Under the pieces are notes generated by a model. The model was not told the origin of the DNA, searched no databases, and was given only the letters and a program-made list of their open reading frames with translations. Below are positions 1 through 64,000 of a stretch of DNA of 64,000 nucleotides, piece after piece (positions within the stretch are counted from its first letter, which is position 1; every line of letters starts with the position of its first letter). The translations under genes were made by a program, and so were the position numbers. Origin of the DNA: Paracyclopina nana (taxonomy: Eukaryota > Arthropoda > Copepoda > Cyclopoida > Cyclopettidae); assembly GCA_019096065.1 (NCBI GenBank), contig JAGUCH010000003.1:682001-746000 (forward strand), given 5' to 3'.

Positions 1-628
1 TTTGCACATTGTCCTCAGTGCTGAAAATAATTATATTCATTACTTTTTAAATGTACTACTTAATTAGAGCTTGATTACGTTTCGTGCGTCGGTGCTGAGT
101 CGCATAGGGAAACATTGTCCGATGCAATTGGACGCCAATTCACGGAATTGCCCAACTCCGTCATGTCCATGCTGAAATTGGGACGAATTTCAACTGACTC
201 GAATTTAACGAAGCCACTCCGAAAAATGACGAAAAGTTGATTAGCCACTCTCCACCCTACGAATGCTGGTTGTCAGCCAAATATTTACTGGCAATTGAAA
301 TTCAGCCTCCATCAATCTTCATTAATGTGCAAAGATTCGGATTTTTATCTCTTGGAAACAGGAACACCTAGATTATTCCGGTGGATTCAAGAAACGGTGC
401 GAGAATTAGCCGAGTAAAAAAATAAACTGCAATGTTTCTTACATTGCCGCGAGCTAATGCATGAAACGTCCTTGGTTACAACCATATATGTTATAACCAT
501 CCCTTGTTAAAGTACATCTGTGCTTATAATACTTGAGAATACAAATGTATTGTACATGAATTTAAACACATAAAATTATGGAAGAAATGTATGTATTGCC
601 ACATAAACGCAGTTGCATAAATGAAGAC
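1..628. other. intergenic, no feature seen
   Basis: AT-rich DNA without a convincing open reading frame, splice structure or repeat. It runs directly into the satellite that follows. Confidence 0.5.
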
Positions 629-689
629 TCATAGTGTATTACATTTTTTAGACAATTGCATTTTTTGGAAATACACTTGTAGGTCGATG

Positions 690-1310
690 CATTTAGGTAC
701 AGAAATGTTCGATACAGAAATGTAGATACAGCAATGTAGATACAAAATTGTGGGTACAGAAATGTAGATACAGATCTGTAGATGCAGAAATGTAGATACA
801 GAAATGTAGATACAGAAATGTAGATACAAAATTGTGGGTACAGAAATGTAGATACAGATATGTAGATACAGAAATGTAGATACGGAAATGTAGATATATA
901 AATGTAGATTTATATGTATATTTTAGATGCACACATGCATAGAAACATACTTGTACAGAATTGAAGAAGATGGATAAATGTAGAGACCAAAATGTGGATA
1001 TAGATATGTAGATCTGTAGACACATAAATGCTCTGTAGACACATAAATGCTCTGTGAATACATAAATGTACTATGAATACATAAATGTATTTTAAATACA
1101 TAAATGTATTTTAAATACATAAATGTACTATGAATACATAAATGTATTTTAAATACATAAATGTATTTTAAATACATAAATGTATTTTAAATACATAAAT
1201 GTATTTTAAATACATAAATGTATTTTAGATACATAAATGTACTGTTGATACATAAATGTATATAGACACATATAAAACAATGAAAAAATTAATGCATTTA
1301 TATTTACAGA
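690..1310. repeat. AT-rich tandem satellite in two unit types
   Basis: Two adjacent tandem arrays. The left part (about 690-905) repeats a unit of roughly 14 bp, gaaatgtagataca, with variants. The right part (about 1020-1260) repeats a 19-bp unit around acataaatgtattttaaat. Both share the core aaatgta, so the second may derive from the first. The minus-strand open frames here, rich in Tyr, Leu, His and Ile, are translations of the array and not genes. Confidence 0.85.
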
Positions 1311-1475
1311 TCATTTATGTATCAACAGTACATTTATGCATTGTCTACATAAATACCAATCAAAACGTAGATGCAAATAAGTAATGAAAAATTGAGGTTA
1401 TTGTAATGCGCGCGAGTCCTGTTTAAAGTTAGAGCTACTAGATGCATTTCTTTTATTCTAGCACTCGTTAAAGTT

Positions 1476-1627
1476 AAATATCGTTAAAGTGCGCGCACGA
1501 TTAACATAATGATTTACATATTACAGAATCATTTATTTTTTACGCTACTCAGCTCAAAATTTCAAATTGTGATGTGGCAACTCAATAAAATGCTTTTCGT
1601 ACTTTTAAAGCTACATCACTCTACTTT
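1476..1627. repeat. direct repeat, copy 1 of 2 flanking canopy
   Basis: About 145 bp beginning tcgttaaagtgcgcgca and ending with the block cgtacttttaaagctacatc. It recurs in the same orientation at about 2892-3035, on the other side of the canopy gene, with scattered substitutions. The stretch 1311-2032 otherwise shows nothing except the presumed canopy promoter. Confidence 0.8.
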
Positions 1628-2032
1628 TGCCCTGTGTGATTCGGCAAAGCGTGAAGGCATCTCAGCCAATCACGTGTTGAACCGTAATCAACAGGTGTAG
1701 CAATGAAACGGGGCTGGAAAACTTTGGCAGCTTTGCAACCATCAATGCACATTTACTCAATTGTTTTACTGAAACTTGTCACTAGCCATACAAGCAATAC
1801 TTATCCACAAGCTATGAAGGTAATGAATCCTCAATACTTTCTTAATTTATGATTGGCTTTTTATAGTCGAGCCAGGAATTTCAATCGAGCTATTAAAGCA
1901 AGGTGAAATTCACATGCAGGTATTCTAAGTAAGAAAACACTGTACACAGCAAATGTCATGAGTTAGCTAGCTGCAGCTTGCGGATAGAATTTCAATCCTT
2001 CTTATTTGTGTCTTTTTTACTACTGAAAAGCC

Positions 2033-2769
2033 ATGCTAGCATTGCGAGTGATTAGCTTGATTTGCATTCTTTTGCTGGCCACCAGTGCCAATGCTGGCAA
2101 AAAGAAGAAGAAGAATGCCAGTAAGCAAGCTGCAGTGGGTGGTGATGACACCAAAATGTTTGATAGCAAAACCCTCAAGTGCCTGGTGTGCAAGAATGTC
2201 ATCAAGGAGTTTGAGGCTGCCATCTTCAAGATTGACCCCAAGAAAATGATTGACACTGGCACCTTCAGGGTCAACGAGAAAGGAGAGCAGAAGAGATCCA
2301 TAGTAAGTAAATGTTGCTCTGGTGATTTTCAATGCCAAAAATTTGAAATTGTTCATTGTGCAGATTCCATATGCTAGATCTCAAATGCACCTTTTGGAGC
2401 TGAGTGAGAACATTTGCAAAAACTTTGAGGACTATGCTCAGGCCAAGTCCAAGAAGACTGGCAAGGCCACCATAATCAGGCTGACCACTCCGGATGGCAA
2501 CATGAATCCAGACTTTGGCAAAGTGGACATTGTTCCCGACGAGGACCTGAACACCAAGCTGAAATTCCACGTAATTTCATTATTTTCAAAGTTTTTCAAA
2601 GAGGCTCATTATATATATTGGCTTTTTGCAGTGTGAGGGCATTGTTGAGGACATGGACGAACAGCTTCTGGATTTGCTCGCTGATGAGAAGAACTCGCCT
2701 CATTTGGAGCATAAAATTTGCGTTGAGGAAGGGGAGTATTGTAGCAAGAACTTCAAAGACGAATTGTGA
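2033..2769 (+). CDS. canopy family ER saposin-like protein
   Basis: Three exons, 2033-2302, 2364-2570 and 2632-2769, joined in phase 0 across two 61-nt GT-AG introns; 204 residues, the usual length for the family. An N-terminal signal peptide (about residues 1-21) is followed by a Lys-rich patch, then a saposin-like domain whose cysteines appear as CLVC, ENIC, CEG, KICV and EYC. The protein ends in KDEL, the classical ER retention signal, so it should be a soluble ER lumen protein. Canopy/seele proteins act as ER folding cofactors for growth-factor receptors and related cargo (family knowledge). The start is the first Met of the signal peptide and the last exon runs cleanly to a TGA. Appears intact. 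Which canopy paralogue it is was not resolved. Confidence 0.9.
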
Positions 2770-2773
2770 TTGT

Positions 2774-3055
2774 CTCATTCATCATACAAAATAATTAAGA
2801 GCAGAAATACACCGCTGTATCATTTGAAAAAATCTACTAAGCTTAGCTCAGTTTTTTCAATTTTCATCAGAGGTCAGAGATTACTGATTAATCGTTAAAG
2901 TGCGCGCATGATTGACATAATGATTTACATATAACAAAATCATTTATATTTGACACTATGCAGCTCAAAATTTCAAATTGTGATGAGGCCACTTCATAAA
3001 CTGCTTTTCGTACTTTTAAAGCTACATCACTCTCATTCATCATACAAAATAATTA
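2774..3055. repeat. copies of the canopy 3' flank and of the 1.5-kb repeat
   Basis: Holds copy 2 of the 145-bp direct repeat (about 2892-3035). In addition the sequence just after the canopy stop, tcattcatcatacaaaata at 2774, recurs at about 3034. Two separate short direct duplications therefore lie between canopy and the truncated gene downstream. Confidence 0.7.
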
Positions 3056-3065
3056 AAAGCAGAAA

Positions 3066-3955
3066 TCATTTGAAAAAGTAAAATGGACTCGATTTGGCAT
3101 TATGGCAGTCATCCTCAGTGTCACATTGGGATCCATCAATCACCTTTTTCCCATTCAAGATGGAACTCACCACATCCCTCACATAATTGATGACGCGAAG
3201 GTCACTCAGCATATGCATATGGTCAACCCCTCTGAATGCTTTTGGGGTCACCTCTTGATTTTGCTTGCCTTTCCAGGATTTGCAAGCTTCCAACAACCTC
3301 AGGTTCACTGTGCCATCGCCATCTCCCTCTTTCTTAAACATCTCCCCACCGGGGAACTTGTAGAAGTTCAGCCTTAAAAATTTAATGAGGGAAAAATTGC
3401 ATGAAATTGCTATGATTAATAGCAGGGCTCACTGCTCAATGGTAGAGATCCCATGGCTGTAAATGCAATGCACTTCCACTCCAGGAGGCTTGAGGTCTTT
3501 CACTAAAGGCTGAGTGTTGCGCCACATTTCAAGCCCAGCAGAGGCATTGAGCATGAGATAGAATTCGGCAAAGTTTGCCTTAGTTATGCTAACGTTGGCT
3601 GCTTTCAGCAAAACCTCATTGTCAGTCCAAAGGTTCAAATTGGGCATCAACCAATTCAAACTTGGATTGGACCTTTGAACAGCCATCATGCTTGAACTTG
3701 GAACCTTAATAATCAACTAATTATACCATTATGATACGGATGATTTTAGTTTTGCTTTACCATAGGACTTCCCAAGTTGTCACCCACTGCAAATGCTTTC
3801 ATAGCTTTGACAGTTCCAGCCCAGATACCTGACAAGGATATGTGACAGTTTATGTACTTGTCCTTCCATGCCTCCGGCTTGCTGTTCAACATGAACAACA
3901 CCATGGTTGAGCCCATGCTATGCAAAATCAAGATCACGGATTTGTTCCCATTTCA
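3066..3955 (-). pseudogene. 5'-truncated LCAT / lysosomal phospholipase A2 family gene
   Basis: Minus-strand exons: about 3955-3761, then 3704-3431, then 3372-3066, with GT-AG junctions. The catalytic residues of the LCAT-like alpha/beta hydrolases are all visible: nucleophile Ser in HSMGS, Asp in GDGTV, and His in the VDHMHML segment. QRSNPSLNWLMP before the third conserved block is also typical. These enzymes transfer or hydrolyse acyl chains of phospholipids or sterols in lysosomes or outside the cell. The lid domain and everything N-terminal to HSMG are missing: an in-frame TGA lies about four codons upstream of the motif with no splice acceptor between, and no upstream exon is visible before the MITE at 4393. 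I read this as a truncated remnant with intact 3' exons; a misassembly or a distant exon is the alternative. Confidence 0.7.
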
Positions 3956-4392
3956 CAGTCGGTTCCGGAGCGGCCAAAAACTGTCAAAGTAACGACTTCT
4001 GGATTTTCTAAAAAAACTGCTCTTTTTAAAGCTCGGAATTATCATGATAATCATTTATAATTCAAAAAATTTCAATTATCAACTTTATTCTGGATTAAAA
4101 ACTTGGATTATTTTTCTGAATATAATAGTTTGTCAAATGAACTTGTGTTTTCAATGGGCCACAGAAGTCTTCTAATTCCCAACAGTTTTCAAATATTGAT
4201 ATGTCCCAAGGCCCCTTACTGCCCCAAACAAAATTAAGGTATTATGATAAAGCCAATATTAATGCAAATTATCACCAAGCCATTTTTGCATCCATTGGCT
4301 CCATTTTGAGATATTGCCATTTTTGTAGACAGAGTTTCACAAGCCCACCTTATAGCGACAACTAGAACAACAGCGATGTCGTCGTCAGTTTT

Positions 4393-4561
4393 GGCTTAGT
4401 CTTTCGCACGATATGTATATTCACACTATTGAAATAGCTCATAACATAAAATGTATTAAAATAGCAGATATTTCCATGCACTCAGATGCTATTTCAATAC
4501 ATTTTATGCTATGAGCTATTTAAATAGCATGACTATATAAAACTTGCGAAAGACTTAAGCC
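4393..4561. mobile_element. 169-bp foldback MITE
   Basis: Terminal inverted repeats ggcttagtctttcgca at the left and tgcgaaagacttaagcc at the right differ by one base. A second inner inverted repeat, gctcataacataaaatgta against tacattttatgctatgagc, makes almost the whole element one hairpin. It codes for nothing. The flanks (3956-4392 and 4562-4799) show no gene. Confidence 0.8.
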
Positions 4562-4799
4562 AATTTTTGGTTGTTTACTAGAGCACTGAGATTTGATGAG
4601 AGTATCTCGTTCTTAACAACAGCTGAACTTTTTTTGGATAAAATTTACCAAGGTACAGCACAAACTACAGCTAGCTCCTATCGGAACGAAATTTTGAGGG
4701 GTTCATGGTTTCACGGTACAATTACCAGATACCAAATAAAAAATAGAGTAACATAATATAATAAACGGTTGAACAAAAATGGGCAGATATCGTGCTACC

Positions 4800-5193
4800 T
4801 AACTAACTCAAAAAACTGAAGAGCGGCGGACAACAATCACAAAACCTGCTTGGTACTTTGATTCACGCAACCTAACCATTAAAGGCGGTAAAATTCAAAT
4901 AATTGTTTATTCGACTTTTTCTGCCGGAATTCTCATGTGCACACTTCGGCTGGATTTTTGTCTCAGTTTCTTTGTAGCTTTGCTTTTTTATGATTTTTTT
5001 ATTCTAAATTGGTTTTCTGTGTACGTTTTAAGTCATCAAAATGTTTAGGCATGCAAGCAATCTTAATTTTCCCTAATCCATACGCCTTAAATTCATAGAA
5101 CTGTTTTAAAAAAGTACCAGACGTAGTATGAGTGATTTCAAAACATTTCTCAGTTTTTGTTGTCCGCCGTTCTTTAGTTTTTCGAGTTAGTTA
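4800..5193. mobile_element. nonautonomous DNA transposon with 8-bp TSD
   Basis: Terminal inverted repeats of about 37 bp begin taactaactcaaaaaactg and end in the complementary gagttagtta. They are flanked by the 8-bp direct repeat gtgctacc at 4792-4799 and 5194-5201, a target-site duplication. An 8-bp duplication is typical of hAT and P superfamilies; the termini alone do not decide between them. No transposase is present in the 394-bp body. Confidence 0.85.
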
Positions 5194-5201
5194 GTGCTAC
5201 C

Positions 5202-5532
5202 GTAGGCTGGCAAGCCACCTTTAGGCTGTTTTTCGGAACTGAGTTTTGAGAACGATCTACTCATCAAAATACAGAGCTCTATTGTCGACTTGTTGTTTCA
5301 GTTTTGCGCTTTTTTGGAGCTATCAGACTTGTCTGACTTGATATTATTTTACAGTCAAAAATTCCAAAAATAATAGTTTGCCTGCATAGTCCCAAAATAA
5401 AACAGTAACTTCCGCGATTTTTTAAAAAAAATGTGGATGCTAGTTTTTCCATGCCTCCCAACCCACTGCGCATTTTCAGCATATGTAGCCTCAATTAGCT
5501 CAGTGACTTTGTGAAAGTATTATTTCTTTAGA
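5202..5532. other. intergenic, nothing recognised
   Basis: No supported gene or repeat seen. A short minus-strand open frame here has no coding character. Confidence 0.4.
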
Positions 5533-5887
5533 CAGTGGATATGATCATATCCACCACCAAGTTGTTTATGTAAATTGTCAAAAACTTGCAAGGATGCATG
5601 GATGAAGCCCACGTGGCTGCTATACTCAATCTTCGTTTTTTAAATCATACATGTTGGCATGCACTCAGCTGAACATGGGACAAAATCACTTGAATGGGTC
5701 AAGTGTGCCTAATGCGGCTGTTTGTGTTGCGGCCTCAGCTGAATTGCGTATGTGCATATGTTTACGGCCCCTATTTTCGTTTAGTGCACACCTTGGCCAT
5801 ATTTGCTCCATTCATTTGATGTTGCTGTTGTTGTTGCTGATCACAAAGAACTCCTCCACGTATGGGCAGCGTGGTGAATGAAGTGCA
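5533..5887. mobile_element. left part of a TIR element split by the LTR element
   Basis: Starts cagtggatatgatcatatcc and matches, as reverse complement, the sequence ending at 29888. The matching arms are about 260-280 bp each (5533 to about 5791 and about 29610 to 29888) with small indels. Removing the LTR element and one TGCA copy gives an original element of about 1,160 bp. The outer 20 bases contain the perfect palindrome gtggatatgatcatatccac. No target-site duplication was recognised outside the arms. Confidence 0.8.
5884..5887. repeat. target-site duplication TGCA, left copy
   Basis: TGCA directly abuts the LTR end at 5888 and is repeated at 29080-29083 directly after the other LTR end at 29079. 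A 4-bp duplication fits integration by a retroviral-type integrase of the Ty3/gypsy group. Confidence 0.8.
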
Positions 5888-6813
5888 TGGTGTGCGACGG
5901 TCACACCCTCTGAAGCCTAGGATGGTTAGCATCGGCTTCATGGTCGCGGTACCGTTCGCAGCCTCCGGGTGCTGGCCGGATGTCTACTCGCCTTGGACCC
6001 AAAGCCGCAGCCTCGGTGCTCCAACTCTGGCGAGATACATCACATGGCAAGCTTCAGTGCTGTAGACCAGTGATTGGGCCTCCTACCCACGTCCTCAACG
6101 GCCTCAACAGCCTCAGACTAGGGTGCATAACTGCCCAGGAAACCTCTATACAAGTTATGGTCGAACAAAGTCAAACAAGGTTGTCTTATTCACTCAGCTT
6201 TTAACACCACACAAATTAATGGCAGCAAATACAAAGAAATAAGTACTGCAGTAAATATTCTTGTGGCCATCTTCTTCATGCCTCAGCACACTTTGGAGAA
6301 CTTTGGTGGGACAATAGCAGGGCAGAGCTCACTCAATGGGCCATGTGCACTTGGTCCATGTCTTGTTTCTCTGAAGTCCCCCATCGAACTCCCCGAGTCT
6401 TCTCCTTCTTCTCCACTCGATGCATCGCAGCAAGTTCCATCAGCTTCCATCTGCTTCTCTCCGTTATCATGCAGCTGCAGGTCCTCTCTATGTAGCAGCT
6501 AGCAACTCCTCCACACAATGGCTAGCAACTTCTCCACTCAAGGTCAGGTGAATTGCCATAGGTAAGGCTCAACGCATAGGTAGTAGCAGCAGCAGCAGCA
6601 ACAATCAGAGAGTTGGAGGAGATGAAAAGGTGTTTTTTGAGAAGGGAGGTTTTGTGATTTTGAGGTGGTGATGTAGCGGTGAATGGGCAACCTTCCGGAC
6701 TTCTGGCGGCTCCACGGGCTCCACGGTTTCCACAGGTTCCACTGGAGGGGTCCAATCAAGTCCTATTCTGGTCGTAACGTGCACCAGAGACATGATGTAC
6801 TTATTGCCCATCA
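5888..6813 (-). repeat. 3' LTR of the giant element
   Basis: Matches 28154-29079 base for base wherever I compared, at a constant offset of 22,266. It is canonical TG...CA when read on either strand. It contains a short CAG/CAA-type trinucleotide run near 6585-6602. No splice-containing or coding sequence is supported inside it. Confidence 0.92.
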
Positions 6814-6825
6814 TTCCCCGGCCCT
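6814..6825 (-). other. polypurine tract next to 3' LTR
   Basis: On the sense (minus) strand the bases directly before the LTR read AGGGCCGGGGAA. The uninterrupted purine run, GGGGAA, is short, but its position directly against the LTR start is that of a plus-strand primer. Confidence 0.5.
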
Positions 6826-6917
6826 AACTTTTTCAGCTTTTGAAATAGTTTTTAAGCTCTAAAAATATAAAAAAGGTGTCATTGATCGCTTACATCACAT
6901 TAAGGTTGATACAGTTA

Positions 6918-8804
6918 TTATACTAACGTCGCGCCTCCCAGGCCCCTCATTCGCACAGTAAGGCGCTGATTTTGGTCAGCATCTTTCTTGCGATCTCCTC
7001 TATTGTAGCGAAGCCGTGGGCGGGACGTATTAGGTCTCACATAGCCTCCATCATCATAACATCGGCTGCATACTCGCCGCCTTTTCCAAATCAATATGCC
7101 CATACACGTGAATCCCAGTGCTGCAGACAATAGGCTCACCGTCAGGATTATTTCCCAATTATTGAATAAACCTCCAAGTTCATCTTCAGGGAATTTTGTA
7201 AAGAACTTCACCATATCACTTTCCCAAGGAGAGTCCTCGTATCCAGTACTTTGAGTTCCAAGGGAAACCTTACAATTGCTAAGGATCTGATAGGATCCTG
7301 GTTCCAATACCACCGAGTTCTTGAAGTCATTTAAACAAGTCCTATTAATCATTGCACTTGAGACCAAATTTAAGAACCCTTTATAATTAGCACATCCCAC
7401 ATCAGTGAGCGTGTTAGTTTTAAGTGGCTCTAATTCACAGGCGTCAAAAGGGTCACCCAGAGCTAGCCCTAAAAGTACTTTAGCACAGTGCTGGACTCCT
7501 TCTGTCAAGTCAAAGTCCTTGTTTTCACACACGGTTAAATTATGGTCATGAACGAAGCAATCACTATAGATGGGTATTTCCCGAGACACAAACACTAGAT
7601 CATTTCGGCGGGTCAAATACCTATCATGCAGTAAGAATCCGTTTTTGCTTCGTGACACAATATGATATGTGACCTCAGGGGTAGGGTCCATTTCTTTATA
7701 CCCAACTATTCCCTGAGTGACAAAGTCTCCACTCTGCTCAGTGTTCGCCAAAGGTTCATAAACATTAGTAATGGTGGCCGCATTTCTGTCACTATTATGC
7801 GCCAGAGTTGGTAAGCTGAACCGTGTGCCTGCCTGCCCAAAATTTCTGGCAAATTGCACAACTGTGTCAGCATATGACAATACTTGCTGCAGATCATTTG
7901 GTAATAATCCAGACTTCAAAAATACCTTGCTAAAACCTTTCAGTAGTCGAAAGGCCAAAGAAACTTTCGGTGGTACTCTCAGTGGAGTGGTATTTGCTAT
8001 CATGCCATCGGTGAATTTTGTCGATTTACCTGATTCTGCTAGGGCCATCACGGCGTTGTAGGCCTTTTCAAGGAAGCTTTTCCTCCCAGACAATTCAGAT
8101 TTGACAAAGTCCTTATGGGTGATGACAAAGTCATTTTGAACACATATTGTTGCCTTCCCATCACTGTGTGGTGCATGGGCTTTAACTGACGTCATGGTCC
8201 TCGGCCCTTGTCCCACAGTGAAATACCCCGTGATACACGGGTAACCTGCAATTATCTCATCATCCGGTTCTTTTTCATACCCCACTTGAGGAAATGTGGT
8301 TTTCCCATCCAAGGACATAGGTACCTCATTGACGATCCGAAACTTTACACATAAAGTTACCTTAGTGGCAAGAGGGCTTTCCTTTGCCGTATAACGTAAT
8401 AGTTCTAGAAAAACGTCCATGTCTTCATAAGTTTTAGGGGCAAATGGTACAAACCCTTGACGTTTGGAACAAGCTTTGTCGATGGTGTTAGGGGTACTCT
8501 CTTCTCCAACTGCCAACATATTCCCAATATGGACCAAGTCCTCCTTGTCCTTAACTTCTTTTACCACGGTGTCAATATTATTCAGGACGCCAATTGTTGA
8601 TTGCAAAAGGCCACTGTAATCCTTCGTATCTAACACCATAGCCTTTTTCACCATTCTAGGATGATGGACCACTCTAACTGGAACTAGGGCATGTCCGGAA
8701 TGGCAAAGTGCCTCATCCAGTACGAACTGAGTATTTGGGTAGTTGGACAGGCCCCAAGTGCCAGATCCCAAAAGGGTGAGTATGAAGGCCAATTCAAACG
8801 ACAT
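6918..8804 (-). CDS. envelope-like type I membrane glycoprotein (ORF5)
   Basis: 628 residues in one open frame. An N-terminal signal peptide (about residues 1-19) is followed by a roughly 530-residue ectodomain with many scattered cysteines and several N-x-S/T sites. A single transmembrane helix lies at about residues 552-573, then a 55-residue tail that is strongly basic and begins with KRRR and a CSRC pair. It is the last sense gene before the 3' LTR, the position of env in retroviruses and errantiviruses. No clear furin site or fusion peptide was seen and I do not recognise the fusion-protein class, so the envelope role is inferred from topology and position only. How its mRNA is made (splicing from the LTR or an internal promoter) is not evident. 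Confidence 0.7.
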   Translation of the reverse strand: MSFELAFILTLLGSGTWGLSNYPNTQFVLDEALCHSGHALVPVRVVHHPRMVKKAMVLDTKDYSGLLQSTIGVLNNIDTVVKEVKDKEDLVHIGNMLAVGEESTPNTIDKACSKRQGFVPFAPKTYEDMDVFLELLRYTAKESPLATKVTLCVKFRIVNEVPMSLDGKTTFPQVGYEKEPDDEIIAGYPCITGYFTVGQGPRTMTSVKAHAPHSDGKATICVQNDFVITHKDFVKSELSGRKSFLEKAYNAVMALAESGKSTKFTDGMIANTTPLRVPPKVSLAFRLLKGFSKVFLKSGLLPNDLQQVLSYADTVVQFARNFGQAGTRFSLPTLAHNSDRNAATITNVYEPLANTEQSGDFVTQGIVGYKEMDPTPEVTYHIVSRSKNGFLLHDRYLTRRNDLVFVSREIPIYSDCFVHDHNLTVCENKDFDLTEGVQHCAKVLLGLALGDPFDACELEPLKTNTLTDVGCANYKGFLNLVSSAMINRTCLNDFKNSVVLEPGSYQILSNCKVSLGTQSTGYEDSPWESDMVKFFTKFPEDELGGLFNNWEIILTVSLLSAALGFTCMGILIWKRRRVCSRCYDDGGYVRPNTSRPRLRYNRGDRKKDADQNQRLTVRMRGLGGATLV

Positions 8805-9167
8805 CTTACCAGCACAAACTCTGATCAGAAACTATTTGGGCCCCAAGACCGCTAACTTTCCTTATAAACCCAGACAAGTATGGGCACGCCACCTCACTAT
8901 GTCTAGACATTCTTTGCTTTTTTCCATTGGTTTTTATTATCATAGCATGTCTACATGTATGGTAAAAAGTTAAGCTTATTGGCCCACAACCCAGTATTTT
9001 ATCCATATGTACAATTCGATTCTGAAGGGTAATTTCATTTTTAGAACTGCCCGACAAATCCATTAATCGCCTCACTGAATACCTTGATGTCGCTGGGGTC
9101 CATTTCCTCCCTTTTCGCCTGGAGGAGATAGTTCACACGCTCCTTATTCTTATCGACTTTGGAGCGC
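8805..9167 (-). other. spacer between ORF4 and env-like ORF
   Basis: 363 bases with only a short minus-strand open frame lacking a recognisable domain. It could hold an internal promoter or leader for the env-like gene; no clear TATA box was identified. Confidence 0.4.
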
Positions 9168-10415
9168 TTAGCGTGCAAAATGTCTGGTCCATTCGTTCCT
9201 GCGCCAAAAGGGCGCCCGCGCTACATCGGCGTACAGTCTAGGTCCTCGCCTTGGTTTTTGTTGCCAAGACTTCTCCACAAACGCGGCTAGTTTTTGGGGC
9301 CTGGCCCCGGCTGTGTACCTCACGCATTGCGGATATGTCCCAATGGCTCGATCGACAAACTGGGCTACCATGGTAGGCAGGAGTGCGGTCATATCGATCT
9401 TCACGTCCAATTTTCGTGGTGCTTGAGCCACGCCATTGTTAAGGCAGGACGGCGGTCCCACATACAGTTGCACGTAAGGCGACGTCAAATCATGGAACAT
9501 CCGCGGATCCCAAAATGATGAGTCCAATGTTGGCATGATCTGAATGCAGCCTCGCTTGGTATAATGTTTGGAGACTACTACAGGGAGTTGAGCTCCACCC
9601 TGTCCACGGATTCCATGCACATAATACCCAACAGCTGTTGGGCTCTGGACGGCAGACCAACTCCTGACATTGGCCAACTTATGGACATTCTCGTCATATT
9701 CCATCTTGTCAGGCAAGTTGTAGACTGGTAGATTGTCTAGCATCGGAAATATAACAAGAAAATCGGGAATCTCCCCTCCTTTACTCACTGGCTCGATAAT
9801 CAATTCAATGCAGTCAAAGTTTTTCACCTTCAATGGCCTACGAGGCTCGGTCCGTTCATAGGGTTCTCCATTTATCCTAATCGTCAGGTCAAAAGGCACC
9901 TCCTTTCCAACAGTCATGACCTCTTTCGTAGCTATCTTCAACAGGCTTGCATCATAATGCTGCTGTATAGTAGCTCTGGTCCGGCTCGCCTCCCTCGCAT
10001 AGGCCTGTAGACCCTCCATGTGGGGAGGCCTGATCAAATCCTCAAATGGCAATGGGTACCCCAAACTGGAGGATACCCTTTCCAATGGGACCTCGAGGGG
10101 TTCCTCTTGGTCCTGGTGCCTAGTCGTCTGATTCTGGGCTTGGTTCTCAATATTGACAGCAGGCATGTTGCGATCCATAACTGGCTCATCATCCTTTAGG
10201 AGCTCACTAACCTCTTGTTCGTTGAACTCTCCAGTCTTATCAGTCTCCATCATAGAGACCAATGCAGATTCTCCTTCCATGGATTCGGTGATCAGAGACA
10301 TCCTTAGATTATCGAGGCTATTCAAGCTATCGCTCATTTCCAGACTGTTGCTGTAAGGCCGTAACCTGCCCTTTTTATACACATCTTTACAGGTATGCCC
10401 CACACTCTCGGGCAT
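9168..10415 (-). CDS. 415-aa retroelement protein of unknown function (ORF4)
   Basis: One open frame of 415 residues on the element's sense strand. Residues 1 to about 120 are acidic, Ser/Glu/Gln-rich and probably disordered. About 120-340 looks like a folded domain with mixed hydrophobic and charged segments. The last 60 or so residues are strongly basic, with an Arg/Lys/Trp-rich end. There is no signal peptide or membrane helix. A basic tail on an internal protein would suit RNA binding or a matrix-like role, but that is speculation. It is transcribed divergently from the plus-strand gene at 10702, with 286 bp between the start codons. I do not recognise a family. Confidence 0.65.
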   Translation of the reverse strand: MPESVGHTCKDVYKKGRLRPYSNSLEMSDSLNSLDNLRMSLITESMEGESALVSMMETDKTGEFNEQEVSELLKDDEPVMDRNMPAVNIENQAQNQTTRHQDQEEPLEVPLERVSSSLGYPLPFEDLIRPPHMEGLQAYAREASRTRATIQQHYDASLLKIATKEVMTVGKEVPFDLTIRINGEPYERTEPRRPLKVKNFDCIELIIEPVSKGGEIPDFLVIFPMLDNLPVYNLPDKMEYDENVHKLANVRSWSAVQSPTAVGYYVHGIRGQGGAQLPVVVSKHYTKRGCIQIMPTLDSSFWDPRMFHDLTSPYVQLYVGPPSCLNNGVAQAPRKLDVKIDMTALLPTMVAQFVDRAIGTYPQCVRYTAGARPQKLAAFVEKSWQQKPRRGPRLYADVARAPFWRRNEWTRHFAR

Positions 10416-10701
10416 TTAAATGCGTGGGTTGTCCCTTTTAAAAAACCCAAGGTCATTTTTTGTCTAGGTAAAAAAGAACAAGTTAACAGGACTTATACCA
10501 CTTCCTTATAAGATGGGCGCGTGCGCGCACGCTCACCGTCGAGTTGCACGGACATTTTTGACTTCCTAGGTCGAGAAACGTAGCGAGGGTGCAACAGGCA
10601 GTTGCAACTCTCAGCTTTCACTTAATGTTGATCATTCTCCCATCGGACTTCGTCCAAGCTGGTCACTTTTCTAGAGATATTCCAATCCCAATCAACTCGC
10701 G
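10416..10701. promoter_or_regulatory. divergent promoter region between ORF4 and antisense gene A
   Basis: 286 bp between two start codons pointing away from each other. It contains the palindromic GC-rich block gcgcgtgcgcgcacgc at about 10509-10524 and short runs such as cttataag on either side. By position this must carry the start signals of antisense gene A and could also serve ORF4. No unambiguous TATA box was assigned. Confidence 0.5.
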
Positions 10702-11753
10702 ATGGTCATTTTAGCCTGGGTTTCTCTAACTCCAGAGGGCAGCTCTACAGAGGCTCCCACTGAGGTTCCAATCCAGCCATCAATGGTGGATCCTGCGCTA
10801 GTGGATTCTCAAACCACGGGCCCAGTAAGTCCTACTGTTGCTATTCCTGAGAGTGGCATTTCTGAAGCCGAGGGTGGACCTGGATTTGGCCCAGCTCCTG
10901 TCGACCCCTTTGAAGTGGAGGTGTTTGACCCCCGAGATTTAATGCCAGCGGTACCAAATGGTTATCGTCCCATTGCCCCTCAGAGGGACTGGATCGATGA
11001 GGTTTTCAATTACCACCGATACGGTGTAATGGGATGGATCGGTCTTGGAGCGTCCATTGGGATGGCTTTGGTAAGTTCAACCTTATAACTAGTTTTGCAA
11101 CTATGGCCAAACTTTTATTTACCACCTTCTTTCTTACAGATTTTGCTTGGCATGTTGGTGTACTTCTGCGTGTGGACGTCACGATGGTGCCGAGGGTTCG
11201 TGGCCACGTTTCGAGCTATCCGTACGGAATCAGCGGCTGCCAGTGGAGCCATGCAAATGCTTCCCACAAAGGCCCCATCAGAGCATGCAGCGGTATTTCA
11301 CTGCTGTACCCCAGAGGTCCGAGCTTTGCCACCAGCCCCGATTATGCGTGACCCTGATGTCCATTCGCTCCAAATGGCAATGGCTGCCATGGACCCCTAT
11401 GGAACACTACGCCGGAATCCCAGCATCATGTCCGGGCTGGCCCACATCTATGACGTCCCTAATCCCAAGGGCTGGGTAAGGACCTATCAATTTATGAACT
11501 GTAAACAGGTTACTCATGTACTCTTTTTCATGCACCTTTTCAGGTACCTGTTACTGAAGGGTGCGGGCCGCGGACTTTGAAGAGACGATCTCGCCGGGCT
11601 CGAGCCCGAGATAACCGTCGCTTGGATTCGGCAGCAGATTCCATTCCGGACAAAGACGAAGTCAATGAGGCTGAACCTCTCTCAATCGCAGATGAGGACC
11701 AGGATTCGGCTGGATCAAAGGCTTCCCAAGACGTCAACAGCGATGCCAACTAA
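10702..11753 (+). CDS. antisense gene A: spliced single-pass membrane protein
   Basis: Three exons: 10702-11070, 11140-11475 and 11544-11753, joined in phase 0 through two 68-69-nt introns with GTAAGT/TTACAG and GTAAGG/TTTCAG junctions; 304 residues ending in TAA. The N-terminal half is Pro/Thr/Glu/Ser-rich. A hydrophobic stretch at about residues 109-135 spans the first exon junction and is followed by WTSRWCR, giving a single-pass protein with a basic juxtamembrane segment. The C-terminal exon has an Arg-rich cluster, then an acidic tail. It lies opposite in sense to gag-pol-env inside the LTR element. An AATAAA at 12146 could end its transcript. I recognise no family; a captured host gene or an accessory viral membrane protein are both possible. 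The exon structure is well supported because all three frames join only when spliced. Confidence 0.75.
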
Positions 11754-12234
11754 GGATCGCCACAAACTTATTGCAAGACGAGAAACGCTCTCTTTTCGCA
11801 CGTATTTAAGCGCGTTTTCTGTAACTTTTGCACTTTGTTCTTCTTATCGCGTGCCAATTCTCACTTTATACTTGCATTTCCCGCAGTCTTCGCGGACTTT
11901 TCCGCTTTTTCGAGATCTCACAGACTTTTCGAGGCTTCGCAGACTTCTTTAAAGCCGGCTTTTTGCACTTGCACTCGTCTTGTTTTTATTTTGATCTCAA
12001 AGCTTCCAATATACTCGAGTATATACTATAGTACTTGTATTCTATATATATGTAATAAGGAATTCGACTTCAAGTGGGGTAGCAGGTATTAGCGAAGCCG
12101 TTATCTTCATCTGACAGCGCTCCCAGGCTTTACGTAGAGGCGCGTAATAAAAAGAGGCTTTTTTACACGAAACTTGGCCGATTTCAGACCAGATTTTTCT
12201 GGTAGCGCGCCTTGTTTACTAAAAAGTCCAAAAC
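11754..12234 (+). other. 3' untranslated region of gene A and promoter of gene B
   Basis: No coding sequence is supported. It contains Phe/Cys-rich spurious frames, a run of TATA-like steps near 12010-12050, and a poly(A) signal at 12146. Confidence 0.4.
12146..12151 (+). terminator. AATAAA poly(A) signal after antisense gene A
   Basis: Perfect AATAAA about 390 bases after the stop of antisense gene A and about 85 bases before the start codon of antisense gene B. Its position suits the end of the gene A transcript. Confidence 0.5.
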
Positions 12235-12780
12235 ATGGCGGGCTTCCTACACGGCTTGTTCGTAAGTTTTTTTTTTTTTTCGATTAAAATCCGGTGAATC
12301 CTTTCGCTAAACTGTATCTTTTTCATTGGGAATGCAGAATCCTTCTACAACAACGGTGGCGCCAGCCACCGAGGCTCCCGTAGGGGCGCCCCCCGCGGCC
12401 GAGTCCGCGGCGGGGTGGCCCCAGCCACCTGCGGCCCCGCCCGCAGCCCCTTTGGGCCATCAGGAGTGCCCTCCCTGCCCCGTTCAGGGCTTCGTAAGTG
12501 CATTATTCGTTATCTATTTGGTCAAAGCTCGAAAGCTCGACTTTTTCTCGTATTGCAGGCCGAAGAGATCCTCTAGGGCGTGGCCCTGAATGTGGCAGGG
12601 GCGGCCACCTATTATTTGGTGGCCCTGCCCGCCCTCGCCTGGGTCCACCGGGCCAGGCCCAGGGGCCTGTATCGGCTCGTCAGCCGGGTGTGGGACGAGC
12701 CCACGGACCTGCCCAGGGTCTCGGCCTGGGTCCTCCACCTGTTTGTGGGGGAGGAGGACCCCCTCGAAGGAGTCGTCTAG
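12235..12780 (+). CDS. antisense gene B: GC-rich spliced small membrane protein
   Basis: A 9-codon first exon (12235-12261), then 12338-12493 and 12577-12780, joined in phase 0; 128 residues. Residues 10-61 are Pro/Ala/Thr-rich with a CPPCP motif. A hydrophobic segment at about 62-84 is followed by HRARPR, so again one membrane pass with a basic inner flank, the same plan as gene A. The second intron has two possible acceptors: CTCTAG at 12576 gives the protein described, while an upstream TTGCAG at 12558 adds six codons ending in an in-frame TAG and truncates the product before the membrane helix. The coding part is far richer in G+C than its surroundings. AATAAA follows at 12943. No family recognised. 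Confidence 0.65.
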
Positions 12781-12942
12781 TAAGTCTAACTTATTCATTT
12801 AAGCTATCACAGCTTCACTATATTCGCCTTATCTTTTGCAGAAATCGTCTCGTTATCGGTAGGCCACCGCACCGGCCAGGGCTGGCCCCAACGTGGCCCA
12901 AGGCCAGCCCGCCCCCCTCGCCAGGAGGCCTCCCATTGGGAC

Positions 12943-12948
12943 AATAAA
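12943..12948 (+). terminator. AATAAA poly(A) signal after antisense gene B
   Basis: Perfect AATAAA about 160 bases past the gene B stop. A further possible small intron, 12780-12841, precedes it. Confidence 0.55.
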
Positions 12949-14786
12949 GTCCACGTTCATTGTACTTTTGTGTCTACTGTGTTTACCGCAACTCATTTCG
13001 CGTTTACCTCAGCAGATAGCTCAGCCTTATGAAGCTCAGCACCTTTCTAGTCAAGTTCAGCAGTTCATTATCATAGCCAAGCACATTTCGAGCCCAATTT
13101 TTTACATTTCATGGCCAAAAGGACCGTAGACCATATCTCAGGTGTCAAGAATTGCATTTTAATTGCATAATTAATCATTAGCGAATCATTAGCGGCCCAA
13201 ATCCACAGATTCGGGCCTGTAAATAAGCTAGCATTCCAGCTCGACCTTGACGGCCTTGACACTGCAAACGATGCTTCAATGTTCAAGAAAAGCGTTTACT
13301 ATAGCCCTGCATTCCAGCTCGGGCTTGATGCAGCACCATATTTGAGTGTCTGCGATTACTACCGGCCAAGCGTTGGTGCTTATGGGCTACCAATGCCAAT
13401 TTGGCATCCTTTTTTCCTTGGGCATTCCGGCTCGGCCTTGAGTGCGGCGAAGGAAACGTAGTCCCTACAGGACTGGAAAACCGGCCGTATGTCATTGCAC
13501 ATAGCAAAAGCAAGCTCAAGCACTAGGCAATGGCACAATATTCTTTTCCATATCAGGCTAGAAGACGTGTATTTTTCATTTTCTCACATGTCAGTCTACA
13601 ATGTGTGCTGACCTAGCTTGTTTTGCTAGTGCTGTGTTTAGCGTAAATTGAATTCTCCACCAAAAAAGAGGGGATTCATGTGGCAACTGCAAGATAGCCA
13701 CATTTCAGCACTTCTTTTATTTAACAATATGCCTAATCTTTGTGCACTTTGAACCTTTTCTTCTGTTAGTCCATCTGGCGATCATTAGCGGTATCATTAT
13801 AACATTAGTCATTTTCATTCTCTTGACTTTTATGCAACGTTTTATTTTATTCCTTGTACCCGCCTAATAAATCCCGGAATTTGGGTCACCACTCGAGTCA
13901 AGTATGGCCATTTTTGAGTTTAGATAAGTTCAAAAACCTTCCCAGGTGAATTGTAGGTGCACCGGCGGTTCCACTCTTCATTGTTTGTTTTAGCCTTGGG
14001 CAAAACGTTTTTAGTTCGTGGTTAGGCGCATGGTGGCGCCACCATTCTACATCTCCAAGCGAAGCCGCTCAAACTGGATTTTTCTAGTGTGGGAGCGTCT
14101 CTGGATTTTTGTTCCATAACAACTTTTTGCCCCCCTTGGAGTCGGGTATCTGTTCGACAAAAGCTGGCTCAGCGTCTTTGCGCAATGCAACTCACATTTC
14201 AGTCTATCTTGCTCAAATGTTTTTTGTCTAGCCATTTTGAACAGACTCATAGATTATGTTTTATCTGTTATCACTGACTTGCATAGCTATTATAGCATTA
14301 TAGCTCTGCATTCCAGCTCGGTCTTGATGCGTGCATCAAGTTCGGGTGCTCATAACCGAAATTAATTTAAAAGATTGAGGTTGTCAGCACCGATCTTTTC
14401 AGCTAATTTCGGTTAGCACTAATAATAATATATGAAGCAGATTTTGCGACATTTATGTGCTAGTGTTCAGGTTTATAGTTTTGTGTAGTCGTTTGCCATA
14501 TCCAGTTTTTTCTAGAAATTTTGTTTACAATACTTTCTCAGAGCACGAGGGCGCTCAAATTTTGTGAAATTTTTGGGGCGCAGGCTGCATTTCCTGCGGC
14601 TACGTATATATACTCCCCCCTCCACAATTTTCTGCATTTTGTGGGAACTGCAGTGAGCAGTCACACAAAATTCAGGTAAGTATGTTTTCGAATCTTTTAC
14701 TATAAAAGATCTTATCGGCTAGGCTAATTTTATTCAATGTTATTTAAACGATGGCGCCCGTGGGCACCATCCATGATATCAATAAC
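12949..14786. other. noncoding part of the element with dispersed short repeats
   Basis: No supported gene. Four related copies of gcattccagctcggccttga occur at about 13231, 13310, 13421 and 14303, all in the same orientation. A TATA-like box (gtatatata, about 14605) and a second one (ctataaaag, about 14699) both point to the plus strand. The second is followed by an ATG at 14751 and a GTAAGA at 14800, and the first by a CAG/GTAAG donor at about 14674. A third antisense transcript may begin here, but I could not follow its exons. Confidence 0.4.
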
Positions 14787-16305
14787 CTAAATCGTGCCAT
14801 AGTAAGAAGAGAAACGCGGCACATATTGAACTTTATTTTCATTGAGAATTACAATTTCGTTTGTCACACATAGACTGTTGGGCAAATGAAATGTAAAATG
14901 GTATTTTATGGGGAAACACTTGTTCACCTCCAAGATACCCCATTTGTATCCAAAGCTGATGAGTTCACCAGCATATAGGTTTTTTGTTGTCTTTAGTAGC
15001 CACAAAGGAGCGGCCCATTCCAATAGAGAGTGGGTCCCTACATTTTGTTGAGGCATGAAGACCATAGTTTGGGCTGATTATTCGCCCAGGCACAAAGCTG
15101 TACTTAGTATTTCAAGATCCCTTCTTAGGGAGATGAATCCCATTTTTGTACAGATTTCCATGTTCCATCCTACTCAAAGTCCGGAGGCGTCACGCCTAGA
15201 CCTGCGTTATGCAACCAGGTCATGGTCGAGACACTCTGATATTATAGGCACAGTAGTCGTTGCAACAGAGTTTTTGTTTTATGGCATATACTACTGTGGT
15301 ATCGTTTCCATGCCAGAACATGTGTGATTTATAATCGTCCTTTTTTATCGATGCCCAATCCTCATTTCAGAGGTTGTGCATTTTCCTAATTTCTTCTGGA
15401 AGTTTTCAATATCGTTTCAAGATTTTATATAGTAATGCGGCCAACACAAGCCCTCATGCGTATTGTGAGGTTTATTGTGTCCCACTTGCACAGTGCCTAG
15501 TGCCAACTTTTGCTGTACTAAGGTACGAATGTCCCAGTAGCTATCAACCCACGCGAGGCATGGAGTGGATAGCGGTTCCATTTGGACATAGCTCAGTGGA
15601 GCTTTAACCATAGTTTTCAACACATAGCTATTCAGATGGGGCATTACGCCCATCTGCAACTTCCCTCTTGCATGGCGTGTTTATAGTACTTTACTTTATA
15701 TAACTTATATAATAGTTAACTTTATTCAGGCCAATCGGCCTATCGTCTATTGTAAGCTTGGCCTCCTACTATAGTAGTAAGGGGCAAGCACACGTAAGTA
15801 CCGGTCAAATTTTGATTTGCATCGGTATTTATCAGGAAACAGGACAAAATTATTTGTCCCATCAATATTGTAAAAATAACCTACGCAAACTTCATTTATT
15901 TTGTCAAAGCAAGCGAGGTTTGGTTTGTTGTTGGATTGAACAATCCCTGGAGGAAGTCCAAATCCAGTGCCTTGTGGCTTCCATCATTTTTATACATACT
16001 TCTAGAACCGCTAACGAACTGCAGAGAGCATGTTTCGTTAGTTGTTTTCTTGCTGTCAATGTACTGTTCAGCAACTTATCACCTTTATGCATATTGTACC
16101 TTACTGGCGGGCATGTGAAGAGACATTGCCCGTTCGTGTCCATTTCTATGATCTTTTTGGCAAGTGGCCAAATTCAGGTCCGCAATCGACATTTTGCATT
16201 AACTTACTTTTGGGTGCGCTTGATTGGTAAAACGGTGCGCCCATATTGGACTGACAAAGTAAAGGTAGTGGCCCCATAAAATATGGGCACTAAGATTACC
16301 GTCAT
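14787..16305 (-). pseudogene. frame-broken sense ORF remnant downstream of pol
   Basis: Directly after the pol stop, an ATG at 16305 opens a 33-codon frame with a hydrophobic, signal-like start. Further along the minus strand, protein-like segments rich in Cys, Tyr and Asn appear in changing frames: about 16145-15904, 15975-15740, 15640-15417, 15360-15220 and 15040-14787. No single set of splice sites joins them convincingly. The segments could be exons of a spliced gene or, more likely, a decayed coding region with several frameshifts and stops. The Cys pattern and signal-like start suggest a secreted or membrane product. The frames are described as they stand and no family is recognised. 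Confidence 0.35.
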
Positions 16306-16326
16306 CACGTCCTTTCTTACGAATCT

Positions 16327-19300
16327 CTATTTAAACTTCTTAAAAGCTAGCTTGTATAGGTCATCATAGGTGAGACGCAGCCGCTTCATTTCATTTATGT
16401 TGCTATCATCTTGGTGATCCATGCCAGTCGCTTTAAGAAACTGAATATAATCAGGGACTGCAGCCATGTTTTTATTCAGTTTCCAATTAGGAACTACCTC
16501 TTCTAGTAACTCTCTCTCTTTTTGGTCTGGCCTTTGGTTCGTATTTGTAAACCTAACACGGGCGAATTCCTTGTCCTCCCGATCTAAAGGAGCTATTCGT
16601 GGAATATTAGGGAAGTATTTTTGTTCTTTGCCAGCTTTACTTTTCTCTTTCCCATACTTTCTTATGCCCGCTAACCTTCTGTAATCTACAGTTTCTTTTC
16701 TCTCCCGCAGTTGTCGTCTGGGAAGGATCCGTATTGGAGTGGGCTCACTAATCTCAGGTTCAACTGTTGGTTGGACAGCGGCCGAGGATTCTGGTTCCTT
16801 TGGTTCGGCGAATGATGTGGCTGCCGAACTACTCGGCTGGTCAGAAGACACCAAAAGGTTCGTGTCAAGGAGCTGTTGAACATTCTGTGAAGGACTTGTA
16901 TCCTGTTCAGTTGTCAATGCTGCTTCGGAACGAGTCAATGCTTCAGAGGGATCAGGCTGAGCAATCGCAGGAAGACCCGCAGGTACGTTCTTTTTATTAT
17001 ACTTTTGAAACCCTGCCAGGGAGCGATAATTAACGTTTTTTCTTCTTCTTAGGTTATGAGGAAGAAAACTTAATGGAGACAACTTTTCTGGTTCATACGG
17101 AGCCCGTACAACAGCCTCAGGTGGCTTCTGAGTACCCGGTTGTGGAACTACTGGGCCAGTTTGCCTGACAGTGGGGTGTGCAACCCCAGGAGTAGCTTGA
17201 TGAGTAAGGTGCTCCTTTTCAGTCATAGCCAGGTCACCCAAAGGTGTAACCTTTGCCGAGGGGTGCTCAAGTACGTTTGTGCTTGGCACAGTTTGTGGTA
17301 CTCCCGCATTTGGTAACTCACTATTTTTTGGTTGCAAATCAGGTTTTCTGACCGGATTTTTCATTATAGTATACCGAACTTGAGGCTCCCCTCCTTCAGC
17401 TCCATAAATCTCCGGTTTCGGGGCACTGGGCCCTTCCATAGGATTATCGATTGGTGGAGAGGGAGGCCGTTTACGTGGTGAGAGTTCTAACTGGCGTCGT
17501 ACAATATTGATTGCTTTTTGAACATTCTGTTTAATGCTTTTTGTCAACGGTGTACGCCGCAGATTTTTACGAGCAGTATAATAAATTGTAGTTGTGTCAT
17601 CACTATCACTACTTTCATTTTCATCATCGTGTGTATTTCCGCCGAATGGATCAGTAGGCAGTGCTAATTGCATACTTTCCAGGCCAGCAGATAAAGATTC
17701 TAGGTCAGTGTCAAATTTGGAAGGTGCGATGAAAGATGCTGCTTTTTCAACAATATCCTCTATATTATCATTGTCCTTATTAGGAGTTGCAGACATACTT
17801 TGGTCAGGAGTGTGATATTTCTCCGGACTTTCAGGTATATCTGGCACACGTTGATCACGGTATTGGCCACGAAAGGCCCACTTTACAGGGCTGACCCCTG
17901 CAAGTGTCCCTTCACTGACGTTCGAGCGATCAGGAGTACTAATATGGTCAGGTTTGACACTTGGTAAATTCGGGTATAATCTTTCTTGTTGGGCCATTTC
18001 AGCAAAAGTAGGAGGGCCACGTTGGCTCAAGGCCAGCATGTCCTCATAAAATGCTTCATTGGGCCCTGTATTTGCACTTAGTGCAATTGCTTGTTCAATA
18101 AAATCATCAGTGCCGGTGTCAGACAAAGAATCACTTGCTTCTTTGTGGAGAATATTATTACCAGCATTGTCAGCTAGGTATTTTTCTTCTAACTTCTTAC
18201 GGTCATATTGTTCCCACTGCTTTTGCACGAGTTGTTTATTTTCCTCCTGTATTCGCAAAATATCTGAGGGCTTAAACAAGCTCGCTGCCTTTTGCATGAG
18301 GATAGAACCAGAGCGCTTATAGGTTTGGTGAATCGCACTTGGCTCTGTGTCCATTGATGTGGACTGTGAAATCAATGAACTTTGCGAGGCCACTATACTA
18401 GAGGCCTTTGTATGACCCCGCAAACTATAATCATGACTTTCAGGGGCTGCCCCTTCAAGAAATTCGATAACCTCATTCCTTGCTTTTTTACGTAGAATTT
18501 CTTCCGGAGTGTAAGGTCGTTTCAAGAGGTTGGACAACTTTTCCGGAAGAAATCTATATAGTTCATGGAATCGATATAACTTGACATGATCTAAGCTTAC
18601 TTCACGAGTAAGCCCATCATAAAGGTATGGCTTTACAGTCACAGTCGAATGCTGTCCAATGTCAATAACTTCAAACAAATCATCCATAAATTTATACCGT
18701 TGTTTATTTATGGGATGTTTTATAACTAACACTAATGATCCAATCTCTGGTTTAAAGGAAGGTCTTTCAGTAGCCTTCATTTTTTCTAAGTGGAACTGTT
18801 CTTCTAGATCATATTCACGCATGCGTTGACGCCATTCGGCTTTATGAATTTTGTCCTCGCTTTCACTAAGTATTTCAAATACATCCCGTCCTAAATGATA
18901 GAACGGCATTTTATCGAAAAATAACGAAAAAGGTGTGGGGGTGATCTTCACCCCTTTATCATCAGTATATGCCAAATAAGTAAGAGGGCGATTATTTATT
19001 GCGTAAATAGAAGTCTTAAACACATCGCATAACCTCATATTGTATGAGTTAGAGTTTAGGACTAATGCACTCCTTATTATTCGTATAGCATTTTCAGCGT
19101 AAGCGTTCGAATGCTTGTATGGCGATAAAGTTCGGTAATGACATAACTCCTTAATTTTATAACGATCAACAAGGCGTTGGAGGGCCTTATTAGTCGTTAG
19201 CTGGGCACCATTATCTGCAAGTAATGTTTTTGGCACCCCAAACAAAGAAATTACTTCTTCCATAGCATTCGCTACCTGCTTATATTTAGCATCCAATAGT

Positions 19301-22300
19301 GGTTTAGCAATTATCATCTTAGAATAAACATCGACAAATACTAACAGGTCTTTTGCGGAAGACCCTTTGACTAAAGTGTCATCGAACTTGGCCAAATCAA
19401 TCATTACCAATTCCCATGGCTGAGTCGGGATGCGGAAACGCCCCTTCCCAACAAACCTAGTATTAGCTTGGCGGTATAAAGCACAATGCATGCACGCACC
19501 AATAATAATACGACTGATTCTGGCTGAGTAAGTTGAATACATAGATTGGGTAAAAAGAGTATTAGTCTTTTTACTTCCCAAATGGTTATGTAGCAAATGA
19601 ATACATGCCATCAGGTACACACAGTTGGGCATACTCATATATACTTTCGTATTGGTCGCAACGCTAAAAGGTAACTTTACATTCTTGCGAATGACCAACA
19701 GGGCACCGTCAAGGACACGATATTTTACCGCAACATCTAGTGGTACTTTCTCTGGAGGCGAAAGCATAATTAGATTTATTATCTTTTGTGTTTCTTCACA
19801 ATTTTGTTGCAACTTAATGAGTAGGTTGCGTGTAATTCCAGGTAAATGTGGCGATATTCGCCGTTTAACAGTGACTGTATCTACTCTTAAGTTATTTTCT
19901 ATATGATTCACTGGCGAATCAAAATCAGCTTCACCATGAAATGAATGGGATAATTTAGAAAGTATCTCGTCCTCAAGATATTCATCATCATCATGTTTTG
20001 CTTGAAGTAAGGTTGACGTGTCGTCGTGCACAAATGGCGGCTTCGTGCCGATCATGTCAACCCATTTGTCATTTAGGCAATGCAACCTTTTCTGGAGTAG
20101 AGTCTTACTCATAGTTCCAGAATTCACAAGTGTATCATACACGTGTGTAAGTAATTCCTGGGTTGTAAGCACCTTATCTTTGATCGCATCGGGTAGAGGG
20201 TATTTATTTGAATAAATATCCTTAGTAATCTGTCCCGCAATAGAGTAAGGCGCATAAAATACAGTTTCACCTTCTGGTGTTTGATGGTATTTATTTAATA
20301 ATACATCAACTACTTCTACCTCTGTGCGAGGTACAGCCCTCAATTTCCATGCTACAGGCAGGGAATAAATACGAGCTGCTAATCTATGAGTAAATGCATC
20401 TTTACCAGTAAACGAACTAGCAAGTACGCTAGCGATAGATAAGCAATCAGTAACTATTACCAACCGCTCATAAGCGAATAGTATGCTTTTAAAATGGTTT
20501 ATCATTGTTAAAACTCCTAATGCTTCACGTTGAAATGAGTGGTATGAGAGGCAAACCGATAGAGGAAAGCGTGCGCTGTGTGCACCAACACACACAGCTT
20601 TCCCATCCTCATTCACCTCCATTAATAAGGCTGAAGTACTTATTACCCCAGAATCAACCACTAAATAACCTTCTTTAAAACGTGGTAGTGCCAACGACAT
20701 ACCCGTTTTAATCTCGTCTATTACTTTATAGAAACATTTTTCCTGGAAAGCAGTGAAAGTGAATTTTCCTGCTTTTCCTTGCGCTGTTTGTAACACATCT
20801 AGCAATGGAGCTGTGTATGTAGCCATATTAGGACAGTACTGGCTTAACCAGTTTGTCATTCCAATAAACTTTTGCAGCTGTTTCTTGGTTGTGGGAATAG
20901 GGAAATCATCAAATGCAGACCTGAATTTATCGGGCATTCGCATAGTCATAATCCCATTTTCGTCAATAGATATTAGGTGCCCTAAGACTGTAGCTTCTTT
21001 AACACCTAATTGTGTCTTTTTAATTTGTAATAGGGCATTTAAGTCCTTGAGGCTTTGAAACAACTTCCTCAGATCACCTAAATGTCGTATGTAATCATCC
21101 AATGTAGCAGGCCTAGGCTTGCCAGGGTTCTTACAGGCCACAACCAAATCGTCTACATATACACATGTAAAGGGCAATATCTCAGGGTTAAGGGCCTGTT
21201 GGAGGAGCTCTGCGAACATTCTCGGAGCAATGGCGATCCCTTGTAGGCATGACTTACTTTTCAGAAAGACTGATCTATATATACTGCGAGGGGACGTTAC
21301 TGCAAAGCAGCACATATCAGCACTATCAGAGTCCACAGGTAAGTTATCGTATCCGGATGTTACATCGAAAGATGACATTAAACACGAATTAGATAACATC
21401 CCTAGCAAGGTAGGGATAGGTGGCACTATGTGCTCCGAAGTCGTAAATATCAGATTTTTATTAAAAGATGTTAAGTCAACTAGTAGCCGAGGCTTGCGTT
21501 GCTTCATAGGCAGCTTTTCATCATTTGGCCTTGAAGTCAAGAAACAAGGGCAAGCCGAGTACCTATTAAGTGACTTATCCACAATTTCAATTAATCCAGA
21601 TGACAGCATTAATGCTATTTTACGGTCAACCTGCGTAGTTTCATACTCCGACATGTTAAATACTTTTGGCACTAATGGTTTGTCATCCTTTAACTGGAAC
21701 TTCATGGGTTCGACATTCCATAGCCTATATGATCTAGGATCCTCCGAGAATATAGTCTTATATTCTATTAAGAGGTCCCTAAAGTCTTCTCTGACCTCAT
21801 CCGGAATGTGTTCTAGATCCATGTTCAGGATCGTTTCTGGTTTCAATGGAAATGTATAACCTGCTACTCCATTTAAAACACGGAGGGGGTCAAATTCACT
21901 TGGAAATTTCAAAAGGAGATTATAAACCTCATCATATAGTTTTTGGTTATTTCTCTCATCTTTAGAAAGCTCCAGGCTAGCTGATACGAGGTCTAGTTCA
22001 GAAGGACTTTTTAGAACTGTTTGACTGACACTGGTATCCACAATAGGACCTTCGTAAATAGTAGTGAAGCTCTTAAGTGGCACTTTGATGCCCATGTTCT
22101 TTGCCAAGCAAGGCTTGCACGAGCAACCATGTGGTTCAAGTACAAATGGTATAAATTTACCAAATTTTGTCTTTATATCCTCTTTGGTAAGGTCATCAGG
22201 GTACATTTGTAACCCAGATAACACTAGCAATGCAGCGGTGGTTGCCATACAAAGTGGGTCACCTACATGCACATCGCCATCCATAAGTGTTCTGATCCAC

Positions 22301-22890
22301 ACGTCGTCGGCCACATTTTGGTACCGTAATTGACCAATTATTATGTACATAAGCGTGGTTAAGTAGCCAATATTCTCAGCATGTTCGCTAGGGACATGGA
22401 ATATTAACTCAACATTGTTGGACAACTTAAACATGATACCATGAGCTCCAAGAACATTTAGTTCAAAATACTTATCTAGTTCATTTCTTTGATAAGCAAG
22501 GGGGTAATTCTCATACTCATGTATCATCATAGTTATTATGACCCTATCCATCCCATTGAGGTAGGATTCAATAGGACACAAGGCAATGGTCATGCATGGT
22601 GGGCAAATATACTTATATTTTAGCCATACTACTTTGAGTTTATCCACCATCATATTCATCTTTATTACAATGCGCTTTTGTTCGCCAGACAAAAGTTTAT
22701 GCCCTGGGACAATAACAGCCCACGGTAATTCATCCCATTTTTCTCGTTTCATAAATTTGCTAATTATCACATCAGTTATCTCTTCGTAACCATCACTTTG
22801 GTTAGCTGAGATAAATACGTAATTTCCTTTTCTACTAATCAAGGGCTTGTGGCTTCCCCTTAATGGCTCATAGGCATTGAAAAATGCATA
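16327..22890 (-). CDS. pol: pol polyprotein: RT, RNase H, integrase with long extensions
   Basis: More than 2,170 codons (numbering from the first TTG at 22842). Residues 1 to about 380 form a region of unknown function with a CSCKPC motif. Reverse transcriptase lies at about 380-640 with catalytic D493 and YVDD at 562-565. RNase H follows with D730, E773 and D799. The integrase has an HHCC zinc finger (H1082 or H1085, H1087, C1117, C1120) and catalytic D1149, D1210 and E1250. The last D and E are 39 residues apart instead of the common 35. About 800 further residues follow: a GPY/F-like stretch, then acidic and Pro-rich disorder containing two copies of a basic LRxRK-YR-LAG-KY motif at about 1931 and 2045. 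The frame is -1 relative to the protease ORF, is open from 22890 and has no ATG, so expression by frameshift or coupled reinitiation is likely. Confidence 0.9.
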   Translation of the reverse strand, partial: YAFFNAYEPLRGSHKPLISRKGNYVFISANQSDGYEEITDVIISKFMKREKWDELPWAVIVPGHKLLSGEQKRIVIKMNMMVDKLKVVWLKYKYICPPCMTIALCPIESYLNGMDRVIITMMIHEYENYPLAYQRNELDKYFELNVLGAHGIMFKLSNNVELIFHVPSEHAENIGYLTTLMYIIIGQLRYQNVADDVWIRTLMDGDVHVGDPLCMATTAALLVLSGLQMYPDDLTKEDIKTKFGKFIPFVLEPHGCSCKPCLAKNMGIKVPLKSFTTIYEGPIVDTSVSQTVLKSPSELDLVSASLELSKDERNNQKLYDEVYNLLLKFPSEFDPLRVLNGVAGYTFPLKPETILNMDLEHIPDEVREDFRDLLIEYKTIFSEDPRSYRLWNVEPMKFQLKDDKPLVPKVFNMSEYETTQVDRKIALMLSSGLIEIVDKSLNRYSACPCFLTSRPNDEKLPMKQRKPRLLVDLTSFNKNLIFTTSEHIVPPIPTLLGMLSNSCLMSSFDVTSGYDNLPVDSDSADMCCFAVTSPRSIYRSVFLKSKSCLQGIAIAPRMFAELLQQALNPEILPFTCVYVDDLVVACKNPGKPRPATLDDYIRHLGDLRKLFQSLKDLNALLQIKKTQLGVKEATVLGHLISIDENGIMTMRMPDKFRSAFDDFPIPTTKKQLQKFIGMTNWLSQYCPNMATYTAPLLDVLQTAQGKAGKFTFTAFQEKCFYKVIDEIKTGMSLALPRFKEGYLVVDSGVISTSALLMEVNEDGKAVCVGAHSARFPLSVCLSYHSFQREALGVLTMINHFKSILFAYERLVIVTDCLSIASVLASSFTGKDAFTHRLAARIYSLPVAWKLRAVPRTEVEVVDVLLNKYHQTPEGETVFYAPYSIAGQITKDIYSNKYPLPDAIKDKVLTTQELLTHVYDTLVNSGTMSKTLLQKRLHCLNDKWVDMIGTKPPFVHDDTSTLLQAKHDDDEYLEDEILSKLSHSFHGEADFDSPVNHIENNLRVDTVTVKRRISPHLPGITRNLLIKLQQNCEETQKIINLIMLSPPEKVPLDVAVKYRVLDGALLVIRKNVKLPFSVATNTKVYMSMPNCVYLMACIHLLHNHLGSKKTNTLFTQSMYSTYSARISRIIIGACMHCALYRQANTRFVGKGRFRIPTQPWELVMIDLAKFDDTLVKGSSAKDLLVFVDVYSKMIIAKPLLDAKYKQVANAMEEVISLFGVPKTLLADNGAQLTTNKALQRLVDRYKIKELCHYRTLSPYKHSNAYAENAIRIIRSALVLNSNSYNMRLCDVFKTSIYAINNRPLTYLAYTDDKGVKITPTPFSLFFDKMPFYHLGRDVFEILSESEDKIHKAEWRQRMREYDLEEQFHLEKMKATERPSFKPEIGSLVLVIKHPINKQRYKFMDDLFEVIDIGQHSTVTVKPYLYDGLTREVSLDHVKLYRFHELYRFLPEKLSNLLKRPYTPEEILRKKARNEVIEFLEGAAPESHDYSLRGHTKASSIVASQSSLISQSTSMDTEPSAIHQTYKRSGSILMQKAASLFKPSDILRIQEENKQLVQKQWEQYDRKKLEEKYLADNAGNNILHKEASDSLSDTGTDDFIEQAIALSANTGPNEAFYEDMLALSQRGPPTFAEMAQQERLYPNLPSVKPDHISTPDRSNVSEGTLAGVSPVKWAFRGQYRDQRVPDIPESPEKYHTPDQSMSATPNKDNDNIEDIVEKAASFIAPSKFDTDLESLSAGLESMQLALPTDPFGGNTHDDENESSDSDDTTTIYYTARKNLRRTPLTKSIKQNVQKAINIVRRQLELSPRKRPPSPPIDNPMEGPSAPKPEIYGAEGGEPQVRYTIMKNPVRKPDLQPKNSELPNAGVPQTVPSTNVLEHPSAKVTPLGDLAMTEKEHLTHQATPGVAHPTVRQTGPVVPQPGTQKPPEAVVRAPYEPEKLSPLSFLPHNLRRRKNVNYRSLAGFQKYNKKNVPAGLPAIAQPDPSEALTRSEAALTTEQDTSPSQNVQQLLDTNLLVSSDQPSSSAATSFAEPKEPESSAAVQPTVEPEISEPTPIRILPRRQLRERKETVDYRRLAGIRKYGKEKSKAGKEQKYFPNIPRIAPLDREDKEFARVRFTNTNQRPDQKERELLEEVVPNWKLNKNMAAVPDYIQFLKATGMDHQDDSNINEMKRLRLTYDDLYKLAFKKFK

Positions 22891-24329
22891 TCAGTAAAAG
22901 AAAGACCATTTATATCCGTAAACTGCACAATTACGTGCGAATCCAAATAATTGCAGTAACATGACTCCATTTCATGCTCCAGGGCCTTTAAACTAATGTT
23001 AGCCACATGGGCTGCAACCGTACTCTTAAATTTCTGTTTCTTGACAATCCTGGCTCGCCCAATCACTGCATGTGCATTTAAGTAGATGGGATCCTCAGTA
23101 TTATTCCCAATATTTACTGGGAAAGTACCTTTACGAGTGACTGCAGTAAGTGCCCCCTCAGAGGTCACTCCGCGGTACTCGTTACTAGGCATAAAGTTTA
23201 AGTACTTATCCACCAATCCGGAATAAACATTTCTCTGGTGATGAGTACGACCAAGGTCGTCATCTTCGTCAGAGTCAGAATCTATTTGGATGTCATTACT
23301 GATGACAGGTAAATCATGAGGTAAACTAGCCATGGTGGTCACTTCTTCTCCAGGGAGTAGAGTGATCCCTTCATTTATTGCAACTGGGTAGAAAGCCTCT
23401 TTTGATAGTAAGAGTGGAATTTTCTTATGTTTGGACTTTCCAGGGAAATCCATAAAGTGCTTTCCATCTTTACTAGTCATCCGGACATTATTGTCCACTA
23501 ATAACGAGTTTCCTATCATTAATAGTGTATCGCAATCAGATACAAGGAAAACAGCCTGTCTGATTAAAACACGATTCCCAAATGCAACTTGAATAGAGAC
23601 AGCTTCATTCCCTGGGAATTCTTCCCCATTAAAGTTCTTAATTACATAATTAGTTTCGACCCGAGGTAGAGTGTAACCAATTTTGTCTTCGATCAGTTTT
23701 ACAAGAGTGCGTGATATTATCTGCACCATTGCTCCACTGTCAAATAAAGCATGCAAACGTATTTTTCCAGTTATCTCCACTGGTATAAAATACCTTTCAC
23801 AAACATTATGTAGTTTTAATGAGTATATACTCAGCACGTCATCTTCAAGTTCCGGATTCGGTAAAGGTTCAAAATGTGTTACTGGCTCTGCTTCATTAGC
23901 ATTTACTGAGGCCAGATGTGTAACGATACCATCATTACTACAAGTTTTTTGCTCATCACTCGTGCTACCTTTTACAAAGTAGTACCATAAAGCTATTATT
24001 GCTCCACTACAGATTACTGTAATTGGCCAATAATTCCAACCAAATAAACAATATTGACATATTGTTATTACAATCAGTATTATGCTAATCTCATTCACAG
24101 TCATAGTATGCTGAGGGACAAACCGACTTTTTCTACCCCTTATTGCAAGAACCAGAGCCTTTTCGTCCTTACTTCCACGAGTCATAATTTCAGCATTTTT
24201 TACAGATTGCTCCTTTAAATAATCAAAGTAAGCTCGTCCTACTTCTTTGTTACATTCTCCCCTCATAAATGAAGGCAAGATGTAACTATCTTTATCATTC
24301 TTATTGGGAGTTTTTGTACTTGGTCCCAT
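22860..24329 (-). CDS. retropepsin ORF with N-terminal membrane segments
   Basis: 489 residues. The retroviral aspartic protease signature DSGA sits at residues 197-200 within the hydrophobic context LHALFDSGAMVQ. It is preceded, unusually, by two hydrophobic stretches at about 81-98 and 102-119 which should anchor or hairpin the protein in a membrane. The ATG at 24329 overlaps the gag stop as TAATG, so ribosomes ending gag can restart at once. The 3' end overlaps pol by about 31 nt in the -1 frame; no textbook X-XXY-YYZ heptamer in the right frame was seen there. The protease would mature Gag and Pol. The membrane segments are read directly from the sequence; their use in placing maturation at a membrane is inference. 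Confidence 0.8.
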   Translation of the reverse strand: MGPSTKTPNKNDKDSYILPSFMRGECNKEVGRAYFDYLKEQSVKNAEIMTRGSKDEKALVLAIRGRKSRFVPQHTMTVNEISIILIVITICQYCLFGWNYWPITVICSGAIIALWYYFVKGSTSDEQKTCSNDGIVTHLASVNANEAEPVTHFEPLPNPELEDDVLSIYSLKLHNVCERYFIPVEITGKIRLHALFDSGAMVQIISRTLVKLIEDKIGYTLPRVETNYVIKNFNGEEFPGNEAVSIQVAFGNRVLIRQAVFLVSDCDTLLMIGNSLLVDNNVRMTSKDGKHFMDFPGKSKHKKIPLLLSKEAFYPVAINEGITLLPGEEVTTMASLPHDLPVISNDIQIDSDSDEDDDLGRTHHQRNVYSGLVDKYLNFMPSNEYRGVTSEGALTAVTRKGTFPVNIGNNTEDPIYLNAHAVIGRARIVKKQKFKSTVAAHVANISLKALEHEMESCYCNYLDSHVIVQFTDINGLSFTDMHFSMPMSH

Positions 24330-26893
24330 TATTGTTTACGAGCAGGTCGTGTCTTCCAACACTGTTCTCCCCTAAACTCAAGGTGCAATCCTTTACACAA
24401 TGGGCACAATGTGCCATCGTTTCTAATCGAGGTCAAATTCGTGTTTGGGTAATTCGTACACTGTGTAGCGTAATGCATTTGGTTGCAGAACAAGCACCCA
24501 TTAGTCTGAAGAGGGTTTCCTTCAGGCAACTTAGATGTATCTATGTTAAAAGTTTTTCCCAGCCTATTTATTTTCTCGGATGGTGATTCAGCTTTCATCA
24601 TAGCTACTTCAACAGCTTGCCTACTCAATTCAAAATTTGCTCGAGCCAACTCGCTTTGTAGCTCATTTATTATTTTAGCACTTCGTTGACTACGGCCAGA
24701 GGCTGCCGACATAGTGCTAGCACTGTCTAACACCTCCTCTTCAGTAGCTTCAACCATAGCAATTCTAGGTTTGGCACGCATATTGGGTACCATTGGCAGC
24801 CTCTCCTCTTTATGAGCCCTATCCGGGTCCCTTGGCACATAAGTACCTAGGTCACTACCAATTAGGTTCATCATGATATTGTAGGCGTGCAAACTCCTAG
24901 CAGGTATATTCGCTCTCAGCAGATAGTCGTTGTATTTGTTTACTAATGACTGGTAATTCTGAGGCCAATGACGTCCTAAGAGTGCAAAACCATCAGAGAT
25001 GGCTTCAGAGACTGCATGAGCATCTCCGCCATCTCCAATGGTTGTGCTATGTATCTTCATTCGCAGTCGAAGAATTGCCTTAAGTGTGGCAGTGAAGCAC
25101 TCAGTAGGCTTCCGGATCATCTCCTGAATGAGGAAATATGGATCCTCTTTACGCACAAACTGCGTGTAGTTAAAGATATCTTGCCATAGCAATTCCATAC
25201 CATCTTTTCCTTCTCCAGCCATCCCCTTAAAATACTCACTAGTATTCTGGGATGAAGCCTCACACATGGCTGTTAACAAAGCTGCATGAGACCAATGCTG
25301 TCTGCCAGCCTCGTTCGCCATATAGTCCAGAAAATTTATTATATTCTCAGCAGTTAATGAGGAACTATGTAAATCAAACTTTTTAGTATATTTGTGCCTA
25401 ATCTCCTTCATTGACTGTGAGCTTGCATACTTAACATGGCCATTCGTAGGTGCAGCGATGTAACCTCTCATGGTAGTCGGATCATAAATGCTCCTAGAAG
25501 TGTCAGCTGATACTCCAGCGGCCACACTTATTTCAGGGGTCTTCAAGTAGCCCTCTGCCAATATCTGCTTTTGGAGAGAAGTAAACTCGTCCCTCGTGCT
25601 AAGTACACTAAAGAGCTTCTGCATCTCAATCAATTTCTTTCCTGAGGATAAGTTTGGGTCAACCATCTGAAGGATTACTCGTCTGGCTGATTCCACATCC
25701 TTAATCTCGTCGGTGTTAATTAACTTCAGCCTCTCTGAAATCGGAGCAGACTCATCGTAGATGACGTCAGTTTCCGGCACCATTCTTTCCTTCGTCGCAG
25801 CATCTACTATGCTTAAGGTTCTTTCTAAATTCTTACTGAAGATAGACTCTACTTTTGCCCCAACCATGTGCTTAGCCGTGATTTGTGCAGAGGCAATGAT
25901 TTTATTTGCCGTGCTTGCATCATGCATTTTCGTGTAGTAAGCTTTTACCGTGTTCAATTCCTGAATATTCAAATGGCCTCCTGACAACATCTTTTGTACC
26001 ATCCTATGTACAACTTCCATTGGAGGAAGCGTGACAGAATTAGTCAAGTTGTGCAAATCACGAGGATTCATTTTAGTCGAGGTTAGGACTGACTTATTTT
26101 GGCCATTCAGATCAACACCTGTAGTGAACTCATGATGGTTAGTCCCAGGTGGACTTGCTATCGAAGACATATCTGGAACAGCATTACTCGTCTCATTGTT
26201 TGGAAAATGTACACTCTGGCCTGAAGTTTTCTGTGGCTTCAGGTTAAGCGGCTCATTTAGGAAATAATCGATTTGTAGGCCATAAAGCCTCGCTACAATG
26301 GAAAATCCATCTCCAAATGCCCGTATCTTTAGCCAATTCCTGGATATCAATGTCGCAACCATTTCATGCGTCCCTGACATTGCGTAGGTCATGGAGCTTC
26401 CATCAACTTCTTGGATACGCTGCAGATCTTTCTTTTCCTCAATACGAGTTAGGAACTCATCCAGACCAAAACAAATGCATAATAAAGCACAGGTCGTGCT
26501 TGTCAATGAATTAGGGTCAAGTGCATCAATATATTTAACCACATTTACAACCTGGCCTACTGGATCTTTAAGAGGCATAGTCCTAATGATTGCCGTAATA
26601 TGATCATCCAACGGTCTAATTGGCTCCCTAGGAACAATTACTATCCGAGTCCTATCCCAGACAGCTGCTATTTGTGCTGGGGTTACCGTAACAAACTCTA
26701 GTGCTTCAGGGTAAGCAACGTGTGGCAGAAATCTTTGCAAGACAGTCCTGCTGGTCCCATTTGGGTGGCATTGGGATAAGTACCCTTGAAAAGTGTCCTC
26801 ACTAATCCCAAGATGTTGCAACAATCGATCCTTTACTTTCGTAACTTCCTCAGCCAGAGTAGGTCCAGTGATCCTAGAATCCTGATTAGCCAT
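24329..26893 (-). CDS. gag: gag structural polyprotein
   Basis: 854 residues, first sense ORF of the element, starting at the ATG at 26893. The C-terminus carries two zinc knuckles: Cys800, Cys803, His807, Cys812 (C-x2-C-x3-H-x4-C) and Cys830, Cys833, His837, Cys845. Both deviate from the canonical C-x2-C-x4-H-x4-C and resemble those of BEL/Pao Gag proteins. The middle is largely helical with no membrane segment. Gag would form the particle and bind the RNA genome. Its TAA stop at 24331-24329 shares its last base with the ATG of the protease ORF. At 854 residues it is larger than most gypsy Gag proteins. Confidence 0.8.
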   Translation of the reverse strand: MANQDSRITGPTLAEEVTKVKDRLLQHLGISEDTFQGYLSQCHPNGTSRTVLQRFLPHVAYPEALEFVTVTPAQIAAVWDRTRIVIVPREPIRPLDDHITAIIRTMPLKDPVGQVVNVVKYIDALDPNSLTSTTCALLCICFGLDEFLTRIEEKKDLQRIQEVDGSSMTYAMSGTHEMVATLISRNWLKIRAFGDGFSIVARLYGLQIDYFLNEPLNLKPQKTSGQSVHFPNNETSNAVPDMSSIASPPGTNHHEFTTGVDLNGQNKSVLTSTKMNPRDLHNLTNSVTLPPMEVVHRMVQKMLSGGHLNIQELNTVKAYYTKMHDASTANKIIASAQITAKHMVGAKVESIFSKNLERTLSIVDAATKERMVPETDVIYDESAPISERLKLINTDEIKDVESARRVILQMVDPNLSSGKKLIEMQKLFSVLSTRDEFTSLQKQILAEGYLKTPEISVAAGVSADTSRSIYDPTTMRGYIAAPTNGHVKYASSQSMKEIRHKYTKKFDLHSSSLTAENIINFLDYMANEAGRQHWSHAALLTAMCEASSQNTSEYFKGMAGEGKDGMELLWQDIFNYTQFVRKEDPYFLIQEMIRKPTECFTATLKAILRLRMKIHSTTIGDGGDAHAVSEAISDGFALLGRHWPQNYQSLVNKYNDYLLRANIPARSLHAYNIMMNLIGSDLGTYVPRDPDRAHKEERLPMVPNMRAKPRIAMVEATEEEVLDSASTMSAASGRSQRSAKIINELQSELARANFELSRQAVEVAMMKAESPSEKINRLGKTFNIDTSKLPEGNPLQTNGCLFCNQMHYATQCTNYPNTNLTSIRNDGTLCPLCKGLHLEFRGEQCWKTRPARKQ

Positions 26894-28153
26894 TCTTATC
26901 TTGTAAAAAGCGTGACGGAGTCACACGAAGTATTTCTTATCTCTTAGAGGTGCAACGGAGTCACACGCAATATTCTGGTCTTAGTACACTACTGTGTGTA
27001 CTAAATTCGTAATACCGAATTAAAAGCTATACGCTGTTCAAAGCACAGGGAAGCTTGTCCTAATTACTACGCCGCGTCAAGTGACACAGAGAAAAAGGTT
27101 GCAGTTGCTAAGCTCGTTTATTTATTTTTTGTCTAGGCTATGAGCGGCCAAGACAAAACACACACACAAACGCACGCACAAATACACACACTCACTTATT
27201 ACAATATAAAAGATGGAGTAAAATTTGGCACTACTGGTGCCAACAGGTGTATGGATGGTAATTTCTTCTAAGTCTCTGAAACAAAGGTGCATCAACTTTT
27301 TACGCAAAAAAGGTATGCCACTTCGCCAACCAGTGTCGACTCAGTGAATGAAAAAATAAAAGTTTGCCCACTCCTCCTCGAGTTGCGGGCCGGCCAACCT
27401 TCCCTGTGCCCTCGGCAACTTGTCCAAGGTTAGCCAGTTTTTTGGGCCCCAAACACGCATTTTCCTTTGTGGCTCCCACTCTGGCTCCACGCGTGGCCTA
27501 TTTGGGGTTTGTTGACTCACAACGGAGTCATGGATTACATCATCTTCTTCCATCTGTGTGGCCAAACCCACGGACGAGACCCACTAGTGTCGCAACACTC
27601 TTGCGCTCACTCGCCCCATTATGGATAGGCAACAGAGGCTCAGGTCGCAACCTGCACCTTGGCTGGCTTTCCGGCTGCCATGGCACCCATACTCCAAGCT
27701 ATGCCATGCGGAGCCTGCACGCATGCATTCACCTCCGGGAAAGACAGTGTCATTGTTACTTTGTGTAGGCCCATCATCATAACAATGGTCCATGGAAGAC
27801 ATCATCAACGGGCTGGTGGTACGTCACGGCCTGTACCTTCTTGCACTCCCCGCGCGCCAGTTCCAACCCGCCAACGGCATCAATGCGCAATTTGGGTCTA
27901 AGGGAATCTAAAGCCTACGCACCACATAGGCCCAAATGCCATCGGAGTGACCCCCATCGGCTCGTCAGCCTTCGGGATTTTTGCTTTTGTACTGTAGTAG
28001 ACACACCCTGATCGCAATCAGCGTGCGGCCCAACCTGCGCCGCAGAGCAGGAATCTTGATCCACACCAAGACATTTTCCGGGACTTCGTTGTATTTTGGT
28101 CTTCAAACCTTTAGGAGAGAAAGTGGCCTTCAATCCCTCCGGGGCCTCCAAAA
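26894..28153 (-). other. 5' leader of the giant element
   Basis: 1.26 kb between the 5' LTR and gag, without a supported gene. A short tandem motif, acggagtcacacg, occurs twice just upstream of gag at about 26915 and 26950. A CA-rich microsatellite lies at about 27155-27200. A packaging signal would be expected here but cannot be identified by eye. Confidence 0.5.
28131..28150 (-). promoter_or_regulatory. candidate tRNA primer-binding site
   Basis: Three bases after the 5' LTR end the sense strand reads TGGAGGCCCCGGAGGG. TGG is the complement of a tRNA CCA end, and the next bases would pair with a tRNA ending GGGGCCTCCA. The tRNA species was not identified; it resembles Gln- and Cys-type ends only partly. 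Confidence 0.55.
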
Positions 28154-29079
28154 TGGTGTGCGACGGTCACACCCTCTGAAGCCTAGGATGGTTAGCATCG
28201 GCTTCATGGTCGCGGTACCGTTCGCAGCCTCCGGGTGCTGGCCGGATGTCTACTCGCCTTGGACCCAAAGCCGCAGCCTCGGTGCTCCAACTCTGGCGAG
28301 ATACATCACATGGCAAGCTTCAGTGCTGTAGACCAGTGATTGGGCCTCCTACCCACGTCCTCAACGGCCTCAACAGCCTCAGACTAGGGTGCATAACTGC
28401 CCAGGAAACCTCTATACAAGTTATGGTCGAACAAAGTCAAACAAGGTTGTCTTATTCACTCAGCTTTTAACACCACACAAATTAATGGCAGCAAATACAA
28501 AGAAATAAGTACTGCAGTAAATATTCTTGTGGCCATCTTCTTCATGCCTCAGCACACTTTGGAGAACTTTGGTGGGACAATAGCAGGGCAGAGCTCACTC
28601 AATGGGCCATGTGCACTTGGTCCATGTCTTGTTTCTCTGAAGTCCCCCATCGAACTCCCCGAGTCTTCTCCTTCTTCTCCACTCGATGCATCGCAGCAAG
28701 TTCCATCAGCTTCCATCTGCTTCTCTCCGTTATCATGCAGCTGCAGGTCCTCTCTATGTAGCAGCTAGCAACTCCTCCACACAATGGCTAGCAACTTCTC
28801 CACTCAAGGTCAGGTGAATTGCCATAGGTAAGGCTCAACGCATAGGTAGTAGCAGCAGCAGCAGCAACAATCAGAGAGTTGGAGGAGATGAAAAGGTGTT
28901 TTTTGAGAAGGGAGGTTTTGTGATTTTGAGGTGGTGATGTAGCGGTGAATGGGCAACCTTCCGGACTTCTGGCGGCTCCACGGGCTCCACGGTTTCCACA
29001 GGTTCCACTGGAGGGGTCCAATCAAGTCCTATTCTGGTCGTAACGTGCACCAGAGACATGATGTACTTATTGCCCATCA
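28154..29079 (-). repeat. 5' LTR of the giant element
   Basis: 926 bp, matching 5888-6813 without a difference noticed. TG...CA ends. Right flank TGCA at 29080-29083 completes the target-site duplication. Confidence 0.92.
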
Positions 29080-29083
29080 TGCA

Positions 29084-29888
29084 AACGTATGCTAATTTTC
29101 AAGACTGAGGTTTTTCGGCCAAAAAGAAGAAGAAGCAAATATGGACATGGTGTGATAACCCGATATTTATCTGTCAAAGTTGATCTCTTGAGTACTGAGT
29201 GGCGCATGAGGAATGTACATAAAAAATGGGCATGGCCCCAAAACGGAGTTTTTGAACATGGTTTGATGATTGATATAATGAGATAACTTAATGATGCAGC
29301 TCCTGGAACCAGTTAGTTTCTAACATATGGAAACAATCAAGCTGACTGACAGGCCAACAACAACACATCCAATAGTTAATTTCCTTTGTTGCAAAATGCT
29401 CAGCTTCCCTGGAATGACCCAAGCAGCAGCAGTGGCAACAGAATATAGGATTGAGATCATTTCCTCATCTTGTTGTTATTATTACAGCTCTTCCAACGTC
29501 TTCAGCTTCTGCCGTGGATTATGAACGCCGCCCAGGAGTTATGCAGATGAAAAAGAGATTGCTTCATATATCCTGATAAATTGAGGCATTGTTTTCTGCT
29601 CTCCAGAGATGAACGCAGCATGCACTAAACTAAAATAGGGGACGTAAATATGTGCACATATTCTCCCTAGTTTTACACAATTCAGCTGAGGCCGCAACAC
29701 AAACAGCCACATTAGCCGTACTTGACCCATTGGAGTGATTTTGTCCCATGTTTGGCTGAGTGCATACCAATGTGTACTATGATTTAAAAAAACGAAGATT
29801 GAGTATAGCAGCGCATGTTGGCTTCCTGCTTGCAAGTTTTTCACAATTTACATAAACAACTTGGTGGTGGATATGATCATATCCACTG
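29084..29888. mobile_element. right part of the split TIR element
   Basis: Remainder of the element begun at 5533. The last 280 bases or so are the reverse complement of 5533-5791; the part between is unique and noncoding. With the left part it shows the LTR element inserted into an older repeat. Confidence 0.8.
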
Positions 29889-31915
29889 GCTTGTTTGCGT
29901 AATTAATGGCGTCTACCTTGTTTTCCTGGTTGTAATCACGCTAAATGGGCCAGGCTCATGTAGGATTGTTTCTACAAAAGGTTAATAAGGCGCAAAAAAT
30001 TGCAATTCGCGTTGGGTAGCGAGCCCATATGCAATGTTTTGAAGTTGGAACTAGCTTTTTGGACTGGCATTTTGCTCTTCTCACATGATGCTGGATGGAT
30101 TACAAGGTTATGGCTGATCATCTTAAATGTTCATTTTTGTAGGTGTTATCAAAACTTGGCAATCAGGGCTGGGGTTATTCTTTCATGGGCCCTTAGGTAT
30201 CACCTTTCAAGCTTCGCATTTTTGCTTCACTTTGTGCTATTTGCAATTGTCCTGCTGAAACGGAGGCAATTTAGCGTAGTCATTGTCATGCGACAAATTA
30301 GACTCAGGATGCCAGCATTTTGCCAGTTTTAGGATTGTGACACAAAAACCTCGAATCTGACGCATTTGTCACACGCGCACATGCAAAGCAAATGTAGTAG
30401 CAACAGCAGCAGCTCATTAACAGAGGTGACAAATCACAATCTACTAGTATTGCAAATCATTTGCCGACAGGCTCGGTGTAATTAGTCGACATTGACTATA
30501 AAACTATCTTTTTCTCTAGCCAGTATGCAAGGATTGACACCGCTTCCTGGTCCAAAAATCCGCTTTGCACAAAGTCTTAGATGTTATTCATGTCAACTCT
30601 TGCGCAAAAGTTGTTGCATTCAGTTGTGGTCATCAATTGATAGCCAACACGCACGCTGGGATAAAAGGCTGCTCTTTTTTTCCTCTTGGCTTTTTGGCAT
30701 GCCTATTGGTAGAAATCATGCAAGAAGAAAGTCCGATTTTGAGTTGCATCCATTTTAGGGCGCTTGGCCTCACGGTGCCCGGCCAGCCCACGCTTTATGG
30801 CTTTGGTAATGCACTATGGCAGCAGCAGAGGTGTGACAACGCACAAGACTTCATCATCAATTTTGAGTTATGTTTATTGACGCACTTAATTGGCTTTATT
30901 TGAAGCTGGAAAAATAATGCTCGTCTCACCTTGAGTAATTGCAAACATCGGCTTAATAAGCGCCGGCTCTTTTTTGCTGTAGTTCTTGGTTCAAGGCAGG
31001 TGCACTTCTGTGGTGGTTTAAAATGGCACATAGTGGATTTTTTTGGAGCCAAATTATGCGTTGGATTATTATTATTTACAAAAATTTTGGGGCTGAGTTG
31101 AATTGACACTTCACCATAGTATAGCATTTGAAATGGTCACGTGGGAACAAAATCTGGGAGAAGAAAGTCTCCTTTTTTCAAACGTTGCCAATTTGGAGTA
31201 GCTTGGAGCAGCTTTGCCAATTTCTTTCATGGAATGAACACACGTCATGTTCGGATTAAGGATTGCCACACTGTGCATTCATTTTTCCCATTTAGTTGTG
31301 TCAAAAGCCACTTGTGTTACAAATAGTTGATGATGTGTATACATGTAGAGTTGATTGCAAAGCCCCACAGAAACAGCATTATTTCGCAAGGCAAACAACG
31401 GTTTCTCGAGTGATTTCCAGCCTTATCAAAAGCTACGAGCTCAGAGTTCACGTGAGGATCATTGTCATGCAAATCATTGCTGGAATGAGGATTATTATTG
31501 CTGCAAGCTTTGCAACGCATCTGGAAGCTTGACCTTCAAGGCAATGATGTTACAGCAAAAAGACGCGGCGAATTTGGATCGCACAAAATCTCGACGATTA
31601 GAGCAAGAAGTGCTGCTGCCTATGTCATCCAAGTTAGTCCTCGAGGCGATGCGAGGTTGTAAATTTGCCCAAGCCTCATTTTGCGAGGAAAACAAGACGA
31701 CCTATGCGAATCCCCTGGACGGTGTGATCGTCCAAAAAGGAGGGAAGAAGCTCTGGCCCAACATTCATCTCCTCACCTCATTTGTCGTCCGCATTAGGCG
31801 TAATCTCGGAATTTTGTGAGCCAACTTGTCAAGCAACTTTGGATGATGTGCCACTGTATATGTAGTAGCCGCAGCATCCAAGAATGCGAAACAAGAAGTT
31901 CTCAATCAGCATTAA
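29889..31915. other. intergenic, no supported gene
   Basis: About 2 kb. The longest plus-strand frame (31355-31819, 154 codons) has neither a recognisable domain nor clear splice partners, though an upstream noncoding exon of the downstream PDZ gene cannot be excluded. Confidence 0.4.
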
Positions 31916-32977
31916 CAGGGTGACCGGATGTGGCTAGTTAAAACCAAAGTGGCTATTTTTTTACCCTTGTGTGGCTACGGAAATTTAGGCCGAATAGCCA
32001 TAGCCATTTGTGACTATTTTTGAAAAGCCCAATTTGATATTTTTACTTAATAACTGCTAGAAAATCATCAAAAAACAAGGGGAAAAATATAATTTACAAA
32101 ATTGGCTGACTTTTTAAAAAATCTTTTGTTACCAAAATAACAAGAAAATCATTATTTAATCCTAACTTTCATCACAGCCATCCCAAAAATTGGATCAAAT
32201 TTTCATAATAAGTATTGGTTGATGCAAAAATTCCTAAAATTATGGCTATTTTTCACCAATTCACAGTAGGTCCCGTTGAAGCATTTTACTCCATTTATGA
32301 TTTTAGCAATTAGCATTAGCAAAGCCCCCAAATTACTGTAAAACCGGAACTTTTGACTCTTTCTAGCAAAGTCTTACACAAATTCACGCACTTTTTTTTG
32401 CAATCCAACCCTGTTCATATTACTTTTTCTCTAATTTGACAGTGTTATGTGTTGGACAACCTTGGACTTTAAAAGTTCTGCTAATATTTAGTTTAGTTTT
32501 TCATGCAAATAAAAGAGTCATCTTTTTGGGTCAATTTTTACCCTTATTTTTAATTAAATCCTGTTCTCTTGAGGCCTAAAATACTTTGACTAACTCTAAT
32601 TTAAGGCTTCAACAAAAAAATTATAGCTCTAATGGAACAGTAGAAGCTTGTAGCCACTTTTTGACATTTCTTTTTGCTTAGATTTTTTTTAGCAAATTCG
32701 GGATGCTTCTCAAAAATGATCATCAATTCATAAATCCAATTGAACTTAGAGCCTTTCAAATGGTCATTTCTGATCACCAAGAACCCATTGGAACTATTTT
32801 AAGATGAAAAAGTGTTTGAAACTGGATTTTATAATTTGGCTGAAATAGAGAAAGAAGGGTGTCCATGGCCCACTGTGCAATCTATGGCTATTTTGAGCAA
32901 TTTTTCTGAGATAGCCAAACGTGGCTATTTTTGGGAAAAATCTGGCTACAACCCGCTCAAACTTTCTGGTCACCCTG
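31916..32977. mobile_element. hAT-like MITE, long copy
   Basis: Begins CAGGGTGACCGGATGTGGCT and ends TCTGGTCACCCTG, giving inverted termini of about 13 bp. The first and last 200-400 bases match the element at 50158-50602; this copy is about 600 bp longer in the middle. CAGGGTG-type ends are common in hAT elements. No flanking 8-bp duplication could be recognised. Confidence 0.8.
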
Positions 32978-33056
32978 CCAACTGATTCAGCTAGCAGCAT
33001 AATTGCATGACATATGCGGCAGGTGATGATTTTGCATACACTGTCGCATTTTTACA

Positions 33057-33064
33057 GTATATAT
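33057..33064 (+). promoter_or_regulatory. TATA-like box upstream of the PDZ gene
   Basis: tatatata lies about 80 bases beyond the MITE end at 32977, on the plus strand, upstream of the open frame ending near 33520. Its use as promoter of the PDZ gene is inferred from position only. Confidence 0.3.
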
Positions 33065-33367
33065 AGTCTAGTATGTGTGGGGCCAGAGCTTTCTCGCAAC
33101 AAAGTGGAGTGGAGCACGTCAATATACACAGCATTTCCTCCCTCATCAAATGAGTCAGCCATTGCTCCCCTTTGCCATGCTTCCGACGTCGTCGTGCCCG
33201 GTTCACATGCAGCTCACGACGTCGATGAGGGTGCGCAATTTCAGCTGCAGCGCGACAACGATGAAATAACAGTTTGCCAAGGAGAAGTGGCCAGCGAAGA
33301 GCAGAACAACAGTGGAGTCCAGCCATGGACACCAAAAGAAGTGGAAGCTGAACAAGTGAGGCCATGC

Positions 33368-33500
33368 ATGAGGTCAATCCTCGAGCCGGTCAGTGTGGAT
33401 TCGGACTCCGAGGATTGGCAGTTCGAGGCCTCAACTGGCATCATAGAAGTGGATGACCTTCTGCTTTCGGAAGAGGCTGCCTGTTGTCCTCGGCAAGGAG
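33368..33500 (+). CDS. possible first coding exon of the PDZ gene
   Basis: An open frame with acidic, coding-like composition (SVDSDSEDW and DDLLLSEE segments) can start at ATG 33368 and end at a GTAGCC donor after 33500 in phase 1. It would join in frame to an acceptor (CCACAG, 35216) that continues into the Met codons at 35225. The fit of frame and splice sites is suggestive but could be chance. Confidence 0.3.
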
Positions 33501-33520
33501 GTAGCCAAAAGCAGTACCGT

Positions 33521-35216
33521 TAATGTTAGTCCTACTTATAAGACTATTGCACCGCTGCACACTGGGGCAGATACTAACAGAAACTTCACATTTTAGGACA
33601 AGCAAGAAAAATTTGTTAATTCTGCATCAATTAGCTAAATGTCAATCGGAAATAAGGAAAATGTGGAATTTGAGTGACTATTAAGTGCTTTTTTATTTTT
33701 GGATGAGAGAGTTAGACTTCTGCGAATCAACTCAGCTCAATGATTCGATTTGATGTAAAAATCTGTAGACAATAATAGCTACTCAACTTCAGACTTCCAA
33801 CAGCTTTTCCTGGTCAAGTAGCAAAAAGTATCACTTAAAACCAACTTTGCATGATGCATTAGCCTTCTGTCTAATTTCACCAAAATTGTCAAAACGAATT
33901 GATCTGGGGAAGCAAAGCAAGGGTGTGAAAATATATGAATTTTAGGCCTTTTTTTTTTGGGGGGCTATTGAGCTTGATGAAGCTCACTTTTAATGCTCAA
34001 AAAGCTGGATTTTAGACTCTCAACTTACCAAAAAAAACATCGAAAGATTGATCAGAACAAAATCAGTGTTATGAAATTAAGATTTCTGATGCCTATTTTT
34101 AGGCCTAGCCAGTTTGACGAAAAAAATTGAATGCAAATTTTTGGCTGCTAAGGAGTACACTGTGCACTCAGCACATGCGCAAGACCCAGATTTTCCCACA
34201 GTTTATTTGCTACAGAGCAGATTTCTGCATGAATTCGGCTGGATTATTTGTGTCAAGTTTCAAGGGCTGCATTTGTATGCTCCTCCTCCCTTCAAAAGTA
34301 GATTAGACACTTTCCATTTTTAAGATTTTCGACTGACTGCTGTTATGAGGTTGAAATGACTTTTAGCATAGAGTTTGCCTCGAGTGCTTCCCAACAATTC
34401 TCTCTATTGTTCGTTTGCTGTTGTCTACATGAAATTGGCCTAATTTTTTTTCCATACTGTACTTGTGGCTGGCAGCATTTTTACCTTATAAAACGTGGTT
34501 AAATTTTGGTAGCAGTTGAGTGCAGGTGCAAATAAATTCCTTTTGTAAATGGCAGAAATTTAACAATTTAATAAAAAGCGAAAAAAGCCCCTGTGTTGCT
34601 GGTCCTCTTTAGAAAAGACGTATAGGTTTTTTTTCCCGTCTCCACTTCTTCAGCCCCAACGCACAAAAAAGCGTGGCTGTATTTTATGAGAGTTGCGAAA
34701 TTGAAAAGAAGAAGAAAACACGAGTAGAAAACCTCCTTGACATGTAAAGACCCCTTAACGAGGTCTGCACGCATGTGATCATCATCACCACCAACTGTTC
34801 AAATTCGGGTTGGTTTTTGTCAACTCAATGCCAAGGTTGTACTGCGTCGTGCATTCACTCAGTGCACACTAAATCACTCAAATTCTGGTCAAAAAATACT
34901 CTTCAAGTAGTCAGTCATCAACCTTGAGCAGGGATAATCCCCACATTATGCTTCTATTTTGATCTCGGTAATTTTTGCGCTCGTCATTCTCGAGATTCAA
35001 TTGTGAGCAGAGGATTGTCGTGATGTCGGCCTTGCAAACAAATGCAAAAATGACTGAGTTGTCACTTTTGACACCAGTGATTTTTAATGGTGGACTCAGC
35101 TTGTAAATCGCGCAATTATTTTGCTCTCAAGGCTGCAAAGGCCTACGAAAAACTAACATATATGCTAAACTGGAATCTCTTCATTTGTGCAGATCGATGA
35201 AGATCATCATCCACAG
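33521..35216. other. long upstream intron or intergenic region
   Basis: No supported gene or repeat. It would be an intron of about 1.7 kb if the exon at 33368 is real. Confidence 0.4.
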
Positions 35217-35224
35217 CTGCGAAC

Positions 35225-38200
35225 ATGATGGAGGGCCTTTTGGTGACGAATCATCGACACACCTTGTCTCAAGATTGTGGTAGTCTCCCACCACCGCTGC
35301 CACCCACCATTTCGCGTCTGCCTCCCGATGGTCACGAGTTCCCGCCTGACTACAGAGACCCATCATCGATCCTCTACCAGGTACCTTTTTTACGTACAAT
35401 GTGTCACATGTAAAAAATGTAGCAACTAGTTTTAATATCAAAATGATGGTACATGCGACTGCCACAGATGGTTCCCACATCATTTTTTACCAGGCCTCAT
35501 TAAAATGCTTTGCTTTGTTCGTTTTTCCAGAATTCTGAGATTTTGAGTCGCAAATCATCCGCCAGCTCGACTGGCAGCCTGGATCGCAGCTCATCATATG
35601 TCATCAAGTCTAGGCCGTTGATGAGGCACGATCAGCAAAGTGCGTGCAGTGTCAAGGCAAAAATTGCTCTCTTCTCCTCGGCGGCAGCCTCCAACTCTCT
35701 GATGAGGTCCCTCACGCACAATGACGTGCGCTTTGAGGAGAACGCGACCTCGAGAACCTCACCAACCACAGCTGTGGCCGTCAAGTCCATGACCGCCTAC
35801 TGCAGCATGGTTAACGTGAGCACCAGCAAGGACTTGACCAGTTCAATGGACACCTTCATGCGATCGACGCATGCACGCCTCATGTGGCTGTCCTCCGAGG
35901 CCAACACCTCGCAGGACAAAAAGCCAACTCCCACGTTCGGGTCCAGCCGCTCCCAAAGCCTCATGGAGATTGCTCCCAAGGGCTATCGCAGCAATGCAGT
36001 CAGCCACAAGAGGTCCATCTCGACCTCCTCGGCTGCCTCGCGGTTGCTCAGCTCCAGCGGCCTCTCCAGAAGCGTGGACAACAACCGCAGTGTTGGTGGT
36101 GAAAGCCGCTGCAGGAGCGCAATGACCAAGACAAAGAGCCCTGTGATACCAGAAATGGAGGCTGCCTCATCCTCAAAAGTCCTGTCCACTCCGCTGTGGA
36201 AAACGAACGGACTGCCTAAGTACTCGCCGGCCTTTAAGCACAAGCCCTTTACTGTGCATGTGGCAGCCTCAAAGCCAGTGGCAATGAACAACACCAAGTC
36301 CGACGACTCTGACAATGATTCTGCTGTTTCATCTGGAAGGTCGTCAATGTCGCACAGCAGCGTCTCACCCCCCAATTCTCCAAGGTCGGGTGGCAAAAGG
36401 CTGTTGAACGAGACCATCAAGGAGACCTCTGAGGTTGATAATCCTCGAGTTCTCAAGAAGGACAGCATTGAAGCTATCAACAGGTGCAACATCCTGGAGT
36501 CCTGCAAAAAGAGCAGTGCCAAGCCCGAACTTAAGCCGGTCTTCAGGTCATCCTCCTTCACCATTGCCGAGCGGAAAAAGTCGTTTGAAATGGTGAATGC
36601 TTCCAGAGCTCTGAGAGAGAGCAGCAAGATTCACTCTTCGCAGGACTCATTGGCCAATTCGAGTCCCAACTCGAGGAAAACCTCTTGCGACTCGGCCTTC
36701 AATTCTCGGAGGCCGTCAAAGGAAATCCTGCCAACTGAGGACCTCAGAAGAGGCTCGGAAAACTTTTTTGATACCATCAAAGACATTGAAAATCGAGTGG
36801 CTCACATGTCAGAAATTGTGGAGAGGAATCTCGACAAAATAGGCCAAGCATCGGAGCAGTTACCCAAAAGCAAAGCTGAGGCTGAGAGGCCAAAAGAGCT
36901 CATGTTAGGTCCCAGGAAATCCTCAAGTGTAGCATCCGGCTCACCGGAGGTGGCCAAGAGCATAAGGGAATTGGCTGAAAAGTGGGAGTCAAGGTCATCC
37001 CCGACCTCGGCAGCCATTGTAGCCTCTCCAGGATCGCAGTCGCAGGCCACAGACAAGGTGACCGAGTTGTCCAATTTTTTGCCTGCTGATGCAGCAGAGT
37101 GGGAGAGTTTTGACCTTTCCATGCCGTCCTCTTCGCCATCCAACTCAATGATCAGCCCGGACCGGAAGTACAGCGTCCCCGACTCCTCGTCCGCAACCTC
37201 CAAGGGAGTCAAGATGAGGGAGAATAAAAACACTGCGCCCTCGAGGCCTTCCAGTCTAATTGAGTCGGGGCCAGGCACGGAACTCAAGATTTTCAAAATC
37301 GGCCTCAGCCACGGAGGCCACAATGGAATCTCAGCCTCTACTTCCAGGGGAAATAGCCAAGCTGACCTGTTAGACTGCAGCACAACCTCAGACACCCCCA
37401 AGTCCCCAGGCTCGAGGGACCTTCTCTATCGCCTTGGTGGCCATACCCCGACCTCGGAGGCTCACAGCCTCAACAACCCAACTTCGGCTAACGGGAACAG
37501 AGGACGTCGGTGCGTTAGTGTCAACGATATTAGGAGGGCTTTTGAGAAGGCTGAGCAGTCTTTGCAAATGGCCGGGGGCATGAGTCCTTGCCATCATCGA
37601 ATGTCTTCCCTGGACTCAACCAACTCGGACGAGTCGTCAATTCCAACGCCTCAGCAATGTTACAGCTCCATATCAAGCCTCATTTCTGGCCAGAATAGCT
37701 CAATGAGGGATCATTATGGATCCATTTCTTCACTTGCCAGCTCCACCAGCCTCATTTCTCCTCAGGTAAATCAGCAAATCCAATTTTCCCCCTCAGTGCT
37801 CTTGAAACAATTTCAATCAGTTGCCCTAGCACGATAGACTTAATAGATAAATGGGATTTTTTACCACTACTCAACTTCTTATCAACTTTGGCTGATTTGG
37901 CCTGACAGCTATGAATCATCTATTAGTGTTTTATCAAGGAAGTACAAAAAATAGTAGTAGCGTAGCATTTTCAAAATGAACAGCATCAAGGCTCGACGCA
38001 AAATCAGCGAGCCTTTGCTGCACGGACTAGTGTTTCAATCTTATTCATTGCTGAGACTGCAATCAAGCCCCGCAGTAATTAAAGTGAACCCAAAAATGAA
38101 ATCAAGTCTAATAATTCTCATCATGATCGTCGCTGATAGGAGTTGCAAGGGCTGATTGATGAGGCCAACCAATCCTTGGAAGAGTCCGGTACGCCTTCGC

Positions 38201-39294
38201 ATGAAATTATGGTCATTGTCCTTCATCGTGAATTCACGGCTGGGTCGATAGGAATCACGCTCGCAGGTGGAGCTGACTACGAAAATAAAGATATAACGGT
38301 GAGCAAGTAATTGATCTGAAAATGCACACTCTAGCTTATTTGATGATGAGCAGGTCCATAAGGTGATTCCTGGAACGTTGGCGGATCGCGACGGCCGCAT
38401 CCAGAAGGGAGACCGAGTCCTGTCCATCAATGGGCGGTCGACCAAAGGAGTCACTCATCGAGAAGCACTTAGCATCCTCAAGGTATGCATTTATGCTGAT
38501 TGTCATGACATCAAAGCTCTGCTGACCTGGTTCTTTTTTGCTCTGCAGGCTCCGCGGTCTGAGGTCGTGTTGGTGCTGTCAAGAAGCCGCTCTGTAACAC
38601 CGGCCGAGGGCGCTTATGATCGGGCGGATTATCCGTCATACAATTACATTAACAGTGGGCGTCCTCCCAAAATTCTTGAGAGCCCTCTTGACAGTAAATC
38701 ACTTTTGTCAGGTAGATTGTTGTATACATGAATATGCATTAAATTGAATGATCATGCCTCCCTTTTTTCTCATCAGATCTGAAGTTTGTGGACATGCCAA
38801 GAGGAGCTCCGAAAACGGTGGTGCTGAAAAAAGAGGGCACTGGCCTTGGATTCAGCCTGGAGGGGGGCAAAGACTCGCCTCTTGGAGACCGTCCCTTGAC
38901 CATCAAGAAAATCTTCATAGGTACTATACTCGGAAACCAACTACTCTCTAATCGGGTTGATGAGCAACTGAATCATATTGCAGGTGGTGCAGCGGACAAG
39001 ACGAACGTCTTGCGAGTAGGTGACGAAATTGTGATGGTCAACAACACAGATTGCTCGCGCATGTCTCGCATCGAAGCTTGGAACTTCATGAAGAAGCTCA
39101 ATGATGGCACAGCCACGCTGGTCATCCGGCAGAAACTCAATCCGGATGCGGAGAAGCCGACTTGCAGTGGAAGTTCTTCCTCCAGTGTGGGAGGATCCAA
39201 TAATAATGATGTAAGGACCAAATCGAATAATGCCAACCAGGATACCATGTCTTGCGAGCAGAAAGAGCCCGAAAAGCTTGAAGCCAAGCGATAG
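35225..39294 (+). CDS. pro-interleukin-16-like tandem PDZ protein
   Basis: Seven exons: 35225-35380, 35531-37765, 38140-38298, 38354-38482, 38549-38711, 38777-38920, 38984-39294. All junctions are GT-AG and the frame is continuous; 1,098 residues from the Met at 35225. Residues 53-797, one large exon, are a Ser-rich disordered region with many SP/TP sites, probably phosphorylated. Two PDZ domains follow: about 823-910 with carboxylate loop GSIGI, and about 960-1043 with GLGF. The second is strikingly like the C-terminal PDZ of pro-IL-16 ([25 protein letters not shown]). Such proteins are cytosolic scaffolds that bind C-terminal peptides of channels and signalling proteins. PDZD2 is a related alternative name. 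It converges on the sulfotransferase exon with about 110 bp between stop codons. Confidence 0.85.
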
Positions 39295-39365
39295 AAAGTC
39301 AGCTGTGATGATGCTTTTTTATGATTCTATTTTTGTCATCAATGTAGGACTACTCCAAATACATT

Positions 39366-39416
39366 CTGAAACACGATTAAAGCTCTTCTGGAGAAAGGCC
39401 CACTTATTCGGCCAGC
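39366..39416. repeat. direct repeat of sulfotransferase 3' end, copy 1
   Basis: The segment with gattaaagctcttctggaga and ending cggccagctt recurs at about 40375-40427 with few changes. Copy 1 overlaps the PDZ gene 3' flank and the sulfotransferase stop codon. Confidence 0.75.
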
Positions 39417-39539
39417 TTGAGTACACGGTTGAAATCGTAGCCAAATAGTGGGTAGTCCAGTTCGTAGTGCTGATAAACTTTTTCCAGCGTGGCCCTCGGC
39501 ACGTTTTGGTAATAGTATTTTACTTGTTGCTTTTCGGGA
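39404..39539 (-). pseudogene. terminal exon of a carbohydrate sulfotransferase (family 2)
   Basis: A 136-nt exon with a CTCAG acceptor at 39540 and a TAA stop at 39404. It encodes the C-terminal signature of the HNK-1/chondroitin sulfotransferase family: a V-P-R step, an LEKVYQHYELD helix, FGYD and an LKLAE-type end. These are Golgi type II enzymes that sulfate glycans. No upstream exon carrying the PAPS-binding motifs was found between 39541 and 42000. It may be an isolated remnant or the last exon of a gene with a very long intron. Its last codons and 3' flank are duplicated at about 40370-40427. Confidence 0.55.
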
Positions 39540-40374
39540 CTGAGAAGGTAACGAAAAAATTGCCCTAGGTGAGTAAATGAAACCAAGCCGAATCTTAAAC
39601 CGAGCGAAGCGAGGTGAATATTGAGGCGAGGTTTTAGTTTACTCACCGAGGGCATTATTTACGTTACCTCCGAAGTCCTGAGAAGCAGCAAGTCAAATTT
39701 TATTAACTGTGACCGATTTTCCGAGCAAAATGAACTTGCCGAAATGCCATGTTGTGACGTCACAGGGTTTGCAAAAAGCTGACTCGATCGGCAAAGTGAA
39801 TTTACTCGTGAGTAAAACCGGTTACAGTTAGAAAAGCACATTTTTTGATTTTAAGCCAAAAAATGCAATTTCTGCAAATTAGACAAAAAGTTTTTACTTT
39901 TCGTTGCTACTATCACACATTTCTTGTTGAGCCCAAAAAATGTAAAAAGATGAGTTTTTATTTTTTTTTTTACAGAAATGGCGAATTTTTCAATTTTAAG
40001 ACAAAAACTACAATATCTCAAAACAGACTTTGTATTGAAAAAAAAACCACATTTCTCATTTTTAATTTAAAAAATTGAAAATCGGTTGAAAAAACGATAT
40101 TTTTTGCTGAAATCACACATTCATTTATTTTAAGTCAAATCATGAATTTTTCAATTTTAAGATTTTAAGATAAGAGTCAGCAGATTTTGAAGCGCCACCT
40201 GGTGAAAAGTAATTGAAACTGTAAAAACTAAAAAGAAAAAATATAGCATGAATTTTATCTTTGAAAAATAATTTATTAATTATTTCACAATTATGCTTGT
40301 AAAATTATCATATTAAAAAAAAGAGCTAAAAAGTTATACTTTCTGAAATTATATTGATAAAAGTGATTACATTC

Positions 40375-40427
40375 TAAAACGTGATTAAAGCTCTTGCGGA
40401 GAAAGGCCCACTTTTCCGGCCAGCTTA
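40375..40427. repeat. direct repeat of sulfotransferase 3' end, copy 2
   Basis: Reads gattaaagctcttgcggaga and ends cggccagctt. About 950 bp of AT-rich noncoding DNA separates it from copy 1, so a tandem duplication or an insertion between duplicated flanks is likely. Confidence 0.75.
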
Positions 40428-40890
40428 TAAGGGGTACTGGAAATCGGCCCATATTTCGCCCAGCGGTCAGCGCGTAAATTCTCAGATGGCTGAAACCTGC
40501 CCGCATGTGCCATCTCAGAAGGCAAAATGCTAAGTTCTGCCTTTACTTATTTAGAAAAGAGGCATTTTTTCTAGCCCAATTTACTTATGGTTCCAAAAAA
40601 ATACAATTTTGCTATAATCTTACCATTTTGCAAGGTCTTGCTTGCTAAATAATCAACTTTTTAACCAATTTTAAGGCTGGCGTTGGGGCTTGCTTTTGGG
40701 CCTGCTCAATTAAAAGTGCTACCAGACCAGCCTAAGCAATTAAAGTGGCAGCTTTAATTTATTCAGCTGGCTCTTTTTGGCTTTTATTGAGATCAAATTC
40801 TGGTGACGACTCAGATCCAAAATGGCTGAATTTAACGCCATCTAGTGCACAGTGCTTTGCTCCGAGTCCCTATTTATAAAAGTTGCATGG
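40415..40890. repeat. diverged interspersed repeat, copy 1
   Basis: Shares a series of short blocks in the same order with about 63235-63700: cagctyataag, a paired cagatggctg / ccatctcag arrangement, aattaaaagtg, attaaagtggc, agctggctcttttt and gccatctagtgca. The copies are diverged and noncoding. The family is not recognised. Confidence 0.5.
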
Positions 40891-41072
40891 CCATCATGAT
40901 TACCAGAAAATACTTATTCCTCAATTCATTGCAAGTAATGGCTTATCTGTCAAAAAACCTGGCTACTTTTATTGAATCCACACGTACTGGATGAACTTGT
41001 TGGTTTTGAACTCACACTGAGCTGAGCTGCAAAAAGTAAGGCTATTTTTTCTGATTCGATCCATCATGCTCT

Positions 41073-41770
41073 GCATAAATATAGATGATTTAGATGGCTT
41101 AGATGATCATCTTTGTCATCTATATTTGTACCATTTTCAGATGATTTTTGGCAATCCTCCTCTATATTTGGACTGTTACTTACCTGTGCTCTAGTGCGGT
41201 ATATATATAGATGATTCTTGGATTAGCCATTGATAATTGGACCAAATACAGATGATTTTAGAATTTAACCTAGCTAAAGCAAACATGATGGCTTTTGAAA
41301 TATTGCTCCTTACAATACATGGCTCTTTTAAAATATGTACTTAAAAAAATAATCTGAACAATAATAATCACTTTTCATTTTATCCAAGAATTACTCATTA
41401 TAGAACTAAAATACTAGCTCTAAGTTCATGGGGCCAAAAAGCTTGAAAAATTTTGAGCCATAAGTTCAATATTTCAATGATGCTTTTTTTCCATTTTTCG
41501 GATCACTTCTCAGGCTTCATTTATCAATCTGAATAATAATTTGGAAAAGTACAATATTAATTCGAAATTCTTATGAAAAAACTCTTAATTAGGTCTAACT
41601 TAGCATTAGTTTTAAAGTAGCTCAGCATAGCTAATTGTAGCCATCTAATTTGGTCCAAATATAGATGAGAGCAAAAAATCATCTACATTTATACATCTTG
41701 TAAGCGCAGGAGATTAGTGGTACAAATACAGATGACAAAGATGATCATCTAACGCATCTATATTTCTACA
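41073..41770. mobile_element. foldback element with (ATAGATGAT)-rich arms
   Basis: The left arm contains tagatgatcatctttgtcat and the right arm its reverse complement atgacaaagatgatcatcta, each embedded in repeated atatagatgat words. Total length about 700 bp, noncoding. Arms extend about 60-90 bp. Confidence 0.65.
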
Positions 41771-42032
41771 GACCCCTCTGGTCTTGACATGATTAGACTC
41801 ATGATAAAAATTCCCAGACTTTCATGAATCTTACTCAAAATGGTACCAATCTGTTCTTTGAATTAATTGTATTGTAACAGGCTTTTGCTCCCCATATGCT
41901 ATAACTTCGACATTTATTCGATTAGCTGGGCCAGTGTGTAGAGAATTTCAAAATCGAGCATGGGCAACGTTTCAATCAATCGCGATCCGGAAAAAAGCCC
42001 AATAAGTACGGACGAGCAGTGGATCTTGACAA

Positions 42033-45000
42033 TCACGACAATGGGTGGTAAGTTGCTTGAACGGAGTCTCCTCCGATGTGAATCAGACATTGAGCCTGGA
42101 AAGAAAGTAAAATAAGAAATTGGAGCGAGATTGTTGGGTCATGTCAATGACCTGGTTTTTATGCGGGTTGTGCATGACCACAAACTCCGACATGAAGTAG
42201 CCGACCAAGGCGTTGCCTCCAAGTGCCAAGACATGAGCTCTGACAATGGCATTGATTTCGCAGATGAAGGACTGCACAAAATTGCTGAGGCCGCCAGCCT
42301 CCCGCAAGCTTGAAGTTTCCCGAATGAGGAAGTAGTTGATGTTGCCCAAGTACTTGTCGATCTTGGCTCCAGGCACATGGCGGGTAGGTGTGAGCAGAAC
42401 CCCTTCGGTCTCAAAGGAGTCGACGAAAAAGTTCCCTCTCCACTTGGCTGGTGGCTTTGAGAGCAATTCCTCTGCGGCCACGTCAGAGCCTCCATCCTCG
42501 ATGGACACCAATTCGGTGGCCAGCTCGCCCCTGGTCTTCCCATCGTGTGCCAATCCAATGGCAATGCCGGTCACGCTCACGAGCACTTCGTTCTCCTCGT
42601 CAATGCCGATTTTGAGGCGAATGTTGCTCATCAGGCAAGGTTTCAGTCTTCTAAGCTTGAAAAACACCGAGCAGATGATCTTGTCCATCACTTTGCTCAG
42701 TTCCTTCGTCGAGGGGGCGATTCGGCCGCGCCAAACCTGCAGCAACAAAAGCTGGACTTGGCAACCATATCTTGGAAATGTGTATTTTGGAATATTTCAT
42801 ACTTGCACAAACATCTGAGAAGTCCTTATGATGTGACCCTTAGCGATGCCAATGAGCTCCTCGGTTGAAAATGTTTGGAATCCAATCGGTGGAAATCGAT
42901 CGAGAATACTTTCCAAAATGTCAGCATCTTCCGCATCATCAATCTGCAGCATTGAATGAAAGGTCAGAGTTAATTGGTGCCTATTATGGAAAAAGTAGCA
43001 AAAATGCAACTAAACTTATCTCTCCTTTTTAGCGGAGCGCTCTTGCAGAATCTACCTATTTTATGAGACGTCCAAAGTGTAGCCCAAACCAAGATTGTAC
43101 TGATAATTCAATCAAGGAATCGATTGGGATGCTTGGGTTCAATTTCGCCAAGAGCAACACATCCAGTAGAAAACATGTTGGTCAGCTCAAGATGATGCAT
43201 AATGTAAGGTGAACTCAAGCCGAAATTAAGCGTGAAATTTAATACGCATCAGTCAAATAAAAGTTCTAGAGAATGTCTTTAAGCATTCAGGGTAGAAAGG
43301 GCATGGCCAGAGGACAACCTGTTGGCCAGAAATCCATGGAGAGACATCACTTACTACTTTGAATTTTGCGAATCGATACCTCGTCAAAGATACATTTACT
43401 GTTGAAGGGTCAAGCTGAGCTTCTCTAAATACTCCATGTTTTCCTTATTGATCAACCTCCTACTGTTTCTCACTTGTTGCCTCACTTCTGTACCAATTAC
43501 ACCTACCATGATATTTTGTTTTGACTGCCCTAATTGGCCTATTTTTATATGTATTCCATTTATCTATACCATGATGAATTCTTTATCGAGATGATTAGGA
43601 AGCAAGGCAAATGGGGTAATTCTGGTCTGGTGTATCCAGCCATAATTCTTGCTCATTTGTAATGTATTTTGTTTGCTCCAGCATCAGCAGCTTGCCTATG
43701 CACCAAGCATCAGCTGAGGGGAGCCTATCCAGCCAAAACAATATTCACTGAATTATTTCAACTTTTCATCCTCTAATTTTTTACAAATGATTATATATTT
43801 AATTAAGTCATCTGTCAGGTCATTATAAGATTCCCTAAATCAATTCGTGAATTGCCTTAAATAGTTTTTTAGACCATGGAGATATGCCCTCACCAATGAA
43901 CAAACATTCATTAAACTAATGAGATTATAGACCATATTTTAGAAACATCAATAATTATTTTAGTTATGTAAAATAAAAGCACCAAAATTTTTCAAGTAGG
44001 GCTTAGATCTGCCTTTTCTAGTTGTTGAAAAATGGCTGGTTCTCTGATGAGAATATCTAATGGTTCTCCCTGGTTCTTCTAGCAATTTAGAAGGTATATT
44101 TTGTTGAAGATACCTTTGTTTAAAGCCCTTTATCCAAAGATGTTTCCAAGTTTTGAAGGATTATTTTCAAAAATCAGGAACAATTCACAACTTTTGGGCA
44201 TGTTTTTAAGAGCAATGGGTGATTTTTCTGCGAAATCGCTATTTTCAGCGAATATAATCCAAATCAACTTATTCGTTTTGAACTCACAGAGTGTTTAGCC
44301 ACAGAAAGTAAGGCTATTTTTTGTAATTCAGACCATCAAGCTGCTCAGGTCTGGATATTAAATTACTTTTGACTTCGTCATGCTCTTGCATGTCAGTTTG
44401 AGAACATATGAAGTGAATCCTCTTCCCTCCAAGGGAGCAAAATCCAATGGCTCAATAAGTGGGGATATACTAAAATGCGCGACTTGCGCGACATACGCGA
44501 CAAGCGCGACAAACTACTAAAATGCGCAACAAGCACCACAGGCTACTGAAATGCAAAAAAAAAATGTTTTGTTACCACTTCTTGAAATATTTTTTCAATT
44601 TACTATTACTGATTATTTGTCATGCTTTTTCCTAAATATTACATTGATGTAGCTAACTCTGCACTGTTCACCTAAAGTAACGGCCGAAATTATGGCGTAG
44701 TTTTTTTTATCAGAGAGGAGATAAAACTATGCAATGTTAGAAATGAAAAAAATTGTTAGAATTGAAAAAAAATTAAGAATTGAAAAAAAAAATACTATGC
44801 ACAGTGGCTCAAAATGCCTTCTGGACGCGCACGGGAAAAAAAACGCGAAATCGTAGGAGTCAATTTTCATAGGGCCGTAAGCTAAAAACTAACATTCAGG
44901 GCTCCCAAGTCCGCAAATTTCCGCAGCCAATTTTGATGAATAATCATTAAATGGGGTCTGATTGACCTCTCAGTCATAAAACAGCAATTCAATTCGATTC

Positions 45001-48000
45001 CAATCAAAAGTTATGGATTCCCAAAAAAGGGGCAAAAATGGCTATTCTACCATTTTTCTTAATGTATTAACACTTTTTCAAGCAAAGTTTGATTTTGAAG
45101 TCAAATTTAAATATGTATCTGTCAATTCAAACCACTTTTGGCTCTTTTCAATGCCTATAAGTTAACCCAATTAGAAGTTGTAAATTGGTGGTTAAATGAG
45201 AATTCGGGCGATTTGGCGGATTTTCTCGTGCGCGTGAAAATGGCTTTTTGACCCACTGTGCTATATGTTAGAAAAAAAAACAATGTTAGACTTAAAAATA
45301 GAATTATCATTTTTTCTTTTTTTTGCCTCTTATTGTACAGTATGTACTCTGTCCTTTCAATATTGGATGGTGTGGGAATCTAAACTTTGGGTTACATAAT
45401 CAAGAAATACTGGACTTAATTAATCTCATTGGAAAGCTTGAGTCTTTTCCCATCTTTTTTGTCAAAATAGAAAAAAATACTTTAAATTCCGTCAAAAAAT
45501 AAAAAAGGTGTCCAAATGTTCAAGCTTTCCACCTGTACCCATTATGCCTCGAAATTCATGAATTCATAACATAAACTTTTGGCTGCAGCACTGGTTGTGG
45601 TTGTCCCATAATGTAGTAGTCGCGCATGTCGCGCATTTTAGTAGTTTGTCGCGCATGTCGCGCATTTTGGTAGTCGCACATGTAGCGCGTTTTAGTAGTT
45701 TGTCGCGCATGTCGCGCATGTCGCGCATGTCGCGCATGTCGTGCATGTCGCGCATGTCGCGCATTTTAGTATATCCCAATTGGGCACAAGGGTAAACCCC
45801 CAAACTATCATTTCCTGTGAGGTATTGAGCCATATGAATGCTTTCTTCAACCGACTAGGTCGATGCCCCTTAAGTGAAACCTACCTCCAACACACATGTG
45901 TCCTTGTTGCCTGTTATAAGCTCATGCTCCGAGTTAGGAGGCTCCCCATCGTGAATGTCCTCCTGGACAGGCACCGCGGTTCGGCACTTGGTGACGTCCT
46001 TTAGGCCATAGTAGTCTGCATTTTCAGATATCTTCTCAACGAGTCGCTTTTGCATCCTTGAGAGATGATCGTGATCATCTTTGTGCTGAGCAGACGTCGA
46101 TGGGGTCATCACCAACCGGGGAGGGTTGGGGGGAGGCAAGGCTGCCAAAAACACACCTGTCCCTGTGGCCGTGGCTACCATCACACGTGCACTCATTGAG
46201 AAGCTGATCCTGAGGCCAAATATTGCGTTCATTCCTTTCACCTTGAGCTTGTTGTACAATTGTCGATGCATTTCGTATTCTATGAAGGGTAGCGCGTCAG
46301 AAATCTCTTTGGCGTTCGTTTCGCTTTTCTGGTCTTTCTTCAGTCTGAGAACTTTGGCCTGAATCAGTCCACCCCTTCCAACGATGTTGAGGCTGTTGAC
46401 TGGAGGCTCGATGGTGGTGAAAATGACATCTGGCACTGGATACTTCCCGCAACAGCAACATTTGTTCACTTTCCAGGAGGTGGGAAGGCTGGTTTCGTTC
46501 GGTGAAGGCACGTGGAGGAGTGAGCAAGCACTACTGACAGGCGCGTCCTCAACCTTCGACTTGGGATGCAAAGACAAAAAAGGAGGCCCGTACAGGCCCG
46601 TGTAGTCCAGGTCAAGCATGTAGCTAAGATTGCCCCATACGGCAGTTCCTGACGCCGAGAGCACAACAACATCATCACTGCAAAAACGAGGCTGAGGGAC
46701 TCCTACCCTTGGATCGACAACGGATCATCCGTGGATAGACTACGACGAACCGCCCTTGCATCGACAAAACGGATCATCCGTGGACCGACTGTCAGAACAC
46801 ACAGTCCTTGGATCGACCAGGACTGACATGTATTAGGTTAGACAAGAAAAACGAAATGTACTTGGATCGACAAGACGAATCGTCCTTGGATCGACTATGA
46901 GAACATACAGTCCTTGGATAGAACAAAAGTTTTTGTTGAATTCTAACATTTTACAGTACGTTCTAGCTGTCGATCCAAGGACGATCCGTTTTTCGATGCA
47001 GGGACAGTCAGTTATGTCAGTCTATCCTAGCACAGTTCGTTCTAGTCGACCTAGGTCCTGCTAAGTCATAGTAGTCGATCCAAGGACTATCCGTCTCGTC
47101 GATCCAGGGACTATGAGTTCTGTCTGTCTATCCAAGGACGATCTGTTGCAGTCTATCCAGGGACAGTATGTCCTAGTCGATCCAAGTACGGCCGCCCAGG
47201 CTGAGCATCACGGCTAAAATCTTTTTTAAAAGTAGATGGCTTACAAAACGAAAAGTCGTTGTCTTGTAGCAACTTCAAGACAAACTGTACAAAAAGCGGA
47301 AACTTTGCCTCTTGAGGAAAAAAAATGAAAAACTTACTAAATTGACGTGATTTCCGAGTAACCAGCAATAACGTTGCAACTCAAGCTTCTCGCATGGGAT
47401 CGAACCTCGAGCCTCAATTCCTGCCACCAACTCTCACGCAGTGACTTATTATCCTCGACCTCGTTCTCGAGCAACTTCACAGATCTGCAGCTCACAAAAC
47501 CACCTGAAAGGAAGCAAGCATGGTTATTAAGAGTTCGAGACGATAGCTTGGACACCTTGCCAATTCGTTGTAAGAAACCGTCAGGGAAGCTCTGCAGGGT
47601 GAGAAACGGATACTCCAGCACATCAAACGAATCTTTGGCCAGCCCGTGCCTGTTTGAGAATTTTGAAGGAAACCCCTGGGCCTGGTGATCTAAACAGTGG
47701 TTCTTCATTGATGATTCCCAGCTGGCATCCTGGCATTACTTACTTTTTGGCGAATATCCACTTTCGGAGTCTCCCGATGTGTGCCTGCTGTTGTCCGCCT
47801 TCGAGGAACTTGGATCAGTTGACCTGCGAAAGGATAGTAGAGGGCTTAGTGGAGGGTCTGGAGAAGGTGGAGCAAGAGCTAGTTTAGGAATTAGTAATAC
47901 GTTATTAGAGTGCTGTCGACTACAACCCAGAGCTATTTGCATGGCGAGCGGATCAGAGGAGCATCTGCTCAGACCATTGCCTTCTGGAGCTATGATTGGC

Positions 48001-49939
48001 AGTACTCTAGTGGCAGCGCTGTTACTCCGAACTACACTAGTGCCTTTCCTACTCTCCACGGACAGCAGTCCATGAAGGTTCTCGGGCAGCTTGACGCAGG
48101 CAACTCTTCTCTTTTTGCTGCTGCATGACAACGTGGCCTCAGGATCGCAGCTGACCTTCGTCTCGAGGCTGCTCGTGTTAGTCGTGTTAGTAGGAGTGAG
48201 CAACGGCAAATCACTCAAGTCCGGGGAATCAGGTTTCGGGTCTTCGGCAATTTGACGCCTTATGGCATTGCCAACGAAGGTGGTCAAGTTCTTGTTGAGC
48301 AGCGTATTGAGGAACGTCACTTGGTTGGTGCACGTGGAGTCAGCTCGGCCCTTGTCGGACCTGATCCGAAGGGCTTCTTGCTCCCAAACTGCCTGCTGGT
48401 CACAAGTCTCCTCCGTGGTGGGCTGTCGTTGTGGTGACAACATTGGCACGGTTTCGGACTCGTCAGAAGATCTGCTTTTCTCCGAACTGAAAACGATCTC
48501 TTCGTCTTCGGAGGATGAGTAGTCACTCGGTGCTGTTTCGTGGACATCATCAAGGGACTCGTAACTCAAATCAAAGGTGGCTGTGCGTTCGCTTTGTTCA
48601 GCCTTTGTATCCAAGCTGAGTCTGGTTTCGTGCACAAAGGTTGAAGAGGCCTTAGCCGATTTGACACTTGACACTCGATGGTGAGTCGATGGAGACTTTT
48701 GCTGCTGAGAGTTGCTTACCGCCGCCATCGTGGTCATTGACACGGACCGTATCGTCTTGGCCGCTGCTCGGAAAGAGGATTTCCGAGTCAGCCAAGATGT
48801 TTTTGTGGTAGCCACGACGGCTGACAACGAAGACACAATATGGTTGCCGACACCAGGATTGCTACTCACTTGATGAGTGGCTAAGTGATCATCCAGCAGA
48901 AGAGGCACGGACAAGTTTTGGAAGATCTTTTGAGACAGAGCGCTAAGGGAGGCCATGCTTTCGCCCCTAGGACACCTAAAGAAGAGCATGCAAGCTGCCA
49001 GCTTTCAAAACTGAAACTCACTCTTTGCTGTTGGTGGACGCGACTTGAAATTGCTCTTGCTGCTTGACCAACGTCACTGCCGTTCCAATGGCTCGAACCA
49101 CAATGCCTGTGTCGCCTTCCAGATCAAACTTTTGCTCATACCTGATAGTATTTGGAGTGAGATGTTGCGAGAGAGCATACTGGTGAGCATTACCCCAAGA
49201 CAGCATTGCCGCCAACCTCGAGGGCCATCAGTCCCATTTTCCTTTTGACTGTGCTGGACAACTTCATGAACAACGCCTGGCGCGCCTCGTTTGAAGCTCT
49301 CGGCGTTCGGATCTTGTCAATCCATTGGTACTCGGGGTCGTCGTTGACCACTAGCTTAGCAACAAAGCCGTTGATGGCCTGAGCCTGGTAGCCTTCGGGA
49401 ACGCCAGCAGCTGCAAGATTGGCCATGCTACAAACATGACAGCACACAATTTGAAGTTTGAAGTTTGGCTTACAGCAGAAAAAGAGCACTCCGCAAGACG
49501 ACGTTCTGAACTTGTTGAGGTCCGAGAAAAGTTCCACTTTGACTTGGAGACTCACCTCGCCCCGAGTGCCGTGCAAGGTGTCAAAAATGGGGAGCCAACC
49601 CTGAAACACACTGCAGTTTCCCGAGCTCCGATCCACGTCAGCCTTCCAGACGAGCGGGTTCAGGTCGATGTACACTTTGCCGATGGCGTCATTGGCCGAG
49701 TAGGTGTCGTAGTCCATGATCCGGATTTGCAAGGGCTCGTCCTGGAGCTCTCGGTCATCGACGTCAAACCGAAACCAGTCAGAGTTCCAGTTGGGATGCA
49801 GGGTCTTCCGGCACACGTCGGTCTTGAACGTGGTGTCGCCGAGCTTCACTTCGGCAAAGGCATCCGTGGTGTCCGAGGAGCGATCCATGACCGGCAGGTT
49901 GCGCCCTGCCACCACCCTGACCTTTACCTTGCCAGGCAT
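42033..49939 (-). CDS. C2CD5: C2 domain-containing protein 5
   Basis: Ten minus-strand exons: 49939-49474, 49410-49194, 49141-49022, 48975-47744, 47689-47561, 47503-47338, 46677-45885, 42943-42803, 42736-42152, 42095-42033. Lengths sum to 3,912 nt, 1,303 residues in one frame. The N-terminal C2 domain (about 1-140) has acidic Ca2+-binding loops and the family hallmark DPEYQWIDKIRTPRASNEAR follows. Further conserved blocks are the GTAV, LSASGTAV, PDVIFTTIEPP, KGMNAIFGLR and HVLALGGNALVGY segments. Exon 4 supplies a long Ser-rich linker that makes the protein longer than the vertebrate one. C2CD5 binds phospholipid with Ca2+ and serves insulin-stimulated GLUT4 vesicle fusion in mammals (family knowledge). 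Most introns are 46-66 nt; two are 660 and 2,941 nt and hold repeats. One intron (47560-47504) appears to be GC-AG. Confidence 0.93.
44462..45777. mobile_element. foldback element with tandem GTCGCGCAT arms in a C2CD5 intron
   Basis: Ends ggatatactaaaatgcgcga at the left and the complementary tcgcgcattttagtatatcc at the right. The right arm (about 45611-45777) is expanded into many copies of gtcgcgcat and its variants; the left arm has only a few. It sits in the 2.9-kb intron of C2CD5 and is itself interrupted by the element at 44800-45260. CpG-dense arms in AT-rich DNA are conspicuous. Confidence 0.75.
44800..45260. mobile_element. 461-bp TIR element, copy 1
   Basis: Inverted ends cacagtggctcaaaatgcc and ggctttttgacccactgtg. 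The body is noncoding and about 90 percent alike by eye to the copy at 61669. Nested inside the foldback element above. Confidence 0.8.
46690..47200. repeat. palindromic minisatellite in a C2CD5 intron
   Basis: The left half repeats ccttggatcgac with gatcatccgtgga; the right half repeats the reverse complement, gtcgatccaagg with gacgatccg. Together the arrays face each other and could form a long stem. It fills most of the 660-nt intron 46678-47337. Confidence 0.8.
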
Positions 49940-50157
49940 GATCGATCTCGCTTCACTATTATTGACTGGATCAAAATGAACGAATATCAGCTGATATGGC
50001 AGCAGGCGGAGTGTTGCTGTGGTAGCTACTAATGAGAAGTGTGCCCAAAGTGGCTGTTTGTGAGTCCAATTGTCGATAAACAAAAAAGGTCCCCTGGTAA
50101 CGACTATTCAGCTGTTTTCAGAGGTGTTTTGTTTTGACTGCTGCTGCTTCTTGTGGT

Positions 50158-50602
50158 CAGGGTGACCAGATGTGGCTATTTATAGCCAAAGTGGCTATTT
50201 TTGACCCATGTGTGGCTACGGAAATTTAGGCCGAATAGCCATAGCCATTTGTGGCTATTTTTGAAAAGTCCGAAAATTTGATTTTTTTACTAAATGAACG
50301 CTTGAAAATCATGAAAAAAGCAGGGGGAAAAATTAAATTTTCAAAAACGGCTGACTTTTTTAAAAAATATTTTGCCACCAAAACTTGAAGAAAATGATTA
50401 TTTAATCCTTGCTTTCATCACAGCAATCCCAAAAATTGGATCAAATTTTCATAATAAATATTAGTCATTGTGAAAATTCCTAAAAATGTGGCTATTTTTC
50501 GCCAATTTGTGGCTATTTTGAGTCATTTTTCTTAGATAGCCAAACGTGGCTATTTTAGGGGAAAATCTGACTACAACCCGCTCAAATTGTCTGGTTACCC
50601 TG
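50158..50602. mobile_element. hAT-like MITE, short copy in the C2CD5-USP24 promoter gap
   Basis: Begins CAGGGTGACCAGATGTGGCT and ends CTGGTTACCCTG; shares most of its sequence with the ends of the copy at 31916-32977. It occupies 445 of the 713 bp between the divergent start codons of C2CD5 (49939) and USP24 (50653), ending 50 bp before the USP24 ATG. Confidence 0.8.
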
Positions 50603-50652
50603 TAATAAATAGCAGTGATCAGCGTGGCCGTCGTTGACTTTGAGCAGGGACA

Positions 50653-53600
50653 ATGGACGAGGACGAAAACATATCCTTGCTCCTGTCCATGGGCTTCCCT
50701 AATATTGGGGAGATCAAGCGAGCGCTGAGGCTGGCCAAAAATGACATCAGCGAGGCCGTGGCAATCTTGACCAACGATGCCCCCATGGCCTCGTACGGCT
50801 CGTCTGGCGACGTGGGTTGCGACATTGACATGAAAGAGGCCTCCGACGAGGACAAGGTGGCTAGCCTCGAGTTTCCAGGGGCTAATCTGTACGAACTGGA
50901 GCGCCGCGTGTTCCAGGTAAGGCTGATATTTACCTTCGATGACTGCTTTCACCACGGACACTTGCTCCTCTCCAGGATAACTGGAGCATTCCCTACAAGC
51001 GTGATGAATCATTGGGCAAATGTCTGCTGGCTTCCACAAAGCTGGCTCGGGAGGGCCTCCTCACGGACGAAGCCATGGACGCCGAATGCCGCAAGTTCAT
51101 AGACTGCGTCATGCCGGAAGCCTTCAAAAAGCTGCTCACCTCCAACGCCACGTCCAAGTGGCACAGTGAAATCCAGGAGGGGATCTACACCATGCTTGAC
51201 CTGTTCCTGGATCTGATCTTGGCGAGGCTGCCCCACCCTCCCATCCCAGTGTCGATGCTCAACACGCTCGCCCTGTCGCTTGACCTCGACAACGACTGGA
51301 ATTACAAGAATAGGGATCAAATGCCTATGGGCCGCGAGCAGCACTACACCAGCACAAGTCTCACCGCGAGCAAGTATGGGTGGGCGTGTGACTTGATCAA
51401 CCGGTTTGGCGAGGGTGGCGGATTTGCCCTTTTGGCTGAATGCAGTAATCGTGAGTCCGTCACCGGAAAAGAGCTGACAGCGTTGATCAACGTGCTCGCA
51501 AATTGTGCCGAAGTTCTCAACAAGGACGTGCTGCAGCCCATTTTGTTGCCATGCAGAGACCGCGCTTTTCTCCACGTCTCCAGGATGACCGAGGCTGACT
51601 TGAAGACGAAGGAGGCGACTGCCATCTCTGACTTACTTGCGGGATTGCGGCTGCTCTGCCATTTCTTTTGGCCCGACAAAAGCGAGGAATGCGTGTCCCT
51701 GCGGTTGGAGCTCATTTGCCGAATGCTCAAGACCCCTCAGTTCAACACACGGATGAACGGCCTCAAAGAAGTCAGTCGACTGATTGCGGAAAGCGAGCAG
51801 GGCCCCCTTAACTATAGGCATCGCACCATCACAAACATTTCGGCCGACGTTCTCGTCGACTGGATGGCCGACAACAAGGTGCTATCGGTGGCCCTCGAAG
51901 GCAACATTGACCAGGCCCAATATACGGACCGCATCAAAGCCATAGTTGAGTTTCTGTGCCCAAGGCTGCAAAGAGAAGATCTCGACAAAATTTGGCGCCT
52001 TCATGACGCCTCGTCGAACTCACAAATCATGGAAAACGTCCACACCATCATGGCCAGTGCTGCATCCAAGTTCAACTTGGAGCAGTATGAATACCTCACA
52101 TCCCTGATCAAGGCAAAATGGGAAGCCTCCAACGATCGAGTCAGGGAAAAGCTTCTCTTGCTGATCGGCCAAATTGGGCGCGAGGCAAAGCAAGCCAAAT
52201 CCATACAAGCTACTCTCCAGCTTCTTTGGGAAGTGTCACACCTCGAAACTCTACCCAGGCAACTTGTTGAGAGGGCTCTTGCAGAACAGTTGGCCATTAT
52301 CACTGAAATGAACCTGAATCGGGACGCGCTACGAAAAACCTACATCAATGAGTGCCTTGAGGATATCAAGAAAGCCAACAAGGCCAATGTTCTGCCGGCG
52401 GTCATTCACCTGCACAAGCTTTGCAAATCGTACTCAAAGGCTTCTACCTCCTCTCTATACCAAAAGGCCGACAAGGCCACGCTGAGTGAGCTGAGCAAAA
52501 AACACGAAATTGTCAAGCTTTTGTCCTGCTCGCTGAGCAGGGCACATCAATGGGCATGTGAAGCTGCTGCAGCAGGTGCTAAGAAGAGCTCATTGTCAAA
52601 GCACACAATCGTCGATGGCCGTTATTCTCATGAGCAATTCATTGACGAGCACCTTCAACTCATGAAGTTTTTCCTTCAAGAAGGCGACCTGTACTTGTCA
52701 TGGGGTCGAACGAAAGAGCTGTGGGACACACTGGTCGAAAATCCAAGAGCTATTGAATTTGACAAAGAGAGCTGCCTCGCCTGGTTCAAAGACTGCTTGA
52801 ACGACCTCGAAAACGACACTCAGTTGGACTTCTTCAAGCAAAAACTACTCTCAATAGCTCCTTGTGATGTCTCGGCATGTAGCTTTGAGTGTTTTATGGA
52901 GTATCTCGAGAGTGTCAACATTAATGCGGGTAAAATGCGAAAAAATGCTGCCATTTTGGTAAGATAAAGCTCCACTATGGACTAAAAGGTGTGGGCCTTT
53001 AAAAGAGTCGTTTCTTTTAGGTGGTCGAGTCGCAAGATCTGATTGGAATAGAATACCTATGGACTCTTGTGACAGACTGTCCACATGAGGGGATAGCGGA
53101 GGATGCAATTGAGTACTTGCTTAAGCTGAGCTTCCTCAATGTCACCAACAAGTTGAAGAAGGAGGCCAGCTTGCTGCATAAGAAATTTGTTGCCAATTGT
53201 TATGACCAATTAGAAGCTGTGATTGAAGTATCTTCTCTTGCTGATGGGCAAGAAGCTGTTCACGAAGGTTGCGAACTTGAGGTTAGCCTTTGCAGATAAT
53301 GATCTCCATTCTTGTCTTTTTTGTCAAACACTCTTTCTTTTCAGACAAGCATTGCTGAGGGGCTGACAATGCATACAACCACATCCAAAAATGCCAGCTC
53401 TACCCCTTTCAATGCGAAAGGCATTCGGCTGCAGATGATCAGACGGCTCATTCATCTTGCCGAGCGCTATGTGTTCGCTGTGGAAGAGACCCATCCTGGG
53501 TGCAGGACTATTTATCCTCATGCAAATACGTTTTATGGCCATCCGTTCCGGTTGAAAGTCTTGTACGAAACCAAAAAAGAAGAGTTCTTCATAGAAGTAA

Positions 53601-56600
53601 GCACAATTTGCTGCTGGCGAACTTATAACAACATTTCCTGTTACAGAGCCATTCAAATGAAATGATTAGAACGTTGAAAAGAGAGATATCAGAGCGGTTG
53701 ATGCATAATGTTAGCGACCTAACGTTCAACTGCGGAGACCAGTGCCTCGGTTCCACTAAGGACTCTTGGCTTGTGATCTCTTTAGGAAAAAGGGACGAAA
53801 TGCAAGTGTGGTCTGTCAAGCTCAACCCAATCCACGCTTCAACGTCTTCCTCGGTGTCTGTCTTTGACGAGCAGGCTGCTGCGTCTACATCGGCTGCCAC
53901 TCAATGCCTTGATACAAGACAAGCACACATGGAAGACATGGAGAAAAACCTTCCGGGAGTGATTATTGCTAATGAGGAAAAAGTATTTCCTCTGCTCTAC
54001 AAATTGGGAATGCTTCGAGATCCCAAGGCCTTAAAAGCGCTTAGAAAGCTCTTCCATTTGCTCCCGACTGACACACAAGTCGTGGAGTCCTTCGCAAGCA
54101 TCACATATGGAGCGGCCAACTCTGCCATGGGCACTGCTGACGCCAGTCCCAAAATGAGTCCCAGGAAGGCTTCGACGAGCTCCATAGGTTCCCCCGAGAC
54201 TGCCAAGGAGACGCTCCACAAGATGTTTGACATCACCATTGCCAACATGTCCCCGTTCCGAATCCTTTACAATTTAGAGGTTTTATCTGGCCTCCTGATG
54301 CCAACAACCTACTCCGTGTCCGTCCTCCAGTTTTCGAGTAGCTTTTTGCATAGCGGCGGTCTCCGCGTTGTCCTGCGCTTGTTTGAAAAAGATGCCTTAC
54401 CCTGTGACATGGATTATGAGATGCGGCAATCTGTCTACACTATTGCTTTGCAAGTGGCCCGATTTCTCCTATGTGGCCAAGGAGTTGTGCAGAGAAGCGT
54501 GTCCCATGCTGCCAAGGTAGTCACATCTCCACTGACCAAGCCTACTCCACCTAAGAAGTCGGCTCTTGATGCATCTGTCGCTAAGTCGCCCCTTGCTCTG
54601 AGTGCGCACAAAATTGTGCAGATGCCCGAGTTGGAGTTTTTGGAGATGACCACATGCCTGGTCCGACTCGTGTGGGCGGCTGGTGCCGGCAACCTCCAAT
54701 TGGCCACGTCTCGTGCCCAAGAGCGAGAGAGTAGCGGCCACCCTATGAAGGTGCTAGCCAGCCGTCGGAGTCGAGATAGCTCCACTGGGAGCTCGACTAG
54801 CAGTGAAAGTGGTGGTTTGCTGCAAGACCACCATCCTGCTACATCCTGCAGTGGAGGAGGGCCTTTTGCTGCCAAGAGCTTGGAAGTGCACGACGACGAT
54901 GCTCGCATTGCTACCGAGGCCTTTGATTTGCTGACCACATGCTTGCAGTTGCGAGCTCAGAACATCTCTGCTTTCTTCACATTGCCGTACGCCACGGAGT
55001 TCATCATTGAAACCTTGCTGGGCTCGGCATCCCAATTGGTTCGATCGGCCGCTTGCGTCCAACTGCAAAAGCTTGCCCGAATTCGTGCGCCAGGAGCGGT
55101 ACGTGCGTTGAGCCTGGACGAGCTCGTAACTCTCAACAACCCCCTCTCTTCTCGGTACATGCTGACCAAGCTGGTGCTGAAGGCCCCAGTCCCATTATGG
55201 ATGCCTTCGTGCAAAGCCCGAGGCTTGAGTCACATACTGCTAGGACAATGCCAAGAGTACTTTGATTTGCGGTGCAGCCTTCTTCAGGATCTGTCCAAGG
55301 CGGATCAGGAGAGCCTGGGAGAGAATGCAAAGTCTATGTTAGATGATGAACTCTCCTTTCTTCACAACTATGCGCCTTGTTCCCGCCTCGAGGATTGCAC
55401 CCTGTTGGCTGGTCATCTGAGGCTGGTGGAAGCACTGTTGTCTGCTGATGGTGTGTCGGCTCGTGAAGTGGGCGCCACAGTCATAGGCTTGATCATGGAC
55501 TCGTATTTGTTCCCCGCCTCCAAGATGATCTCCGAGGGAGCCCTCAGTGGCGGCGGCGGAAGTGGTGAGATAACAACGGCAATGGTGCACGCCCGAAACA
55601 TCAATCCTCGGTGTGACACTCCCGAATCAAGGGTGGCTGCTTATAGTCTTCTGACAAAGTTGTCCAAGGATTGTTCGGCCAACCTCTCCATGGTTGTGAA
55701 CTTTCTTGTCAAGATGCACCATACCTATGACGAGGGGCTGGCCAAAGAGTTCTCTTATGAGCCTCTCGTGGAGCGCAGGGCTGCTTGCAACTATGTTGGC
55801 CTCAAAAATGCAGGGGCCACCTGTTACATGAATTCGGTTCTGCAACAACTATTCTGCGTTCCGGGCCTCGGTGACTCGGTCTTGAGCTGCCACGATGAGG
55901 ACGACGCTGAGGACTTTTTGCACGAGGATGAGTGCATTTTCTACCAGCTGCAAAACCTCTTCGGTCACCTGCGGGCCTCGAAGCTTCAATACTACGTTCC
56001 CGACAAGTTTTGGCACAACTTCCGCCTCTTTGGCAAAAAAGTCAATGTGCGAGAGCAGCAAGATGCCTTCGAGTTCTACACCCAAATCATAGACCAAGTT
56101 GATGAATTGCTGGCCAGCAAAAAGAGGCCAAAGATATTCACAAACTTCTTTGAGGGCACCTTCTCGGACCAAATGATATGCCAGGATTGCCCGCACCGCT
56201 ACGAGCGAGAGCAGCCCTTTATGGCACTCAACTTGACGATCAAGTCAAATAGCCTGCTAGAATCTCTCGATCAGTTCGTCCGTGGGGAGCTGTTGGACGG
56301 TGACAATGCATACTTCTGTGAAAAGTGCCAAGAGAAGCGGAGTACAATCAAACGAATGTGCATTCGCAGCCTGCCCAAGACATTGGTGATCCAGCTCAAG
56401 CGCTTCCACTATGATTGGGAGACAAACCGAGCCGTCAAGTTTGATGACTACTTCGAATTCCCCTGGTGTCTCGAGATGGGCCCCTACACCACAGAGGGCA
56501 TCCGCCAAGCAGAAAAAGAAGCAGCCTCTGAGGCCGCAAACGGAGTGAAGGTAAAACGGGTGTCCATCCGGAGAGAGGCCTCATTCCAATATGATCTTGT

Positions 56601-59583
56601 CGGCGTGGTTGTTCACAGTGGACAGGCCAATGCAGGTCACTACTACTCGCTGATCAAGGACAGGTATCGCACCAACAAATGGTTCAAGTTCAATGACACA
56701 ACGGTGGACGAGTTTGAGATGACAGAGGATAGCCTAAAGCAGGAGTGCTTTGGCGGCACGTTCAAGGTGAAGAAAGGCTCCTCCGGGAGCACGAGTTTGC
56801 CGGAGGACCGCCAACGCTACTGGAATGCCTACATGCTGTTTTATGAGAGCAAGGCCGCCATTATCGGTCAGAGGCGAGCCTCTGAGCGAAAAATGCAAAC
56901 AACCTCCACCTCCATATTCTCACTATCCTCGGCTCCCAGCGTACGGAAAACCTCCACGCCCGCGGCCCCGCCCAGGGAAAGTCTTTCCCAGCTCTCTGAC
57001 CTGCTGGAAAAGGGCGAGAAGACGGGGTTGTTCCACAAAAACTTTGGCGGACGGATGCCACCAAGAATCGAGCAGGGAATACAGGAGGAGAACTTGCGCT
57101 TCCTCCTTAACCGGGACGTTTACTGTGACGACTACTACAAGTTCATTAGCAACTTGGTCTCTGCCAACCTACTTCCGTCTACCAAGGCCGTCAAGCTGAA
57201 CGAGACTCTTGCGGAGCAATCCGTGACACTCGCCACCCACTTCTTGCTCAACACATATGCTCATATGAAGCGAAGGGACAAGAGCATGATGAATGACCTC
57301 CTCGATGCGGTAGAGGGCTACATTGAGGCCAGTGCCTTGGCCGCCCAATCCCTGCTAGCCTTTTTGGCTAGCACTGAGGGACTCCGATATATAAGGCCCT
57401 TTTTGCTGGAGTGCCCTATCAAAGAAGTCCGGACTGACTACTTGCGCCTGCTCGAAAGGTCCATGCACTATTATCTTGCTCACTTCAAGACCACTGACTG
57501 CGACCTCGTGGAGAGGCTTCTGAGTGTTATGGTCAACCTCATCAAGGAGGATGTGGCCAATCACATCAAGAGCAGCGCTCAGTTTTTCGCCTTCATCACC
57601 AAGTTTGCGCGACTAGGGCAGGCTCAGTGCGAGCAGCTCCTCAGGCGGCAATTCTTTGAGGCCATGTCGAGGCTTCTGTTGGGCACTGACCCCGAGGCCC
57701 TATCGGCTGCTGGTGATGATGGTGTGACCACGTTGCGTCAAAGGAAGTGGGCCCAGTCCCAAAGCAGGGAGCTGGGGGACTTGCACACTGCTCTTTCCAC
57801 TCTTGTCCTCTCCTGTGATACCTCCACTTTTCGGGGGACGGAGCCAGGGGAGCGGATGGAAAAGAAAACTCCAATACCTCCTGGTGTCAGCGCAATTTTG
57901 TACGGCCAAATAGCGCCCCTCTACATACGAGAGGCGGTGAGTGCTTGCCGCGAGGTGGTTTCCTCGGCCGTACCCACCATCATTCAGGCATTGGCCCACT
58001 CGATGCACTCATCAGCCACCTTCTCCAGGCTGCTCATCGAAGAGCTCATGAAGCAGTACAATAGCGTGGGATCTGGAGAGCTCAAGAACTTATCCACGCT
58101 CCTCGTTGAAGTTCTGGTATGCTTGGCTACTTCCTTTAGTTAGGGCATATGCAACACCCTTGTTTCTGAGGCAGATTTTTCGTAGATGAGAAATATTTTT
58201 TGATGTTGCAAAAAAATTTAACTTTGTTGTACTGAACATTTTGTGAAGATTAATCCCTCGGTGAAGGAGGACTTTTCGTCCGATTTTGGTCACTTCTTTT
58301 GTTTTTCAACTAGGCCCTCGGTGCATATCATTGTGGTAAACTCTGTTAGCCTACTTTCATTACTCTGGCCCCACATCAGCCTGAGGGCTATTGTAACCCA
58401 GAAAAAATTGCCCACCTAAAATATGTACATATTCTGAAAGCTTATGCTCTGGGGGTTCATTTGGTAGTAATTTTAAAATCCTGGCCTAGCGCTTCCCATA
58501 ACATAAAATTTTAAAAAACTTCTAGCGTCGAAAATATTGGCTTGGTCGTATTTTTCCTGTTAATATCCTGTTAAGATCTATATTTCTTTATTTCATAAGA
58601 AAATTGCTAGAATGCCCTGGTATCGAGATACAGTGGTGGTAGGTTTCTTCTTTGTCAAATGGCATGAGTTTATCAGTGGATGATCAGACCACAATATCTC
58701 GATTCCTGGGCATCCTAGCAATTTTTGTATGAAGTAAAGAAATATAGATCTCGCAATTCTAGGGGGGGTATATTAGCATACAAAATCCGATCAAGTCAAT
58801 GCTTTCGGGGCTAGAAGTTTTTTAAAATTTTATGCTATGGGAAGCGCTAGGCCAGGATTTTAAAATTACTACCAAATGAATCCCCAGACCATAAGCTTTC
58901 AGAATATGTATATATTTTGGGTGGGCAATTTTTTCTGGGTTGCAATAGCCCTCAGGTTGATGTGGCCCACTTTCTGATTTAAGTAAATATCTCACTCTCG
59001 GGCTGAGGAAGAGCTTCCATCCACAATGGAACAAGCTTGACTTGCTCAGAAAATGCTCATTCTAACATCTTTTCAGACTCTGCCAGACGAGTTACAGGGA
59101 AGCAGGTTGGACTACGCCATGGATGGGAACGTGGAGCAGAAAATTGATGGGTTGCTGGAGGTTGTGGACAAACACCAGACTTGTGACAGCTGCCGGGCCT
59201 ACCAATGCATCAAGACGCTTGTCACGGCTGCCAACAAGTCGGGCAACGTGAAGGAGAAGCTGCTGCAAGACGCCGAAAAGTGGCAATGGGCTGTCAATTG
59301 GCTCCGCGAGAAAATCGATCAAGACGAGGCCGTTTCCACCACCAGTGCACTTCAGCCATCCACTTCTCTGTGGGCCACGGACGCATCCAATGAGGATTCT
59401 CTGACGAAAACATTTCACAGAACTACATCGGCCCTTGTCACTCTCGAGGAGGCAAATGCCATTTTAGCGGAATTCGACCAACCACCGCCAGCCTCGGAAG
59501 GAAGTCAAGCCTTCATGGAGACTGAGGATGGTGCTGAATCAACAATTGAGGATATAGCAATGCCACCAGCATTCAAAGAGTGA
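50653..59583 (+). CDS. USP24: ubiquitin carboxyl-terminal hydrolase 24
   Basis: Six exons: 50653-50916, 50976-52958, 53021-53281, 53345-53596, 53647-58116, 59077-59583; 2,578 residues in a continuous frame, close to the usual length. A UBA-like domain at residues 2-45 (LLSMGF, RALRLAKNDISEAVAIL) is the USP24 hallmark. The USP catalytic domain lies in exon 5 with Cys box GATCYMN (Cys1646), His box GHYYSLIK (His1918) and Asp1937. It also has the two CxxC zinc pairs (CQDC and CEKC). Armadillo/HEAT-like helices surround it. It removes ubiquitin from substrates such as DNA-damage and checkpoint proteins (family knowledge). The gene looks intact. Introns are 50-63 nt except the last, 960 nt, which holds a giant hairpin repeat. 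Confidence 0.95.
58367..58968. mobile_element. near-perfect 600-bp hairpin MITE in the last USP24 intron
   Basis: Left arm starts ccccacatcagcctgagggc; right arm ends with the near complement ccctcaggttgatgtggccc. Matching continues inward through tggcctagcgcttcccata / tatgggaagcgctaggcca and through the atctatatttctttatt block, leaving a loop of only about 50 bp. The transcript of the intron would fold into one long duplex. Confidence 0.85.
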
Positions 59584-60110
59584 CATATCTGCCAGTGAAA
59601 AGGTCTTGATTCTTGTGATACAGCGAAATATTTTATTGTCAAAATATGAGAGGGAATAACAATGCAATTTCTCCGAGCCACAATGCCGCATCTTTTTTGC
59701 AACTTGACGAGTTCCACCGTTTGCCCCTTTCATTGTTTTTCTGATGCCGTGAAAAAGTAAACGACAATATTGGGGAAATGCGGAATAGGAGAATTTTTTA
59801 CCTGGAAAAAAAGAACCAGGGAAATTTTTCCCAGGTCCAACTAATCTTCTTTTGAGGTTGGGCTACTTTTTAGTCTGAACTGCCCCTCTAGACTGTCTAT
59901 ATTATTATTTTTATATGATGGAAAGCAATTTTCGCATGTATAATTCAGTTTACCAATTTGTCTCAGTTCATATAACTACACATATATAAAAGCTCTGACG
60001 TTTAACTTTATCAAGTGACACACATTATAAAGTATTTTATAAGGTGTGTTGCTCCTCTGTTACCATGATATTGTCAAAGAAGTAAATCCGATTGCAGAAA
60101 AAAGGAGAAA
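59584..60110. other. USP24 3' flank, AT-rich
   Basis: No gene. The block ctttatcaagtgacacacat at about 60007 recurs at about 60846, so this part pairs with the duplicated region downstream. Confidence 0.4.
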
Positions 60111-60111
60111 A

Positions 60112-60192
60112 AATGCCATGTATGGGGATCGGACCCTGAACGCCAGGATTAGGAGTCTGGCGCTCTACTGACTGAGCTACCAATACAGTTAG
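60112..60192 (-). tRNA. tRNA-like sequence, probably pseudogene or SINE head
   Basis: The minus strand contains TAGCTCAGTCAGTAGAGC (D arm, A box), then an anticodon loop CTCCTAA, which would be Arg(CCT), and GGTCCGATCCC (T arm, B box). The anticodon stem carries one extra base and the acceptor and outer T-stem pairs fail. I take it as a decayed tRNA gene or a tRNA-derived SINE promoter rather than a working tRNA. A run of T follows on the minus strand, as after a Pol III unit. Confidence 0.5.
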
Positions 60193-60566
60193 AAAAGTTG
60201 TTGCTAGAATTCCTTTTATTCTTCTTCTAAGCTGAGCTAAGAGTAGAGTCTCTACCAGAGATACCAGACAAAACTTGATCTAACAGATCTTTTAGCTCCA
60301 AAAAGTGCCAAATTCAAAATCTACAATTTTTAAGTGATTGATTAACACTTTCAACTACTCTTGCCCTACTGAGGGCCTCTCAACCCAAGCCTTAAAAGTA
60401 ATGGATCAGATGCTAAGTCAAGAGTGCCTGGTCCGGCAACTTCAATAACATTTGAAAATTACTTTCCACATAAAAAATTGTGTATATATGTAAACAAATT
60501 ATAAAACAGGCTTACATAACATCTGAGCTCATTTTGAAAAGTAAAAATCTCGTAGCATCACTTGGC

Positions 60567-60805
60567 TCACGCAAGCTCAAGCCCGCAAAGTTGCCACTCA
60601 ATTTTTACTTTACAAAATTTGCTCAGCTATTTTATTAGCTTGTTTTATAAATTGTTTACATATATAAATAGATATTGTGTTCTAATTTACCGTTGCACGC
60701 AAGCTCGAGCCCGCAAAGTTGCCACTCGATTTTTACTTAACAAAATTAGCTCAGCTTTTTTATTAGCTTATTTTATAAATTGTTTACATATATAAATAGA
60801 TACAA
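60567..60805. repeat. tandem duplication of about 127 bp
   Basis: cacgcaagctcaagcccgca at about 60567 recurs as cacgcaagctcgagcccgca at about 60694, followed in both by the same block to atatataaatagata. Together with the tcaagtgacacacattataa blocks at 60013 and 60852, this AT-rich region has been duplicated more than once. Confidence 0.75.
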
Positions 60806-60870
60806 CTCAGTTTATTCAACTACACATATACTAAGGCTCTAACTTTATCAAGTGACACACATTATAAATT

Positions 60871-61668
60871 ATTGCATAGGATTCCGCCTGCAACCAAATC
60901 CCAAAAGATGGCTTCAGAAAAAGACATCCAAAGCGTCTTTCGTAGTAAATTCCAGATCACTCGTGGCAGCTACCTAGCAATTCGTAATTTGCCAAAAAAT
61001 TGGCCTCCCTTCTGATTTCTCCAAAAATTCGAAAAACAATGTTGCATCATTATAATGTTTTAGGGCCTTTCCATGTGCTTGTACAAAAAATAAAACTCAA
61101 AAACGGTTTTTGATGGTACAAAAAATTGATCTTTGGCAAGTAGCAAAAGAAGTAAACTAATAAGTAAACATCCAGTACGCAAAAAAGTAAGTGAAAATGT
61201 AACTGGTTTTGCAAAAACGGTTTTGCTTGGTACATTTTTTTGTACCTCAAAACCATAATTGAGCACATGGAAAGGTCCTTAAGCAACTTTGTGAAAAAAA
61301 ATATTGATGGAACGAGTTTCAGCTTGGCCTGAAACGTATATACTAAATACCGCACACAAACGCAAAGCAACGCAACTCACACTACTAAATACTGCACATT
61401 ACTAAATACCACACACAACAAAAAAATGCAAAGGACAGATAAATCATCAGTTTTGGCGTAAAAACTAGTCTTCATTATTGGAACCGGGCTATAGCAGCTT
61501 TTTTTCTTTTTTTAAAGAATGTTTGTAGAATTATTTTTTAACATTAAATACTGTACACACAATTTTGAGTCAAAATGACAATTGAAACGGATAATTTGAG
61601 GCAACTAGGCGCTAAATGTGAGACAGTTACTTCATGATGGACTGTGGTGAGGGCCCTTTCCTCCAGCT
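60871..61668. other. intergenic, nothing recognised
   Basis: AT-rich, no supported gene. A minus-strand frame at 61050-61370, rich in Phe, Leu and Tyr, has no domain. Confidence 0.4.
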
Positions 61669-62125
61669 CACAGTGGCTCAAAATGCCTTTTGGACGCGCA
61701 CGGGAAAAAAACTCGCGAAATCGGAGTAGTCAATTTTCTTTGGGCCGTAAGCTAAAAACTGACATTCAGTGCACCCAAGTCCGCAAATTTCCGCAGCCAA
61801 TTTTGGTGAATAACCATTAAACGGGGTCTGATTGACCTCTCAGTCATAAAAGAACAATTTAATTCGATTCCAATCATAAGTTATGGATGCCCAAAAATGG
61901 GCAAAAGTGTCTATTCTACCATTTTTCTTGCTGAACACTTTTTCAAGCAAAGTTTGATTTAGAAGTCAAATTTGACTATGTATCTGTCAATTCAAACCAT
62001 TTTTGACTCTTTTCATTGCCTAGAAGTCAACCCAATTAGAATTTGAAAATTGGTGGTTTAATGAGAATTCGGGCGATTTGGCGGATTTTCTTGTGCGCCA
62101 GCAATTGGGCTTTGCTCACGGTGTA
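61669..62125. mobile_element. TIR element, copy 2
   Basis: Second copy of the element at 44800-45260, same orientation, starting cacagtggctcaaaatgcc. Its right end is eroded (gggctttgctcacggtg). Noncoding. Confidence 0.75.
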
Positions 62126-62680
62126 GTTACATTTTTCCGAATAAGGTAAAAAAGATGGCATTAGGAGTAACCTCCGATTCTATTTCGGCGTCCTTTCAAC
62201 TAGTTTGTCGCATAATCGTTATCATTTGGCTTTTTGACTTTTCAAAACAAAATATTTGGCGTTCTGGTAAAAAAACAAGAGATTTTCTGCCTTTTCCGGA
62301 AAGCTCCTCTGTGCATTAAGCTTGCTTTTCTTGGGCAAATTGTCCTGCAAAGCACACAATTATTACTCAATGTGCCCATAAAATGGCAACAAAACTGGAT
62401 TAAATCTTACTTTTAAAAAAATAGAAGACTGAAATATTAGTGAATTAGTTGAAATATACCATATCTGTTGACTTTAATGATTGGTCGGAGGTTCAATTTT
62501 TTAGATCGGGGCTAGCAGCGGAGCAGGTGCAAACAGAAACAGATCGAAATTCAATTTTCAGCCCGCTTAGCCTACGCTGTCATTAGCTGTGCTATCATTA
62601 GCTCCTCCTAGCGGCAAAAATTATTGCTACCAGAGCCTCCGTAAGCAAAGCCCAATTTGGCCAGGAGAACACGCTCCAGG

Positions 62681-63219
62681 TGTGTTGAAGCATCTGGCCG
62701 ATCATCATTTGGGCTTGATCAACTTGGTGCGACAGCGAGAAAAGTTGCTTGCTGAGTTCAACGAGGAGCCGCCCAAGTTCGAGAATTGCCAATTACCTTG
62801 TGGCTTACCATGAGCACTTTGAGCCCATCTTGGCCCACCTGTATCAGATAAGAAATGAGCACCTTCTGAGTGACCTCACCCAAGTTGGCCAACTTATTAG
62901 CCCTGATTTGAAAGAGGAGTTGCTTAGGCATGCACTCAGGAATGAGGTCGATCAAGACATGCCGGGCCTTCCACTGTCCTGCAAAGCCCTCATCACTGAG
63001 GGTGGCTTTAAAATTGTCTACTCAAGGGATACAAGGCCGATTGCTGCAATTGTCCAGCTTGGTACTGAAGATCAGTTAACCGACCTCCTCATTCATGAAG
63101 CTACCATGGAGCACCACATGATTGAGGATTGTACTGAGAAGAAGCACACTACTTTCACGGAGGCTGTGCAAATCAGCAGAAGGATGGGCTACAAGCGCAT
63201 GGACAATAGGGAACCGTAA
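62681..63219 (+). pseudogene. broken ELAC2 (long-form tRNase Z) fragment
   Basis: The segment resembles the C-terminal metallo-beta-lactamase half of ELAC2, the endonuclease that trims tRNA 3' ends. Recognisable are the ADHHLGLINLVRQRE block, the YHEHFEPIL region, the VYSRDTRP region and TDLLIHEATMEHH. It is broken: the HxHxDHH zinc motif has lost one codon, the frame changes near 62770-62780, and the usual SGDT is SRDT. The sequence diverges after about 63205, before the conserved NHFSQRY part, and stops. No upstream exons are visible. It is a partial copy, not a working gene. Confidence 0.7.
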
Positions 63220-63234
63220 ATCGTACCATATTTA

Positions 63235-63700
63235 TCCTACCGGCAAGCTCATAAGATTTCAGACGGCTGATTGCTGACTTCGTAGCGCCGTCTGAATGAG
63301 CAAAATGCCTTATTTTCTTGATTATTTTTCGTAAGGTATAATTTTTACAAGCTTAAGTAGCGTCTAAGATTCAAATTGACCAATTATATTTACATCTCAC
63401 TATATTTAGAGAGCTATCTTTCCTGAAATTCCATCTTTTCCTCAAATTACAGGCTGGCCTTTGGGCTGGCTTACGGGCAAGCTAGAACACTAATTAAAAG
63501 TGTATCCAGATTGACCCATTTTATTAAAGTGGCGTTTTTGTACGAGGGAGCTGGCTCTTTTTGACTTTTTAATATAGTTCACATCTGGCAGTTCATTTGT
63601 TAAACGTGTCAACTACGCGCGCGCACTGATGACGTCAAGCCGTCTGAACTCAGTGCCATCTAGTGCAGTCAGCTTGACTTCGGGTTCCTATGCAGTCAAT
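63235..63700. repeat. diverged interspersed repeat, copy 2
   Basis: Partner of 40415-40890, with the same ordered blocks. It starts within about 20 bp of the stop of the ELAC2 fragment. Confidence 0.5.
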
Positions 63701-63785
63701 GCTCAGCTCGACAGTTATTATTCTCTGGCTCCCACGCTCCAGAAGCACAAACTTTCTGATTGAGAAACTTATTAAAAAGTGAGGA

Positions 63786-64000
63786 TTAGGTGTAGACTTG
63801 CTGAACCATCGAGTGCAGCATCTTGAAGAAGAAGAGAAGGTTGTCATAATTTCCCTCGTATTCGCGTCTCAGCACTCTCAAGTGGAAGTCCCTTGTGAAC
63901 ATGTAAATTGCCTGAAAAAATGCTGCTGCTGCTGATTGTCTTATGATTAGAGGACTAAATACAATTTACCTCTATGGTGGCCAGGCTCGAATCTTGGTGT
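63786..64000 (-). CDS. DTWD1: DTW domain-containing protein 1, C-terminal part
   Basis: Two exons on the minus strand, 64000-63970 (cut by the window edge) and 63911-63786, joined in phase 0 across a 58-nt GT-AG intron. The encoded C-terminus has SLATIEAIYMF, then EGNYDNLLFFF before the stop, the characteristic end of DTWD1, the tRNA-uridine aminocarboxypropyltransferase that makes acp3U at position 20 of some tRNAs. The catalytic DTW motif lies outside the window, so DTWD1 rather than DTWD2 rests on this tail. Confidence 0.65.

Follow-up and report, generated by a model that had tools for sequence, protein, structure and literature searches.

A predicted pair of intron-bearing genes on the antisense strand of a giant Ty3-like retroelement

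The plus strand of a giant Ty3-like retroelement that carries an Env-like gene is likely to encode a spliced two-gene module, genes A and B, that lies opposite to the genomic RNA. The orientation of the module, the conservation of its introns, the selection on its proteins and its presence in three families of elements are read from the sequence; the existence and the splicing of A and B transcripts are what we infer. The antisense strand would carry an old, functional, intron-bearing module that is common to the three families, and it is judged to be old and functional because its introns and orientation are conserved across copies and families and its frames are under selection among the copies.

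The element occupies about 23.2 kb of the window, by which we mean the whole 64-kb stretch of DNA that was analysed, and its genes from gag to env are on the minus strand. Both LTRs begin with TG, end with CA and are 100% identical, and a TGCA target-site duplication is present at 5884-5887 and 29080-29083. The names gag and Env are positional labels, the Env-like ORF being named from its position and its membrane anchor.

5888-6813, minus strand: 3' LTR, 926 bp, TG..CA
6918-8804, minus strand: Env-like ORF, 628 aa; hydropathy 2.1 in its C-terminal membrane anchor
9168-10415, minus strand: ORF4, 415 aa in the window copy (ORF scan, copies compared)
16327-22842, minus strand: Pol, 2171 aa, in which RT, RNase H and integrase are followed by a long C-terminal tail (Pfam)
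22860-24329, minus strand: protease ORF, 489 aa, matched only weakly in Pfam (E 0.0014, under the cut-off)
24329-26893, minus strand: gag-position ORF, 854 aa, named from its position
28154-29079, minus strand: 5' LTR, 926 bp, identical to the 3' LTR

The Pfam matches of Pol are over the cut-off for RVT_1 (1e-12) and under it for RNase H and for the integrase domain rve (4e-7; 30.7 bits versus a cut-off of 32.6). The domain order of protease, RT, RNase H and integrase, with three of the matches under the cut-off, is the one expected for Ty3-like elements (Metaviridae), and the RT/RNase H part of Pol retrieves gypsy-type proteins in a protein search. The Pol type, the domain order and the two LTRs with their target-site duplication support the assignment to the Ty3-like LTR retroelements. 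By eye, the protease ORF has a hydrophobic segment ahead of its Ty3-like aspartic protease; an N-terminal hydrophobic stretch in the Env-like ORF was likewise seen by eye only. Neither the gag-position ORF nor the Env-like ORF has a Pfam match. In a search of 5.8 billion proteins, which needs shared 5-residue words, none of the 8000 scored candidates was a homologue of Env at E<=1. No solved structure was matched by sequence for Env, ORF4 or exon 3 of gene B, and no relative of Pol was found in IMG/VR with two peptide patterns.

The closest relatives of Pol outside its own genome are two proteins, P0006 (3373 aa) and P0007 (2547 aa), at 25-28% over the RT part. By eye, they share with the window's element a hydrophobic segment that precedes the protease, as well as a long tail at the C-terminus, and the three perhaps belong to a wider lineage of giant Pol proteins. 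The protease and Pol are two ORFs in the window, but 15 of the 22 scored Pol copies belong to one open frame that is about 2650-2670 aa long, in some cases with stops read through. The frame and length of ORF4 are as in the window in one of 21 copies, which is the window itself; 13 of the other 20 lack a stop within the window's length and seven have an earlier one. Outside the element, flanking host genes at 45870-58143 comprise C2CD5-like ORFs (45.9-50.1 kb) and USP9X-like ORFs (51.0-58.1 kb), one of the latter being 1493 aa long. Among six contig ends (L048-L053), two have TTAGG-like repeats, two have CTGGC-type repeats and two have neither; the TTAGG-like ends resemble arthropod-type telomeres, and the repeats are perhaps subtelomeric satellites. 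Together, the TTAGG-like repeats and the USP9X-like gene point to an arthropod as the probable host.

Genes A and B are plus-strand genes, located between ORF4 and Pol. The first-pass annotation had them reading against gag-pol-env, and this is borne out, the orientation opposite to the Ty3-like Pol being confirmed with Pfam. It had also counted four clean GT-AG introns; all four are intact in 40 of 40 copies, and the count itself has to be raised to five by the addition of 12780-12841. The stop codon of gene A is corrected to 11751-11753.

10702-11070, plus strand: A exon 1, the N-terminal region, ending inside the membrane segment (copies, selection)
11071-11139, plus strand: A intron 1 (40/40 copies; same place in L054, L055 and L056)
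11140-11475, plus strand: A exon 2, the remainder of the membrane segment and a tail with YDV (copies, selection)
11476-11543, plus strand: A intron 2 (40/40 copies; L054 and L055)
11544-11753, plus strand: A exon 3, a polybasic stretch and the stop (copies, selection)
12235-12261, plus strand: B exon 1, 27 nt (copies; L054 and L055)
12262-12337, plus strand: B intron 1 (40/40 copies; L054 and L055)
12338-12493, plus strand: B exon 2 (pN/pS 0.12)
12494-12576, plus strand: B intron 2, long form, the short form ending at 12558 (40/40 copies, splice-site listing)
12577-12780, plus strand: B exon 3, with a hydrophobic segment, a conserved C-terminus and the stop (selection, alignment)
12780-12841, plus strand: fifth intron, whose donor overlaps the B stop codon (40/40 copies; L054, L055 and L056)
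12943-12948, plus strand: AATAAA downstream of gene B (21/21 copies)

A DNA search of the element's own genome (92 Mb in 10 contigs), in which 40 of 73 candidates were scored, gave at least 40 copies of the module including the window, and the 39 other copies listed are 92-96% identical to the window's module. At least eight more close copies, outside this set, were seen in a protein search of the genome. Twenty of the 39 were compared as 10-kb pieces and 19 as the module only, and the tests on 21 copies refer to the window and those 20. The introns are indeed conserved in the other copies, a check that the first-pass annotation had proposed: all five keep their GT..AG borders in every one of the 40. 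Random disruption of the frames in other copies would, by the same annotation, have refuted the idea; the frames instead stay open in most copies and display selection. Four copies (L012, L036, L040 and L047) have a broken gene A and three (L012, L023 and L036) a broken gene B, which leaves 36 and 37 of the 40 intact. Among the same 21 copies, A is intact in 20, B in 19 and Env in 11.

When the 40 copies are compared in all pairs, the spliced plus frame has a pN/pS of 0.194 (A) and 0.208 (B), and the other two plus frames have at least 1.45. The minus frames have values of at least 1.49, except for one that mirrors the same third positions (A 0.25, B 0.35) and that holds 303 (A) and 166 (B) stops over the 40 copies. 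The exons taken singly (A 1-3 and B 2-3) give 0.11-0.28 in the spliced frame and more than 1.1 in the other two plus frames. For comparison, pN/pS is 0.155 for Env and 0.150 for ORF4 (21 copies). The copies are related and the pairs are not independent, and so the evidence is the contrast between frames and not a p value. The spliced A and B frames are under purifying selection at the protein level.

One could suppose that the plus-strand frames are a by-product of sense coding, of composition or of chance, and that the introns are coincidental motifs; after all, long antisense frames also occur opposite Pol, for example at 21119-21859. Such an origin is very improbable here and is already refuted as far as sequence can do so. 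It does not account for exon-specific frames under selection opposite to minus frames with 38-465 stops over 40 copies, in a region that is not covered by any sense ORF of at least 150 aa. It also fails to account for splice borders that stay intact in 40 of 40 copies while the lengths of the introns vary (67, 68 or 69; 64 or 68; 70, 71 or 76; 75, 76, 77 or 83 nt) by differences that are not multiples of three, nor for the same structure in the related element L054.

As a separate observation, exon 3 of gene B (12577-12777, 40 copies) falls into allele classes that are about 83-86% and 93-100% identical to that of the window. These classes are independent of the similarity of the surrounding exons, and so the copies are mosaics, as from template switching.

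Relatives of the module outside the main family were sought by tblastn with A and B in the same genome, and three were taken, L054, L055 and L056; such relatives are 54-74% (A) and 43-96% (B) identical. L055 has all five introns, and its A is 70-74% identical by exon. The Env of L054 is 45% identical to that of the window and is on the strand opposite to A and B. Its A shares a 61-residue stretch with the window A (30% identity, E 2e-7 in a single comparison) and its B is 56% identical; its five introns are at the window's positions, with A intron 1 inside the membrane segment, and the spliced frames are open. In L056, the A-like gene has an intron at the same spot inside the membrane segment, and B keeps exon 3 (42% identical to the window's), the UAG just ahead of it and the stop overlapped by a donor. 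The Pol of this element (L057) is on the opposite strand and is 48% identical over residues 300-1546. Two features of L056 count against our reading: the exon model of its A adds one intron at the 5' end and has none that corresponds to A intron 2, and the exon model tried for the 5' part of its B gave no open frame.

B exon 3 was found at 78 loci. Env is upstream on the opposite strand at 65 of them (63 within 6 kb) and on the same strand at one, which adjoins a neighbouring element; the Env search scored 70 of 121 candidates. The remaining 12 loci are without an Env match, and seven of these are the third family, in which Env was not found. Wherever a B locus has a Pol match within 8 kb downstream, Pol is on the opposite strand (22/22; the Pol search scored 22 of 557 candidates, plus L057).

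These counts bear on the idea that A and B are hitch-hikers, that is, a host gene pair or another mobile element that inserted and is of no use to the retroelement. The spliceosomal introns, the AATAAA signals and the divergent arrangement do resemble ordinary genomic genes, and an origin of A and B through capture of host genes is plausible. We nevertheless regard useless passengers as improbable, given the selection among copies and a place and orientation that persist at an identity of 45% for Env in one family and 48% for Pol in another. No stand-alone locus of A or B was identified, 66 of the 78 B loci having an Env match in the search that scored 70 of 121 candidates and Pol having been shown for one of the seven loci of the third family. 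The suggestion that the genes form an accessory module thus gains support from purifying selection and from conservation across families.

Retroelements normally lose introns because they are copied via RNA. We predict that A and B escape this loss by being transcribed opposite to the genomic RNA. The host spliceosome would remove the introns from the A and B transcripts. The gag-pol strand would be the one that is reverse-transcribed, and there the introns read CT..AC, would not be recognised and would be retained in new copies. A and B would be expressed only from integrated DNA, by plus-strand transcription. The argument that sense RNA shows these introns only as CT...AC and so retains them had already been made from the window alone, and it is now strongly supported: introns that can be spliced only in antisense have survived spread to tens of copies and across families, which implies that the copied RNA is that of the gag-pol strand.

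Some candidate signals for transcription and splicing are present on both strands. A TATA-like sequence is found about 190-215 bases upstream of gene B, and gene A starts 3.9 kb from the 3' LTR. Besides the AATAAA behind gene B, another stands at 12146. On the minus strand, a candidate 3' splice site at 10464-10469, just before ORF4, is conserved in 19 of 21 copies and probably serves as the acceptor of a spliced subgenomic RNA for ORF4/Env. Two copies, L020 and L021, share a deletion of about 62 bp (window about 10436-10497) that removes this candidate site. ARAGORN called a tRNA-Asn at 16729-16809 on the plus strand, inside the Pol frame on the opposite strand, which is probably due to chance. 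A six-frame scan of 21 copies for further antisense genes between 12.9 and 16.3 kb gave only isolated 90-nt windows or two neighbours (14080-14259).

It might be argued that the antisense RNA acts mainly as RNA, through dsRNA, small RNA or transcriptional interference, and that the proteins are secondary. In plant LTR elements and in retroviruses, antisense RNA has been discussed as a means of regulation (PMC7264820, PMC10186651). An antisense donor, CAG/GTAAGTAT, at 14676 on the plus strand is conserved in 21 of 21 copies behind a TATA-like box, TATATATA, at about 14605, present in all 20 copies listed, and the six-frame scan of 21 copies gave no coding signal behind this donor. The box and the donor (14595-14700, plus strand) possibly mark a third antisense transcript. 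Against a role mainly as RNA stands the purifying selection on A and B at the protein level, which makes such a role rather unlikely as the principal one; some action as RNA is compatible with the coding module that we favour.

A is predicted to be a single-pass membrane protein. It is 304, 279 and 322 aa long in the three families and has one membrane segment (hydropathy 2.2-3.3) followed by basic residues. By the positive-inside rule, their place after the segment suggests that the N-terminus of A is outside. By eye, the tail contains a basic stretch and, in all three families, Tyr-Asp-Val (IYDVP, IYDVL and TYDVE); of these three motifs only two align in register, and the corresponding residues of L055 read LYEV. 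B starts with an Ala/Pro-rich part and also has a hydrophobic segment and a conserved C-terminal region, with 23 columns invariant in six sequences. The hydropathy of the B segment is 2.14 in the third family and borderline in the window (1.57) and in L054 (1.53), and these borderline values count against our reading. So does the lack of a recognised domain in A and B and of a homologue of A: the window proteins had no Pfam match at E<=10, and the search of 5.8 billion proteins, which needs shared 5-residue words, brought up no homologue of A at E<=10.

One lead comes from Commissureless, a fly sorting receptor. The membrane and juxtamembrane part of the L054 A matches its Pfam family (PF15957) with E 6e-6 over 46 residues. 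The score is 26.9 bits for the whole protein, just under the cut-off of 27, and reaches 27.9 only for a cut piece; the match stops before the C-terminal half of the profile, and the likeness is limited to this stretch. None of ten pattern-preserving scrambles of the L054 A matched Commissureless, and the A proteins of the window, L055 and L056 gave no such match in Pfam. This stretch of the L054 A is also matched by DUF3149 (E 0.005), and the membrane adaptors SIT and GAPT, as well as Vpu, came up at chance level (E 0.13-0.35). A search for Commissureless itself did not find it in the own genome, nor in any of the 14 control genomes, and is therefore uninformative. Kinship of A with Commissureless is weakly indicated and is a lead only.

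It is a reasonable guess that A is a membrane adaptor that redirects other proteins, with its N-terminus outside, one membrane segment and a cytoplasmic tail carrying the Tyr-Asp-Val motif and the basic stretch. A and B together are possibly, and we say this with considerable reserve, accessory membrane proteins that influence how host proteins, or Env, are trafficked or displayed at the surface; they might, for example, limit re-infection of the producing cell. The roles proposed earlier, as receptor, superinfection or host-interaction proteins, are guesses of the same kind. Somewhat less probable is that A and B are components of the virion or of entry, as partners of Env made late, instead of modulators of the host. 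They do adjoin Env, B occurs in families with an Env match and A is a predicted membrane protein; expression in antisense, on the other hand, would set A and B apart from the late sense RNAs.

Gene B contains a second point of interest, at the end of its second intron. An alternative 3' splice site at 12558 has the better pyrimidine tract, and the splice-site listing omits the one at 12576. Between the two lies a cassette.

12559-12576, plus strand: 18-nt cassette GCCGAAGAGATCCTCTAG, which reads AEEIL-UAG in frame with exon 2 and whose final AG is the distal acceptor

Exon 3 stays in the same frame when it is spliced from the distal acceptor. The cassette is invariant in 40 copies; L055 shares all of it (18 of 18 nt), L054 differs at a single position (17 of 18 nt), and the version in L056 is shorter, 12 nt, with TAG at its end. 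Among the 40 copies, the codons at 12559-12600 vary only between AAT and AAC, and the remaining exon 3 is highly variable (pS over the whole exon 0.257). From these patterns we tentatively suggest that B may be made in two forms, a short one that ends at the UAG and a longer one with the hydrophobic segment, although the odds are somewhat against it. They could arise through a choice between 3' splice sites 18 nt apart or through readthrough of the UAG. The low variation near the UAG could in part mark a recombination boundary between the exon 3 allele classes, which counts against this suggestion. Predicted RNA folds behind the UAG are stable (z -3.2 and -4.8). An RNA structure common to the families was considered and dropped, as the pairs differ between families by eye, and these differing folds are also counted against our reading.

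Taken further, the antisense strand may be a dedicated, intron-shielded gene compartment of the retroelements of this lineage, in which codons of B are doubly used and splicing or translation sets the ratio of the short to the membrane-type form, a proposal to which we give a little less than even weight. If it is true, the conserved in-frame UAG of B serves twice, as a stop codon and, through its AG, as a second 3' splice site (or else it is a stop that is read through), the final stop shares bases with a splice donor, and B is an accessory protein whose two forms are made in a ratio set by the host. The overlap of UAG and splice site would then be a control point that can be tested.

The pair of genes, selected and with several introns, would illustrate how a retroelement can keep host-style split genes in the long term, and it would be a further case of antisense accessory genes, remote from HTLV and from plants. 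It also leads to the prediction that annotation of the gag-pol strand alone overlooks functional genes in LTR elements.

Several known systems resemble parts of this arrangement. The HBZ and APH genes of HTLV-1 to -4 are antisense to gag-pol-env and have spliced transcripts, which begin in the 3' LTR for HBZ and APH-2; HBZ, APH-2 and APH-4 are nuclear regulators and APH-3 is nuclear and cytoplasmic (PMC10186651, in the parts seen). Like these, A and B are protein genes antisense to gag-pol-env, with splicing in our case predicted from conserved splice sites. Unlike these, the two genes have five introns, include at least one for a predicted membrane protein and stand well away from the LTR, and the element is Ty3-like; the hosts of HBZ and APH are vertebrates and the host of A and B is probably not. 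Homology of the bZIP/APH type was not seen, the window A and B having no Pfam match at E<=10 and A having a membrane segment.

The plant aORF-3R, namely gene23 of Grande, RIRE2 and TRP28 of Retand, are antisense ORFs that most copies keep; a promoter of its own is reported for gene23, and some of the products are nuclear or DNA-binding (PMC7264820, PMC11963269, both from partial text). A and B share with them antisense coding between pol and the 3' LTR. The plant genes are described as ORFs, and neither main text (PMC7264820, PMC11963269) contains the word intron, whereas A and B are multi-exonic; A is moreover a predicted membrane protein, in an element with an Env-like gene. The TRP28 domain of the Retand type is absent from A and B (no Pfam match at E<=10). 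Giant gypsy-like LTR elements of animals can also carry extra genes, as in Burro and in the bdelloid rotifer elements with a captured ORF3, and the rotifer ORF3s are said to come from spliced messages; the parts of these sources seen contain no description of extra genes that, like A and B, are antisense and have their own introns (PMC6431247, PMC5408684). In the open-access PMC literature, as far as its texts were seen, no animal LTR element with intron-bearing antisense genes was found.

In conclusion, the arrangement of A and B appears to resemble that of the antisense genes of HTLV and plants, and by the tests run the proteins seem unrelated to theirs; what differs here are the several introns, the predicted membrane protein A and the Env-like gene in the same element.
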